Source: Galerina marginata (taxonomy: Eukaryota; Basidiomycota; Agaricomycetes; Agaricales; Galerinaceae). Taken from it: a stretch of DNA of 64,000 bases. Within the stretch, counting starts at the first letter, position 1. The number at the start of each line of letters is the position of its first letter. The stretch is from positions 124,001 to 188,000 of the forward strand of contig JAECYW010000009.1 of NCBI GenBank assembly GCA_023014335.1, read 5' to 3'. The position numbers were made by a program, and so were the translations under genes. The notes beneath the pieces were generated by a model, which did no database searches, had not been told where the DNA came from, and saw nothing but the letters and a program-made list of their open reading frames with translations. Below, in pieces: positions 1 through 64,000 of this stretch.

Positions 1-420
1 TAATGCATATCGACGGTGCCAAAATTTAGCCATGCATTATGCAACAAGGAATATGTCACACTCCAGTGACACACGTTACTTTGCCACTCAAATGTGACAG
101 AATCGACTTTTCTGGACAGAAGTATGCACCAATTAAATGCGAGAACATCCGAAAGCCATTTTTGAGCGAAAAATTGTGCATTTTGGTAAATATGCGGTGA
201 AAAGTTGGTGAAAAGTGCACCCTGGCGACCCATGCCGAGGCCCGTTCTTGGGTCCTTCCCTGCCAAATTTTGATCTGATAATGCATATATCGCTCCCAGG
301 GTTATGCATTATGCATTATACAGTATGCAGCAATTTCCCTGCGAACCAAGTTGGTTTCGGGAAAAAGCTATGCATCATGAGAATTATGCATTATGACGAT
401 ATGCATTATGAGAAAGTGTA
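1..420. repeat. Cluster of ATGCAT/TGCATTA motifs
   Basis: The palindrome ATGCAT and the longer form ATGCATTATG recur about eight times in this A/T-rich stretch (for example near 3, 32, 280, 304, 311, 370, 386 and 401). No gene is recognisable. It resembles the inside of a non-autonomous repeat, but no terminal repeats are visible because the window begins inside it. Confidence 0.4.
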
Positions 421-824
421 CTGTACCTCTCAGTGTAGCGTTCAACACCAAATTTGTCTCTCTGGAGCACGCTAACTTATAGGGAAAGAGCTTTCAGTGA
501 CTTACGTGGAACGTGGGTGTCGCCCTTAGTTAATAGTAATGTCCATGGGTTAACGCTACTTAATAGCCTATCCATCAGAACCTCTATACGGTCAGCTCCC
601 CCCTCACCCGAAGACGAATTTGCTGACAAGGAGAACCTGCCCAATCCCTTCCCTAAGTGAGTCGATAAGCAGGCTGCTGTAAAAGCAGCCACTGTCGCTC
701 AGGCTCACCTTGAGTCACGCTCGGGATTCATGCATTACAGAAGCAGTGGTTTGCTGCTCGGAGAGGTGCCGCTGCTAACAATGCTGGAGGACGCAGCGAT
801 TCTATTTCAACCACAAACTCTTCC

Positions 825-2703
825 GACCGCAAAGCGACAGCCTATGAATATATGAGTAATGGAATATGTAGCTTAGAAGGGCCACAAAAAAAAGTCGTTA
901 TTGCTATCAGAGGGTGTATAAGAGTAAATAAAATGCGGGGTCCGGTGGTGGGAAGTACGAAAGCAAAGAAACGGCAACCAGGTGGCCAACCGAGAAAGTA
1001 AGAAAAAGATGAGAGCAAAAAGAGGATAGAAACCAAGAAAAACAGCACGCGGAGGCCGTGCGGAACTTGCTCTCCGATATAGTCTACATGGATCGAACAC
1101 CAGCGCTCGAAGTGGGCATGAACAGAGCTGACACCCTAGGCACAGAGTGGCGCGGGAGACGTGCCAGGTACAGGCTTGCCGCTGGTGATATGTCCTCGCA
1201 GAGAGGAGGACAAGCCGGACGGTGGTGACACCGTCGACTTCCGGGTGGTTGCCTTCGATCATGTTGATCCAGAACGGGTGGAAGGCGACGCGGAGGGTGT
1301 GACTTGCTCGTTCCTCGTGCCTGTGCTCGTCCCAGTTCCGGGTACGTGTGTAGGCCTGCAAGGAAGCGACGGACGTGTTAGGCCAGTACGTGTCTTATCA
1401 CGGTCGCGGATGGGCAGGCGGGGTGTGCATCTCGCCGCCTCGCTGTGTAATTCATCCTGTGTGTGTCGCTCTCCACCAGCTCGGACCCACGATCCTTTTT
1501 TGATCTTCTCCACCCACATCCTTTCTCTAGTGGGGGCTCAATAATAGACGACTACCGTCGTAGTTCCCCAAAGTTTGCGGGTAACTCCTAACTGGCTGGC
1601 CGCGGGCCCAACCAACGTATGGAAGCCTCGATTCACATAATTCACCTATATCCTAATTCCTCAGGGCAACGTCCGAGGACATTGACATACGCTGAAGGAG
1701 CTGAAGGGAGGGTTGAGTGCGTGTGCAGCGGAATGGGGAAAAATGAAGACATGCCTGAGGCTCGGACGAGAATTGTGGAAACTGTCTGTGTCACCGAAAT
1801 GTTAATGGGAACGCCTAAGTCATTAATTATAAGTAAGCAGTTGCGAGTCAAAGTAATAACAATAGAATATACCAAACGTCACAATTTTCCCCGTCCAAAA
1901 TGATGGGGTCCAACAAAGGATAAGGCCAGCAAGACCGTTTAGCGGTTTGAATTGTACCATTTTTGTTGTCTAAAAGGCAGTTACAGGAAACCATATAAAT
2001 AAAACGAAGAAAAATGTAGGATAAGACGCCTTACGATTCCTTGTGGCGGTTTCATTGGAGGCGTGGTCAATAATGCATCGATAATGACTAGAAACGTTGG
2101 TCTGATGGTCAGGAACCTTCCTTGTGGAAACGAGAGGGCTTACTTTGGGGTTCCAGAGCCACACTAGGCTCCCCTCCTCATGGTCGACCGGTTGACAGTC
2201 AAGCCTGAATATATCGACGGGTTTCGAAGGAGCGGGGATGCGGAATCGCAGCCCAACGACCAAGGTCCAAAAATTTCTGGATGAAATCATGTCAAATAAA
2301 TACGACAACCGGAAGCAATGCCTGCCCTGCGCACCTCTAGAAAAGATACTTAGAGTTCAAATTCAAGGAAACCCAGGCCAATCCTGAGAGAAAGGCATCG
2401 GAAGTAAAGGACACATACAGATGAACGGCAACGCGAAACAGGCGGGGGTGGGGGAAACAAGAAGGGCAAAAAGGATTTTGGTCCTGACTTTATACAGCTC
2501 GCACGGACCCTGCGCCCGTCCGGTCCCCGGGACGATTATGTACTTGCCAAACACCGAACACCAACCCGATATAGTAGGAGAGATTAGATTGAAGTTTTGA
2601 ATCCGACGTGCAAACTTCGTGCAGCCTCCTCTCTTTCTCTCCTTTCATCTCCCTCTTACTACCTCTGCTTTTCTGAATTATACGCCAGCCATCTTGGTAC
2701 CAA
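825..2703. repeat. F-box 5' flank, duplicate A
   Basis: This segment matches 4985-6765 along its whole length with many substitutions and small indels. Shared landmarks are the GAATATGTAGC start, the lesion-rich GC stretch around 1240-1360 / 5380-5500, and the pyrimidine-rich run just before the F-box start codon. Minus-strand frames stay open for 160-190 codons in both duplicates (873-1361 and 4975-5550), so a gene on that strand is possible. I recognise no family and do not call it. Confidence 0.7.
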
Positions 2704-4323
2704 ATGGAATCACTAAATACCACTCAAAATCAACGACTTGGATCTGAATCATCCAGCCAAATGAAGTCGCCGATTAAATCGCTTCACTTCGATATCCTTC
2801 GCGAAATTTTCTTATGCAGTACCAACATTTTCATCGAAAAAAATTGTCTTGAAACTACCCGTTTATCGTCCCAAGTCTGTCATGCCTGGAGGTCACTCAT
2901 CCTGAACTCGCCCACTATCTGGGGCCGTCTCATGAGGTTGAGCGAGCTGGAACGTAGCACCGAGCGATGGCAGGAAGAAGTTTTGAGCAGGAGCGGAGAT
3001 AGCCTTCTTTGGGTATACGGGAGTGTATCAGGCAGTATAATTCGCGCCCAGCCAGGGACGAAGCTCTTCTACCATATTTTAGATGCGCACTGGGAGCGGA
3101 TCCAACACCTAAGCATAATCATCCCTGATTTCCCCCCCATTGACGGACGATTGTGGCTGCCTCTGCTAAGGCCTGCGCCACACCTTCAATCCCTCATGGT
3201 TTATCCTCCGAGGCTACGGCGGGGATATCCCTTTTTGACGTCTAGTTCCAGCACACCTGCAACACCGCTTTTTTCCGACCAAGCACCTATGTTACGGAAA
3301 TTTTCCACCACAGGTATCGCTTTCAGCCTCACATCAACGTGGCTCTCACACCTCCGCGAGCTCCGACTCTCTCTACTCATTTCTGTCCCTGAAATACTGA
3401 ATGCTTTACGTTCAATACCATTCCTCCACACCCTCAACATATTTGCCACGGGTAAACGCTCTTTAGTGTCTACTTCCCTCCCTTCTGTGTTCCTCGCCAA
3501 TCTAACCACTTTAATGTTTGGTTCCATCCGCCTGGCCGATGTGATAGAATTTCTAACGCACATTCACCCATCGAACGGATGTAGTCTACTTTTAATAAGC
3601 GACTTCAGCTCGAATGTGAACGAAGACCTACAAGCTCTTTCTTGGCCTCTATCCGGGTGGTTTCATAACTATCTCCATAGTCACCACGTCACCGCACTCA
3701 ACATGGAACTCGGTTCCACCTCGCTTTTGTTTTACGACCACACATCCCATACCGATATGCATTCAATATTCAGAATGGCTATCACCACACCCGGTTTGCA
3801 GCCCCTACCTCTGGATTCGTACGGGTTGATCCCGTCCCTGTTCTCCACTTACGACTTTTCAATCGTTACACACCTCGAATTGAATTTCAAAAACATACCA
3901 CAGGCAACCCTCGCCGCCTTCTTCCCTCTTTTTTCCTCATTCCCATCAGTCACCGACCTCTCCACTGACGAGCAAACCATCTCCACCATCCTCTCCACCC
4001 TTACCCCTACCGAAAACGCCGATGCTGCCGGAAACACCTCCCTCTTCTTTCCTCTCCTCCAAACCCTAAGGATGCCCAGTTTCCGTCAAACTTATGGCGT
4101 GAGGAAGGACAATCTGCGCCCGCTATTGCGATTCCTTCGCATGCACTCGGCGCTCGGAGCGCCAATCCAGACACTCGACATCTCCGGGTCGTATAGTTTA
4201 TCAATAGATATAAGGTTCCTCGAAGAGATAACGGGTCTGGTGGTTATGTGGTCTATTAAGAATAAGCAGTTTAGTTATACCTGCGGATCTGGGCAGGCAG
4301 ATTCTCAGAGTCTTAGACAGTAG
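2704..4323 (+). CDS. F-box domain protein (intact copy)
   Basis: A single-exon 539-aa protein. Residues about 25-75 fit the fungal F-box: a helix HFDILREIFLC followed by LSSQVCHAWRSLILNSPTIWGRL, the usual LPxEIxxxIF...CxxWRxLALxxPxLW pattern. The remainder is Leu-rich with irregular leucine-rich-like spacing and no catalytic motif, as in the large lineage-expanded mushroom F-box families. Such proteins recruit substrates to SCF (Skp1-cullin-F-box) ubiquitin ligases through the N-terminal F-box, with the C-terminal part binding the target. The start is the first in-frame ATG (context AAATGG) after a pyrimidine-rich tract. A paralog lies at 52.7-54.3 kb and a fragment at 51.9-52.2 kb. The F-box assignment is firm; the substrate is unknown. 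Confidence 0.85.
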   Translation: MESLNTTQNQRLGSESSSQMKSPIKSLHFDILREIFLCSTNIFIEKNCLETTRLSSQVCHAWRSLILNSPTIWGRLMRLSELERSTERWQEEVLSRSGDSLLWVYGSVSGSIIRAQPGTKLFYHILDAHWERIQHLSIIIPDFPPIDGRLWLPLLRPAPHLQSLMVYPPRLRRGYPFLTSSSSTPATPLFSDQAPMLRKFSTTGIAFSLTSTWLSHLRELRLSLLISVPEILNALRSIPFLHTLNIFATGKRSLVSTSLPSVFLANLTTLMFGSIRLADVIEFLTHIHPSNGCSLLLISDFSSNVNEDLQALSWPLSGWFHNYLHSHHVTALNMELGSTSLLFYDHTSHTDMHSIFRMAITTPGLQPLPLDSYGLIPSLFSTYDFSIVTHLELNFKNIPQATLAAFFPLFSSFPSVTDLSTDEQTISTILSTLTPTENADAAGNTSLFFPLLQTLRMPSFRQTYGVRKDNLRPLLRFLRMHSALGAPIQTLDISGSYSLSIDIRFLEEITGLVVMWSIKNKQFSYTCGSGQADSQSLRQ

Positions 4324-4984
4324 TTAAGAGCGACTTCCGGCAATTTTTGATACGTTCTACGTAGCTACATAGGCTGATAACAAAATCTCGGTATTTGAAG
4401 AAAATTTGCCGTAGGTCCCTCTCAACATCAAGCAGTCTGACAGACCGAGAGTCATCCAGGGTGTACCCATTCCATACTTGTTGTCGGACTGAAGTCAAAG
4501 AAACTCAGAAACGACGTTATATTATTGATTGTCTAAAACGAGGTGTTAAATCGAAAGGAAGGCGATGCGATAGAGTCGTTCCAATGTAGGACTCAAACCC
4601 GAATATTTCAACGCGTGCAACGGTTCAAAAGCGAGATCTCGACCGAAGACGATGATTGAATCGAAAATGCGGATGCGCTGGCAGGTAGTCAGGTGTTGAA
4701 AAATCATTTCTACTTATATAATTGTCATGTCAAACCGAGTGTGCTGAGAGTCTAAGACGGATCAGTCTCACCCTTTTGCCCCTACCTCTCCTTTGCTCGA
4801 AGCCAACATTTGCACTACCAGTTCCCGTGTTCCCAGCGCGTCGCATCTCTCTTAACCTTTAGCCTCAAGCCCCCCGGGTCGGCTACAGGCCAATTGCAAC
4901 AACGCAGGGGCGAGGAGGATGTCAGGTGTATAGGACCTACTCTTTCTTGGTTGTTGTTGTACTACCAATGTGGTCTAAACTCTT
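4324..4984. other. Intergenic, nothing recognised
   Basis: The 3' flank of the F-box gene and the spacer before duplicate B of its upstream region. Part of this flank (about 4350-4380) is the empty-site counterpart of the insertion at 54343-54744. Confidence 0.5.
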
Positions 4985-6765
4985 TTGACCGCAAAACCAC
5001 AGCTTAAAATCGAATATGTAGCCCGCCGGAGCCACGAAAAATTCCTTATTACAATAAAGATAAGAAGGTTACCAGAGTAAATAAAATCTCCGGGGCCCGT
5101 GGTGGGAGTAGTAAAGCAAAAAAGCCAACCTGCGATGGCCAACCGAGAAAATAAGGAAAAGATAAGAGCAAAAGAAAGATGAACACCGAGAAAAACGAAA
5201 CGCAGAGACGGTGCGGAACGTGCCCTCCGATATAGTCGACATGGGTCGAACACCGGCGCCTGAAGTGGCCATGGCAAAAGCGGGCACCCTAGGCACGAGG
5301 CGGGCCGAGAGACGCGCCAGGTACAGGCTCGGTGCTGGTGATAGGTCCTCACAGAGAGGAGAGCACGCCGAACGGTGACGACACCGTCAACACCCAGGTC
5401 GTTGCCTTCGATCGTGTTGAACCAAAACGGGTAGAAGGCGACGCGGAGGGCGTGCCTTGATCGCTCCTCGTGCTTGTGCTCGAACCAGTCCCGGGTACGT
5501 GTGTAGGCACGCGAGGAAGCGATAGACAACAGCAGTATGTGTCTTATCACGGTAGCGGACTAGCGGGCAGCGTGCATCTCGCCAATTGCGTACTTTCTCC
5601 TAACTGGCAGGCCGCGAGCCCAACCACAGTATGGAGGGCCTCGATTGGCAGGATTCACCTATATCCTAATTCATCGGGGCAACGTCTGAGGTCGTTGTCA
5701 TAAGCTGATGGAGCTGAAAGAAGTGTTGAGTACGTGTGCAGTGAGTGGCATGAGGAAAAATGAGGACATACCTGAGGCTCATACCAGAATTGTGGAAATC
5801 GTTTGTATCGCCGAAATGTCAATGGGGCCCCTATGTCATTGAGTGAGCGTTTGCGAGTCAAAGCAACGACAATGGAACATACCAAACATCACCGTTCTCC
5901 CCGTCCGAGATCGTCGAACATGCTGGGGTCCATCAAAAGATAAGGCCAGCAAGATCGTTTACCGGTTTGAATTGTACCATATCTGTGCCTAAAGCCAATT
6001 ACAGGAAACCATATAAATAAAACGAAGGAAAAAATTTTCAGATAGAACGACTTACGATTCCTTGTAGTGGGTTCATTGGAGGGGTCGTTGATAATGACTA
6101 TTAATGACTAGAAACGTTGGTATGATGGTCAGGAATTTTCCTCGTGTAATCGAGAGGGCGTACCCTGGGGTCCAGAGCAACGCTAGGCTCGCCCCCTTAT
6201 GGTCGTCCGATCGACAGTCAAGCCTAGAAATATTGATGCGTTTCGAAGGAGCAGGGATGCGGAATGGCAGCCCAGCGACCATGGCCCAAAATTTCTGGAT
6301 GAAATCACGTCAGATAAATACGACGACCGGAGGCGATGCCCTGCGCACCTCTATTTAAAGATAGAATTTAAGGAAACCCAGGCCGATTCTGAGACAAGGG
6401 TTCGGAATTAATGGATATGAACAGATGGTCGGCAACGCGAAACAGGCTGGGGGGGAAGGGGGAACAAGGAGAGTAAAGGCAAATAGGATTTTGGTCCTGA
6501 CTTTATATGGCCTCTCACGGACCCTGCACCTGTCCGGACTCCGGGACGATTAGCCCCGTTGCCAAACACCCAACACCAACCCGATATAGTAGAAGAGCGT
6601 AGATTGAAGTTTTGAACCCGACGTGCAAACGAACAACCTCTCTTTCTCTCCTTTCATATCCCTCTCCCAAAATTCCAATAAATCAACTCATTTACTACCT
6701 CCGCTCTTCTGGATTGTACACCAGCCATTGAGGTACCAACAGAATCACGAAATACCTCTATGTTC
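4985..6765. repeat. F-box 5' flank, duplicate B (gene body missing)
   Basis: Homologous to 825-2703. It continues into the first bases of the F-box reading frame (ACCAACAGAATCACGAAATACC at 6736-6757, against the ATGGAATCACTAAATACC start of the intact gene), and then homology stops. The start codon is not preserved. This is a promoter-side duplicate that lost or never received its F-box body. Confidence 0.65.
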
Positions 6766-6954
6766 CTCCTTCTGACGTAGAGATGGGTGCTGTGCAAGTC
6801 CGTCGGTAGCGTTTAGCATTTCGGAGAAAGAATTGGACTGCGGGAATGTCTAACTGTATGAGTGAGCAAAGATGCCTTTGGGCGACAATTTAATATTATC
6901 AGATATCGTTGCAGAAACAATCTTTGGGAGCATAACTAAAGAGGCTTCTTTAGG

Positions 6955-7356
6955 AAATGAGCCAGAATAGACGGATTTCTAATGTAAATGGGTCTACATC
7001 ACGGCTGCACTGGCATGCACTGCACGCAGGTGGCCACACAACAAAAATATGTGCCCCTTTCGCTATAATGTTTTCCCGAAGTTTTCCACCCAGTTAACGT
7101 CGACTTTTCTCAACGTTCTCATGAAGCTGTGACTATCTACTATCTTCAGATCGATGTGCTTCGTGCATAGCCGTGAATAACACGACTTTCGTCACCAGAC
7201 CGCAGGGTGACAGATGCTGGCCAAAATGAGGCGAACCGGAACTTTCCACAGACTTGGGCGGCTAGAGTGATATATAAAACTAACGCGAATGGATTTCGCT
7301 TTTCTTTCGTAACCTTCATCCTGCACCCATTCGTCGAGGTATACCATCCGCGCCAA
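6955..7356 (+). promoter_or_regulatory. Promoter with TATA box of the surface-protein gene
   Basis: TATATAAA at 7271-7278 lies about 80 bp before the ATG at 7357. The same segment is kept at 30830-31115 in block 2, where the gene body is gone. Confidence 0.55.
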
Positions 7357-8254
7357 ATGAAGCCTCTCGCCGCCCTCGCCACTGCTACGTTGTTCGCAGT
7401 TAGCGCCATTGCCTCTGAGCCTTTAGTTGTCAATAACCCGTGAGCAATTCGGCCTTCCTACTGCGTCAGAGCTTTTGGAGGTTCGTTTAATTTACGTACG
7501 ACTTAGTGGAAGTGTCGTCATCTGTACACCACTCGCATTAACCTGGTCTGGGGGAACTCGTGAGACTTCCGTTTCGGCGGTATCGCTGGGATGCCAAATG
7601 TTGATCTCCGCCGGTTATAGCTCCCTACACATTCAGTTTTAGGGATGAGTATGTCTTGCAAGACACAATATTTTGCTATAACTTACTCCTGGCTAGTACA
7701 CTAGGCAATCAGACAGCTGATAGTCACACGCAATATGTGCAATTTGAGGTTCAGAACGGTACATCTTACAACTGGGTTGTTGATATACCACTCGACTTCA
7801 GTGGGTATCCATCGTTCCAATAAATAAATCTACAGCTCAACTTTCGACTCAAGTCGGTAACTTTTTTGTATTGAAGGTTATTGATGGCACCGGCGAATCA
7901 AATCAATCAACTCCTTTCAAAATTATGGATAGTGGTGAGGGATTCTTACGTGAATTAGATGATACTGTTCTGACTATGTTTTCTGCAGCTGATCACTCTT
8001 GCCTCTTACAATTAGGCCGCGGCACACCCAAAAAATCCAAGGTAATAAGTAAAGGAGAAATTGTAGGAATTTGTTTAGGATTTCTTGGTTTCTTAACTCT
8101 ACTACTGATCGTCTGGCGCGTTTATATTCTACACACCAGGCGACGGTTGTCCGAAATTTTCAGAGAGAGGAAAAACCTTGAGATTGATCAAAATATTCCT
8201 CTCGATCCGGTTCAGAAGCAGGGAATAATTCGGGGGTCTGAGATGCATGCATAA
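7357..8254 (+). CDS. Secreted/type I membrane protein with Ig-like N-domain, probable frameshift
   Basis: Exons at 7357-7439, 7507-7559, 7621 to about 7652, and about 7699 onward give a clear signal peptide (MKPLAALATATLFAVSAIAS). A domain follows with VICTPLALTWSGGTPPYTF, a pattern seen in the extracellular Ser/Thr-rich, KRE9/KNH-like wall-protein family of mushrooms. Introns are phase 2 with GTGAGC/GTGAGA/GTATGT donors. The last part has a transmembrane helix (GICLGFLGFLTLLLIVWRVYI), a stop-transfer HTRRRLSEIFRERK and a short cytoplasmic tail ending at 8254. Between the third-exon frame (ends NWVVDIPLDFSG, stop near 7821) and the frame carrying the membrane helix there is a one-base frame change near 7800 that no ordinary intron explains, so this may be a recent pseudogene. 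Block 2 has lost the body and block 3 keeps only the 3' end. Function unknown. Confidence 0.55.
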
Positions 8255-8955
8255 TTAAATAACGTCCAACTGATTCCAACATGTACTCATAAATTCTTTT
8301 TTGGCAAATTTGTTCTCCTCGGAATTTGTATCCGTTACACGCTCAAGAATCGAGGTAAAAATGAAGCTCCCAAAATGAATACGATGCAACTTTTTTGGAG
8401 GTAAGGAATGGCGAAAATTAGACAGAAGCTGAAAGAAGGCCCGTTTCATCAATAATTCCTGCTAGGCGGTGAAACCCACATACCAATGCACCACCCGACT
8501 ACTATAATGCGGACTCTGACGATTGAGCCTACATTTTCCTCCCAGTAATGGTCTTAGATAGACTGCTTAACTCATTTCATTTGAAGGTTATTCATGAATA
8601 AGAAGACGGCCCGCATCTGCAACGAACATTTGGCGGGGCGGAGAAGTTCAGCACCAGCTTTGGATTTCTTTTTAGTTCTTTAGCCCATGCGAATTTGAAC
8701 TGAATCTGCTCACTAGCTTCACGGGCATTGATAACTTTCTGACAGAATTACGAGCTGTACTTTGGATTTGGTGGAGTTCGTCAGCTAAACGAAGTTAGAA
8801 AGCCACAAGATATGAATTCACTGCCAAGTCAAAGTATACACGTTTTCTGGGGTTTTTCTAATAACTAAAACGACGTTCTTTACAAGCGCGCGATGTACCA
8901 AAAAATTCGAGGACCATTTGCCGAGTGTAGATTTCCCAATGTGCTGGATGACTTT
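8255..8955. other. Spacer between convergent genes
   Basis: 3' flanks of the surface-protein gene and of the minus-strand beta-trefoil-like gene. The part from about 8575 is conserved in block 2 (31120 on). No further gene seen. Confidence 0.5.
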
Positions 8956-9629
8956 TCAGCCAGAGTTGACGAACTCCCAGCGGGTCTCGGAGGCGCCTCC
9001 ATTTTCGACCAAGATAACCTGGGAGAAAAACATTCAACAAATTAAAGCTATCAGAACAAAGGCCAGGTTAAATCTCACGTTGCGTGCAATGGTAAAGTTA
9101 TCAGCGGCGAACTTGGGGTCGTTGACGAGCTTGATGCTGGAGAAACACTTTGTAAATTTAACAGACGATAAGGGTACGATGAACACTTACTTCCACAATC
9201 CAGTGCTCGCGGCCTTGAGCGACCACTTGTAGTCGCCTTCCTGCCACTCAAGGTAGCGTTTACCGTTCGAATCCGTTTTCTAATCATACCAGGTCGAATC
9301 CGAATTAATATTACGCAATGGAAAGAGGAAATAAAAACAAAAATCGATGCACTCACCCCGGAATCGGCGACGCTCAAGTTGGAGTCCGACTTGATCGTGT
9401 AGGCCCCGGTTTGATCGACGGAGACGGTCAGTTTCTACAGCGAGAAAAATGTTAAACTTGTGAGCTCAACATTCACAACATTGATGAGCGCACTTACCGC
9501 CTCCTTGGGGACCTGGTCGCCAATCTTAATGGTGGTGACTGCATCACCCGAGCTGGTCTCGTTGTTGGGCACGATGTAGTACCCGGTCTTGCGGTTCCTG
9601 ATGAGGTAGATACCTGGTGTGACGGACAT
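8956..9629 (-). CDS. Beta-trefoil-like small protein, copy 1
   Basis: Five exons read on the minus strand: 9629-9498, 9434-9357, 9279-9191, 9136-9079 and 9018-8956. Introns are 54-77 nt with GTAAGT/GTGAGT/GTGAGA donors. They encode 139 aa starting MSVTPGIYLIRNRKTGYYIV and ending with the Trp-containing WEFVNSG. There is no signal peptide. The length, the opening PGxYxIRN strand, internal EWQEGDYKWSL and the terminal W-E-F fit small cytosolic beta-trefoil proteins of mushrooms (ricin-B-like lectins or protease inhibitors such as the I66 cospin type). I see no QxW triplets, so lectin versus inhibitor cannot be decided. The three copies share all splice sites and exon lengths and all frames are open, so the gene family is under constraint. 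Exon structure is confident, family moderate. Confidence 0.75.
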
Positions 9630-9688
9630 GGTGTTCGAGGCTGAATGACCGAGTTGTTAATACTGAAGAAATATGAAAGTCGGATCTG

Positions 9689-9696
9689 TATTTATA
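9689..9696 (-). promoter_or_regulatory. TATA box of beta-trefoil-like gene
   Basis: TATAAATA on the minus strand, 60 bp upstream of the ATG; kept at the equivalent place in copies 2 and 3 (near 32317 and 56389). Confidence 0.55.
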
Positions 9697-9699
9697 TGT

Positions 9700-12400
9700 T
9701 TTCTGTCCTACTATGTTGGCGTTGTCGAGGACTGAGGCGAATTGGGTGTATGCTGTGTCTCTGGATTCTCGGCTTCAGCTGTGGCGGCGGCGAGAATGGA
9801 AGGACTGTACCCGAGTGCGCCTTTGAATCTTGATGACAATTACAAAATGTTCGACTGTGCTGTCCTGAAAGCTGGTTCGTCATTCCTTTCAAGCATTTAG
9901 GATAGCACACTCACACCGTCCATAGCTCGTTTGAGGGCCTTATTTACGAACAGATTGAGGGGGTACACACTCTGCCATCGCAGGAAATGGAATTCTGCAA
10001 GTTAACCACGATTTAATTTGACGGCTTGCTCGATATGACCACCCACGAGTGCAAAATCTTTCAAGCAAGCTGGAATGATTTAATACCATTACTCGTGGCG
10101 TTCATGGAATCCCAATAGGGATAGGTATATGGACAAAAGAAATGACGATGTGCAAGCAAGAAAGCGTCCTTCCATACGCATAGATATTGTTGCACAATTT
10201 CATATCGGAGAAAGGGTGCTTCCATACGCATAGATATCGTTGCACGATTCGATATCGAGAGGAAACGGGATTACAATACCTATTGTCAAAAGAAGGCATC
10301 CTAATCAGTACTCATAAGCGAAGAGGGGTGTTACGCCATTGAACTCACTAGGAAAGAGAAAAAGGGCAGCCATTGACGCCATCCTCATAGGCGTGCCCAC
10401 AATTGCTTCCTGAACGATACCGAACGTGAGGAGAAACTGGGACCAAGAATTCCGTACCACTTTCAGCTGGATGGGGTCGATAACCACCGAGCGGGTGCAC
10501 CACGACGTCTGTTCGTAAATGAACAAATCAAACAACGTACAGACAACGGGGTGAACGGACGAACTGGGGTAGAAGCCTATGTTCTCCATTACTGTGCTCG
10601 TATGTGCAACAGTTAGTTTTGTGGATATACGATCAAGAGGTCGCGAGGAGAAGGTAGGCAGCCTTACCATGCCCTGCTGGGCACGCTCGATCGGTGTATG
10701 CAATCAGAGGAACCGAACCCTCCTTGAGGCAGAGAAAAAATCATTATAAAACGTCAGGCGTAGGGAGTACACGAGGAGAGGATGGAGGTGTGGGATACAT
10801 CTGATAATATAAATCGTCAGTCACGTCGCTTAGAAAGGGGGGGAGAAAGATAGCTACCTATTGAATACTCTAGCTATAAGCAGATCCTCGTCGCCTCATC
10901 AGTCGCTCTGCTTTTCTAGGCTTGTAGAATTTCCTGCAGCCGAAGAGATATACCACCCAGTCGATGCGATAGATGATGATGAAGTCGAATCCTTACGGGG
11001 ATGTCAATTACATAGGATATAGGCAGGACATAGTACACACGCAATCTCTTGATTATATGTTTCACGCCAGCTGGGACCGACACGTATACAGCAATACTAT
11101 AACACGGAATTCAGATAACGGAGAGATAGAAAAGGATAGAAAACGTACATCGTACTTGACTCCTAAGTTCTGAAGGCGCGGCTCATGGGCCTCGTTGAAA
11201 CCGAGGCGCGAATGACGAGCGTGGTCCAAAATCTTTACATTCCGGTTGAACCTGACGCAATTGAACTGCTTAAGGGCGTGGACAAGACGTTCGCGATCTT
11301 TTATATTTTAATATGCATATGCTCCGCGCAAGCTGAGACCCTCGAATAGTAATACTACAGAACGGAATTCAGATAACGAAAAGATAGCAAAGAGATAGTA
11401 AACATATGTCGACTCCTCGACTCCTAGGCTCCGACGGGGGGCCTCATGGGCCTCGCTGAAAACTGAGGCGCGGATGACGAGGGTGCTCCATGGTCTTCAC
11501 ATCCGGTTGCACATATGAACCTGACGCAATTCAACTGCTTAAGTTCGCGCATACAATGGACGAAAAAGGCGAAACTGGATTTACCTCGCCCGTTATGATG
11601 AATTTGCTCAGTCAAGGGCTGTCGGAGGTTATCAAATGTTCTTCCTGGGCCAAGACACGACGGGATTTGACGCATATATGCGCATGAAACAGACTGAAAA
11701 CCTGCTGTCCTGCGCTGGCCTTAAGACGGTGTAGGTGGTATGTGAACTGTCCAATTGAAGGTGTATCAGCCTGGCTCCGTATCTAAAAAGTAGAGGAAGG
11801 ATAGAGGAGAAACATTCGTACCACCATCGAGACGCCTAAACCTCTCGCGGTCCGCGTCGACAAATCGGATTCGCATACGAAATGTGGCGTTTCATCCTCC
11901 TTCAATCTGTGACCTCAAGACGCCCGAAGTGAAAGTGTTTGGGCCAATAGAGCAGTGGACTGCGACCGACAGTTTATTTCGACATCCTAGTGGTCCTGGA
12001 TCTGCCGATCCGCAACGATGGTTGGAAATGACGCTTAAAAAGCTCCATCCGAGTTCCTAGAGTCGAATATTTGAGGCACCTTGAGAGGAGGAAAGGAGAG
12101 AAAACATACGTTGATACCACTTCATTGAAGATTGGAAGGCCGAGCTTCGCAAAGCCCGCTGGAGAGCCTTTGTGCGCGGGCGGACGGCCCATCGTGTGCG
12201 TGAGCTCTTCGTGCGCTGCTGGGAGCTGCCTTATGGGGCGGTGCGGGCGGTAGTAGAAAGTTACTCTTTCTTCGCGGCCAGTATGGCTGCTTGGGAAGGT
12301 GGTGAAGAGGGCATTGAGAGGAGTTGGGGTCGACGTCTTTCCGCACGCATTGGTGGGGCCGAGAAGATGCTGCTGCCGACATGAATGGCGCATCCGTGAC
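9700..12400. other. Unassigned block segment
   Basis: Conserved with indels in block 2 (about 32330-35460) and block 3 (about 56410-58720). It has an internal duplication: about 11170-11300 is repeated at about 11425-11540 (CTCATGGGCCTCG...GAACTGCTTAAG). On the minus strand, 12250-12010 has an open stretch interrupted by a plausible GTATGT...CTCTAG intron, and indels between the three copies there are multiples of three (after GAACTCGG), hinting at a coding exon. I cannot name it. Confidence 0.35.
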
Positions 12401-12502
12401 GGCGATTGATTGACCACTCGTTGAATCGAATTCGGTGATCGTCGTCGTAGGGAAGGACTACGACAAGGTGGTTCGGATCGGTGGTTGTTCTCTCGACACC
12501 GA

Positions 12503-12532
12503 ACACGTGACTCGTATTGCGACGCGACGCGC
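12503..12532 (-). promoter_or_regulatory. Shared CACGTG + GCGCGTCGCGTC element (minus orientation)
   Basis: Reads as GCGCGTCGCGTC followed about 10 nt later by AGTCACGTGTT on the minus strand. Equivalent sites lie at 35552-35581, about 60108-60146 and about 60979-61010 (degenerate), upstream (or in the last case downstream) of the glycine-rich genes. Confidence 0.4.
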
Positions 12533-12910
12533 TACCACCGTCCTCACTCTTAATTCAGTATCCCTCCTTCCCGCCTTCCAACTACGTATTTCTTCTAATA
12601 TTTGAAGGCACCAAGTTTATAGATAGAATTATATTACACGTCCTACCCGGACTGCCAGTGTACGTTGACGGTTGCCCGGGCCAAATCTAGTCTCAGACCT
12701 TGTTGTTCGAAACTCTCATGCAGTCAAAATTAACCTGTGGGGACTGCGGTGTGATAAGAAACAAAGAAGGGATGAGGAGCCTGGCGCAAGACCGTCTGAG
12801 GAGGTTGAAGCGTTGACCATTGACCTTGACTCGCCGAAGAAGACAGGTGAATGAAAACATCTATAACATCACCTCATTGCAGCCTCGTGTTCACTGGGAT
12901 GAAAGACGCC

Positions 12911-12917
12911 TATATAA
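12911..12917 (+). promoter_or_regulatory. TATA box of glycine-rich gene 1
   Basis: TATATAA exactly 138 bp before the ATG. The same box at the same distance precedes copies 2 (35953) and 3 (60349). Confidence 0.6.
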
Positions 12918-13048
12918 CGTCTTCCATCGCCACTCCTCATAAATCAACTTGCCTACCTGCGTGCTAGTCTGCGTTTAACAGTGCGTACTTGTCCATTCCT
13001 TTCATTCATCTTGGTCCTCACCTCCTGTAAAAGTCGAATCTCTGCATT

Positions 13049-13381
13049 ATGTACGGAACTCCAGGGAAACCGGGAGAAGCAGCAAAACATTGTCCCAACG
13101 GGAGAGGCGGAGGTGGAGGTGGAGGTGGGGGCGGGGGCGGGGGCGGCTACAATGGCTACAGAGGCAATGATGGCGCTGACGGAGCAGATGGAGCAGCCTG
13201 TTGGAAGCATCCTCATTCTGGGAATCCAGGAAATCGGGGAGGGAGGGGTGGTGGCGGAGGTGGTGGTGGTGGCGGCGGAGGTGGAGGACAGTGTATAATG
13301 ATTGAAGACTCGGATTCCATGACCCACATCAGCGTCGATGGTCCATTACGAGACCAGTTTATATGGCTCTTTTTATCCTGA
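13049..13381 (+). CDS. Poly-glycine/collagen-like small protein, copy 1
   Basis: A 110-aa single-exon protein: basic MYGTPGKPGEAAKHCPNGR head, a first glycine run (about residues 20-33), a collagen-like GADGADGA and SGNPGNRGG centre with cysteines, a second glycine run (about 67-79), and a fixed C-terminus CIMIEDSDSMTHI...FIWLFLS. No signal peptide. The three copies keep frame, start and C-terminus while the glycine runs differ in codons and length, so the protein frame is the likely functional one among three open frames. Small Gly-rich proteins of this style are common in Agaricomycetes and have no assigned biochemical role. It sits between the beta-trefoil-like and HET genes in every block. 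Confidence 0.65.
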   Translation: MYGTPGKPGEAAKHCPNGRGGGGGGGGGGGGGGYNGYRGNDGADGADGAACWKHPHSGNPGNRGGRGGGGGGGGGGGGGGQCIMIEDSDSMTHISVDGPLRDQFIWLFLS

Positions 13382-15597
13382 GGTCCTGTAGGTGTTGGTG
13401 CGGCAAAGGCCGTTATCTGATTTTAGTGATTGACCAGTAGTTGAATCAAATTCTGTGTCGTCGAGTTGAAGGACGTGCCCTATTCTTGTTTGCATTTGGT
13501 TTGCTTCGAATATGTCACTTCCCTTTGACTAAATCGAGAATTCGCCTGGTTGGAGACATCGCCCGCTCTCTTAAACTCCTAACATGGATTCGTGATACAA
13601 GCGCCGGAGAACTCGTCCGTGTTAACCAACTATTGCACCTAGAATGGCGGTAATGGTTGTCGTTGTCCGATCTCTTGATCTTTTGGTTAACGGAGGGCAC
13701 GGATTGACCATTTCAATGTAACAGAATAATTATTTATTTCTCATTGGACCCACCTTCAAAGCTGTGACTCTTGGAAGAGCACGATCGAACGGCAGGTGCC
13801 GCTGCCCGCAGCCCGCTTCCTATCTCAAACTTCGAACCTCTTCGGATGTGTTTTCGGTCCCTGAGCAAGAGAACGGGCGGTAAGACGCCAAACTAATGAG
13901 GATAAGTGCGATAAGTGATGTGAGAAAAAAGCACGCACACAACGGTTCCTTCATGATCATCTCAAAAGTAGGTATCACCCTTCATCCTGGCCCCCGCTCC
14001 AGCTCCAGCTCAGGAGGCGCTTCGGTTTCATGGCAAGCAGGCGACTCCTGAAGGCGGCATAGACGACTGGATAATGTTTCCCTGGAAAAGAAAAACTATA
14101 AAACGACGAGGGTATGGTGAGGTGGATCCACAATCGGAAAGGCCGACGCAGGCGACTCGTCTGCACTCTTCAGGATAGAGTCATGCCCCGTTAGGTCGAC
14201 GCCGTTCTCGACGAAGACAGCGAGAAGGAGCAGATCTCACCTACGCACGACGACCACCACAGAATTCTAAGCGTATCTGTCGCTGGGTGATCGGAAGGAG
14301 GCTGACAGGGCTGATCACGATAATGGATGTCTGCGTGGCCAGGCTCTGGCGACAGCGGCGACTAGGAGGCTAAGAAGATCCAGGAAAAGAATGCATGGAC
14401 AAGGATAGCGGGTACGCACTGAGGAAGAAGACGATGAATGAGAAGGGGAAGGGGATGAATGTGACTAACACGGGCGTTGCTGAGCTGATGCTGAAGTCGA
14501 TGTGGAAGCTCTAGAGAGGAATTTGCAGACTGGGGAGAAAGTTTAATTGCAGCGTTTTGGATATAGTCAACGTTGGACCAGTGTTGAGTTGAGCTCATTC
14601 TCGGGTCTTCCGACTTCCGCCGTTGTCATTTAAACTCCAACGGCCACCAGAACGAAGATCGTACACGCCGAGCTCCACGACCAGATCACCGTAGTATATG
14701 TTCTCGCCTTCTCAGCGTACATATTGCCCCTAATGGTGGTATCGACTTCATGACAGTTAGCTTGGGGAGGCAGGCCAGGGTTCATGCTGGCCGTCCCGAC
14801 TCCCTCACGGCGTGATAGAAAACGCGGAGGTCGATGAGGTAGTGCCGGCGACGATGAGAACGGATATCGAATACGGATACGGTCCATATGCGGATGGAGG
14901 AAGAGAACTGGGGGCTGGGCTGTAAATGAACGGAAGGGTAGTAGGAACGAGCGATATCACTGACGAAACAGCCGCTGGTCGAGACCAGGACCGTGCGTCT
15001 ATGTTGATGATGTTGTTCTTAATATCGAGAAAGTTTTGAGGAATGTAAAACGAAGTGAGCAGGTAGGAGTTGGCGGTAACTGCTATAGTTCAAGAAGAAA
15101 ACGAGTCGGCGCTGAGGAGGTTGGACTTGAGGCCTTGAGGGTGAGCCCGAACAGTCCCAAGCTCATGCCTGGGACGCCCAGCTCCAGTTTCGAGATTCCA
15201 GGGATAATGGTAGTCGGCCTGAGCTGGCGTTGGCTATGTCGCACCGAGGAAACTGACCAGTGAGGCATGAATACGCGAGCGCTGAGGCCTGAGGTCCGAG
15301 ATGGACAAAGAACTTCATATGCGCGGTTTGGATGATAGGCCGGGTCGAGGTGGCAGTCGACGTTTATGCCAGCGAGGAATCCTTAAGGACGGTACAAGAA
15401 CCATTATTTGCATCGAATGGGTTGAGCTTGAGAAGATCGTGATTCCATGTTCAATATCCATGTTCAATATCCATTCTCAATGCTCGATCTTCGAGGGTTC
15501 CTTTCGAAGAGGAGAAGAGCAACCACTACAAAAGGTTAACTCAACTGCAGGCCACTGCAGGCGCACAAGGAGAGCATATTGACTTACCAAGTCGCCG
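13382..15597. other. Unassigned block segment
   Basis: Matches about 36950-38670 and about 61700-63440. A minus-strand frame around 14640-14760 reads YYGDLVVELGVYDLRSGG, matching YYGDLIVELDVYGLRSGG in block 3 and FYYGDVVVEI in block 2. These conservative replacements suggest old coding sequence, but an in-frame stop precedes it in blocks 1 and 3. No family recognised. Confidence 0.3.
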
Positions 15598-15740
15598 TAA
15601 TAGCCTATCATGCCTACCCTAGCAGCTCGGGTCTGGCGATGCTCGGATAGCACGTCGGGAACAGTGGCAACGAACTCAATAACACGCGGGACGGTCGGGA
15701 CCACTGTGCAGCTGATCATGACTAATTGGATCAAAATCCC
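15598..15740 (-). CDS. Partial exon of an unassigned minus-strand gene, block 1
   Basis: Open exon ending ...VIEFVATVPDVLSEHRQTRAARVGMIGYYGDL before a GTAAGT donor. Block 2 (38680-38835) and block 3 (about 63441-63590) encode nearly the same peptide. Differences are mostly synonymous or whole-codon indels, which supports coding. Upstream and downstream exons are not resolved and no family is recognised. Confidence 0.35.
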
Positions 15741-17414
15741 CGGGCCGCTTGCTTGACGCCTCTGGAGGTTGTTTCTCAACATCGACGGCTCTGTCCAGAG
15801 ACTGTTCTATCAGGCGCGACATCTTGAGTGCCATTCTATTTAGACGATAATCTCAACAAAACCGCAATCACCTTAAGCCAGCCTCCTTGTTTACCTCGAC
15901 GCCGACCAGCCTGTATAGACCATACTGGATGTCAACCGACCTTACCCGATAACTAGAGGTTACGATACGATTGACTGCACCTGCAACTTCACACTCGATG
16001 AAGGTTCTCCTTCCTGACATGCGAGTTGCCCGGCCTATGTGCGGGCACGGGACTAGGCGAGTAAGGAGGGTGGAGAGGGAGTGTGTGATGGCAGGCCGTG
16101 TGTGGAGCTGGGATGTGCTACGGACGCGAAGAACAGGGAGGTGCGTAGTGCGTAACTTGATACTAATGAAAGCAGCAGGAATCAATGATTTTGACCGTCT
16201 ATCACGCAGCTGCGCCGTCTGACGCCACAATTCCGTGCCACCAGGCCAATGGCGTCCGATAAAGACCACAGCCAATTTGAGCGTTGAAGAGTGGACATCA
16301 CTGCTGTCGCCTCCTTGCCTGTCCCGCCCATCTCGTCGTTGCTACTCGTGCCCAGCCCGTCGGCGCAACGTCAACGCCCTACCAAATCCCTGATACTCCA
16401 AGGTACGTACAACTCACTTCTGTCCCTCTGCATAAACCGACGTATTCTGTATTCCTACCTAGAGCCTACGCACAGCCCTGCCGGTCTGTCTTGGGCCCCA
16501 TCCTGCCTTTCATAGCAGAAACCACCTCTTATTCTTTGCACCTTGCGCTCCTAAACCTGGAGCGGGTAGGACGGAAAGAGTTCAAAGAGGTGAGAAGGTC
16601 GTCGACTCCGAAATTACGCTTCAGTCACCCGCTAACGTTGACTTAGGCGGGGGCACAAGCGGGATGGGCAGGGAACGCGCTTTCGACACCGAATCGACAC
16701 TTCAGAAAGCGGGCGTAAACTGGATGCCCGTGTCAAGTCGCAATTGCAATCACAGCCTCCGCTCCATTTGGTGGAGGAGAGCACAACTCCAATCTATCGT
16801 AAGATTTTCGGTGATATCACGAAGAACTATAATAATATTACTCTGCGGGCTCACGTCCTTCATTTCGGCGAAGAAAGTCAAATGAAGTGATTTGTCTGAT
16901 TCGATGGTGATGGCGCGGCGATGGGCACAGCAATTCTTCCATGAAGGCCCGGTGTGATGGTGAAGCTGCCTGGAGGTTCACGTCCGCCGCCCGTTAACAT
17001 CTTGTCAGGTGCTCTGTACATTACTCCGATTGGTACGATCAAGAAGATGATCAATTCCGAGTCTTCCAGTTATCTCGAGTACATCTGGGTCCAATTTGGC
17101 CAGTTAGACGATCCTTCGAGCGCGTAAGCAGCACAAAGGTGACTCGCTCTTTGCCCTCTAAGTGTATGCGCGGCTCCTCCACCAAACGATCTCCTACTTT
17201 GAGAACTATGTCTTCTGCTTAACCCATCTTGGCAACTGTTTTATTTTGGCCGCTCTGATTTCCATGCCGGCGTTGAACTCTCTTGATAATAATAGCTCCC
17301 TAAAATTATCCCAACAAGTGACAGCCAGCGCTGTACTTGTCAGCCCGGTGAAGGAATCAGGACGTCGATTTGATTATGGCGCAGAGGCTGATGCTTAAGT
17401 AGACGATTGACCGC
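15741..17414. other. Unassigned block segment upstream of HET gene 1
   Basis: Conserved in block 2 (about 38840-40577). On the plus strand an exon at about 16461-16587 reads AYAQPCRSVLGPILPFIAET, flanked by a GTACGT...CCTAG intron and a GTGAGA...CTTAG intron. Block 2 conserves the peptide, but the preceding exon differs by a 7-bp frameshift. Possibly a small, decayed three-exon gene; no family recognised. Confidence 0.3.
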
Positions 17415-20400
17415 ATGATGACTCGTTTTCTCCCCTCTTTCCGCTTCCACCAACCAAAGGACGAAAACTCAACCCAGACCTTAACGGTGCGTCAGAATTT
17501 GCTTCTTAGTTTACGATTTCTCTCAACATTATTTTAGAACTCGAAGCTCTAGAGGGTAAGCGCTCTTATCCGGCCACCGACGAAATTTAGACGAAATTTA
17601 TCATGATCAAACCTCCGGAATAGATGGCCGACAAAAATGTGAGCAAGGTATTCGTTTAATTGGGAGAAAACCTCTCAACGTGAAGCAATGCTGTCGTTTT
17701 TATAGTTTGTAAGTTATGTCATTCGTCAACAACGTCAAGTTCTTAACCTTGCCTTTCCTCGTGTCCTCGAGAATGCAAGTAGATTTTTCCAGTATTGAGC
17801 AGTGGTTATTACGACGCTAATTGTGTCCCTTTCTCTACGATGATGGTTTGGCTTATCAGTGGGCAAGTACTATCTCTCGAAATAAAAGTTTTAATCCATG
17901 CTTATCTCTAAGTTTGGGCACCAGGAGGTGCGTGAAATTACGGGATACTATGATTATATTTACCAATGTTGTTGTGATGGTGAATCATATTTAGAAAGTA
18001 TGTGAATAGACCTATCTCTCGGAAAGTACGTTCTGACTTATAAGTCATCTGAAGGAAGTGTGTGGCAACTCAAATACATCAAATATATGGGAAGGTGGCT
18101 GACTATTATGGACTGTTGTTCTGTCATTAGACGGTGAGGCGTCTTAACCAGTATAGTTATTAGGTCTCAAATGACTAACTGGAGTTGATACATGTACAGC
18201 CGGTGCGACAGTAGCTTGAATCCTGCAGGCGTTTAACTAATGAAGTTGTTTTTTTCGGAAACTCAGGATGTACGTTGAGTCAATCAGATATTGGCAAAAA
18301 TGTGGCATTAAAACTCCCCTTAGTTGTGTCGTCAGAGAGTAAGTGAGGGTGCTGCGTTGGTGAAATCTCTAACGAAAACACGGTGTGTCCTTAGGAAGTA
18401 CGTAAATCCTTTGAATATTCTGAGGAATTGACTTACACAAATGTGATGGGTTTGTGTCCTCAGGAAGTACGTGAATCAATTGAATATTCCGAGAAATTGA
18501 CTTACAAAAATGCGACGGGTTTGTGTCCTCAGAGAGTACGTGAATCTATTGAATATTCTGAAGAATTAACTTACACAAATGCGACGGGTTTGTGTCCTCA
18601 GTATGTACGTGAATTCAGTCAATATTTTGGGGAATTGACTCACAAAAATACGATGGGTTTGTGTCCTCAGAGAGTACGTGAATTAATTGAATATTCCAAG
18701 GAATTGACTTACAAAAGTGCGACGGGTTTGTGTCCTCAGGAAGTATGTGAATCCATTGAATATTCCAAGAAATTGACTTACAAAAATGCGACGGGTTTGT
18801 GTCCTCAGGCAGTATGTGAATCCATTGAATATTCCGAGGAATTGACTTACAAAAATGCGACGGGTTTGTGTCCTCAGGATGTACATGAATCAATTGAATA
18901 TTCCAAGGGATTAACTAACAAAAATGTGACGGTTTGTGTCCTCAGGAAGTACGTGAATCCATTGAATATTCCGAGGAATTGACTTACAAAAATGCGATGG
19001 GTTTGTGTCCTCAGAGAGTACGTGAATCCATTGAATATTCCGAGGAATTGACTTACAAAAATGCGATGGGTTTGTGTCCTCAGAGAGTACGTGAATCCCT
19101 TGAATATTCCGAGGATTTGACTTACAAAAATGCGATGGGTTTGTGTCCTCAGGCAGTATGTGAATTCATTGAATATTCCGAGGAATTGACTTACAAATGC
19201 AACGGGTTTGTGTCCTCAGGAAGTACGTGAATCCATTGAATATTACAGATGGTGCATTTTTTACTCCATTCTTTTTTGTTTTTTCTAGCCAACATACATG
19301 TTAAAGAACAGATACCCCACCTGTAATTTCGCTATATTTGGTAGATGGTGTCCTCTCCGTCACTCATATTTTTTACTCCAGTGATCAATGGCGTCATTAA
19401 CGCATACATTCATAATCATCTTCCAATTTTCCTTCTAGATCTTGAACAAATGCAACTTGTCCATAGAGGTGCTCTTGCGACCATTTTATTGGACAAGACG
19501 ACAATATTTATGGAACATTGTACCGACAATGTGCCTGAGAAAGACGTTCAGTCTATTACCACAAACTGGATAACTCAGGAGACGTCATATTCAATCCTTT
19601 CCCATCGATGGCTTCCTGGTGGCGAGTTGGCATTTACTGATATATTAAAATTTGCAGATTATCAGGGCATACTGCACGAGTTGATCAAATTTGACTCTCC
19701 AAGTCACGGTGCAAATATTGCGATCGAGGTGATTATTGTTGTTATGAACAGTGCAATCCACACTAAGTCAAGCTGCCCAGTTGGACGACCTTATGAAGCA
19801 GTCGTACCAAGCATTGTTTCCAGCTGATCAAAAAAAAACCTGCTTTCCGAGCTTCAAAAAGCTCATCATATTTTGTTGGATCTCTGCTCAACATTCCTGC
19901 CGCTTTGTTTGGTTTGACTCTGGTTGTATCAACAAAAGCAGTAGCGCCGAGCTTGAGGAATCAATTCGATCCATGTTTAATTGGTACTCCAAATCCAAGG
20001 TTTGCATTGTGCACCTTGCCGATACCACCGACGTTCCAAGCTTTCGTAAAGATCAGTGGTTTACACGAGGCTGGACCTTACAAGAACTCTTGGCGCCGAA
20101 AAGCCTGAAGTTCTTTGGGAAATCATGGAGACTCATAACAACCTCTTCCGTCAACAATAATGATAACGACAAAATTGTTAATTCTGCATTAAAGCAACAT
20201 CTCTGGAATCATGTCTCGGATATAACAGGGATTTCACCGGACCACTTCACCACATTTAATTCCGGGATTGACCGTGCTAGAGACACTCTTGCGTGGTTAT
20301 CAAAGCGGAAGACGACCCGGATTGAGGACATGGCCTATTGTCTCATTGGTTTATTGGGCGTTCCACTTACCATCGCTTACGGAGAAGGGGAGAAGGCATT

Positions 20401-20887
20401 TTATCGATTGCAGGTAGAGATTTTCCAGCATACTGCAGACATAGGACTCTTCGTCTGGCAGGGACAGTCATCAATTGGTAATAGCATGCTTGCAGCCAAG
20501 CCAGATAGCTTTTCGTCCGAATCGTCTTTCACGATCCAGCCATTTTCATCCTCAACATCAACAGACAATATCGACCCGTCTTCCTCGTTGACTAACCTTG
20601 GCTTGCGGATCTCGTTATGGGTTTACAGAATTCCAGCCGACAAGTGGTTCATGGAAAGCAGTGAACAAAAAATTACTTTGGCTGAGCCGTTGAATATCAC
20701 TATGAAGCTCCAAACCCGCCAAGATTATGACCTTGTCGAGCTCGCTTTTCTTGGCAAGGTAGACAATGAAGGGTCCCTCGCCATCTTGCTAGGCTCCAAA
20801 GGTGGACAATGGAAAAGGATATCAAGCGACTACACTTTCCTTTATTGTCCCAGAGGCACTTCCCTCCAAACGAGATTCATTCGCTAA
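17415..20887 (+). CDS. HET-domain protein with single-codon exon array, copy 1
   Basis: Inferred model: exon 1 at 17415-17486 (MMTRFLPSFRFH..., 24 codons), exon 2 at 17538-17555, exon 3 at 17624-17638 (MADKN). Then come 23 exons of exactly 3 nt (first codon at 17706, then 17772, 17860, 17925, 17995, 18055, 18131, 18200, 18267, 18336, 18395, then the tandem array to 19220). Next is the large exon 19345-19728, a 52-nt intron, and exon 19781-20887. Every intron is phase 0. The 496-aa C-terminal part is a HET (heterokaryon-incompatibility) domain: YSILSHRW (82-89), FVWFDSGCINKSSSAELEES, WFTRGWTLQELLAP, RKTTRIEDMAYCLIG and YGEGEKAFYRLQ. HET proteins trigger cell death on non-self fusion in fungi. 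Oddities: exon 2 contains TAG (17550-17552) where copy 2 has CAG, so translation may begin at the exon-3 ATG. The last array intron is damaged. A simpler start at the ATG 19345 is also possible. Confidence 0.7.
18398..19222 (+). repeat. Tandem 69-bp intron-codon array, copy 1
   Basis: Twelve consecutive units, each a GTACGT...CCTCAG intron (66 nt in ten units, 65 and 64 nt in two) plus one codon. Array codons following the units encode, in order, ERYREA then DERRAE. The branch-site core varies as CTTAC, CTCAC (unit at 18605) and CTAAC (unit at 18881), always keeping CTNAC. Introns are nearly identical whereas the triplet changes almost every unit. Read straight through, the array gives a 23-aa repeat, but the 65- and 64-nt units break that frame. 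Confidence 0.85.
19223..19344 (+). other. Fused terminal intron of array 1 (deletion scar)
   Basis: GTACGTGAATCCATTGAATATT is joined directly to ACAGATGGTGC. In copy 2 these halves are separated by the rest of that intron plus further introns and codons. A 26-nt intron would be too short, so splicing must jump to the AG at 19288 or 19344. A use of 19344 keeps phase 0. Confidence 0.5.
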
Positions 20888-20910
20888 CGTTCCACGATCA
20901 CGGTTTTCCA

Positions 20911-20964
20911 GGTAAGTCCTCTTTCAATAAACGACACCCATAACTTTCCTAATTACAATCCTAG
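20911..20964 (+). other. Probable 3'-UTR intron of HET gene 1
   Basis: GTAAGT donor, CTAAT branch-like site and CCTAG acceptor, 23 nt after the stop codon; conserved at 44375-44427 in copy 2. Confidence 0.45.
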
Positions 20965-22350
20965 TCGTGGTCTCCACTCAAGAGTCAAGACCCGTAGTTC
21001 TGTTTATAAAATGACCGAGACTGTAGATAGTTCAAGTTTCCCATTCGCAATCTCTCTTCTCTTTCTTTCGCACCTGCCCAGAAATTCAACGGAAAGCAGG
21101 TCAATAATCAAAAGAAATTCCAGACCCCCGTACGTTTCATTTCTGAAATTCGGCTCTAGGAGTTTAAAAGGCAATCAAAAGTACCGGTGTGAATTGTAAT
21201 GGAACGCATGAAGTCGCCGTGAAATTCAAAGCCTTGACAATGAATACCATTTAGATTCGAGCGAACTTCACTCCATTTGGTACAGCGCTTTGGACTTTTC
21301 ATTCGGAATCTCGGATCTTACACTCACATTCAGAGCTTGTCTGTCCCGTAATCCCGGGCATAAAGCTCTTTCCACAACCACGAGAAACGAGTCCTCGTTT
21401 CTCCTCCTCCGAACACACAAAAACAGGCTTATAGAGGCGCGTCGCGTCGTTCTATCAGTCACGTGTTACTTGTTGGGATCAAATTTTCGTCCTTCCCGCC
21501 CTCCCGCCATCGCTCTTCCATCTCCTTGCACAATCGTCTCTCAGTCCTCTACTTACGGGTTGCTGAATACAGTTCAAGTATGGCCCATATCCTTGGGCAC
21601 ATTCGACGCCTTGAAGGTCGCAGCCATTCGTGCGACGCCGCGCTTTCAAGTCAAATTGTGCCTGCTTTTACTCAGTTTATTGACTTCTTTTGCGATCTCC
21701 TGGATGTCGTTGGAAGTTCTGGATTTCCGGTGAGGAAGGACGTTATGTTGGATTCGATCTTTTGCTAATCGTTTTCAAGAAGAATGGCTCTTGAAGCTTG
21801 ACATGCTTAACAGCCCGCCTTTTCTTTTGGTTCTGCGGTTACCACGTATCTCGCATCTTCATTGAAATCACAGTATGGGTTTTCAGTGGAGAAACCAAGC
21901 GACTAGGTACATGCTTCCTCGCCTTTCCCTCCTCTGGAGTCGAAGCTGAACGAACTTTGTCGTTCTCAGCTCGCCGTTGGCGGTACTTTATCTTCCAAGA
22001 TCTCCTCCCCCTTCAAGTTCGACCTCTTCTGAGGCCCGCAGCAAACCTGTCACCATAACTATGATATTTGACTCCCCGTCAATTCATCACCTGGCTCCGT
22101 ACCTCTGTACCCGCACCGTTTGTCCGCGATTTGGTCATCGCCATCACCGGTCCTTGTCTTTTCACCAACCGTCTCCTCTCAGGGAGGGTGCACGATTTCC
22201 AATCCTCTGATCCAAACATCCTCGTGCTCTGTCGTAGCAGCCCTTCCGCTACTGTACCCTCCATCCCTTTGTCAGTGTCCTGCTCGCGACCTGGTCGTAC
22301 CCGCCCCTGTGCATGCAACATCTCCTGCTCCACAGTTCTTGTCACTCCCA
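20965..22350. repeat. Dispersed segment D, copy 1
   Basis: Matches 29770-30830, 47980-48950 and (shorter) 54930-55285. Landmarks are the GCGCGTCGCGTC...TCACGTG element (21438-21470), a stretch with CTCGCCGTTGGCG and a GGCTCCGTACCTC stretch. Open frames disagree between copies, so I call no gene. Confidence 0.6.
21438..21470 (+). promoter_or_regulatory. Shared GCGCGTCGCGTC + TCACGTGTTAC element
   Basis: Plus-orientation member of the family. Others start near 28031 (diverged), 29903, 48008 and 55230 (diverged). It combines an MCB-like ACGCG/GTCGCG block with a CACGTG E-box about 10 nt later. Confidence 0.45.
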
Positions 22351-25250
22351 AACCCGACAGCATAGTAAACCTGGAGGAGCCATCACTGGAGAGTTTTCGT
22401 CAAGTTCGTGGGGTGGGTGTTTGGGGGAAGGGCGCGCAGCTTGGTGCTGATGTCTATGGGGCGTTGCTTGTGCTGCTGGCAGCCGGACGAGTTCGCGAGC
22501 CGGCCATGATTGGGAAGGAGGATGAAGATGACGCGCGGCTAGGACGCATACACTCATCTCCTCTGTACCAGTCCCGAGTCTCGACCTCGCAACATCCACG
22601 TCCACCTCATAACCCACGCATCGCCTGCCCCGTCGATCCATATCCGGCTGCAGGTCTACATATATTCGTTCAACGTTTCGGGCTCCAGCCAGGGAGTTGA
22701 TGAGCACTCAAATCTCGAACTCCCGCCTTACTCTCAAAGCTTGCGCGGATCGTATCATCGTCACCGATTCCGGAATCGCCCCCTAAGAAGACTCTTTCTC
22801 TTAGTCGCGCTGGCAGGTGTGAGGGGTGGGTGGGATTGAAGGGAGGTGCGATGACGCGGGGTCGGGTGGGGCGGACAGCTGATGCTGGTGCTGTTCCCTG
22901 CATTGGTGCTGCTGGTGCTGTCAGAGGCCAAATTGGGAAGGAGGAAACGGACGAGGGAACGACGTTGTCATCGCCAACGCCAATACGAATGCAAGTGAAG
23001 ACCGCAATATCAACTCCTGTCTCTTCTTCATCTCGCCCTTCTGGCTGCCTTGGACGTGCACCATCTGTTCGTGATTGGATCGTCGCCACCATCAGCCACA
23101 CTCCTACTCCCAGCCCTGCTCGTGTTTTACCCTTCCTCACCGTGGCGCGCTGCGCCGCCCAGGTCTCTTCGCTCCCAAAAGCAGAGTAAGCCCTGGGGTG
23201 GGATACGGGCATGGGCTGGTGGAGGAGCCCCTACGGGAGAGGTTTCGTCAAGTTCGCAGGATGGCGTTTGGAGTACGCGCAACGTGGCAGGGTGGGGTTG
23301 GGAGAGGCGGGTCAGGTCGGGCAGCTGATGGTGCTGGCGCGCTGCTGCAGGCAGCGCCGCAGCGGGTGGGTTCGCGAGCTGGCCATGATCGAGGAAGAAG
23401 AGTGGATAGTGTTCGGCTGGGACGCATATACTTGAGTACGAATGCGATGACGACGGTCCACGGGGCCCCTTCTCAACCACATGATCAGCTCGCCTACCTC
23501 GACTTGGCCACATCCACGTTTGCTAGTGCCCAGGCTGCAGGCGAGCATAGCTGCGAGGACGAGCCACGGGCTGCTGCTGCTGCTGCTGCCCCAGCAGTAC
23601 TTGTTTTTGTCGCGTTGGCGGTTTTTTGGAGGAACGACGAACGACGGTCTTCTAAGTCCTAGATCATTATCGCACGTGCAGGTGCCTCGTTCAATATTTA
23701 ACACCTCCCTTCGTCCACTGCAACGAGCATCCCGCTCTTTCCATGACTATATCATATGCACGCATCCGCGCCCGCTCCACCCCGCCCTGCCCATGCTCGT
23801 GCTCGCACTGCGTCCCAAGACGCAGCTTCCGCCGCTGCCCTGCCCCGCCTGTGCCTGTACCTATACCGCTGCTGTCATATCATCCGATACACCAACCCCC
23901 ATCGATGACCACGACATATCCACCTGTGTGGGTGCTCTAATCCAGCTTAGCTGCCCGTCGTCGTTTCCCCGCCCGTTCGAGCTCGTATCGGTCTAGTGCA
24001 CCGAGCACAACTCAACGTGCCCCTCCCCCTCCCCCTCGCGTGGCTAGTCCGCGTGTGAGCGCTTGAGCGGCTGCCGTCTCCCGCCCTCTTCCTGTTCCTT
24101 GGACTTCCCTCTCCACCCTCCCTCCTGCTGTCAATCTCAGGTTTTACTCTCATCCTTCCATCCGAGTCCTGCGCCACGGCTTTGAGGTGAAAAAGAGTAG
24201 GTCGGATTCCTCTCAAACTCGCGTGGGGATTGTACGATCGCTGCTCGTCTTGTGATATGGGAATAGCCGCTGCTGGAGGAAACGTCCATTTGTGCCAGCC
24301 TTCGTTTCCGTCTCCTTGCGGGTGTATGAAGGACGAGCGGACGGCGGGGCGAGGGGTAGCTGATTCTGCTCAGGTGCTGATGCTGGTGTTGGCAGGGCAG
24401 CGTGCTGCTGCTTCGCGTCGTGCTCTCCGTTCGAGGTCAATTCGACAACCGTCCCTGCTCCAGGACAGCGTGGAGGATGTCCAGTCCAGCAATCAGCTTA
24501 GTGCCCTCCCCTCAGCGTGTGTGAAGTAGGAGTCGCCCGCCCCCGCCCTCTTCTCCTCCACTTACCACAGATCATGTTGTTCGTCCCTCCGCCGTGCTTC
24601 CGCCCCCCCCGCCCTGTGCACCGCTCAACAGCTTTACCCTGAAGCATACTTAAAAAGCCTGTGCAGACGAAAACAATCGCTGCTTGTCCTGGTCCTGTGC
24701 CGGGGAGTACGAGAGAGAGGATGAGGTCGGTGCTGCTGGAGAAATCTTCCCATCACAATGGGGTCATGTTGGCGGGCCACGGGTGTGTGAAGGGGTGGAG
24801 GCGGAGGGATGGAGGGCATAGAGGATGCGCGCTGGGTCGGGGAGGTGTGGGCAGCTGGTGCTTCAGAGCCTGCTGAGGGTGAGGCTGCTGGTGCTGCTGA
24901 TCTGGCGCTTGTGATGCCGCCAGTGGGCGGGCGGGTTCGCAAGCTGGGAGGGAGGATGATGAAGGGACGACATCGTACTTGGGGAGCGGGGCGTGCAGGT
25001 TCGGGCAGCCGGCGTGGTAGGAATCGGGTTTTTGCTGCTACTTGTGACTGGTCGTAGGCTTGGTACTGGTATCGCTAACGGGCGCGTGCGTTTTCGACGG
25101 GGAGGATGGAAGTGGAACGACGCTGTCGTCTTGGGGCAATGTCAATATCACAAATGCGGCAAGTCGCTGAATAAAGGCTCGATCTGGCTCCCTTCTAGAC
25201 CGCAGGATTGATGTTAAGCTTGAATTGGCACCCACTTCGGTTTGATAGCG
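22350..25250. repeat. GC-rich segment with internal duplications, copy 1
   Basis: A module with GTTTCGTCAAGTTCG, then GGGTTCGCGAGC(T/C)GGCCATGAT and a GGACGCATAC end occurs at about 22390-22555 and 23240-23435. It is repeated at about 49030-49210 and 49930-50110. A CTG run lies at 23572-23589. Long open frames on both strands here follow from high GC content and are not conserved, so no gene is called. Confidence 0.5.
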
Positions 25251-27300
25251 AAATTACTCGCCGAGTCCAGCGTTGCCTAACCTTGATCTTACCCGCCGGT
25301 CGTATGTGACGCTAGCTCAGCCGCTGCCGACTCCTTCTTTCCCGTCTGTATAAACGGCTGCCAGCTTCGAGCTCGACCTGGAGCCTGGTGGCTTGCTGGC
25401 CCCCTGCTGCGTTGGAATACCATGTTCTGTGGAGGGATTTCGTCATGCTGGTTACTGGTTACTGGGTACTACGGCGGCTACACCGTAATTGATCCTAAAT
25501 CGACTGCCTTCACGGTGATCTGTTTCTTTCGACTAGCTGCAAATTATATCTGTTCTTCCTTTTATTTTATGATTGATCTGTCTGCGACGAATTCTCTGCT
25601 TTTTAGCTTGTAAAAATTGGTGTCATGGTCTCTGTGAATTTGCTTTGTCGTAGAGACCTTCACCAACGGCAAGCACTCTATTCTTGGTCTCTACTTCGTT
25701 CATTATTTTACTGCCAAAAATTCTGCACTCTAAAAGCGTTTGGAAGAGGAGGATCATTAGGAGTCATCGACTAGAAAATGTACGTCTCTAAAATATTTTT
25801 TCTCAGAAAATGACCTGATTTACTTTACAGTTTTCGAATTCCTGTCTAGTGACTAGCTTTATGATCGCCGATTATGCATTTCTTTAAATTTCCTTCGAAC
25901 CCAAACTGTAGAATTTACAGCTGATGTCGTCGCTTGATTGCTTACTCGAGTAGGCTGGACTTTCGAGCGAGGTTGAGGAAGGTATCTGAACACCAGACTT
26001 CCAACTAGCTCAAAGGACCTGGGCTCTTACATTGGGACTTGGGAATAACATGTCGGCTCGCGAATCTCTTGGTTCTTTGAAATCTTTGGCTGAGGACGTG
26101 AGCGCTTATAACAAAATACCTTGCTTCATATGTTCACTGAAGCTGGAATATCTCTCGGGCTCTGAGCCTGGTACAGAATCCTCAGAATAGGCGGGTAAAA
26201 TTCTGACATTGACTGCCTCGACGATGGCGGTTCTGACAGAGGCGTTGGCTTCTATCGTTCAACATTGCGCTGGTTCCTGCGCTCGTAGAAACTGGAATAT
26301 CTCAGGCTCTGAACCAGGTACGAAACCCTTGATACTAGGCGGATAAAAGTCTGACAATGCCTGCTCGACGGTGGCAGTTCTGACAGTGGGCGTTAGTTTC
26401 GACATCGCACTAGCCCTCAACCTCGCTGTTAAATATTTCAAGCACTGCACATGCCAAAGCGTATAAAGCCCAAGGTCACTTCAAGTCGTCTTACGACTAC
26501 TCATCTCACTCAAATGCAACCAAACCTTTTTGGATCATGAAGGCGTCTTACAACTTTGGATAAGTGATCCTATTTTTACTGCTAGTTGCAAGCCAAAAAG
26601 CGAGGTCTGCGAAGACTTCCGTATGCTTCCAACAGATATCCGTTCGTAGGCTTGACTTGAGTCGTAAATTTAATTCTGACAGGCCATCTGACCACAAAAA
26701 CATCTTAGGACTCAGCGAACAAAACGACCATAGGTTTGATATTGCCGCCGAAGAGCGGAGGAAGCGACAATACGAAAGACGCCATTGTCAAGGTCACAAC
26801 TTCGCTTCCATATGGATACGTCGGTTTTGAATTTTCTGCGCCAGTGAAACGATTCCCCGAGTGAGTGGAATCCCAAAATTGGTGCAATGTTTCTCGGTTT
26901 CAATAAAGGTCTAGGTTTGGATTGGTATGGCATCGGTAATGGTACCACCCAGGCGGCGAGCCCTGCCAGAAAGGTATAAGCAACTTTCCAAGTGAACTGC
27001 TGATAATCTAACTGGAATTTATAGCCAGGGTAAAGGACCAGTCGCCATACTGCCAGACGGTCTGATCGCCTAACAGAGCATTCTCAGGTACGTCATGATA
27101 TCTCGACCTCTTTATTGTCTTATTCTGATAGGTGAGAATGATAGAACCAACGCATCGGTGCATTCAGCTGGGGAACTCGGGAATCCCGCTGTTTCTCTAT
27201 GTCCAAAGTCCACTGAAAGCTACGAGGAGAACCAGGTTATGTTCTTTTTCCGATGCCAGCAGTGTTCTGCAACTTAATTCAACGGTGACGATTCTTTAAC
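25250..27300. other. Low-information spacer
   Basis: About 25640-26300 is duplicated at 51235-51850, including two tandem copies of a GAAACTGGAATATCTC...GTACGAAACC-type motif (about 26140 and 26285). A plus-strand stretch at about 26757-26840 could encode VTTSLPYGYVGFEFSAPVKR but no gene can be built around it. Confidence 0.3.
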
Positions 27301-29770
27301 GCTTTTCAGATTAGCGGCTTCTGACTTGCTGCTGGAGGATTCCAGCGTTACACATTTTCCAATCAAAAGTATAGATATTATCAGGGCTGAACAGTTCGGT
27401 TTTGTTACGAAGGAGTTGGGTATTTGAAGTTATATTTCCGTGTACAATCTGTGTTCTACTTGTCCTCGTGTGATCGAAATAATATGGTGTTTACTTTCAA
27501 TGCCCGGTTTTATTTATCGTGAGCTTCTAAAAATATAATTATTTGCGAATCCAAGGCACTTCATTTTATATGTGTAGCATCTAAACTTGTTTACCTATCG
27601 AGGTAAACTGTGAATGACTAAAAGTTAACCTTAAGTTGAACAAAAGCGTGAAGGAATAACCAGACCCTACCGCATTATCTAACTTATCTTGACTCGTTTT
27701 GACTCCATCTAAATGGTATAATTCCGGAATTTTTGTAGTAGACGGAGTTACTAATTGACGACGGAGTTACTAATTGATGTACCCCGGGGCTTTATCTCAA
27801 ATTTAGTTGTGCAGAAATTTCATTAGGAATCCACATACACTCGAGTACATGCCGCCAGAGTTCAAAGTCCTAGGGTGTTTTGAATGTAATTAGAGTGCAA
27901 ATGTGAGCTGGACTGCTGGAGATCGCTGTGCTAAGAAGAACTGACAGGTTTTGCGAACAAAACAACGGTTTTCCAGGAGTATTATGGGTACAAGTACTAG
28001 TGTAAGAGCGAGTATTGCATTTGTGGATAGGGGCGTGTCGCGTCACCTTGTCAATCACGTGTTGGTTTGGGATCAATTTTGGAGCTTGGTGGTCTTCCTG
28101 CCCTCCCGGACAATCAACCACCCTTCCGTGTTTGTTTCCCCAATGTGCAGTTCTCATTCGATCCTTTGCTGCATGTCAAATTCACTTGTGGCCTCTATTC
28201 TCATGGAATTCCGATGTCTTGAAGATCCTAACGGCCAGTGTGTGACGCCCCACACTGGGGATAAGTAGCTCCTCGCTTTTCCTGGCTCTTTACGATCTTT
28301 TGGATGCTTTAACGCGAATTCTAAGTTAGAAATAGCATCAAGCTTCTCGGAGATAAACCCTTTGCTGACTTTTCCTCAGATCCAGGCTCGTACTATGACC
28401 AACCACCATTTTGCAACCGCAGTCCTTCCTTACGAGAGACACTGGCACGGAGGTGCCGATTTCGCATCATCACTGGAATCAAAACATGAGCTAGATAGTG
28501 GAGAAGCGAACGACTAGGTACGTACCTACTTGTCTATTGCTTCCTCAGAAGTTGATGAACACGCTTTGTCGTTCTGTAGCTCAACTTTGGTGCGTTGTTT
28601 CCCATTCCATGATCCGCTCTTCCTCGCGATACTTGGACTAATTCAAGGCCTGGTATCTCCCCGCTACTCAAGCCATGCCCTCTACCCTGCTCTTCCCGTG
28701 TTGTGAAATAGGAAAGAAAGCCCGAGTCGCACAGCTGTGCTGTGCATTCAATTCCCGAATGTACCCGCCAAGCGCCTCCACTTCGAACGCTTCCTTTAAA
28801 CTTTAAAGGCTGAACACTTCCTGTTGACTTCCTAGTTTTACTTCGTCTGTACCTGCACGCCTGTTCGCGATTGAACACGCCACCGTCGCAGCTCTCCTCG
28901 CTAGAGGAGCGCCCGCCCTCCGGATCTGTCCATACAGCAGCATCGCGTCGTTCTTTGGCCCCAAAAATAAAACCTAAAGTAGACTCTGAAGCTCGCACCA
29001 ATCATGTCATCGTGAGCTCAGGTGCTGCATCGATAGCAGTACTGCAGGAGCCAATTGACAATGGCAATTCATTGGACGCGACACCATGGACTTTCGAGCG
29101 GCTCAATGGCGGTACTTAATCGGCCGCGCTGTTCCGACTTCACCGATACCTGGTCGGTATTCTGAACTTGGGATCTTTTGCCCATAGATCTCAGTTCGCG
29201 TATACGGGCATGTTGTTGGGGAAGACGAATATGGCGTATATTGCTCATGGTGTATGTACATAAATTCAATAAATATGCATCTTTGTCTCAAGATAGAATT
29301 TGTTGAACAGGCGCCAAAAAATGTTTTCCCAATCTCCTCACTCATGACGAGACATCAGCTCTCGCCACGAGAGTGACGAAAAATCCTAGGGGATATAACG
29401 GTTTCGTCAAGTAGCAGCTCAACGAGTAGCCTCAAGAGCCTCAGCAGCCAGTTAGGTATTAAAAAACCATTTCTATATTCTCTTCTTTCTCAAAAAAAGT
29501 GCTAAGGTTACCCGCAGTTACCGTGTCCCCAAACTGGCCTCCAATCCACTTTTGTCCTATAATCCATTACGCGTGGAGCCTGCCGGTAGTCTGTAGATCT
29601 CTTCCACCCCATTGTCTAACTACATACCCCGGAGCAAATGGGGCCTATTATAATTTACACTTGGATCTGCTGGCAAGCCTCTGAATCGAGAGATGGGGGA
29701 TTCAGAGCGGTTGAAATTGTCCATGGTGGTACGAGTACTGGAGGAGGACGGTTGGTATGTATATTGTTGA
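27300..29770. other. No recognisable gene
   Basis: A/T-rich up to about 27900, with a small tandem duplication GACGGAGTTACTAATTGA at about 27743 and 27761. A diverged copy of the regulatory element lies near 28031. No open frame is supported by homology within the window. Confidence 0.4.
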
Positions 29771-30830
29771 CGATTGGCGACGATCCATTACTTAAACTTC
29801 GGCTCTAGGAGTTTAAAATGCAATCAAAGGTGTAGATTTAAATAGTATTGGAATGCATGAAATCGCCGTGAAATGCAAAGTGTTCAATCCTTAGGGCCCT
29901 AGGGGCGCGTCGCGTCATCTTATGAGTCACGTGTTACGTGTTGAGATCAATTTTTTGTCCATCCGCCCTCCCTGCCATCCCTCTTCCATCACCTCACAAT
30001 CGTCTCTCGGTCCTTTACTTACGGTTTGCTGAATACGGTTCATCTGTGGCCTATATTTAGGGGCATCTTCGACGCCTTGAAGATCCCAGCCGTTCGTGCG
30101 ACGCCGGCGCTTTCAAGTTGTGCATGCCGTTACCCTGTTTATTGACGTCCTTCACGATCTCCTGGATGTCGTCATGAGTTCTAGAATTCCGGTGAAGAAG
30201 GACATTTATTGAATTCGAGATTTTGCTAATCTTTTTCAAGAATAATGGCTCTTGAAACTTGAGATCTTGCAGCCCAGTTTTTTCTTTTGGTCCTGCAATT
30301 CTTCTTGTTTCAAGGCCCACGAGCGCCGATCCCGCATCTTCATTGAAATCGCGTTACAGGTCTTTACTGGAGAAACCAGGCCACTAGGTACGTGCTTCAT
30401 TCCCTTTACTTCCTTTGGAGTGGAAGCTGAACAAACTTCGTATTTCTCAGCTCGCCGTTGGCGTTACTTTACCCCATTCTAAGATCTCCTCCCCCTTCGA
30501 CCCCCTCTTCTGAGCCTCCCAGAAAACCTGTCGCTATTACCACGATACTCGACTGCCACGTCAATTCGTCGCCTGGCTCCGTACCTCGAGCTGGACCCGC
30601 ACCATTTGTCCGCAATTTGGTCATCGCTATCACCTATTCCCCGCCCTTTCGCCAACCGTCTCCGCTCGGTGGGAGGTGGATGATTTACAAATCCTCTGAT
30701 CCAAATATCCTCGTCCGCCGTCATCGTAGGCCTCCCGCTGCACCCTCCTTCCCTCAGGCTCTGTCCTGCTCGCGGCCTGCCTGTTCCCATCCAGGTGCAT
30801 GCACCACCTGCTACCCCACAGTTTTTCGGT
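29770..30830. repeat. Dispersed segment D, copy 2
   Basis: Homologous to 21150-22350 and 47980-48950. It ends abruptly at ACAGTTTTTCGGTGAATGAGCC, where block 2 begins with the relic promoter. Confidence 0.6.
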
Positions 30831-31115
30831 GAATGAGCCAGAATAGATCAATTTCTAATGTAAACGGGTTAACGTCAAAAAACCTGTGCCCGCTTTCAGT
30901 TTTCCCACCTCGTTTACGTTGACTTCTCTCGGTCTCATGAAGCCGTATCTATCTACCATCTTCAGACCGATGTGCTTGGTGTAACGAGTATAACTATGAG
31001 TAACACGACTCTTGTCACCAGACCACAGGTTGAGAGATGCAGGCCAAAACGAGGCGAACAGGAACTTCCCACAGACTTGAGCGGTTAGAGTGATATATAA
31101 AACTAACGCGAATGG
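30830..31115 (+). pseudogene. Relic promoter of deleted surface-protein gene (block 2)
   Basis: Aligns with 6955-7293, including TATATAA (31094-31100). It jumps at GGATTTCGG directly to sequence matching 8575 onward, so about 1.28 kb containing the whole reading frame is absent. Block 1 shows what was lost. Confidence 0.65.
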
Positions 31116-31581
31116 ATTTCGGATTAATTGATTTCATTTGAAAGTTGTTCTTAAATAAGAAGACGTTCCATCTGCAACGAACCTTTGGCGGAGCGGCGAA
31201 CTTCAGCACCAGCTCTTGGTACTCCTAATCGCTCTAACCGCATACATTTTCGGACCTTCCTCTCTTCAATTTTCCGCGTGCCATGGATTTCTTTTTAGTT
31301 CTTTAGTCCTTGAGAATTTGAACTGAATTAGCTCGTTAGCTTCACCGGGAATTGATAACGTCCGACAGGATAACGAGCTGTACTTTGCATTTGGTGGAGT
31401 TCGTCAGTTAAATAAAGAAGGTAGAAAGCCACAAGATATGAATTCACTGCCAAGTCAAAGTATACACATTTTCTAGGGTTTTTCTAATAACTAAAACGAC
31501 GTTCTTCACGAGCCCACGCTGTACCAAAAAATTCGAGGACCATTTGCCGAGTGTAGATTTCCGGATGTGCTGGACGACTTT

Positions 31582-32257
31582 TCAGCCAGAGTTGACGAAC
31601 TCCCAGCGGGTCTCGGAGGCGCCTCCATTTTCGACCAAGATGACCTGGGAAAAAAAGATTCAACAATTAAAAGCTATCAGACCAAAGGTCAGGTCAAATC
31701 TCACGTTGCGTGCAATGGTAAAGTTATCGGCAGCGAACTTGGGGTCGTTGACGAGCTTGATGCTGGAGGAAAACTTTGTAAATTTAACGGAGAATAAGCG
31801 TACGACGAACACTTACTTCCACAATCCAGTGCTCGCGGCCTTGAGCGACCACTTGTAGTCGCCTTCCTGCCACTCGAGGTAGCGTTTACCGTTCGAATCC
31901 GTTTTCTGATCATACGAAGTCGAACATTAATATTACGCAATGGAGAAAATGAAGAAAATCCAAAAAAACGATGAACTCACCCCGGAATCGGCGACGCTCA
32001 AGTTGGAGTCCGACTTGATCGTGTAGGCCCCGGTTTGATCGACGGAGACGGTCAGTTTCTACAGCGAGAAAAAAAAAAGTTAAACTTGTGAGCTCAACAT
32101 TCACAACATTGACGAGCGCACTTACCGCCTCCTTGGGGACCTGGTCGCCAATTTTAATGGTGGTAACTGCATCACCTGAGCTGGTCTTGTTGTTGGGCAC
32201 GATGTAGTACCCGGTCTTGCGGTTCCTGATGAGGTAAATACCTGGTGTGACGGACAT
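31582..32257 (-). CDS. Beta-trefoil-like small protein, copy 2
   Basis: Exons on the minus strand: 32257-32126, 32058-31981, 31905-31817, 31762-31705 and 31644-31582. Exon lengths are identical to copy 1 (132, 78, 89, 58, 63 nt), all splice sites are intact, 139 aa. It differs by few residues (for example NNKTSSG where the others have NNETSSG). The TATAAATA box upstream is kept. The full conservation of reading frame while the neighbouring surface-protein gene was deleted argues that this gene is retained by selection. Biochemical role as uncertain as for copy 1. Confidence 0.75.
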
Positions 32258-32329
32258 GATATTCGAGGCTGAATGAGCGAGTTGGTGATACTGAAGAAAT
32301 ATGAAAGTCGGATCTGTATTTATATATTT

Positions 32330-34402
32330 TCCTTTCAACTATGTTTCCGTTGCCGAGGACTGACGCAAGTTGGGTGTATGCTGAGTCTGTGGATTCTCGA
32401 CTTCAGTCGTGGCGGCGGCGAGAATGGAAGGGCTGTACTCGAATGCACCTTTGAATTCTGATGTCAATTACAAGATGTTGGACCGTGCTATCCTGCAAGC
32501 TGATTCGTCATTACTTTCAAACATTTCGAATAGCACACTCACACCGTCCTTAGCTCGTTTGAGGGCCTTATTTACGAACAGATTGAGGAGGGACACACTC
32601 TGCCATCGCAAGGAAAGGGAATTCTGCAAGTTAACCATGCTTTATTTTGACGGCTTGCTCGATGTGACCTTTCAAACAAGCTGGAATGATGTAATACCTT
32701 TACTTGTGGCGTTCATGGAATCCCAATAGCGATAGGTATATGGAAAAAAAAAATATGACGACATGCGAGCAAGAAAGCGTGCTTCCATACGCATAGATAT
32801 TGTTGCACGATTTGATATCGGAGAAAGTATGCTTCCATACGCATAAATATCGATGCACGATTGGATATCGGGAGGAAACGGAATCACCGTGCCTATCGTC
32901 AAAAGAAAGAAGGCATCCTAATCAGTACTCATAAACGAAGAGGGATATCATGCCATGAACTCACTAGGAGCGACAAAAAGGGCTGCCACTGACGCCATCT
33001 TCATACGGCGTTGCAGTTGCTTCCTGAACGATACTAAACGTGTCGAGAGCACTGGGACCGGGAATTCCATACATAACGGACCACTCAACTCGATGGAGTC
33101 GACAAAAACCCGAGAAGGTGCACCAGCAAATCTTTTTGTAAATGAACAAATCAGACGACGGACAGGCAACGAGGTGAGCGTTATGAACTGATGTCGAGGC
33201 CCATGTTCTCCGTTACTGTGCTCGGCGCTCCTACGTGCAAAAGTTAGTTTTGTAGATTTACGATCAAAAGGTCGAGAAAAAGTCGTTCGAAAAAGTCAAG
33301 GGTAGGGGGTACACGAGGATAGAGGTGTAGGATACGTCTGATGATATAAATTGTTACTACGTTAGTTATGTCGCTTAGAAGGGGGAGAAGGAAGAAAACT
33401 ACCTATTACATACTCTAGCTATAAGCAGATCCGAGTCGCCTCATCAGTCGCTCGGCTTTTCTAGGCTCGCAGAATTTCCTGCAGCCCAAGAGATACACCA
33501 CCCAGTCGACGCGATAGATAAAGTCGAATACCTACAGGGGTGTCAATTATATAGGATATGGGCAGGACATACGCAATCTCTTGATATTTCTATATGCTTC
33601 ACGCCAGCTGGGACCGACACGTATACAGCACAGCAATACTATAGAACGGAATTCAGATAACGGAGAGATGGAAAAAGGATAGAAAACGTACATCGACACC
33701 TCGACTCCTAAGCTCCGACGGCGAGACTCATGGGCGTCGCTGAAAACTGAGGCGCGGATGACAAGCGTGGTCCAAGATCTTCACATTCCGGTTGCATATC
33801 TGAGCCTGACGCAATTCAACTGCTTAAGTTCGCGCGTACAATCAACGAAAAAAGCGAAATTGAATTTACCTCGCCCGTTATGATGAATCTACTTAGTCAA
33901 GGGCTGTCGGAGGTTATCAAATGTTCTTCCCGGGCCAAGACGAATAAAATTTAGCGCATACTATATGCATATGGAACAGGCTGAAAACCTGCTCGTCCTG
34001 CGCTGGACCTAAGACGACGGAGGTTGTAGGTGAACTGTCCAATCGATGGTATATCAGCCTGGCTCCGTATCTAAAACGTAAAGGAAGGATAGACGAGAAA
34101 CATTCGTACCACCGTCGAGACGCCTAAACCTCTCGCTTTCCGCGTCGACAAATCGGATTCGCATATGAACTCGTGGCATTTCCTCCTCCTTCAATTTGTG
34201 ACCTCACGACGGCCGAGGTGAAAGTGGTTGGGCCAATAGACTAGCGGACTGCGGACTGCGGCCGACAGTTTATTTCGACAGTCAAGTGGTCCTGGATCTG
34301 CCGATCCGCAACGAAGGCTGGAAATGAACGATGAGCTCGATCCGAGTTCCTAGAGTCGAATATTTGTGACACCAGGAGAGGATGAAAGGAGAGAAAACAT
34401 AC
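32330..34402. other. Unassigned block segment, block 2
   Basis: Counterpart of 9700-12110, with no named gene. A pair of GCTTCCATACGCATA(G/A)ATAT repeats (about 32780 and 32828) recurs in all three blocks (10152/10211 and 56828/56877). Confidence 0.35.
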
Positions 34403-34410
34403 GTTGATAC

Positions 34411-35178
34411 AGCTGACCCAGCTCTCCCCCACACTGACTTTCCCGAAAAAGAAATAAAGCGCACGTGCAGCCTCCTAGAGCCTTTTAGTTTATTAATAAC
34501 AGCTTTTTATTATCGGACAGATGCTCTAACGGTTAGGTAGACTTCCTAGAAGTGGTTCCCACGCTATTGTGGACGTCTTCGGTTCGATTCCTGCAGTGCG
34601 TAATTGTTTTCTATCTCTTAACTATGGTTCCCACTGCTCCACTGCGCTTTACCGCCTGCTTTTTGCTTCCCACCTGTATTTCCTTTCGTTTATTCTCCAT
34701 TTAGGTGGATTTAAATTGATTTCTTGACATCTACCATCAACCCTTCTGCATGAGTAAAGCTTGCTAGAAATTAGTCATTAAATTCAAAAGATAAATCGTA
34801 AAAATACCGGTATTTACTAGAAATATTTGTTGTAAATGTGCTTTATTTACTCCTAATATTTAGAAGAGGTTTGGATTGATTCTACCAACTCTAACTAAAG
34901 AATTGGTCCAAAGACCTTGCCTGGACTGCAAAAACCCTGTTAAATTCGTTTATTTACCCTAAAAATCTCCTCTACATTCAACTCAGGATAATTTTAAACT
35001 ACTTATTAGAGTCTTAGGACTGATGACCTTTAAAATTTACCACCATCTTTGAAATTGACGAGCCCACACTGACTTCAAGGCGACATTGTCAGCGGACCGT
35101 CAGTGTGGCTGTGCGAGTTCCCTTATAAGGGTTTCGGTGATGTCCGAAATGTCAGTGTGGGGGAGAGCAAGGGAACTT
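34411..35178. mobile_element. hAT-like non-autonomous element
   Basis: A 768-bp insertion absent from blocks 1 and 3. It is flanked by an 8-bp target duplication GTTGATAC (34403-34410 and 35179-35186); block 1 has the single empty site near 12109. Perfect 18-bp inverted repeats GCTCTCCCCCACACTGAC lie 10 bp inside the ends (34421-34438 and, inverted, 35151-35168), and the same CACACTGAC motif recurs subterminally near 35065 and 35099. There is no transposase. An 8-bp duplication with subterminal repeats is typical of hAT elements. Confidence 0.75.
34515..34610 (+). ncRNA. tRNA-like Pol III promoter unit inside the insertion
   Basis: A-box-like TGCTCTAACGG (34522-34532), exact B box GGTTCGATTCC (34581-34591) and a TTTT stop (34607-34610). 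The acceptor and T stems do not pair well, so it is a tRNA-derived relic or SINE-like promoter and not a working tRNA. Confidence 0.35.
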
Positions 35179-35186
35179 GTTGATAC

Positions 35187-36090
35187 CACTTCATTGAAAA
35201 TTGGAAGGCTGAGCTTTGCAAAGCCCGCTGGAGAGCCTTTGTGCGCCGAGAAACAACCTATCGTGCGCATGAGCTCTTGATGCGCTGCTGGAAGCTGGTT
35301 TATGAAATGGTGCAGGCGATTGTAGAAAGTCGCTCTTTCTTCGCAGGCAGTAGGGCTGCTTGAGAGGGTGATGAAGAGGGCATTGAGAGGGGTTGGGGTC
35401 GACGTCTTTCCGCACGCATTGGTGGGGCCGAGAAGATGCTGCTGCCGACATAAATGGCGCATCCGTGACGACGATTGATTGACCACTAGTTGAATCGAAT
35501 TCGGTGATCGTCGTCGTAGGTTCGGATCGGTGGTTGTTCTCTTGACACCGAACACGTGACTCGTATCGCGACGCGACGCGCCACCACCGTCCTCACTCTT
35601 AATTCAGTATCTCTCCTTCCCGCCTTCCAACTACGTATTTCTTCCAATATTTGAAGGCACCAAGTTTATAGATAGCATTATATAACACGTCCTACCGGGA
35701 CTGCCAGTGTACGTTGCCCGGGCCAAATCTAGTCTCAGACCTTGTCGTTCGAAACTCTCATGCAGTCAAAATTAATCTGTGGGGACTGCGGTCTGATAAG
35801 AAACGAGGAAGGGATGAGGAGCATGGCGCAAGACCGTTTGAGGAGGTTGAAGCGTTGACTATTGACCTTGAATCGCCGAAGAAGACAGGTGAATGAAAAC
35901 ATCTATAACATCACCTCATTGCAGCCTCGTGTTCACTGGCATGAAAGACGCCTATATAACGTCTTCCACCGCTACTCCTCGTAATTCTACTTGCCTACCT
36001 GCGTGCTAGTCTGCGTTTAACAGTGCGTACTTGTCCACTCCTTTCATTCATCTTGGTCCTCACCTCCTGTAAAAGTCGAATCTCTGGATT
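35187..36090. promoter_or_regulatory. Upstream region of glycine-rich gene 2
   Basis: Contains the minus-oriented CACGTG element at 35552-35581 and TATATAA at 35953-35959, 138 bp before the ATG. Otherwise as 12120-13048 in block 1. Confidence 0.5.
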
Positions 36091-36429
36091 ATGTACGGAA
36101 CTCCAGGGAAACCGGGAGAAGCAGCAAAACATTGCCCCAACGGGAGGGGAGGTGGTGGAGGTGGAGGCGGGGGTGGAGGCGGTGGCGGTGGCGGCTACAA
36201 TGGCTACAGAGGCAATGCTGGCGCTGATGGCGCTGATGGAGCTCCCTGTTGGGGGCATTCCCATTCTGGGAATCCAGGAAATTCGGGAGGGAGGGGAGGT
36301 GGCGGAGGTGGCGGAGGTGGCGGTGGAGGAGGAGGACACTGTATAATGATCGAAGACTCGGATTCCATTACCCACATCGCTGTCGACGGCCCATTACGAG
36401 ACCACTTTATATGGCTCTTTTTATCCTGA
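36091..36429 (+). CDS. Poly-glycine/collagen-like small protein, copy 2
   Basis: 112 aa, same architecture as copy 1 with two extra glycines in the first run and small changes in the centre (NAGADGADGAPCWGHSHSG). The C-terminus CIMIEDSDSITHIAVDGPLRDHF is preserved. The runs use mixed GGT/GGC/GGA/GGG codons, so they are not a simple microsatellite and the glycine content looks maintained at protein level. Confidence 0.65.
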   Translation: MYGTPGKPGEAAKHCPNGRGGGGGGGGGGGGGGGGYNGYRGNAGADGADGAPCWGHSHSGNPGNSGGRGGGGGGGGGGGGGGHCIMIEDSDSITHIAVDGPLRDHFIWLFLS

Positions 36430-38679
36430 GGTCTTTTAGTTCACGAGTATGTTTACAGTTGACTTGTATTGAACGTAGATAGGCGGGTCACGAATGAATA
36501 ACGGACTAATGTTATTGAAGAGGTAGTCAGGCTTATACACAGAATATCTAGTCGGTCCGTAGTTAACTGTCGTAGATAGTCAAATACTACGGATGGTGGA
36601 TCAACGATACCGAGTGGGATAGCGAGCGTCGGATAGCCTTCCTTATAATTCACGACTTCTTTCGCCAGGCTAGATAGTGCCAGACATCGACCGCTTCGAG
36701 CTGGTTATTGAATTAAATCGCATTTCATATGACTTCCCCGTGGACGAAACTCAAAGCTCATTTCCTTCGCTTCATTTCTTCCCGCCTTTTTGCCACTCCC
36801 ATCCAAACCTTAACACCCTATTTCTACAGTTAAATCTCGCTAACTTGATTCAAGTTCCGATGTCGCGAACAGGGAGACATGTAGGATTATAACTGCACCA
36901 TTTCTTCCTGTTACAATCCCTCCTAACTCAGTGAGAAGTGGTTCTTGTCACCTAACAATTTTACCCCTGTTCTTGTTTGCATCGAGTATGTCACTTCGCT
37001 TTGACTATATCGAGAATTCGCGTGGTTGGAGGCTTCGCCCGTTCTCTCCATATCCTCCTCGCCGTCGACCGCCCGTGCCTGCACACGGATTACAACATTC
37101 GCATCCCATTGTCTTCTGCTTTCCTTGCGAACTGCGGACGAAAACGTATAGTTCGCGTTCTCTCGATAGTCCTTTGAGCGGTTGGAGTATCGGATGCCTT
37201 CTTGGTGCTTTAAAACTCCAAGTTAGCCCATTCTCGTAAGAAAAAGGGTGGTCGAACACCAAACTACAAAGAGAATGATAATGAGATAAGTGAGATAAGG
37301 GATATGAGAAAAAGCACGCACACATGGGCTCCTTCAGCGCGAAAGTACGGTGTCGTTCAAACCTACTATCCCTCCCACGTTCCAGCTCCAGCTAGGGAGG
37401 CACTTCGGTTTAATGGCGACTCTGGAAGGCGGCATAGACGACTGGATAACGTTTCCCAGGCAAAGAATGACAATAAAACGAAGATAGTATGGTGAGGTGA
37501 ATCCACAATGGGAAGAGCCAACGCAGGCGACTCGTCTGACTCCTCAGGCTAGAGTCATGCCCCGCCAGGTCCACGCCAAGTTCTTTTCGATATCTTCGTC
37601 TTCGTTTGGCCCTCCTCGTCAGCCACGATCGCAGCCTCATCCACATCACATTCATCCCTCGACGAAGACGGCGAGAAGGAGTAGATCTCCCCTATGCACA
37701 ACGACGACGAGAGAATCCTAAGCATATCCTGTTGATGGACTGTGCGATCTCCACGACCACATCGCCGTAGTAGAACTTCCTGCCTTCCAGGCGTACGTAT
37801 TGCCCGTGATGGTGAGGTTGACTTCATGGCAAGTACGCTCCAGTTAGTTGGGGAAGCCCACTTGACCGGCTCTGGCGTACACCTAGAGTATAACGAGGTG
37901 TCATTCGCCGATTTCCAGTCACGGAGAGATATAAATCGCGGAGGTCACAGAGGTGGTGCCAACAACGATGGGAAAGGATATCGACTACGGATACGATTCA
38001 CATGCGGATGGAGGAAGAGAACCGGGAGCAAGGCTGTAAATGAACGGAAGGGTAGTAGGAACGAGTGATGTCACTGGCGCAGAAGCCGCAAGTCGAGACC
38101 AGGACGTTGTCGTCTATGTTGATGGTGTTGTTCTTGATATTGAGAAAGTTTTGAGGAATGTGAAAAGAAGTGAGGAGGTAGGAGTTGGCGGTAACTGCTA
38201 TAATTCAAGAAGAAATCGAGTCGGCGCTGAGGAAGTTCGACTTGAGCGTGAGCCCGAACAGTGCCAAGCTCGCGCCTGGGTCGCCCAGCTCCCAGATTCG
38301 AGATTCCAGGGATAATTGCAGTCGGCCTGAGCTGGGGTTGACTATGTTGCACCTAGCAAATTGACTAGTGATGCACGAATACACCAGCGCCGAGCGCCAA
38401 GGCCTGAGGTCCAAGATGGATAAAGAACTTGATATGCGCGGTTTGGATAATAGGCCCGGTCGAGGTGGCAGTCGAGGTTTATGCCAGCGAGGAATCCCTA
38501 ACGACGGTACAAGAACTATTATTTGCATCGAATGGATTGAGCTTGAGAAGATCGCGATTCCATGTTCAATCTCCATTCTCGATACTCGGTCTTTGAGGGT
38601 TTCTTTCGAAGAGGAGAAGAGCAACCACTATAAAAAGTTAACTCAACTGCAGGCGCACAAGGAGAGCATATTGACTTAC
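36430..38679. other. Unassigned block segment, block 2
   Basis: 36690-37030 is a dispersed repeat also found at about 45870-46170 and partly at 13480-13560. From about 37040 it follows block 1/3. A minus-strand frame (38205-38624, ending LALFGLTLKSNFLSADS) is open here but interrupted in block 1. Confidence 0.3.
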
Positions 38680-38835
38680 CAAGTCGCCGTAGTAGCCTAT
38701 CATGCCTACCCTAGCAGCTCGGGTCTGGCAATGCTCGGATAGCACGTCAGGAACAGTGGCAACAAACTCAATATCACGCAGGACGGTCACCGAGTACAGC
38801 TGACTAATTGGATCAACACCCCCGGGCCGCTTGCT
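38680..38835 (-). CDS. Partial exon of an unassigned minus-strand gene, block 2
   Basis: Reads GVDPISQLYSVTVLRDIEF then VATVPDVLSEHCQTRAARV up to a GTAAGT donor. Block 3 differs by one codon deletion and synonymous changes. Other exons unresolved; family unknown. Confidence 0.38.
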
Positions 38836-40577
38836 TGACGCCTCCGGAAGTTGTTTCTCAACATCGACGGCTGTGTCCAGACTCCAGAGACTGTTCTATC
38901 AGGCGCGGCATCCTGAGTGGCCTTCTCTTTAGACGATAATCTCAACAAAAATCGCAATCACCTTAAGCCAGCCTCCTTGTTTACCTCGACGCCGGCCGGC
39001 CTGTGTAGATGTCAACCTCCCTTTTAGCCGATAACGACAGGTTGTGATTGCATCTGCAACTTCACACTTGATGACGGATTACCTTTCCTGACAGGCGAGC
39101 CGCCCGCCCTATGTGCGGGCGCGGGACTAGGAGAGAGGGGTGGGTGGAGAGGGAGAGAGTGAAAGCAGGCCGCGTGTGGAGCTGGGATGTGCTACGGACA
39201 CGATGAACAGGGAAGAAGGTGTGTAGTGCGTAACCTGACACCAATGAAAGAAGCAGGAAACGATGATATTGACCATCTATCATGCAGCTGTCCCCGTCTG
39301 CGCCGTCTGATGCCACAATAGTGTGCCGCCAGGCCAATGGCGTCTGATAAAGACCACATCTAATTTGAGCGTTGAAGAGTGGACATCACCGCTGTCACCT
39401 CCTTGCCCGTCCCGCCCATTTCGTCGCTGTTACTCGTGCCCAGCCCGTCGGCGTCGGGTTCAACGTCAACGCCCTATCAAATCCTTGATACCCCAAGGTA
39501 CGTACAGGTCACTTCTGTCATTCTGCATAAACCCATGTATTCTGTTTCCTAAGCACCTAAGGCCTACGCACAGCCCGGCAGGGCTATCTTGGGCCCCATT
39601 CTGCCTTTCATAGCAGAAACCACCTCTTATTCTTCGCGCCTTGCGCTCCTGAACCTGGAGCGGGTAGGAAGGAAAGAGAATTTCAAAGAGGTATCACGGT
39701 CGGTGACTTCGAAACTAAGTGTCAGTCGCGCGCTAACGTAGGGCACAAGCGGAATTGGCGGGAACGCGCTTTCGACCCCGAATCGACTCCTCAGAAAGCA
39801 GGTGGAAGCCTAATGCCTAATGTCGCAATCGCAATCACAGCCGCCGCTCCGTTTGGTGGGAGAGCGTAACCCAATCGTAAGACGATATCACGAAGGTCTA
39901 TAATTGGAGTAACAAAACCGAGGATGGCATACGCGGGCTCACGTCCTGCGTTCGGCTGAGAAAGGTGAGATCGAATGAATTGGTTGTGTGAGTCGCTGAT
40001 AATGGTGCGGCGAATAGACACGGGATGGCGAGAAAGAGATTGCGGACGATGAGGAGCATCTAAGGAGTCCAGAGCGTTACCGCAGTTGCTGTTCTAATGG
40101 ATCTCCATAACGAAATTCGTGCGTTCTAAAACCCAGCGTTTTCTCTCCAAAGGTCAATTCTTCCATGGAGACCCGGTGGGAGCTGCCTGAAGGCTCATGT
40201 TTGTCACCTGTCGACATCTTGTCAGCTGCTCTGTACTTTACTCCGATTGGTACGATCAAGACGCTGAGTGATTCCGAATTTCCGCCAGTTCGCCGATGCT
40301 TCGAGCGTGTAAGTAAGTAGCACGAAGGTGACTCGCCCATTGCCCTCTGAGTGTATGCGCGACTTCTCCACCAAACGGGTTGCACTGATTGCAATCATTT
40401 TACTTTGGCCGTACTGATCTCCATGCCGGCTTCGAACATGGGCTAGGATTCTCTAGATAATAATAGCTACCTAAAATTACTGACAACTAACATCGTACAT
40501 GTCAGCCGAATGGAGGCAATTAGGACATTGATTTGATTATCGCGCGGAGGCTGATGCTTAAGTAGATGATCGACCGC

Positions 40578-43500
40578 ATGATGGCTCGTTTTCTCCCCTC
40601 TTTCCGCTTCCACCTTCCCAAGGACGAATACATAACCAAGCTCTTAGCGGTGCGTCAGGATGTGCTCCTTAGGTTACGATTTCTCTCAACACTATTTTAG
40701 AACCAGAAACTCCAGAGGGTAGGTGCTTTAATCATCAAGCCACCGACAAAATTGACCATTACCAAACCTCAAGAATAGATGGCCGAAAATGTAAGCGAGG
40801 TATCCGTTTATTTGGGCGAAGACCTCTCAAGGTGAAGCCATATTATCATTATTGTAGTTTGTGAGTTTTGTCATTCGTCAACGGCGTCAAGTCCTTAACC
40901 TTTCCCTCTTCGTGTCCTCTAGAATGTAAGCGGATGTTTCCAATACTGAGCAGCGGTTATTAAGATGCTGATTGTGTCTCTTTCTCTACGATGATGGCTT
41001 GGCTTATCAGTGGGCAAGTACTATCTCTCGGAATAAAAGTTTTAATCCACGCTTACCTCTAAGTTTTGGCATCAGGAGGTGCGTGAACTTGCGGAATACT
41101 GGGATTATGTTTGCCAATGCTTTTGCGATGGTAAATCACATTTAGGAAGTATGCGAATATACCTCTTGCTTGGAAAGCGCTTTCTGACTTATATTTCATC
41201 TGAAGAACGTGCGTAGCGACTCAGATACATCAAATATATTAGAAGTCAGCTCACTATTATGGAATGTTGTTCGGTCATTAGACGGTGAGGCATCTTAACC
41301 GGCATAGCCATTAGGTATCAAATGACTAACTGGAGTTGACACCTGCACAGCCGGTGCGACAGTAGCTTGAATACTGCAGGCGTTTAACTAATGAAGTTGT
41401 TTTTCTCGGAAATTCAGCATGTCCGTTGAGTCAATCAGATATTAACAAGAATGTGGTAATAAAACTGCCCTTAGAGGTGTCATCAGAGGGTAAGTGAGGG
41501 TGCTAGGTTGGTGAAATCTCTAACGGAAACACGGTTTGTGTCCTTAGGAAGTACGTAAATCCATTGAATATTCCAAGAAATTGACTTACAAAAATGCGAC
41601 GGGTTTGTGTCCTCAGAAAGTACGTGAATCCATTGAATATTCCGAGGAATTGACTTACAAAAATGCGACGGGTTTCGGTCCTCAGTTCGTACGTGAATCC
41701 ATTGAATATTCCGAGGAATTGACTTACAAAAATGCGACGGGTTTCGGTCCTCAGTTCGTACGTGAATCCATTGAATATTCCGAGGAATTGACTTACAAAA
41801 ATGCGACGGGTTTGTGTCCTCAGTTAGTATGTGAATCCATGGAATATTCCGGGGAATTGACTTTCAAAAATGCGACGGGTTTCTGTCCTCAGTTCGTACG
41901 TGAATCCATTGAATATTCCGAGGAATTGACTTACAAAAATGCGACGGTTTGTGCCCTCAGAATGTATGTGAATCCATTGAATATTCCGAGGAATTGACTT
42001 ACAAAAACGCGACGGGTTTCTGTCCTCAGGCAGTACGTGAATCCATTGAATATTCCGAGGAATTGACTTACAAAAATGCGACGGGTTTGTGTCCTCAGAA
42101 TGTACGTGAATCCATTGAATATTCCGGGGAATTGACTTACAAAAATGCGACGGGTTTCTGTCCTCAGTATGTACGTGAATCCATTGAATATTCCGAGGAA
42201 TTGACTTACAAAAATGCGACGGTTTGGGTCCTCAGTTCGTACGTGAATCCATCGAATATTCCGAGGAATTGACTTACAAAAATGCGACGGTTTGTGCCCT
42301 CAGAATGTACGTGAATCCATTGAATATTCCGAGGAATTGACTTACAAAAATGCGACGGGTTTCGGTCCTCAGTTCGTACGTGAATCCATTGAATATTCCG
42401 AGGAATTGACTTACAAAAATGCGACGGTTTGTGTCCTCAGAATGTACGTGAATCCATTGAATATTCCGAGGAATTGACTTACAAAAATGCGACGGGTTTC
42501 TGTCCTCAGACAGTACGTCAATCCATTGAATATTCCGAGGAGTTAACTTAAATATGAAAATTCTCAGTTGGTACATGAATCCGTTGCTTTTCTTCTGCTT
42601 TCTGTCACTCACTCTCGCCATCCTTTTTTCATCTCAATAGCGAGTAAGTGTACTGCTGTCCAGCATTACCTGCTATTTATCTCTTACTTACTTTATTTTA
42701 CAGATGGTGCATCTTTTACTCCATTCTTTTTTGTTGTTTCTTGCCAACGTACATGTTAAAGAACAGATACCCCACCTGTAATTTCGCTATATTTGCTAGA
42801 AGGTGTCCTCTTCGTCACTCATATTTTTTACTCCAGTGATCAATGGCGTCATTAACGCATACGTTCATAATCATCTTCCAATTTTCCTTCTAGATCTTGA
42901 ACAAATGCAACTTGTCCATAGAGGTGCTCTTGCGACCGTTTTATTGGACAAGACGACAATATTTATGGAACATTGTACCAACAATGTGTCTAAGAACGAC
43001 ATTCACTCTATTGCCACAAACTGGATAACTGAGGAGACATCATATTCAATCCTTTCCCATCGATGGCTTCCTGGTGGCGAGTTGGCATTTACTGATATAT
43101 TAAAATTTGCAGATTATCAAGGCATACTGCGCGAGTTGATCAAATTTAACTCTCCAAGTCACGGTGCAAATATTGCGATTGAGGTGATTATTGTCGTTAT
43201 GAACAGTGCAATCCACACTAAGTCAAACTGCCCAGTTGGACGACCCTATGAAGAAGTTGTACCAAGTGTTGTTTCCAGCCGATCAAAAAGAAACCCGCTT
43301 TCCGAGCTTCGAAAAGCTCATCATATTTTGTTGGATCTCTGCTCAACATTCCTGCCGCTTTGTTTGGTTTGACTCCGGTTGTATTAACAAAAGCAGTAGC
43401 GCCGAGCTTGAGGAGTCAATTCGATCGATGTTTAATTGGTACTCCAAATCCAAGGTTTGCATTGTGCACCTTGCCGATACCACCGACGTCCCAAGCTTTC

Positions 43501-44350
43501 GTAAAGATGAGTGGTTTACACGAGGCTGGACTTTACAAGAACTTTTGGCGCCGAAAAGCCTGAGGTTCTTTGGGAAATCATGGGGACCCATAACAACCTC
43601 TTCCTTCAACAATGATGATAACGACAAAATCGCTAATTCTGCATCAAAGCAACATCTCTGGAATCACATCTCGGATATAACAGGGATTTCACCAAAGCAT
43701 TTCTCCACATTTAATTCTGGGGTTGACCGTGCCAGAGACGCTCTTGTGTGGTTATCAAAGCGGAAGACGACCCGGATTGAGGACATGGCCTATTGTCTCA
43801 TTGGTTTATTAGGTGTTCCACTTACCATCGCTTACGGTGAAGGGGAGATGGCATTTTATCGATTGCAGGTGGAGGTTCTCCAACGTACCGCAGAGTCGCA
43901 GACATGGGACTATTTGTCTGGCAGGGACAGTCATCGGTCGGCAACAGCATGCTTGCGGCTAAGCCAGATAGCTTTTCGTCCGAATCATCTCTCACAATCC
44001 AGCCATTTTCCTCCTCAACATTGACAGACGACATCGACCCATCGTACTCGTTGACTAACTTCGGTTTGCGTATCCGATTACTGGTTTACAGAATTCCAGC
44101 CGACAAGTGGTTCATGGAAAGCAGTGAACAAAAAATTACTTTGGCTCAGCCGTTGAATATCACTCTGAAGCTCCAAACCCGCCTAGATTATGACCTTATC
44201 GAGCTCGCTTTTCTTGGAAAGGTAGACAACCGAGGGTCCCTCGCTATCTTGCTAGGCTCCAAAGGCGGACAATGGAAACGGATCTCAAGCGACTACACCT
44301 TCCTACATCGTCCCAGAGGCACTTCCCTCCAAACGAGATTCATTTTCTAA
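40578..44350 (+). CDS. HET-domain protein with single-codon exon array, copy 2 (frameshifted)
   Basis: Inferred model: exon 1 at 40578-40649 (MMARFLPSFRFHLPKDEY...), exon 2 at 40701-40718 (NQKLQR, no stop), exon 3 at 40779-40790 (MAEN). Then 28 three-nucleotide exons from 40858 to 42704-42706, large exon 42800-43183, a 52-nt intron, and a final exon from 43236. All introns are phase 0, and the frame runs unbroken from exon 1 into the HET domain. HET motifs are as in copy 1. An 8-bp insertion GCAGAGTC at 43890-43897 shifts the frame after RLQVEVLQRT; the shifted frame stops at 44024, about 452 aa in total, whereas the ancestral frame would have run to 44350. One intron (41014-41075) uses a GC donor in both copies. 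The conserved exon-1 reading frame argues the array is coding and not 5' UTR. The gene may be a recent pseudogene or encode a truncated protein. Confidence 0.65.
41551..42512 (+). repeat. Tandem 69-bp intron-codon array, copy 2
   Basis: Fourteen near-identical introns (66 or 65 nt), each followed by one codon. Array codons 12-25 encode KFFLFNA then NYFNFNT. The 65-nt units (ending at 41960, 42235, 42303 and 42440) would break a read-through frame. Besides the codon, only two bases 9-10 nt upstream of the acceptor vary repeatedly (GT, CT, CG, GG). Three further unlike introns with codons TTG, CGA and ATG follow to 42706. Confidence 0.85.
43890..43897 (+). other. 8-bp frameshifting insertion in HET exon
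   Basis: GCAGAGTC is inserted before GCAGAC and shares GCAGA with it, as expected of slippage or an excision footprint. Removing it restores the copy-1 frame TADMGLFVWQG. Confidence 0.7.
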
Positions 44351-44374
44351 CGTTCCACGATCATGGTTCTCCAG

Positions 44375-47300
44375 GTAGGTCCTCTTTCAGCAAACGACAC
44401 CCGTAACTTTCCTAATTTCAATCCCAGTCGTGGTCTCCACTCAAGACCCGTAGTTCTGTTTAGAAAATGTCTGATACTGTCTAGTTCACGTTTCCATTTC
44501 ACAATCTCGCTTCTCCTTTCTCAATTTTTTTTTTCGTACCGGCCCAGAAATTTTACCGAAAGCAAATCAATAGTAAAAAGAATGTCCAGACTCCCATTCG
44601 TTGCCCGTTCGTTTCATCGTTGTAATTGTATGTAGGACTTAGGAACGTGACCAGTCGGTTGTAGTTGTAGTCGAGTATTCCACGTGTTGTGTTCGTCTTG
44701 CTCGTTACCAACCATTGCGACGTTTAACATTATTGTATGTTATGTCGAGCCAATGTCGACAACAAGCATCACCCAAGGTAATCTTATCTTATCGAACTCA
44801 GTCACGACTCACGATTCTGTGACTGCTGTTCATACCGCAAAACTTCGCCTCGAGCTTGCCTCCACCGGTTCATTCACACTTTTCGCATTCTTTGGTTCGA
44901 ATTCATTTCCATCGCTTCGGAAGGAACGCAGTCGTGAAGTCAAATTCAGCCTTTTCTTCGTCCAATTGGATATCATTGAACCATCACCTTTACAGCTGCA
45001 CGTCGGTCTCTTCGCCATGGCCTGTCTGAGGGTCATGTCCCAACCGTGGTGGAGCTATTCTCTATCTCAGTTCGCCCCAAGCTTACGTCGGCAGCAAACT
45101 TCCAAGGGCGGGCTCTGTATATGAAGACGTCGATGGACCGGTCTTGAAAGGCGCGAGTTTGGGTCGAAGGCAGAGGGCGATGTCCGAAGAGTGGCACGAA
45201 GATTGTTTTCAACATGCTTGCTGGGATTGGATCGTAAGTGATGCCAATGTCTGTGGAGATGGGCCTATATGAGACGAAACTGATGGTCGATCCGCCCACC
45301 ACCAGACCAGATCATTGTTGTCGGTATCATTTACTTCATCTGACCTTGGGTCTAAAGCTCACGATTCTGTTTTTTGCCACTGAAGTCCTTGTTGCTTGCT
45401 TGCTCCGAGTCTACGACTACTTCGAGGTTGAATACTTCACTGTATCCTTGGCGTCGCTACAGCTCCGGATAATTTCTTCATTGTTGTCATTGGATGTGGG
45501 GCATAGGCGGAAAGGACGGTTCTAGGTCATGTCTTTTGTCAAAGAATTATCGCTTCCTGCTTTTTATCTCATTGCCTGTTGTAGGGATTTGGTTCAACAA
45601 ACGGAGGCCGTGTATCATTTACCTCGACGGCGAGACCTTGTCTCCCAGAATCTGCAACTTCGTTTAGCAGGAGCGCATTGCATTCTGGGTGCGTCTCAGG
45701 TACTACTTGTTATGCAAATTAGCCGGAATTGCTTCCCTACGCTGGTCATGCAGCTGATATCGCGCATATATTGATGTAAGTCGGTCTTAACTCCCATACC
45801 GTTCTCTAAATTTAACAACTTCTCTCGATAGGCTGCGTACTTTGGGACCATGACTGCGTTGAGCTCTTTATCGATTCAAATTGGATTTTATATGACTCCC
45901 CCGGCCAAAAGGCAAGACTCGCCCTCGTTTCTTTCCTTAGCCTATACCCTCTTTGCATTCCCATCCCAACTTGAATACCCGTCTTTCCACTCTTAACTCC
46001 TTCCCTTCCTGATCACTGATCCCGATACCGCGAACTGGGAAACATCAGATTATTCACCGCTTCATTCTCCCTGTTACACGCCTTTGTAACTCGGTAAGAA
46101 GTGGTTTCTGTTGGTTGTTTTCTTTGATCGCGTATACATCGAATATATCAGCCTGCTTGACTGAACCGTGAATTCGCGTGGTTGGGGCATCGGCATCTCC
46201 GATTCGTAACAGAAGTGTAGAACTCACTCAAGTTGCTATTACACCCGGAATGGCGTTAATGGCACGGAAGCTGGGAAATGCCAGCGAACATTTTCCCCAT
46301 GGTATATAGCACCCTTAATTCTTTTCATTGTCTAATATCCCTATGACTAACATCCCCAAAGCTCTTCTCACCCGCCTGTCTTCCTGGGATCTGTCGCACT
46401 TGTTGCCGACCTTCGCCAATCCGACATCACTCGATGTTCTTCGACAGAAGATAGTGGCGAGGACGGCCGTCTCTAGATGTCGCTGTTCTGCGCGCGATGT
46501 AAGTGATTGGTGGGACTCGAGGTATGTACTTCTTTCTTTCTTCAAAGCAAGTTCCAATCTTTTCGGATTTTCAAGAAGGCTACGCTGCATTCCCTTTATA
46601 CAACCTACTCCATGCCATCGGTGTCGGTGGCAAACTAGGCCGCGGTTTTTTACCTTGCGTTCCCAGTACGGGTGTCGCTATTTTTTATTTTAGGCTGCAA
46701 GTTACGTTTCAGGTATCCGTTCTAGCCTCTCAGAATCATTGCTTACACGTTTGGCTTGATGTTAGGCCTCATCACGCCGACTTTTCAGTGGGGCTGAAAG
46801 CATTAACGGTGCAGCCATTTAAGGCGTTTTTTTCCTTCCCTTCTTCAGTGTCTTGTCATGGTATCTCTCTACTTTGCTCGGGGTACAACACGTTAACTCA
46901 ATTTTTTGTAGATCGTTTCCTGTGGATCTCATTGTCTTCATCCCGCGCACTTTGCGAGAGGATGAATACACGTGTATCGACTTTTGGTATGTCTCCTCTT
47001 TCTTCAAAGTAGTGCTTCTCAAACTTCTATCTTGGTTAGCATGACGGGCTCAAGCTCCGCTGGGGGCAGTTCAACAGCCTCGCATGAAGTATGTGGTTTG
47101 TTTTCCCCTCTTTATTCAGCCTACATACTTTTTTTTTCGCGGATCGTCTCATTCTTTAGCTTCAACGTCCGCTGCGAGAAGGCAGGGGACGGCTGTTTCT
47201 CCCTGTGTCGAACTCGTGCGGATTCGTAGGAACGCGACTTTTCAGGTTTGAGTTCAGTCCGAGCTCAAACCACCACACCTGTCTGTAAAACGACGTATAT

Positions 47301-47980
47301 ATCCACCCCTCCATAATTTTGGTGCGAATAACAGCGAATCTCAACCTCAGCCTCAAATCCTGAGCTCGTGAAGATGCTCCACCCAGGTTGTTCTTGGGAT
47401 CAATGAGCCCGTCTTTCCTCTTTCGCTCTTTTTCTACATCGGGTTTTATATTGCTCGGGTGCTATGTCTCTCCCACTTCTCGACATATCGCTTCGAATGC
47501 CACTTCCCTTTTTTCATTGTGATTCTGCATACATTCATAATACTTTCCAACCCGGTCTGATTGTGTATCAGATTGCATTCTTTTTTTGTCTTTGTTTTTT
47601 GGGTTATCAGTCATTGACCGATTTCCCGAGCCTGAGATGCGTTCAACAGTTCAAACAACTTCTCAGGCAGCAGCACTCTCGAAGGAATCGGGAACGGAGA
47701 CGACGGGGGGATATGATCGTAGTCTACTGTTAGAAAACGACCAGGCTGGGAAACTGGGAAACGCCGGCAAGCGTTCCACCAATGTACATATCTGGCATCC
47801 TCATTTATTCTTTCAAGGCATTTAACTATCCAAAATCTTCCAAATATCCGGCATCGCCGAAACTCTCCTCATCCGCCTTTCTTCCTAGGATCAGCCGCAC
47901 TCATGACCGACTGCCTTCGTCAATCCGACTTCACTCGGAGTTCTTGACCGAAAATAACGGGCACAGCAGCCGACTATGCA
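44375..47980. other. Spacer with a 3'-UTR intron and dispersed repeats
   Basis: 44375-44427 is the conserved 3'-UTR intron of HET copy 2. 45870-46170 is a dispersed repeat (see 36690). A minus-strand frame at 45033-45302 is open for 89 codons, but has no homologous copy in the window and shifts frame immediately downstream, so it is not called. Confidence 0.3.
46343..46680 (+). CDS. Candidate two-exon start of an unassigned gene
   Basis: Exon 46343-46498 encodes 52 aa (MTNIPKALLTRLSSWDLSHLL...). It is followed by a 49-nt GTAAGT...CAAAG intron and an in-phase exon starting QVPIFSDFQEGYAAFPLYNL. A decayed copy of exon 1 occurs at about 47840-47960. No domain recognised; the 3' structure is unclear. 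Confidence 0.3.
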
Positions 47981-50900
47981 AAGTGTTCAACCCTTAGGGC
48001 CCTAGGGGCGCGTCGCGTCGTCCTATGAGTCACGTGTTACGTGTTGGGATCAAATTTTCATCCTCCCGCCCTCCCGCCACTCTGACACTCTTCCATCTCC
48101 TGGTACAATCGTCTCTCGTCCTCTACGGTTTGCTGAATACAGTTCAACTATGACCTATATTCAGGGGTATATTCGACGCCTTGAAGATCCGATTCTCAGC
48201 CACTCATGCGATGCCGGCGCACCCAAGTTGTGCATGTAGTTACTCTTTTTACCGACTTCCTTCACGATCTCCTGGATGTCGTCGGGAGTTCTAGAATTCC
48301 GGTGAGGAAGGACGTTGCTCTGTAGGATTCGAGCTTTTACTAATTGTTTTCAAGAAGAATGGCTCTTGAAGCTTGAAGCTTGATTGCTCACCTTTTTCTT
48401 TTGGTTCTGCGATCCTTCCTTGTTACAAGGCCCACGAGCGCGGCGATCTCGCATATTCATCGGAATCGCGGTACGGGTCTTTACTGGAGAATCCAGGCGA
48501 GTAGGTACGTGCTTCGTTGCCTTTACCTCCTCTGGAGTCGAAGCTGAACAAACTTCATCGTTCTCAGCTCGCCGTTGGCGTTACTTTACCTATTCCAAGA
48601 CCTCCTCCCTCTTCCGAGCCCCCCAGAAACTTAAAGCCTGTCACCATTACCACGATACTCAACTGCCACGTCGATTCGTCGCCTGGCTCCGTACCTCATG
48701 CAGGGACTCGCATCGTTTGTCCGCGATTTGGTCATCGCTAGCACCATCCCCTGCCTTTTCGCCAACCGTCTCCTCTCGGGGCAGGATGCACGATTTCCAA
48801 ATCCTCTTACCCGAATATCCTCGTTCGGCGTCGTCGCAGCCCTCCCGCTGCTGCACCATCCTCCCCCCTGCCCTGCCTCGCGGCCTGGTCGTTCCCGCCC
48901 CTGTGCATGCACCACCTGCTGCTCCACGGTTCTTTTCACTCCCGAAAGCAAAATAAGCCCGCACAGATCGCAGGAGCCGTTGGTCCTGGGGTATATGCAT
49001 GGGCATTGCCTGCTGGAGGAGCTTCCACGGGAGAGGTTTCGTCAGTTCGTGGGATGGGCTGTTGAGGCAGGGCGGGGCCGGGAGGGGGGGCGGGTAGCTT
49101 GGTGCTGATGTTGCTGGGGCGTTGCTGGTGCTGCTGACAGCCGGACGAGTTCGCGAGCCGGCCATGACTGGGAAGGCAGAAGAGGATAACGCGTAGCTAG
49201 GACGCATACAAGTACGAATACAGTGAGGTCCCTGCCTCCCCTCTCGACTGCAGGATCTGCCCTCGTCGCATCCACGTCTACATCTCAATTCACGCCTCCC
49301 CTGCCCCGCCGATCGATGATCCGGCTGCAGGCCTACATCCGTTCAACGTTTCGGGCTCCAGCAAGGGAGGTGCCGCTCAAATCTCAAACTCGCGCATCTG
49401 CCCATCTTGCCGCACCTCGGGAAGGAGGAAGAGGACGAGGGAACGACGCTCAGGCCGTCGTCTGAATCACCAATACGAATGCGACAAGTCGATGAATACC
49501 GCATCCTCACCTCCTGTCTCTCCCTCAACTTACCTTTCCAACTGCCTTAGGCGTGCTGGGCGTGCACTATCTGTTCGCGATTGGTCGTCGTCACCGCCAA
49601 TCCCTACCATTTCGTCGACCCTCTACGTATACCCTCTTGGTCCCTGGAGAGGGTGTAGGATTTCCATATCATCGCCTCCACATCTGCTCGTGCTCGTGCT
49701 CCGTCGTCGCAGCTCTCCCGCTGCTGCCGCACCCTCATTCTGTTCGACCCTGTCGAGTCTCAGCCCTGCTCGTGTCCTACCTACCCTTCCTTACCCAGGC
49801 GCGCCACGCTGCTGCTGCTGATGCACAGCTCTCCTCTCTTTGCTTCCAAAAGCAAAGTAAGCCCGTAGATGGCCCTGGGCCAGGGTACGAGCACGAGCAT
49901 GGGCACGGGCATGGGCTGGTGGAGGAGTCGCGACGGGAACGTGTTCACCACGTTTCGTGGGATGGGTGTTTGGGGAAGCGTGACGGGGCAGGGTGGAGTT
50001 GGGGAGGGGCGGGTCGGGCAGCTGATGCTAGTGCTGCAGGAGGCGGGTGGGTTCGCGAGCTGGCCATGATCGAGGACGAAGAGCGGCTGGTATTTGGCTG
50101 GGACGCATACACTTACGAACAGGATGACGACCCACCACGGTGCCTCCCTCCTCAACCGCAGGAGCTGCTTGCGTTCTCTGTACTACCTCGACTTGGCCAC
50201 ATCCACGTTTGCTGGTGCCCAGGCTGCAGGCGGGCATAGCAGCGAGGACGAACCCCGGGCTGCTGCTGCAGTACTTGTTTTGTCGTGTTGGCGGCTGTGC
50301 GGAGGAACGAAGGGAATCGACGAACGACGGTCTTCTAGATCGCTATCACGCGTGCAGGTGCTTCGTTCAACGTTCTGCGTCGAGCATCCCGCTCTTTCCA
50401 TGACTATATGCACGCATGCGCGCCCACTCGACTCCGCCCGCCCTGCCCACGCCCATGCCCGCGCCGCGTTCCAAGACGCAGCTGCCGCCCCCGCCCCACT
50501 CCGCCTGTGTCTGCGCCTGTACCGCTGCTGTCATCCGATACACCAACCCCCATCGATGACCACGACATGTCCGCTAGTGCGGTGCTCTAATCCAGCTGCC
50601 CGTCGTTGTTTCCCAGCCCGTCCCAGCTCGTATCGGTCTAGAGTAGTGCAGCGAGCAGATTGTCCTAGCCCTATCGAGCAACTCAACATACACATACCCC
50701 TCCCCTCGCGTGTGAGCGGCAATCGCAGCCCACCATCGCCCGCCCTCTTCCTTCCTTGGACCTCCCTCCCTCCCTCCCGCTGTCAATCGCAGGTTTACTC
50801 CCATCCTTCCATCCTACGCCACGGCTTCGCTTCGAGACTGTTCTCGCTCAAACTCCGCTCAACCTCGCGTGGACTGTACTCGTACGATCGCTGCTCGTCC

Positions 50901-51200
50901 TGATATGAGAATGGCGCTGCTAGAGGAGCCGTCCATTTATTTGGGCCAATCTTCGTTTTCATCTCGTTGCGGGTGTATGAAGGGGTGAACGGACGGCGGG
51001 GGAGCTGGTTCTCCTCGGGTGATGATGTTGGTGATGGCAGCGTGCTGCTCGTGCGAGTCATTCTCTCCGTTCGAGGTCGATTCGACAACCCTCTCTGCTC
51101 TAGGACAGGACAGCGTGGAGGATGTCCAGCGACTAGCTCAGTGCCCTCCCCTCTGCGCGTGTGAAGCAGTAGTCGCGGGCACCATCGCCCGACAACGGTG
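47980..51200. repeat. Dispersed segment D copy 3 plus GC-rich segment copy 2
   Basis: 47980-48950 matches 21150-22350 (regulatory element at 48008-48040). 48950-51200 matches 22350-24560 with the same internal duplicated modules. No conserved reading frame. Confidence 0.6.
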
Positions 51201-51900
51201 TCATAGCCTCTGGATTTATCACGTCGTAAGGGACTTCGAGAATGCCGAGCACTCTATTCTTGGGTCTCTACTTCGTTCATATTATTTTACTGCTGAAAAC
51301 TTTGCACTGTAGAAGCGTTTGGGAAAGGAGGATCATTAGGTGTCATCGACTAGAAAATGTAGGTCTCCAAAGTATTTTTTTTTCCACAAAATCACTTGAT
51401 TTACTTTACAGTTTTCGAATTCCTGTCTAGCGTCTAGCTTTATGATCGCCGATAGTGCATTTCTTGAAAATTCTTTCGAACCCAAATTGTAGAATTTACA
51501 GCTGATGCCGTCGCTTGATTGCTTACTCGAGTAGGCTGGACTTTCGAGCGAGGTTGAGGAAGGTGTCTGAATACCAAGCTTCCTACTAGCTCAAAGGACC
51601 TTGGCTCTTACATTGGGACTTGGGAATAACATTTTGGCTCGCGAATCTCTTGGTTCTTTAAAATTTTTGGCTGAGGACGTGAGTGCTTATAACAAAATAC
51701 CTTGCTTCATACATTCACTGAAGCTGGAATATCTCTCAGGCTCTGAGCCTGGTACAGAACCCTCATAATAGGCGGGTAAAATTCTGACATTGACTGTCTC
51801 GACGATGGCGTTTCTGACAGAGGGCGTTGGCGTTGGCTTCTATTGTTCAGCATTGCGCTAGTTCTTGCGCTCGTAGAAACTGGAATATCTCTGACTCTGG
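51200..51900. repeat. Duplicate of 25640-26300
   Basis: Near-identical stretch with TTTTCGAATTCCTGTCTAG and ACTCGAGTAGGCTGGACTTT landmarks. It joins the F-box fragment at GGGGCAGGTACGAAACC. Confidence 0.6.
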
Positions 51901-51904
51901 GGCA

Positions 51905-52240
51905 GGTACGAAACCTTATGACTTATTCCCCTCCCTGTTCTCCAACTGCGACCTTTCGACCATGATACAGCTCCATGTGATCATCCGATTCCTCCCATAC
52001 TTACCGCCAGCTACCTTTGGCTCCTTCATCACTCTATTTTCTTTATTTTCATCAATTCCCGACCTTTTTGTCGATGAAAAAACCCTCTCCACAATATTAG
52101 ACAGTTATGTCCAAATCCAAATCGAAAATGCCAAAGCTGAACTTATTCCCCCTCTTTTCCCTTTCCTCCAGAACGTTGCAATGTACACGTTTGAAGTCGA
52201 TCGCCCAGATTCAGGGGCTGATAACTATTCAAAAAACCGT
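51905..52240 (+). pseudogene. F-box protein C-terminal fragment
   Basis: Encodes YDLFPSLFSNCDLSTMIQL, then VDEKTLSTILD and PPLFPFLQNVAMYTFEV. These align with YNLFPTLYSTCDFSTITQL, LDERTLSIILD and PPFFPLLQTIRMPVF of the F-box protein just downstream (53815-54080) and with the intact gene at 2.7 kb. It lacks the F-box and the extreme C-terminus. It is distinct in sequence, so it is an older paralog remnant. Confidence 0.7.
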
Positions 52241-52512
52241 TTACAAAACAAAGTACAATGACAAGTAAAAGGAAACTTACAGTACTTTGTGGTAGTGTCG
52301 TATATTACAACAACAACTGGATGAATCGGTATGAGCATAAATTTTTTTGCTAGGACAATCGAGGCAGCTTAGTTTGAGGTACAGAGAAACGATACGCTTG
52401 CCTCCTCATGGCTGTCTGGTCAATTAGGAATCAGGAATATCAAAAATCATGTCAGATGGCTACGGAGATGAAAAAATAATGTCCATGTGAACCATCGTCA
52501 AAGACGGAGTCA

Positions 52513-54333
52513 ATGGTGGCCTGGGCCGATTTTGAAATTGAAATTTTGGTTATCAAAACGGTCATGAACTTGATACGGCATCCCATGGATGCAGCCTTCC
52601 GGGTCCCGGGACGACGTGCCCCGTCGCCAACCCGTTTGAACCCGACACGCAAACGCAAACAGCCTCTCGGTTCTCTCCTGTCATCTCCTTCTCACCAAAT
52701 CAACTCATTTTACTACCAAGTGGAATCACTAAATACTACCCAAAATCAACGACTCAGATCTAAATCGCTCACCCACACGAAGTCGTCAATGACTACGCTT
52801 CACCTCGAGATCCTTCACGAAATTTTCCTATACAACGCCAACATCTTCACAGAAGAAAAATGTCTGGAAACTACTCGTATATCCTCCCAAGTCTGTCGCG
52901 TTTGGAGATCGCTCATCCTGAACACGCCCGCCATCTGGGGCCGTCTCTTGGAGTTGAGCGCACTGGAACGGAGTACCGAGCGATGGAGGCAGGAAGTTTT
53001 AAACAGGAGCGGGAACAGCCGCCTCTGGATAGATGGTCGAGCATTTGGCTGTCTCACTGAGCCCCGTCTCGGAACGGAATTCTTTTACCATCTTTTAGAT
53101 GCCTACTGGGAACGGATCGAGCACATCAGGATAAACATCGCTGAGTTGCCCATCGACGACCAATTTTGGCGGCTTCTGGTAAGGCCAGCGCCAAAACTTC
53201 AATCGTTTCTAGTGGAGCTGGAGGAGATATACCTCATTTTTTCCTATGTTCCTAGCCCACCAGCAAAACCGTTATTTTCCAACCATGCACCTCTGTTGCG
53301 CAATTTTTGTGCTCACGGTTTTTCTTTCAGCCTCACGTCGCCGTGGCTTTCACAACTCTGCCACCTTTGGCTCACTCTATCCCACCCAGTCGACGAAATA
53401 CTGAATGCTCTCCATTCGATACCATCCCTTATGACCCTCACCGTATCTTCCTCCAGAGAACGTTCCTTGGTAGTTTCTACGTCCCTCCCTTCTGTGATCC
53501 TCTCCAATTTAACCGCCTTAAACCTCAAAGACATCACGCTGCCTAATGTAATCGAATTCCTAACGCACATCCGCCCGTCGGACAGATGCGGTCTTTATCT
53601 CACGAGCCATTTCAGTTCGAATGGGGACGAAGACCTGCGAACTCTTTCCCTACCTCTATCTGAGTGGCTCAACAACTACCTCCGTAATAATCATATCACA
53701 GCATTCCATTTCGACCTTCGTTCCAACAGGTTTTGGTCCTACGACAACACAGATCATACTCATAAGCCAGTATTTAATACGGACATCACCGCCACTTCTT
53801 CCACTCTGGGCTCGTATAACTTATTCCCGACCCTGTACTCCACCTGCGACTTTTCAACCATTACACAGCTCGACATGGTCATTCCTTACCTACCTTCCTC
53901 AGCATTGGCCGCCTTTACCCCTCTCTTTTCTTCATTCTCATCCGTTACCGACCTTTCTCTCGATGAGCGAACCCTTTCAATCATCCTTGACATTCCTACC
54001 CCGATCGAAAACGCCGCAGCACCGGAACGCATGCCTCCTTTTTTCCCTCTCCTCCAGACCATTAGAATGCCCGTGTTTGGAGATTATCGCTCGGAATCTG
54101 CGGACAACGGCTATGTGTGCCCGCTATTGCGTTTCCTCCGCACGCGTTTGGCGCTCAGAGTGCCGATTCAGACACTCGACATCATTGGAAAAAGATACGG
54201 CTGGACATACTTCGATATGACGTTCCTCGACGAGATAACTGGGCTACTAGTTATGTGGAGGGTTAAAAATACGGATTTCAAGTACACGTGCGGATCTGGG
54301 AAGCCGGAGAGTTTGTTGTATACGGATTTTTGA
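52513..54333 (+). CDS. F-box domain protein, second copy with altered start
   Basis: Homologous end to end with the 2.7-kb gene: F-box LHLEILHEIFLYNANIF...ISSQVCRVWRSLILNTPAIWGRLLEL, then the same Leu-rich C-terminal region ending TCGSGKPESLLYTDF. The ATG of the intact copy is GTG here (52720-52722). Initiation must use the in-frame upstream ATG at 52513 (606 aa, adding a 69-aa basic extension derived from former leader sequence) or the downstream ATG at 52789, just before the F-box. The rest of the frame is undamaged over 1.6 kb despite high divergence, suggesting it is still used. A transposon-like insertion lies 9 bp after the stop. Confidence 0.75.
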   Translation: MVAWADFEIEILVIKTVMNLIRHPMDAAFRVPGRRAPSPTRLNPTRKRKQPLGSLLSSPSHQINSFYYQVESLNTTQNQRLRSKSLTHTKSSMTTLHLEILHEIFLYNANIFTEEKCLETTRISSQVCRVWRSLILNTPAIWGRLLELSALERSTERWRQEVLNRSGNSRLWIDGRAFGCLTEPRLGTEFFYHLLDAYWERIEHIRINIAELPIDDQFWRLLVRPAPKLQSFLVELEEIYLIFSYVPSPPAKPLFSNHAPLLRNFCAHGFSFSLTSPWLSQLCHLWLTLSHPVDEILNALHSIPSLMTLTVSSSRERSLVVSTSLPSVILSNLTALNLKDITLPNVIEFLTHIRPSDRCGLYLTSHFSSNGDEDLRTLSLPLSEWLNNYLRNNHITAFHFDLRSNRFWSYDNTDHTHKPVFNTDITATSSTLGSYNLFPTLYSTCDFSTITQLDMVIPYLPSSALAAFTPLFSSFSSVTDLSLDERTLSIILDIPTPIENAAAPERMPPFFPLLQTIRMPVFGDYRSESADNGYVCPLLRFLRTRLALRVPIQTLDIIGKRYGWTYFDMTFLDEITGLLVMWRVKNTDFKYTCGSGKPESLLYTDF

Positions 54334-54342
54334 TACGTGCTA

Positions 54343-54744
54343 TGGTGCACAACACTTAGTCACCGCCTGTTTTGTACAACGGGTCCTGCGGGCCGAAAAT
54401 TTCCCCTTTTTCTTATCCCTCTTGTAAAAACGCTCCTTTTGATTGTCTGAACATTTCTACAAGACCGATTTTTGATTGGGTCAAAACTGACGGAGTTAGA
54501 AAATTTTGGTCGGGTGAATTTGGCCACATTGCCTTATATAGGAGGACCCTGAGTCCCAATATGGCAGGTTACCCGAAAACATGGGCGATTTTGAAGCTAA
54601 ATGCCTATTTTTGCTTCTTTTTGAGTGCCATGAGCACCCCAGAGGGTCGAAAATCTGGCCAATTGAACATCAAAATTTGAAAAAATTTTCTCCGGCCAAA
54701 TTGGCCGCTGTCCAAAATAGGCGGTGACTAAGCGTTGTGCACCA
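54343..54744. mobile_element. TA-target MITE
   Basis: A 402-bp element with long imperfect inverted repeats of about 26-45 bp (ends TGGTGCACAAC...CTTAGTCACCGCC and its complement), flanked by TA (54341-54342 and 54745-54746). The matching site after the intact F-box gene (about 4358-4372) lacks it. No transposase. A Tc1/mariner-type origin is inferred from the TA duplication. Confidence 0.75.
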
Positions 54745-54929
54745 TACGTACTGTAGCTACATCGGTTACTTATAAAATCTTAGATTACGAGTAAATCGGA
54801 GCATACATATCCCATACTTGCTATCGGACTGAAACAGAAACAATTCGTTCTGTAGATTGCCTCAAATATAATAATAAATACCTGTTAAATCGAATGGAGA
54901 CAACGGATAGTTAGTATATATATATCATT

Positions 54930-55285
54930 GGCGACGATCCATTACTGAAAGTCGGCTCTAGGAGTTTAAAATGAATTTAAAGTACCGGTGTAAATTGTAT
55001 TGGAACGCATGAAATCGCCGTGAAATGCAAAGCATTGACAATGAATATAGTATTTAGATTCGAGCGAACTTCACTCCTTTTGGTACAGCGCTTTGGACTT
55101 TTCATTCGGATCGCACACTTCGTTCAGAGCTTCTCTGTCCCGTAATCCCGGGCATCAGGCTCTTTCCACAACCACGAGAAACGAGTCCTCGTTTCTCCTC
55201 CGAACGAACACGCGAAAACAGACTTATAGGGCGCGTCGCATCGTCCTATCAGTCACATGCTACGTGTTGGGATCAAATTTTCGTC
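54930..55285. repeat. Dispersed segment D, copy 4 (truncated)
   Basis: Matches 21135-21488 up to GGGATCAAATTTTCGTCC, then switches precisely to surface-protein sequence. Confidence 0.6.
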
Positions 55286-55455
55286 CTGGTTTCTTAGCTT
55301 TACTACTGGTCGTATGGCGCGTTTATATTCTACGCACCAGGCGACGGTTGTCCGAAATTTTCAGAGAGAGGAAAAAACTTGGAATTGATCGAAATATTCC
55401 TCCCTCTCCAGTTCAGAAGCAGAGAATAATTGTGGGATCTCAGACGCATGCATAA
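55286..55455 (+). pseudogene. 3' end of the surface-protein gene (block 3)
   Basis: Encodes LALLLVVWRVYILRTRRRLS, then EIFRERKKLGIDRNIP and a tail ending SQTHA. This is the transmembrane/cytoplasmic end of the 7357-8254 protein. Everything 5' of the membrane helix is replaced by segment D, so the protein cannot be made as such. Confidence 0.7.
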
Positions 55456-55647
55456 TTAACGTCCAACATGTATTAATACGTTTGGAAAATTTGTTCTGCT
55501 CGGAATTCTTATCCGGTACAGGCTCAAGAAAGGAAGTAAAAATCAAGCCCTCAAGATGTATTGAAACAGGCGATGCAACATTTTCAAGGGAGGTGAGGAA
55601 TGGCGAAAGATGCCGATTGTAGATTTCCAGATGTGTTGGATGACTTT

Positions 55648-56329
55648 TCAGCCAGAGTTGACGAACTCCCAGCGGGTCTCTGAGGCGCCTCCATTTTCGA
55701 CCAAAATGACCTGAGAGAAAAAAATTCAACAATTTAAAGCTATCAGAACAAAATTCAGGTCAAATCTCACGTTGCGTGCAATGGTAAAGTTATCAGCAGC
55801 AAACTTGGGGTCGTTGACGAGCTTGATGCTGAAGGAAAACTTTGTAAAATTAACGGAGAATAAGCGTACAATGAACACTTACTTCCACAATCCAGTGCTC
55901 GCGGCCTTGAGCGACCACTTGTAGTCGCCTTCCTGCCACTCGAGGTAGCGTTTACCGTTCGAATCCGTTTTCTGATCATGCCAGGTCGAACATTAATATT
56001 ACGCAACGGAGACAGGGAAGAAAATCAAAATCAAAAAAACAGATGCACTCACCCCGGAGTCGGCAACGCTCAAGTTGGAGTCCGACTTGATCGTGTAGGC
56101 TCCGGTTTGATCGACGGAGACGGTCAGTTTCTACAGCAAGAAAAAAAAATGTTAAACTTGTGAGCTCAACATTCACAACATTGACGAGCGCACTTACCGC
56201 CTCCTTAGGGACCTGGTCGCCAATTTTAATGGTGGTGACTGCATCACCCGAGCTGGTCTCGTTGTTGGGCACGATGTAGTACCCGGTCTTGCGGTTCCTG
56301 ATGAGGTAGATACCTGGTGTGACGGACAT
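55648..56329 (-). CDS. Beta-trefoil-like small protein, copy 3
   Basis: Exons on the minus strand: 56329-56198, 56130-56053, 55971-55883, 55828-55771 and 55710-55648. Lengths are again 132, 78, 89, 58 and 63 nt, with all donors and acceptors intact, 139 aa. Third intact member of the family; introns diverge more than exons, consistent with purifying selection. Confidence 0.75.
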
Positions 56330-56409
56330 GGTGTTCGAGGCTGAATGAGCGAGTTGGTGATACTGAAGAAATATGGAAAGTCGGATCTGTATTTATATGT
56401 TTTCCTTCC

Positions 56410-58738
56410 TACTATGTTGGCGTTGTCGAGGACTGACGCGAGTTGGGTGTATGCTGTGTCTGTGGATTCTCGACTTCAGCTGTGGCGGCGGCGAGAATGG
56501 AAGGACTGTACTCACTGTCCTGCAAACTGAATCGTGTATCCATCTCAAACATTTCGCATAGCACACACACACCGTCCTTATCTCGTTTGAGGGCCTTGTT
56601 TACGAACAGATTGAAGAGGGACACGCTTTGCCATCGCAGGAAATGGAATTCTGCAAGTTAACCTACGATTTAATTTGACGGCTTGCTCGATGTGGCCACC
56701 CAAGAGTGCAGAATTTTTCGAGTAAGCCGGAATGCTGTAATACCTTTACTTGTGGCGTTCATGGAATCTCAATAGCGATAGGTAAATGGGAAAAAAAGAG
56801 ATGACGGCGTGCGAGCAAGAAAGTGTGCTTCCATACGCATAGATATTGTTGCACAATTTAATATGGGAGAAACCGTGCTTCCATACGCATAGATATCGTT
56901 GCACGATTCGATATCGAGAGGAAACGAAATTACCGTGCCTATCGTCAAAGGAAAAAAGGCATTCTAATCAGTACTCATAAGCGAAAAGGGATATTATGCC
57001 ATGAACTCACGAGCAGCGACAAAAAGGGCGGGTATGACGCCATCCTCATACGGCGTTGCAATTGCTTCTTGAACGATACCAAAACGCGTCGAGAAACGGG
57101 GCCAGAGAATTCCGTACATAGAGTTATGTACCACTTTCAACTGAATGGAGTGGACAACAGCCCGAGCGGGTGTACCAGCACGTCTTGTCGTAAATGAACA
57201 AATCAGACGACGTACAGACAACGAGGTGAGCGTATGAACTGGTGTAGACGCCCATGTTCGGTTAGTTTTGTGGATTTACAATCAAGAGGTCGTGAGGAAA
57301 AAGTAGGCAGCCTAGCCCCGGTCGATCGGTGTGCAATCAAAGGAAACGGATCTTCCCTTGAGGCAGAGGAAAAATTGTTATAAAACGTCGCGTCAGGAGC
57401 ATGGAGTACACGAGAATGAAGGTGTAGGATACGTCTGATGATATAAATCGTTAGTCACGTCGCTTAGAAAGGGGAGAAGGGAGATAGTTACCTCTTGCAA
57501 ACTGCTGGGTATACTCAAGTAAGCAGATTCTCCTCGCCTCATTAGTCGCTCGGCCTTTCTAGGCTCGTAGAATTTCCTGCAGCTCAAGAGATCTCTTGAT
57601 ATTTCTACATGCTTCACGCAAGCTCAGGCTGGAACCGACACGTATACAGCACACAAATACTATGGAACCGAGTTCAAATAACGAAGAGATACTAAAGAGA
57701 TAGAAAACGTACATCGACTCCTCGACCCCTAGGCTCCGACAGCAAGACTCATGGGCCTCGCTGAAATCGAGGCGCGGATGACGAGCGTGGTTTATGATCT
57801 TTACATCCGGGTGAACCTGACGCAATTCAACTGCGTGAGTTCGGGCGTATAATCAACGAAAAAAGCGGAACTGGATTTACCTTGCCCGTTATGATGAATT
57901 TACTCAGTCAACCCCTGTCGGAGGTTATCAAATGTTTTTCTTGAGCCAAGGCGAATAGGATTTGGCGCATACATGCACATGGAACGGGCTGAAAACCTGC
58001 TCGTCCTGCGCTGGTCTCGAGATGGTGTACGTGGTAGGTAGGCGAGCTGTCCTACCGATAAATCATCAGTCTAGTCACGTATCCAAAATGCAAAGCGGAT
58101 AAGGGAGAAAAAAATACGAACCACCCGCAATAAACGTAAACCTCTTGCATTCCGCTTCAGTAAATCCTAATCCCATAAGAATTCGTGGCAGTTCCTCCTG
58201 CTTTAACCTGACCCCGCAACTGCCGAGCTGAAAGTGATTGGTCTCGTGAAGAGTGGCGTACTGCTGGCAGTGCTGCTGAACCTAGATAGCCCTGTGCTTC
58301 TGGACCCGCCGATCCGCAGCGAGGCTTGGAAATGACGCATGACGAGCTCCATTCGAGTTCCTAAAGTCGACTGTTTGAGGCAGCGAGAGAGGAGGTGAGG
58401 TGAGAAGACGCACATTGATATCACTCCATTGAGGATTGAAAGGCTAAGCTTTGTAACGCCCCCGCTGGAGAGCTTTTAACCGTCGACGCATGATCCGCCG
58501 TGTTTGTGAGCTCTTCATGCGCTGCTGGGAGCTGTTTATCAGATGGCGAAGGCAATCGTAGGAAGTCGCTCTTTACTCTCAGCCAATATGGCTGCTTGAG
58601 AGGGTGAAGAAGAAGGCATTGAGAGGAGTTGGGGTCGACGTCTTCCGCAAGCACTGGTGGGGCCAGGAAGATCAGATGCTGCCAAGATGCTGCCGACAGG
58701 AATGGCGCATTCCCGACGACGATTGATTGACCAGTAAG
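56410..58738. other. Unassigned block segment, block 3
   Basis: Counterpart of 9700-12430. On the minus strand, 58424-58270 keeps a frame RMELVMRHFQASLRIG similar to blocks 1 and 2, with whole-codon indels. Gene identity unknown. Confidence 0.3.
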
Positions 58739-60014
58739 TCCCAGTGGAAACCGGTTCTGCTGTTTTCTGGAGAATGTGGAAGAGACCCGCGCAGAGCCGA
58801 GCGAGTCCGAGCGAATCCGAAGGCTTTCCGACTTAGGGATATAAATAGAACTTGAGAAGTTGCTGTCGCTGACGATGACGTCCAGCTCAGTTGCTCAATG
58901 ACCCCAGAGCTTTCTCTCTGGGAGATTCGCCCACCTTTGTCTTCCTTCCTTTACATCCATTTTCGTGACAAAATTTACCCACTCTCAACTTCGCTTCCCA
59001 ATTCCGTCGTTCCCCTCTTTCTTCCCTACCACCACCATCCCCCTCCACAGTTCATCGCAGCCCCAGAGACCCTGCCTTCCCGTTCCCTACACACGCTCCA
59101 CCAGCTGTTCGACGCGTTCGGTACATGTGCAAACTACCCTCGCTGTCAAGAAACGCGCCATATCCGATCTGTGGGCATAGAGAGTCGGATGCGCCATTTC
59201 AGGCGGGCTAGTCGATGACTTGCGATTTGGGCTCTGGTAAGACGCCTTTTAGAATCCATTGGAGACTGCTGAGCGATAGAAATTGCAGAGGCGCCTTCCC
59301 AATCTCCAAACTCTCGAGAAATGGTGCGTGTTCCACTATTTCGACGCATATATCCTGATCGCCCGCATATAGTGACCTCAAATCGAGTTTTCGCCTCGAA
59401 CATTGTCTCTATAGCACGCGACGCCAATAATGAGGTAAATTTTTGTATTTCGTGCGTGCACCTTTTGCTAATATCGACTTTATCAGTTCGCCGCCGTTTT
59501 AAGTCGGCTTCCCCAGTCTCTCGCCCTTAGGTAAGTGCAGCTCAATACAAATACCAGCTGCCCCTCGCTAATGCATACCTTCCAGCCCAGTCGTATTCAC
59601 AAGTATCTTATTCGTCGACGAGACAACGGGGGAATGGCGTTTGCATGGTGTGCTTTGGTCAGTTTCCTTGGTTCTTGTGGATCTGTCTCGGCGTGGACTC
59701 GGCGTAAAAGGCGACGGTTATACAACGTGCATTTCCAACAGTAGACAGCAGATAGGTACAGATAGAAGCAGAAATAAAGCAATTTAATGCGATGAAAAGT
59801 AAATCAGAACACCTCAGATATGACCAGAATGACGCAGATGCAAGCGCGTGCACGCAGATAGTTTTGGCATTGAAGAATTCGTAGTCAAATATCGCAAAAA
59901 TATCGCATATGCGGGGGATTCTAAACGCTCTGGTCCGTGCTGATCCGTGCTGATCCGTGAACGCAGGTGGGAGCAGATTTTCGCGGCGTAGCGCAGAACC
60001 GGTTCTTACTGGGA
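58739..60014. mobile_element. TIR-bounded insertion carrying a candidate gene
   Basis: 1276 bp present only in block 3. The ends are 22-bp inverted repeats differing at 3 positions (left TCCCAGTGGAAACCGGTTCTGC, right complement TCCCAGTAAGAACCGGTTCTGC). The flanks share GTAAG (58734-58738 and 60015-60019); blocks 1 and 2 have continuous sequence across the site. No transposase is seen. It has its own TATAAATAG (58840-58848) and a four-exon candidate gene. Confidence 0.65.
59215..59787 (+). CDS. Candidate four-exon gene inside the TIR insertion
   Basis: Exons 59215-59236, 59280-59434, 59487-59530 and 59586-59787 join in one open frame. The middle reads EMVRVPLFRRIYPDRPHI then VTSNRVFASNIVSIARDANNE, the end SPVVFTSILFVDETTGEWRL then HGVLWSVSLVLVDLSRRG. 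Introns of 43, 52 and 55 nt have GTAAGA/GTAAAT/GTAAGT donors and AG acceptors, the latter two with CTAAT branch-like sites. AATAAA is at 59772. No family recognised. It may be a captured host gene fragment. Upstream exons toward the TATA box at 58840 are possible. Confidence 0.4.
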
Positions 60015-60486
60015 GTAAGTACTTGTAAGTACTTGTAAGTAATTGAGTCGATGTCGACGCAAGGCGGAGGTTCACCGTTCTGATCAGTGGTGTTCTCTTG
60101 ACAGTGAACACGTGACAGTCGTGACTCAAATCACGACGCGACGCGCTTGTCCGATATTTAAAGGCACCCGTCCAACAGTTATAGACTGTGGTGTGATAAG
60201 AAACGAGGAAGGGATGAGGAGCACGGAGCAGGACAGGCTGAGCTGAAGCTGAAGCGTTGACTGTTGACCTTGACTCGCCGAAGAAGACGGGTGAATTAAT
60301 ACATCTATAATATCACCTTGTTGCAGCCTCGTGTTCATGAAAGACGCCTATATAACGTCTTCCATCGCCACTCCTCGTAAGTCTACTTCGCTACCTGCGT
60401 GCTAGTCTGCGTTTAACAGTGCGTACTTGTCTACTCCTTTCATTCATCTTGGTCCTTACCTCCTGTAAAAGTCGAACCTCTGCATT
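60015..60486. promoter_or_regulatory. Upstream region of glycine-rich gene 3
   Basis: Starts with three near copies of GTAAGTACTT (60015-60040), then the minus-oriented CACGTG element (60108-60146) and TATATAA at 60349-60355. Compared with block 1, about 200 bp of the upstream region is missing here; that part reappears downstream at 60960-61170. Confidence 0.5.
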
Positions 60487-60819
60487 ATGTACGGAACTCC
60501 AGGGAAACCGGGAGAAGCAGCAAAACATTGTCCCAACGGGAGGGGAGGAGGTGGAGGTGGGGGCGGGGGCGGGGGCGGTGGCGGCTACAATGGCTACAGA
60601 GGCAATGATGGCGCTGACGGAGCAGATGGAGCTGCCTGTTGGAAACATCCTCATTCTGGGAATCCAGGAAATCGGGGAGGGAGGGGAGGTGGCGGAGGTG
60701 GTGGTGGTGGCGGAGGAGGTGGAGGGCAGTGTATAATGATCGAAGACTCGGATTCCATGACCCACATCACTGTCGATGGTCCATTACGAGACCAGTTTAT
60801 ATGGCTTTTTTTATCTTGA
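60487..60819 (+). CDS. Poly-glycine/collagen-like small protein, copy 3
   Basis: 110 aa, almost identical to copy 1 (differences include THITVDG for THISVDG). Start context, glycine runs and the FIWLFLS end are kept. Confidence 0.65.
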   Translation: MYGTPGKPGEAAKHCPNGRGGGGGGGGGGGGGGYNGYRGNDGADGADGAACWKHPHSGNPGNRGGRGGGGGGGGGGGGGGQCIMIEDSDSMTHITVDGPLRDQFIWLFLS

Positions 60820-63440
60820 GGTCCTGTAGGTGTTGGAGCAGCTAAATGATATGCTATACGAGCCGGCAAAGGCCGTTATCTGATTTTAACGATTGGCCAG
60901 TATGTAGTTCAATTAAATTCGGTGTCGTCGAGTTGAAGGAGGTTCTCAGGACGCGGTTCATGTTGTTCTCTTGACATTGAACGCGTGACTCATATCGCAA
61001 CGCGCCGTGCCCCTTTCGCCCTCACTCTTAATTAAGTATGTCTCCTTCCCGCCTTCCAACTACGTATTTTTCCCCAACATTTGAAGGCACGAGTTTATAG
61101 ATAGCACTATCTCACACGTCCTACAGGGACTGCCAGTGTACGTTGCCCAGGCCGAATCCGGCTCAGACCTTATCATCGGACAACCAAGCTTGGGAATGGC
61201 AACGTTAAAAATTGACAAAAAACTTCCAAACATATAGTAAGTGTGGAGAATAATTCGTAAATCTCACACCGGGGGGTCTTTACCTAAACTTCAGAACAAT
61301 AAGAAATGGATCCTAATCGTCAATAGCTTTCGATTGAGCCCAAAATCTCCATCGTCCGAGCCATATTACCCGAATAATATGAATGATATGAAAACTCAGT
61401 TGGTCGTTGCACTGATAAGTAGTGTAGAAGTACGTACTGATCATGACTCGTCACAACGCCACTTTTGTCCCTTTAATTTCCTGGACTGTAATTTCTTTAT
61501 GATCTTTATACCTTTAAAAATAAATTTCAATGGATTTCGGAAGATTACAGAGGCCTTCGAGAGTCTAATTATTGTTTTAACCTCGAGCAGGCTGAGCACG
61601 CACAGCCCCAGGCAGTGTGATCCGCGAGCACTGCGCTGCGCAGCCCACACCAACGACTGGACCTTGAAATCCCAACAAATTTCTCCTCTTCTTCTGCATC
61701 CTAGTTGATTTACCGTCGTCCATATCCTCCTCGCCGTCGACCGCGCCTGTGCCTGCACACGCATTACGACATTCGCATCCCATTGTCTTCTGCTTTCCCT
61801 GCGAACTGCGGACGAAAACGTATTGTTCGCGTTCTCTCGATAGTCCTTTGAGCGGTTAGAGTATCGGATGCGTTCTTGGTGCTTTAAAACTCCAGGTTAG
61901 CCCGTTCTCGTAAGAAAAAGGGCTGTCGAACAGGAAACTACAAAGAGAATGAGAATGAGATAAGTGAGATAAGGGATATGAGAAAAAGCACGCACACATG
62001 GGCTCCTTCAGCGCGAAAGTACGGTGTCGTTCAAACCTACTACCCCTCCCACGTTCCAGCTCCAGCTAGGGAGGCACTTCGGTTTAATGGCGACTCTGGA
62101 AGGCGGCATAAACGACAGGATAACGTTTCCCAGGCAAAGAATGACGATAAAACGAAGATAGTATGGTGAGGTGAATCCACAAACGGAAAAGCCGACGCAG
62201 GTGACTCGTCTGCACTCCTCAGGCTAGAAAATGCCCCGCCAGGTCCACACTGAGTTCTCGTCGATATCTTCGTCTTCGTTTCGCACTCCTTGTCAGCCGC
62301 GATGGCAGCATCTGCCACGTCACAGCCATCCCTCGACGAAATCGGCGAGAAGGAGCAGACCTCCCCTACGCACGCCGACGACGACAGAATCCTAAGTATA
62401 TGCTGTCGATGGGCGATCGGAAGCAGGCTGACAGGGCTGATTACGAGGATGGAAGTCTGGGTGGCACGGCTCTGGCGACAGCGGCAACGAGGCCAAGAAG
62501 GAAATCCAGCAAAGAAAGCATGAACGCGGATAACGGGTACGCACTGAGGAAGAGGACGAAGAATGAGAAGGGGAAGGGGATAAATGTGACTAACACGAGT
62601 TTGCTGAGCTGATGCCAAAGTCGATGTGGAAGAGGTTTAGAGGAATTTGCAGTCTGGGGGAGAGAGTTTGATTGCAGCGTTCTGGATCCAGTCGAGGTTG
62701 GACCAGTGTTGAGTTGAGCTCATTGTGTCCTCCGATTTCCACCGCTGTCACTCGGACTCCAACGACCACCAGAGCGAAGACCGTACACATCGAGCTCCAC
62801 GATCAGATCACCGTAGTATAAGTTCTTGCCTTCTCAGCGTACGTATTGCCCGCGATGGTGAGGTTGACTTCATGCCAAGTACGCTCCAGTTAGCTGACGA
62901 GGCCCTTTTGAACGGCTCTGGCGTATAGAGTATAACGAGGTGTCGTTCGCCGATCTCCATTCACCGAGAGATATAAATCGCGGAGCTCGCAGAGGTGGTG
63001 CCGGCAACGATGGGAAAGGATATCGACTACGGATACGGTTCGTATGCGGATGGAGGAAGAGAACCGGGAGCAGAGCTGTAAATGAACGAAAGGGTAGTAG
63101 GAACGAGTGATGTCACTGACGCAGAAGCCGCAAGTCGAGTTCAGGACGTTGCTGTCTATGTTGATGGTGTTCTTGATATTGAGAAAGTTCTGACGAATGT
63201 GAAACGAAGTGAGAAGGTAGGAGTTTGCGGTAACTGCTATAGTTCAAGAAGAAATCGAGTCGGCGCTGAGGAGGTTGGACTTGGGCGTGAGCCCGAACAG
63301 TTCCAAGCTCGTGCCTGGGTCGCCCAGCTCCCAGTTTCGAGATTTCAGGGATAATGACAGTCTGCCTGAGCTGGCGTTGGCTATGTTGCACCTAGGAAAC
63401 TGACTAGTGAGGCACGAATACGCGAGCGCTGAGGCGGGTC
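60820..63440. other. Unassigned block segment, block 3
   Basis: 60960-61170 repeats the region normally upstream of the glycine-rich gene (see 12490-12690), implying a local rearrangement. 61200-61700 is unique to block 3. From about 61710 it follows block 2 (37030 on). Confidence 0.4.
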
Positions 63441-63590
63441 GCCGTAGTAGCCTATCATGCCCACTCTAGCAGCTCGGGTCTGGCAATGCTCGGATAGCAC
63501 GTCGGGAACAGTGGCAACGAACTCAATATCACGCGGGACCACCGAGTACAGCTGACTAATTGGATCAACACCCCCGGGCCGCTTGCTTGA
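63441..63590 (-). CDS. Partial exon of an unassigned minus-strand gene, block 3
   Basis: Reads ...DPISQLYSVVPRDIEFVATV then PDVLSEHCQTRAARVGMIGYYGD. The donor side seen in blocks 1 and 2 is replaced at 63439 by a deletion junction (GAGGCGGGTCGCC), so this copy is truncated at its 3' end. Confidence 0.35.
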
Positions 63591-64000
63591 CGCCTCCGGA
63601 GGTTGTGTCTCAACATCGACGGCTCTGTCCAGACTCCAGAGACTGTTCTATCAGGCGCGGCATCCTTAGTGGCCTTCTATTTAGAAGATAATCTCAACAA
63701 AATCGCAATCACCTTAAGCCAGCTCCTTGTTTACCTCGACGCCGGCCGGCCTGTAGATGTCAACCCACCTCGCCTCCCTTAGCCGATAACTACAGGTTAC
63801 GATACGATTGACTTCACACTCGATGACGGATTCCCCTTCCTGACATGCGAGCCGCCCGCCCTATGTGCGGGCGTGGGACTAGGAGAGAGGGGAGGGTGGA
63901 GAGGGAGAGAGTGATAGCAGGCCGTGTGTGGAGCTGGGATGTGCTACGGACGCGATGAACAGGGAAGAAGGTGTATAGTGCGTAACCTAACACCAATGAA
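63591..64000. other. End of window inside block 3
   Basis: Matches 38850-39250 and 15770-16170. By colinearity, a third HET gene with its array should start roughly 1.3 kb beyond the end. Confidence 0.5.

Follow-up and report, generated by a model that had tools for sequence, protein, structure and literature searches.

What does the stretch in front of the HET-domain gene encode, in a window (the 64,000-nucleotide DNA analysed here as a whole) where acceptor-like and donor-like dinucleotides recur exactly three bases apart? The first-pass annotation had described 23 consecutive sites of this kind and read them as a peptide spelled one residue per intron. We recovered all 23 AG-NNN-GT/GC sites on the forward strand, between 17704 and 19218 (positions of the A of AG), and the same chain finder returned no chain of five or more sites in 30 order-2 Markov sequences modelled on the background of the window. 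Along the path selected by splice-site score, the predicted introns of this array (copy 1) are 56-93 nt long; 7 of the 23 are not multiples of three, in keeping with the claim that such lengths are common, and the triplets contain no stop codon, as had also been stated. The branch-like CTAAC had been placed correctly at 18175, while the CTGAC given as 18035 actually starts at 18033. The elements of copy 1 upstream of the HET exons are:

17415..17486, forward strand: candidate upstream exon (ATGATGACTCG...), coding or 5' UTR, 72 nt, donor GTGCGT, aligned in 7 copies
17553..17555, forward strand: candidate extra microexon AGG between CTCTAG and GTAAGC, proposed from the sequence
17624..17638, forward strand: predicted first coding exon ATG GCC GAC AAA AAT, phase 0, with the ATG in 7/7 copies
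17706..19155, forward strand: chain of 22 predicted 3-nt exons, namely 17706 TTT, 17772 AAT, 17860 TGG, 17925 GAG, 17995 AAA, 18055 GAA, 18131 ACG, 18200 CCG, 18267 GAT, 18336 AGA, 18395 GAA, 18464 GAA, 18533 AGA, 18602 TAT, 18671 AGA, 18740 GAA, 18809 GCA, 18878 GAT, 18946 GAA, 19015 AGA, 19084 AGA and 19153 GCA
18384..19244, forward strand: young part of the array, a 69-nt tandem repeat consisting of a 3-nt codon and a 66-nt intron (TRF, 12.5 copies, 88% matches)
19220..19222, forward strand: GAA triplet, probably skipped, followed by a shortened intron
19249..19251, forward strand: predicted microexon ATG, the next candidate after the GAA at 19220 (ATG, AAG, AGG or GTG in other copies)

The candidate exon at 17415..17486 has a 1-nt deletion in its copy 5 counterpart, and a longer exon starting from an acceptor upstream of the AGG at 17553..17555 would contain a stop in copy 1. 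The predicted ATG exon is 12, 15 or 27 nt long in six copies, always a multiple of three; in copy 4 there is no AG before the ATG, and in copy 5 the exon is shifted, longer and rearranged, and also open. At locus L041 this small ATG exon of copy 5 looks expanded by repeats resembling its own next intron (GTAAGCGAGGTATCCG), so that intron sequence was apparently converted into open coding sequence.

Since the units from 18384 onward form a 69-nt tandem repeat (consensus of the 66-nt segment: GTACGTGAATCCATTGAATATTCCGAGGAATTGACTTACAAAAATGCGACGGGTTTGTGTCCTCAG), the sites of copy 1 are not independent, and it is the pattern of variation, not the bare site count, that departs from chance. The first half of the array, composed of diverged segments with the same layout, is probably older. 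The triplet path of each array was picked by donor and acceptor scores and not by the absence of stops. Over the 197 sites of the seven copies described below there are 79 alternative overlapping readings within 4 nt, ten of them with TAA; e.g. an unscored path through sites ten and eleven of copy 1 reads TAA and TAC, where donor and acceptor scoring gives AGA and GAA. The GAA at 19220 is followed by the next AG after only about 26 nt, because copy 1 lacks the array end kept in the other six copies, and it is probably skipped because its downstream intron is truncated.

The array belongs to a family of seven HET-gene copies in the genome with 197 sites in total (24, 29, 29, 26, 29, 31 and 29 in copies 1-7), and in six of them the last chain site is the start of the HET exon. 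Each of the seven arrays lies upstream of a relative from the same HET-gene family; contig C43 carries three on the forward and two on the reverse strand, and C30 one on each. A two-unit probe gave at least 77 matches in the genome, and every match listed falls inside the seven arrays. The second copy lies within the window, at 40858-42800, and the other five elsewhere in the genome. Its elements are:

40858..42706, forward strand: copy 2 chain of 28 predicted 3-nt exons, FNWEENTPHREKFFLFNANYFNFNTLRM
41533..42550, forward strand: copy 2 69-nt tandem repeat, 14.8 copies (TRF)
42800..44350, forward strand: copy 2 HET exons, with AAG where copy 1 has ATG, exon B being frameshifted

The predicted array peptides are FNWEKETPDREERYREADERRAM in copy 1, the above peptide in copy 2, FDWEGNTLDREERYRLFEGAIRREELRK in copy 3, FNWEENTPEKEDDARAFEFRARRARR in copy 4, FNWEKNTSDKEEEELAARRQQIYFFLKV in copy 5 and FNWEENTPDRDRRREEEENRLLFEYFESRV in copy 6, and that of copy 7 equals copy 3 except for one change; the peptides open with the conserved motif F N/D W E x x T and continue with a variable part. 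Two members are damaged: copy 4 has stops, no AG-NNN-GT at the HET exon and no in-frame join, and copy 2 has its frameshift downstream, in HET exon B. Among the HET genes compared, AG-NNN-GT chains were confined to this seven-member family: no chain of four or more sites at the score used was present in any of 30 other HET-matching loci (L001-L008 and L052-L073, some of them overlapping, taken with flanks of about 1.5 kb, out of 56 HET matches in the genome).

The window also contains three diverged copies of a segmental duplication (8661-16794, 31284-39876 and 55284-64000), with blocks of about 76-94% identity, and a further alignment of 17279-21136 against 40450-44602. HET genes follow two of the three duplicated segments; for the third, both array and HET gene fall immediately past the window (C43:190k). 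Each segment has one set of glycine-codon-rich tandem repeats of the GGAGGTGGT type (13104-13284, 36148-36335 and 60680-60725). Two long frames, 2704-4323 and 52513-54333, bear a weak likeness to F-box/LRR proteins, below the Pfam cut-offs.

Comparison of the repeat units reveals a sharp concentration of variability in the triplets. Among 100 tandem units, which were chosen by flank likeness and never by codon likeness, a choice that reduces the diversity of the flanks, the three codon columns have nucleotide diversities (pi) of 0.68, 0.70 and 0.56, with 20 different codons. The unfiltered young units (102 sites, 70 distinct contexts) give 0.69/0.72/0.54 for the codon and a mean of 0.153 and a maximum of 0.456 for the flanks; the filter had dropped three of these 102 sites, all from copy 4, and kept one outside them, the GAA at 19220. 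Across 82 distinct contexts, containing 20 triplets, the codon window (pi 0.642) ranks at the top of 67 windows, and the median of those that do not overlap it is 0.144.

The composition of the triplets is also unusual. None of the 197 triplets on the score-chosen path is a stop, against about 16 expected from column composition, and none occurs in the 82 distinct tandem contexts, against 6.4 expected from column shuffles (P about 1e-4); as the copies are related, stop counts are not independent and the P values for the array serve as guides only. A GTN triplet would place a donor at the exon's own start, and such triplets are absent from the 82 tandem contexts (6.4 expected) and occur twice in the 165 of the whole chains (11.7 expected). 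NAG triplets are likewise absent from the 82 (2.3 expected) and number 11 of 165 in whole chains (21.1 expected). AGN triplets, each of which introduces another AG, exceed expectation (17 of 82, 6.3 expected), and simple avoidance of competing acceptors therefore does not fit. Shifting the frame by +2 creates stops in all seven copies from the first joint onward, and a shift of +1 does so in five, with none in copies 4 and 7, and at the last joint only in copies 1, 2 and 6. As the array alone does not fix the phase, the assignment of phase 0 depends on the ATG and HET exons as well.

The segments between the triplets retain the layout expected of introns. We aligned 89 tandem introns, required to begin with GT[AC][CTA], to contain AATAT and to be 60-72 nt long, and found a mean column pi of 0.097 (maximum 0.467), a donor that does not vary at position 6 and hardly does at position 5, and that a branch-like CTTAC at positions 35-39 is nearly invariant apart from its third base (pi of 0.022/0/0.022/0 for the C, T, A and C of CTNAC, and 0.228 for the N). 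Donors switch between GC and GT from copy to copy with the other donor bases unchanged. Length varies, with tandem introns of 64 and 65 nt beside those of 66 nt and a range of 59-72 nt in copy 4. When 100 repeat cores were located without reference to splice sites, AG-NNN-G[TC] was present at the 5' side of 98, at the 3' side of 94 and at both sides of 92, compared to a background of 6%; the eight exceptions comprise five shortened last units, whose projected end is misplaced, and three units of copy 4. Of 190 predicted introns, 41 have no CTNAY motif 12-50 nt before the AG; most of these belong to the older series or to the last units.

Downstream of the array, the HET gene of copy 1 is predicted to consist of the following parts:

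19345..19728, forward strand: predicted HET exon A, phase 0, MVSSPSLIFFTPVINGVINAYIHNHLPIFLLDLEQMQL...YSILSHRWL..., open frame, aligned in 7 copies
19729..19780, forward strand: predicted 52-nt intron, removal of which joins exons A and B in frame
19781..20887, forward strand: predicted HET exon B, 368 aa, HET domain core and C-terminus (Pfam PF06985)

Against a cut-off of 22.5 bits, the PF06985 profile scores 37.2 on the open frame 19748-20884 and 36.4 once the exons are joined, and the match spans positions 43-90 of its 146. A Pfam scan of the joined protein placed HET alone above the cut-off, with no NACHT or ankyrin match at E <= 0.1. The nearest named relatives are Galerina marginata proteins titled "partial" (P0005 and P0007), which are 89% and 81% identical across 63% and 66% of the query length and make an Agaricales mushroom the probable host. 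A protein search with the predicted spliced N-terminus returned two matches, both to the HET part and none with the tail. In copies 3 and 7, the counterpart of the 52-nt intron contains a TGA. This intron (19729-19780) aligns to continuous protein in P0001 and other relatives, and it may have begun as a frameshift that intronisation then repaired. Excluding the broken copies 2 and 4, dN/dS of exon B is 0.22-0.27 in 9 of the 10 pairs among copies 1, 3, 5, 6 and 7 (copies 3 and 7 are identical in this exon); exon B is under purifying selection in these five copies. For exon A, taken from VINGVI in all seven copies, dN/dS ranges from 0.41 to 2.65, with low divergence except in comparisons with copy 4, and is uninformative about selection. 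Exon A is far less diverged than exon B (dS of 0.03-0.07 in differing pairs without copy 4, versus 0.21-0.30), as if gene conversion had extended from the array side.

The least secure part of the model is where the array meets the HET exon. The frame had been said to run from the third annotated exon into the HET exon, and we predict a phase-0 join at 19345 in copy 1 and in six copies overall, with copy 4 failing. Position 19345 could also be a start codon, because in five of the seven copies it is an ATG that directly follows an in-frame TAG. An acceptor just before VINGVI was considered in its place, because homologues vary there and copy 4 keeps an AG there; this join was rejected and the phase-0 exon at 19345 preferred, because the former needs a shift of +2, with stops in all seven arrays.

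In our assessment, about two dozen one-codon exons probably link the ATG exon to the HET exon by splicing in phase 0, giving the protein a short variable N-terminal tail. The reading of one residue per intron follows from the hypervariable stop-free triplets, the conserved donor, branch and acceptor signals, the free intron length and the phase-0 join to the HET exon in six copies; the seven-copy comparison thus strongly supports what the first-pass annotation proposed, with the splicing itself predicted from genomic sequence.

The alternative to be taken most seriously, albeit an unlikely one, is that the array is non-coding, i.e. a minisatellite in the 5' UTR, in the promoter or in one long skipped intron, and that the HET protein starts at the ATG at 19345. 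It draws on the TAG-ATG arrangement described above, on the related protein P0003, in which a methionine lies equally far from the conserved VIDxV motif, and on the fact that TRF reports an ordinary 69-nt tandem repeat. However, it leaves unaccounted for the hypervariability confined to the three bases between AG and GT, provides no reason for stop-free triplets, for the lack of GTN in tandem units or for a kept donor and CTNAC with a free N, and has to accommodate copies 2 and 4, which lack an ATG at the position equivalent to 19345. No Rfam family of structured RNA reached its gathering score within the window. Slightly less likely again is that the array was formerly spliced and that the copies are now decaying, with the protein no longer made. 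The broken HET frames of copies 2 and 4, the truncated last intron of copy 1 and the frameshifted candidate exon 1 of copy 5 would fit such decay, but copies 1, 3, 5, 6 and 7 have an open exon B that evolves under purifying selection, and all seven arrays still exhibit splice signals and stop avoidance.

Two further alternatives concern the nature and the origin of the repeat. That the whole 69-nt unit is translated, yielding a repeat of 23 residues of which one is hypervariable, as in TAL or WD repeats, we regard as highly improbable: one frame indeed runs for 195 codons without a stop (18395-18982), and the variable triplet is a codon there too, but 64-65-nt units or in-frame stops break the frame in 7/7 copies, the older 56-85-nt segments depart from the 69-nt period, the copy 1 read-through protein has no relative at E <= 10, and the variation of the tandem segments shows no third-position excess (0.105/0.084/0.103 by position). 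A translated repeat of the WD, ANK or TPR kind was rejected on the broken frames in seven copies and the missing codon periodicity. An origin by introner-like mobile introns that invaded a coding stretch at every codon, leaving ancestral codons in between, would be compatible with splicing and would account for near-identical introns next to unrelated codons, and introner-like elements have been reported in fungi (PMC4457414). Nevertheless, we judge it improbable, as separate insertions would hardly produce the exact 3-nt spacing at each site and as the probe matches listed, from at least 77 in its own genome, all lie in the seven arrays; invasion was rejected in the absence of dispersed intron copies among them.

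Variation of the predicted codons is uncoupled from that of the adjoining introns. In near-identical unit pairs (115 pairs without copy 7, with one mismatch or none across 63 flanking intron bases), codon sites differ at a rate of 0.667 and intron sites at 0.013. Two units carry an equal codon with a probability of 0.26 when their flanks are identical (23 pairs), of 0.12 with 1-3 flank differences and of 0.10-0.15 with more. Of 1950 array positions, four distinguish copies 3 and 7; two of these lie in one codon and a third in the donor of that codon. For the nine older codons, however, divergence between copies is about that of their introns, and hypermutation of codons everywhere was rejected on this ground. 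Adjacent units share a codon in 20 of 79 cases, against 12.7 in shuffled order, and tandem duplication therefore probably occurs too. The simplest account of the uncoupling is that recombination homogenises the introns and selection favours diverse codons; codon replacement at the seam between repeats might also be responsible.

As to the mechanism, intron definition would remove each 51-93-nt intron; a 3-nt exon would then need no exon definition, because introns this short can be removed in that mode. The array would thereby add about 23-30 residues at the N-terminus of the HET protein. As each microexon equals one codon, skipping any of them would keep the frame, and alternative splicing could therefore yield many tails. 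Unequal recombination between 69-nt units would lengthen, shorten and shuffle the tract, and selection would keep its residues diverse. The tail would tune the response of the protein, with the HET domain acting as the cell-death effector; given this domain and the codon diversity, the modular tract for self-nonself recognition that had been envisaged is plausible. Should splicing proceed as predicted, the array would provide a natural test of how the spliceosome copes with some two dozen 3-nt exons in a row, and of complete codon divergence next to unchanged 66-nt introns; gene predictors would be expected to miss such tails.

Schistosome micro-exon genes resemble the HET arrays in having chains of small exons with lengths that are multiples of three, but their exons are longer and do not comprise one codon each. 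Among fungi, a report on Fusarium CYP621A (PMC12940212) describes a 1-nt exon that is accurately spliced according to RNA evidence; it is likewise an ultra-small exon, but single, isolated and located in a conserved motif, not in an array. The HNWD/STAND genes of Podospora anserina, as portrayed in PMC4986451 and PMC9815663, share with the HET arrays near-identical repeats with few variable positions and the exchange of repeats within and between paralogues; their repeats are translated domains, whereas the repeat of the HET array is predicted to be almost all intron, with one residue each. None of the literature matches listed, in a search that mostly left out subscription papers, describes arrays of this kind in a HET gene or a basidiomycete.

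The closest counterpart is the NACHT-ANK (nank) family of Tuber melanosporum, with tens of alternatively spliced 3-bp microexons (Iotti et al. 2012, Fungal Biol 116:261, as related in PMC4986451, PMC3689799, PMC10197012 and PMC9815663). Both cases comprise tens of 3-bp exons in an expanded fungal family of the self/nonself type, and in both a diversification of the recognition part has been proposed; at the level of genomic sequence, the HET arrays have the same kind of consecutive 3-nt exons flanked by splice sites, 24-31 per copy. They differ in that nank belongs to an ascomycete and combines NACHT and ankyrin domains with a potential C-terminal recognition domain (PMC9815663), whereas the HET tract is N-terminal, its splicing is predicted and its host probably belongs to Agaricales. 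The HET genes are not members of the nank family, because their joined protein has no NACHT or ankyrin match at the above threshold. It is conceivable, but we put it forward tentatively and as less probable than its opposite, that a fungal recognition gene here writes a variable peptide one codon per intron; that recombination in homogenised introns amounts to single-residue exchange; that the codons are free cassettes, diversified independently of the intron copy beside them, any subset of which can be selected by splicing; and that this arrangement evolved independently of that in truffles, as a second route to receptor diversity that works one residue at a time, perhaps with a seam process replacing whole codons. 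With splicing as predicted, single-codon exon arrays would be a recurrent means of diversifying fungal self/nonself genes, not a truffle oddity, and would extend to another gene class and probably another phylum. Arrays of one-codon exons are thus not unprecedented, given the truffle NACHT-ANK case; what appears new is their predicted occurrence in a HET gene, as an N-terminal tract and probably in Agaricales.
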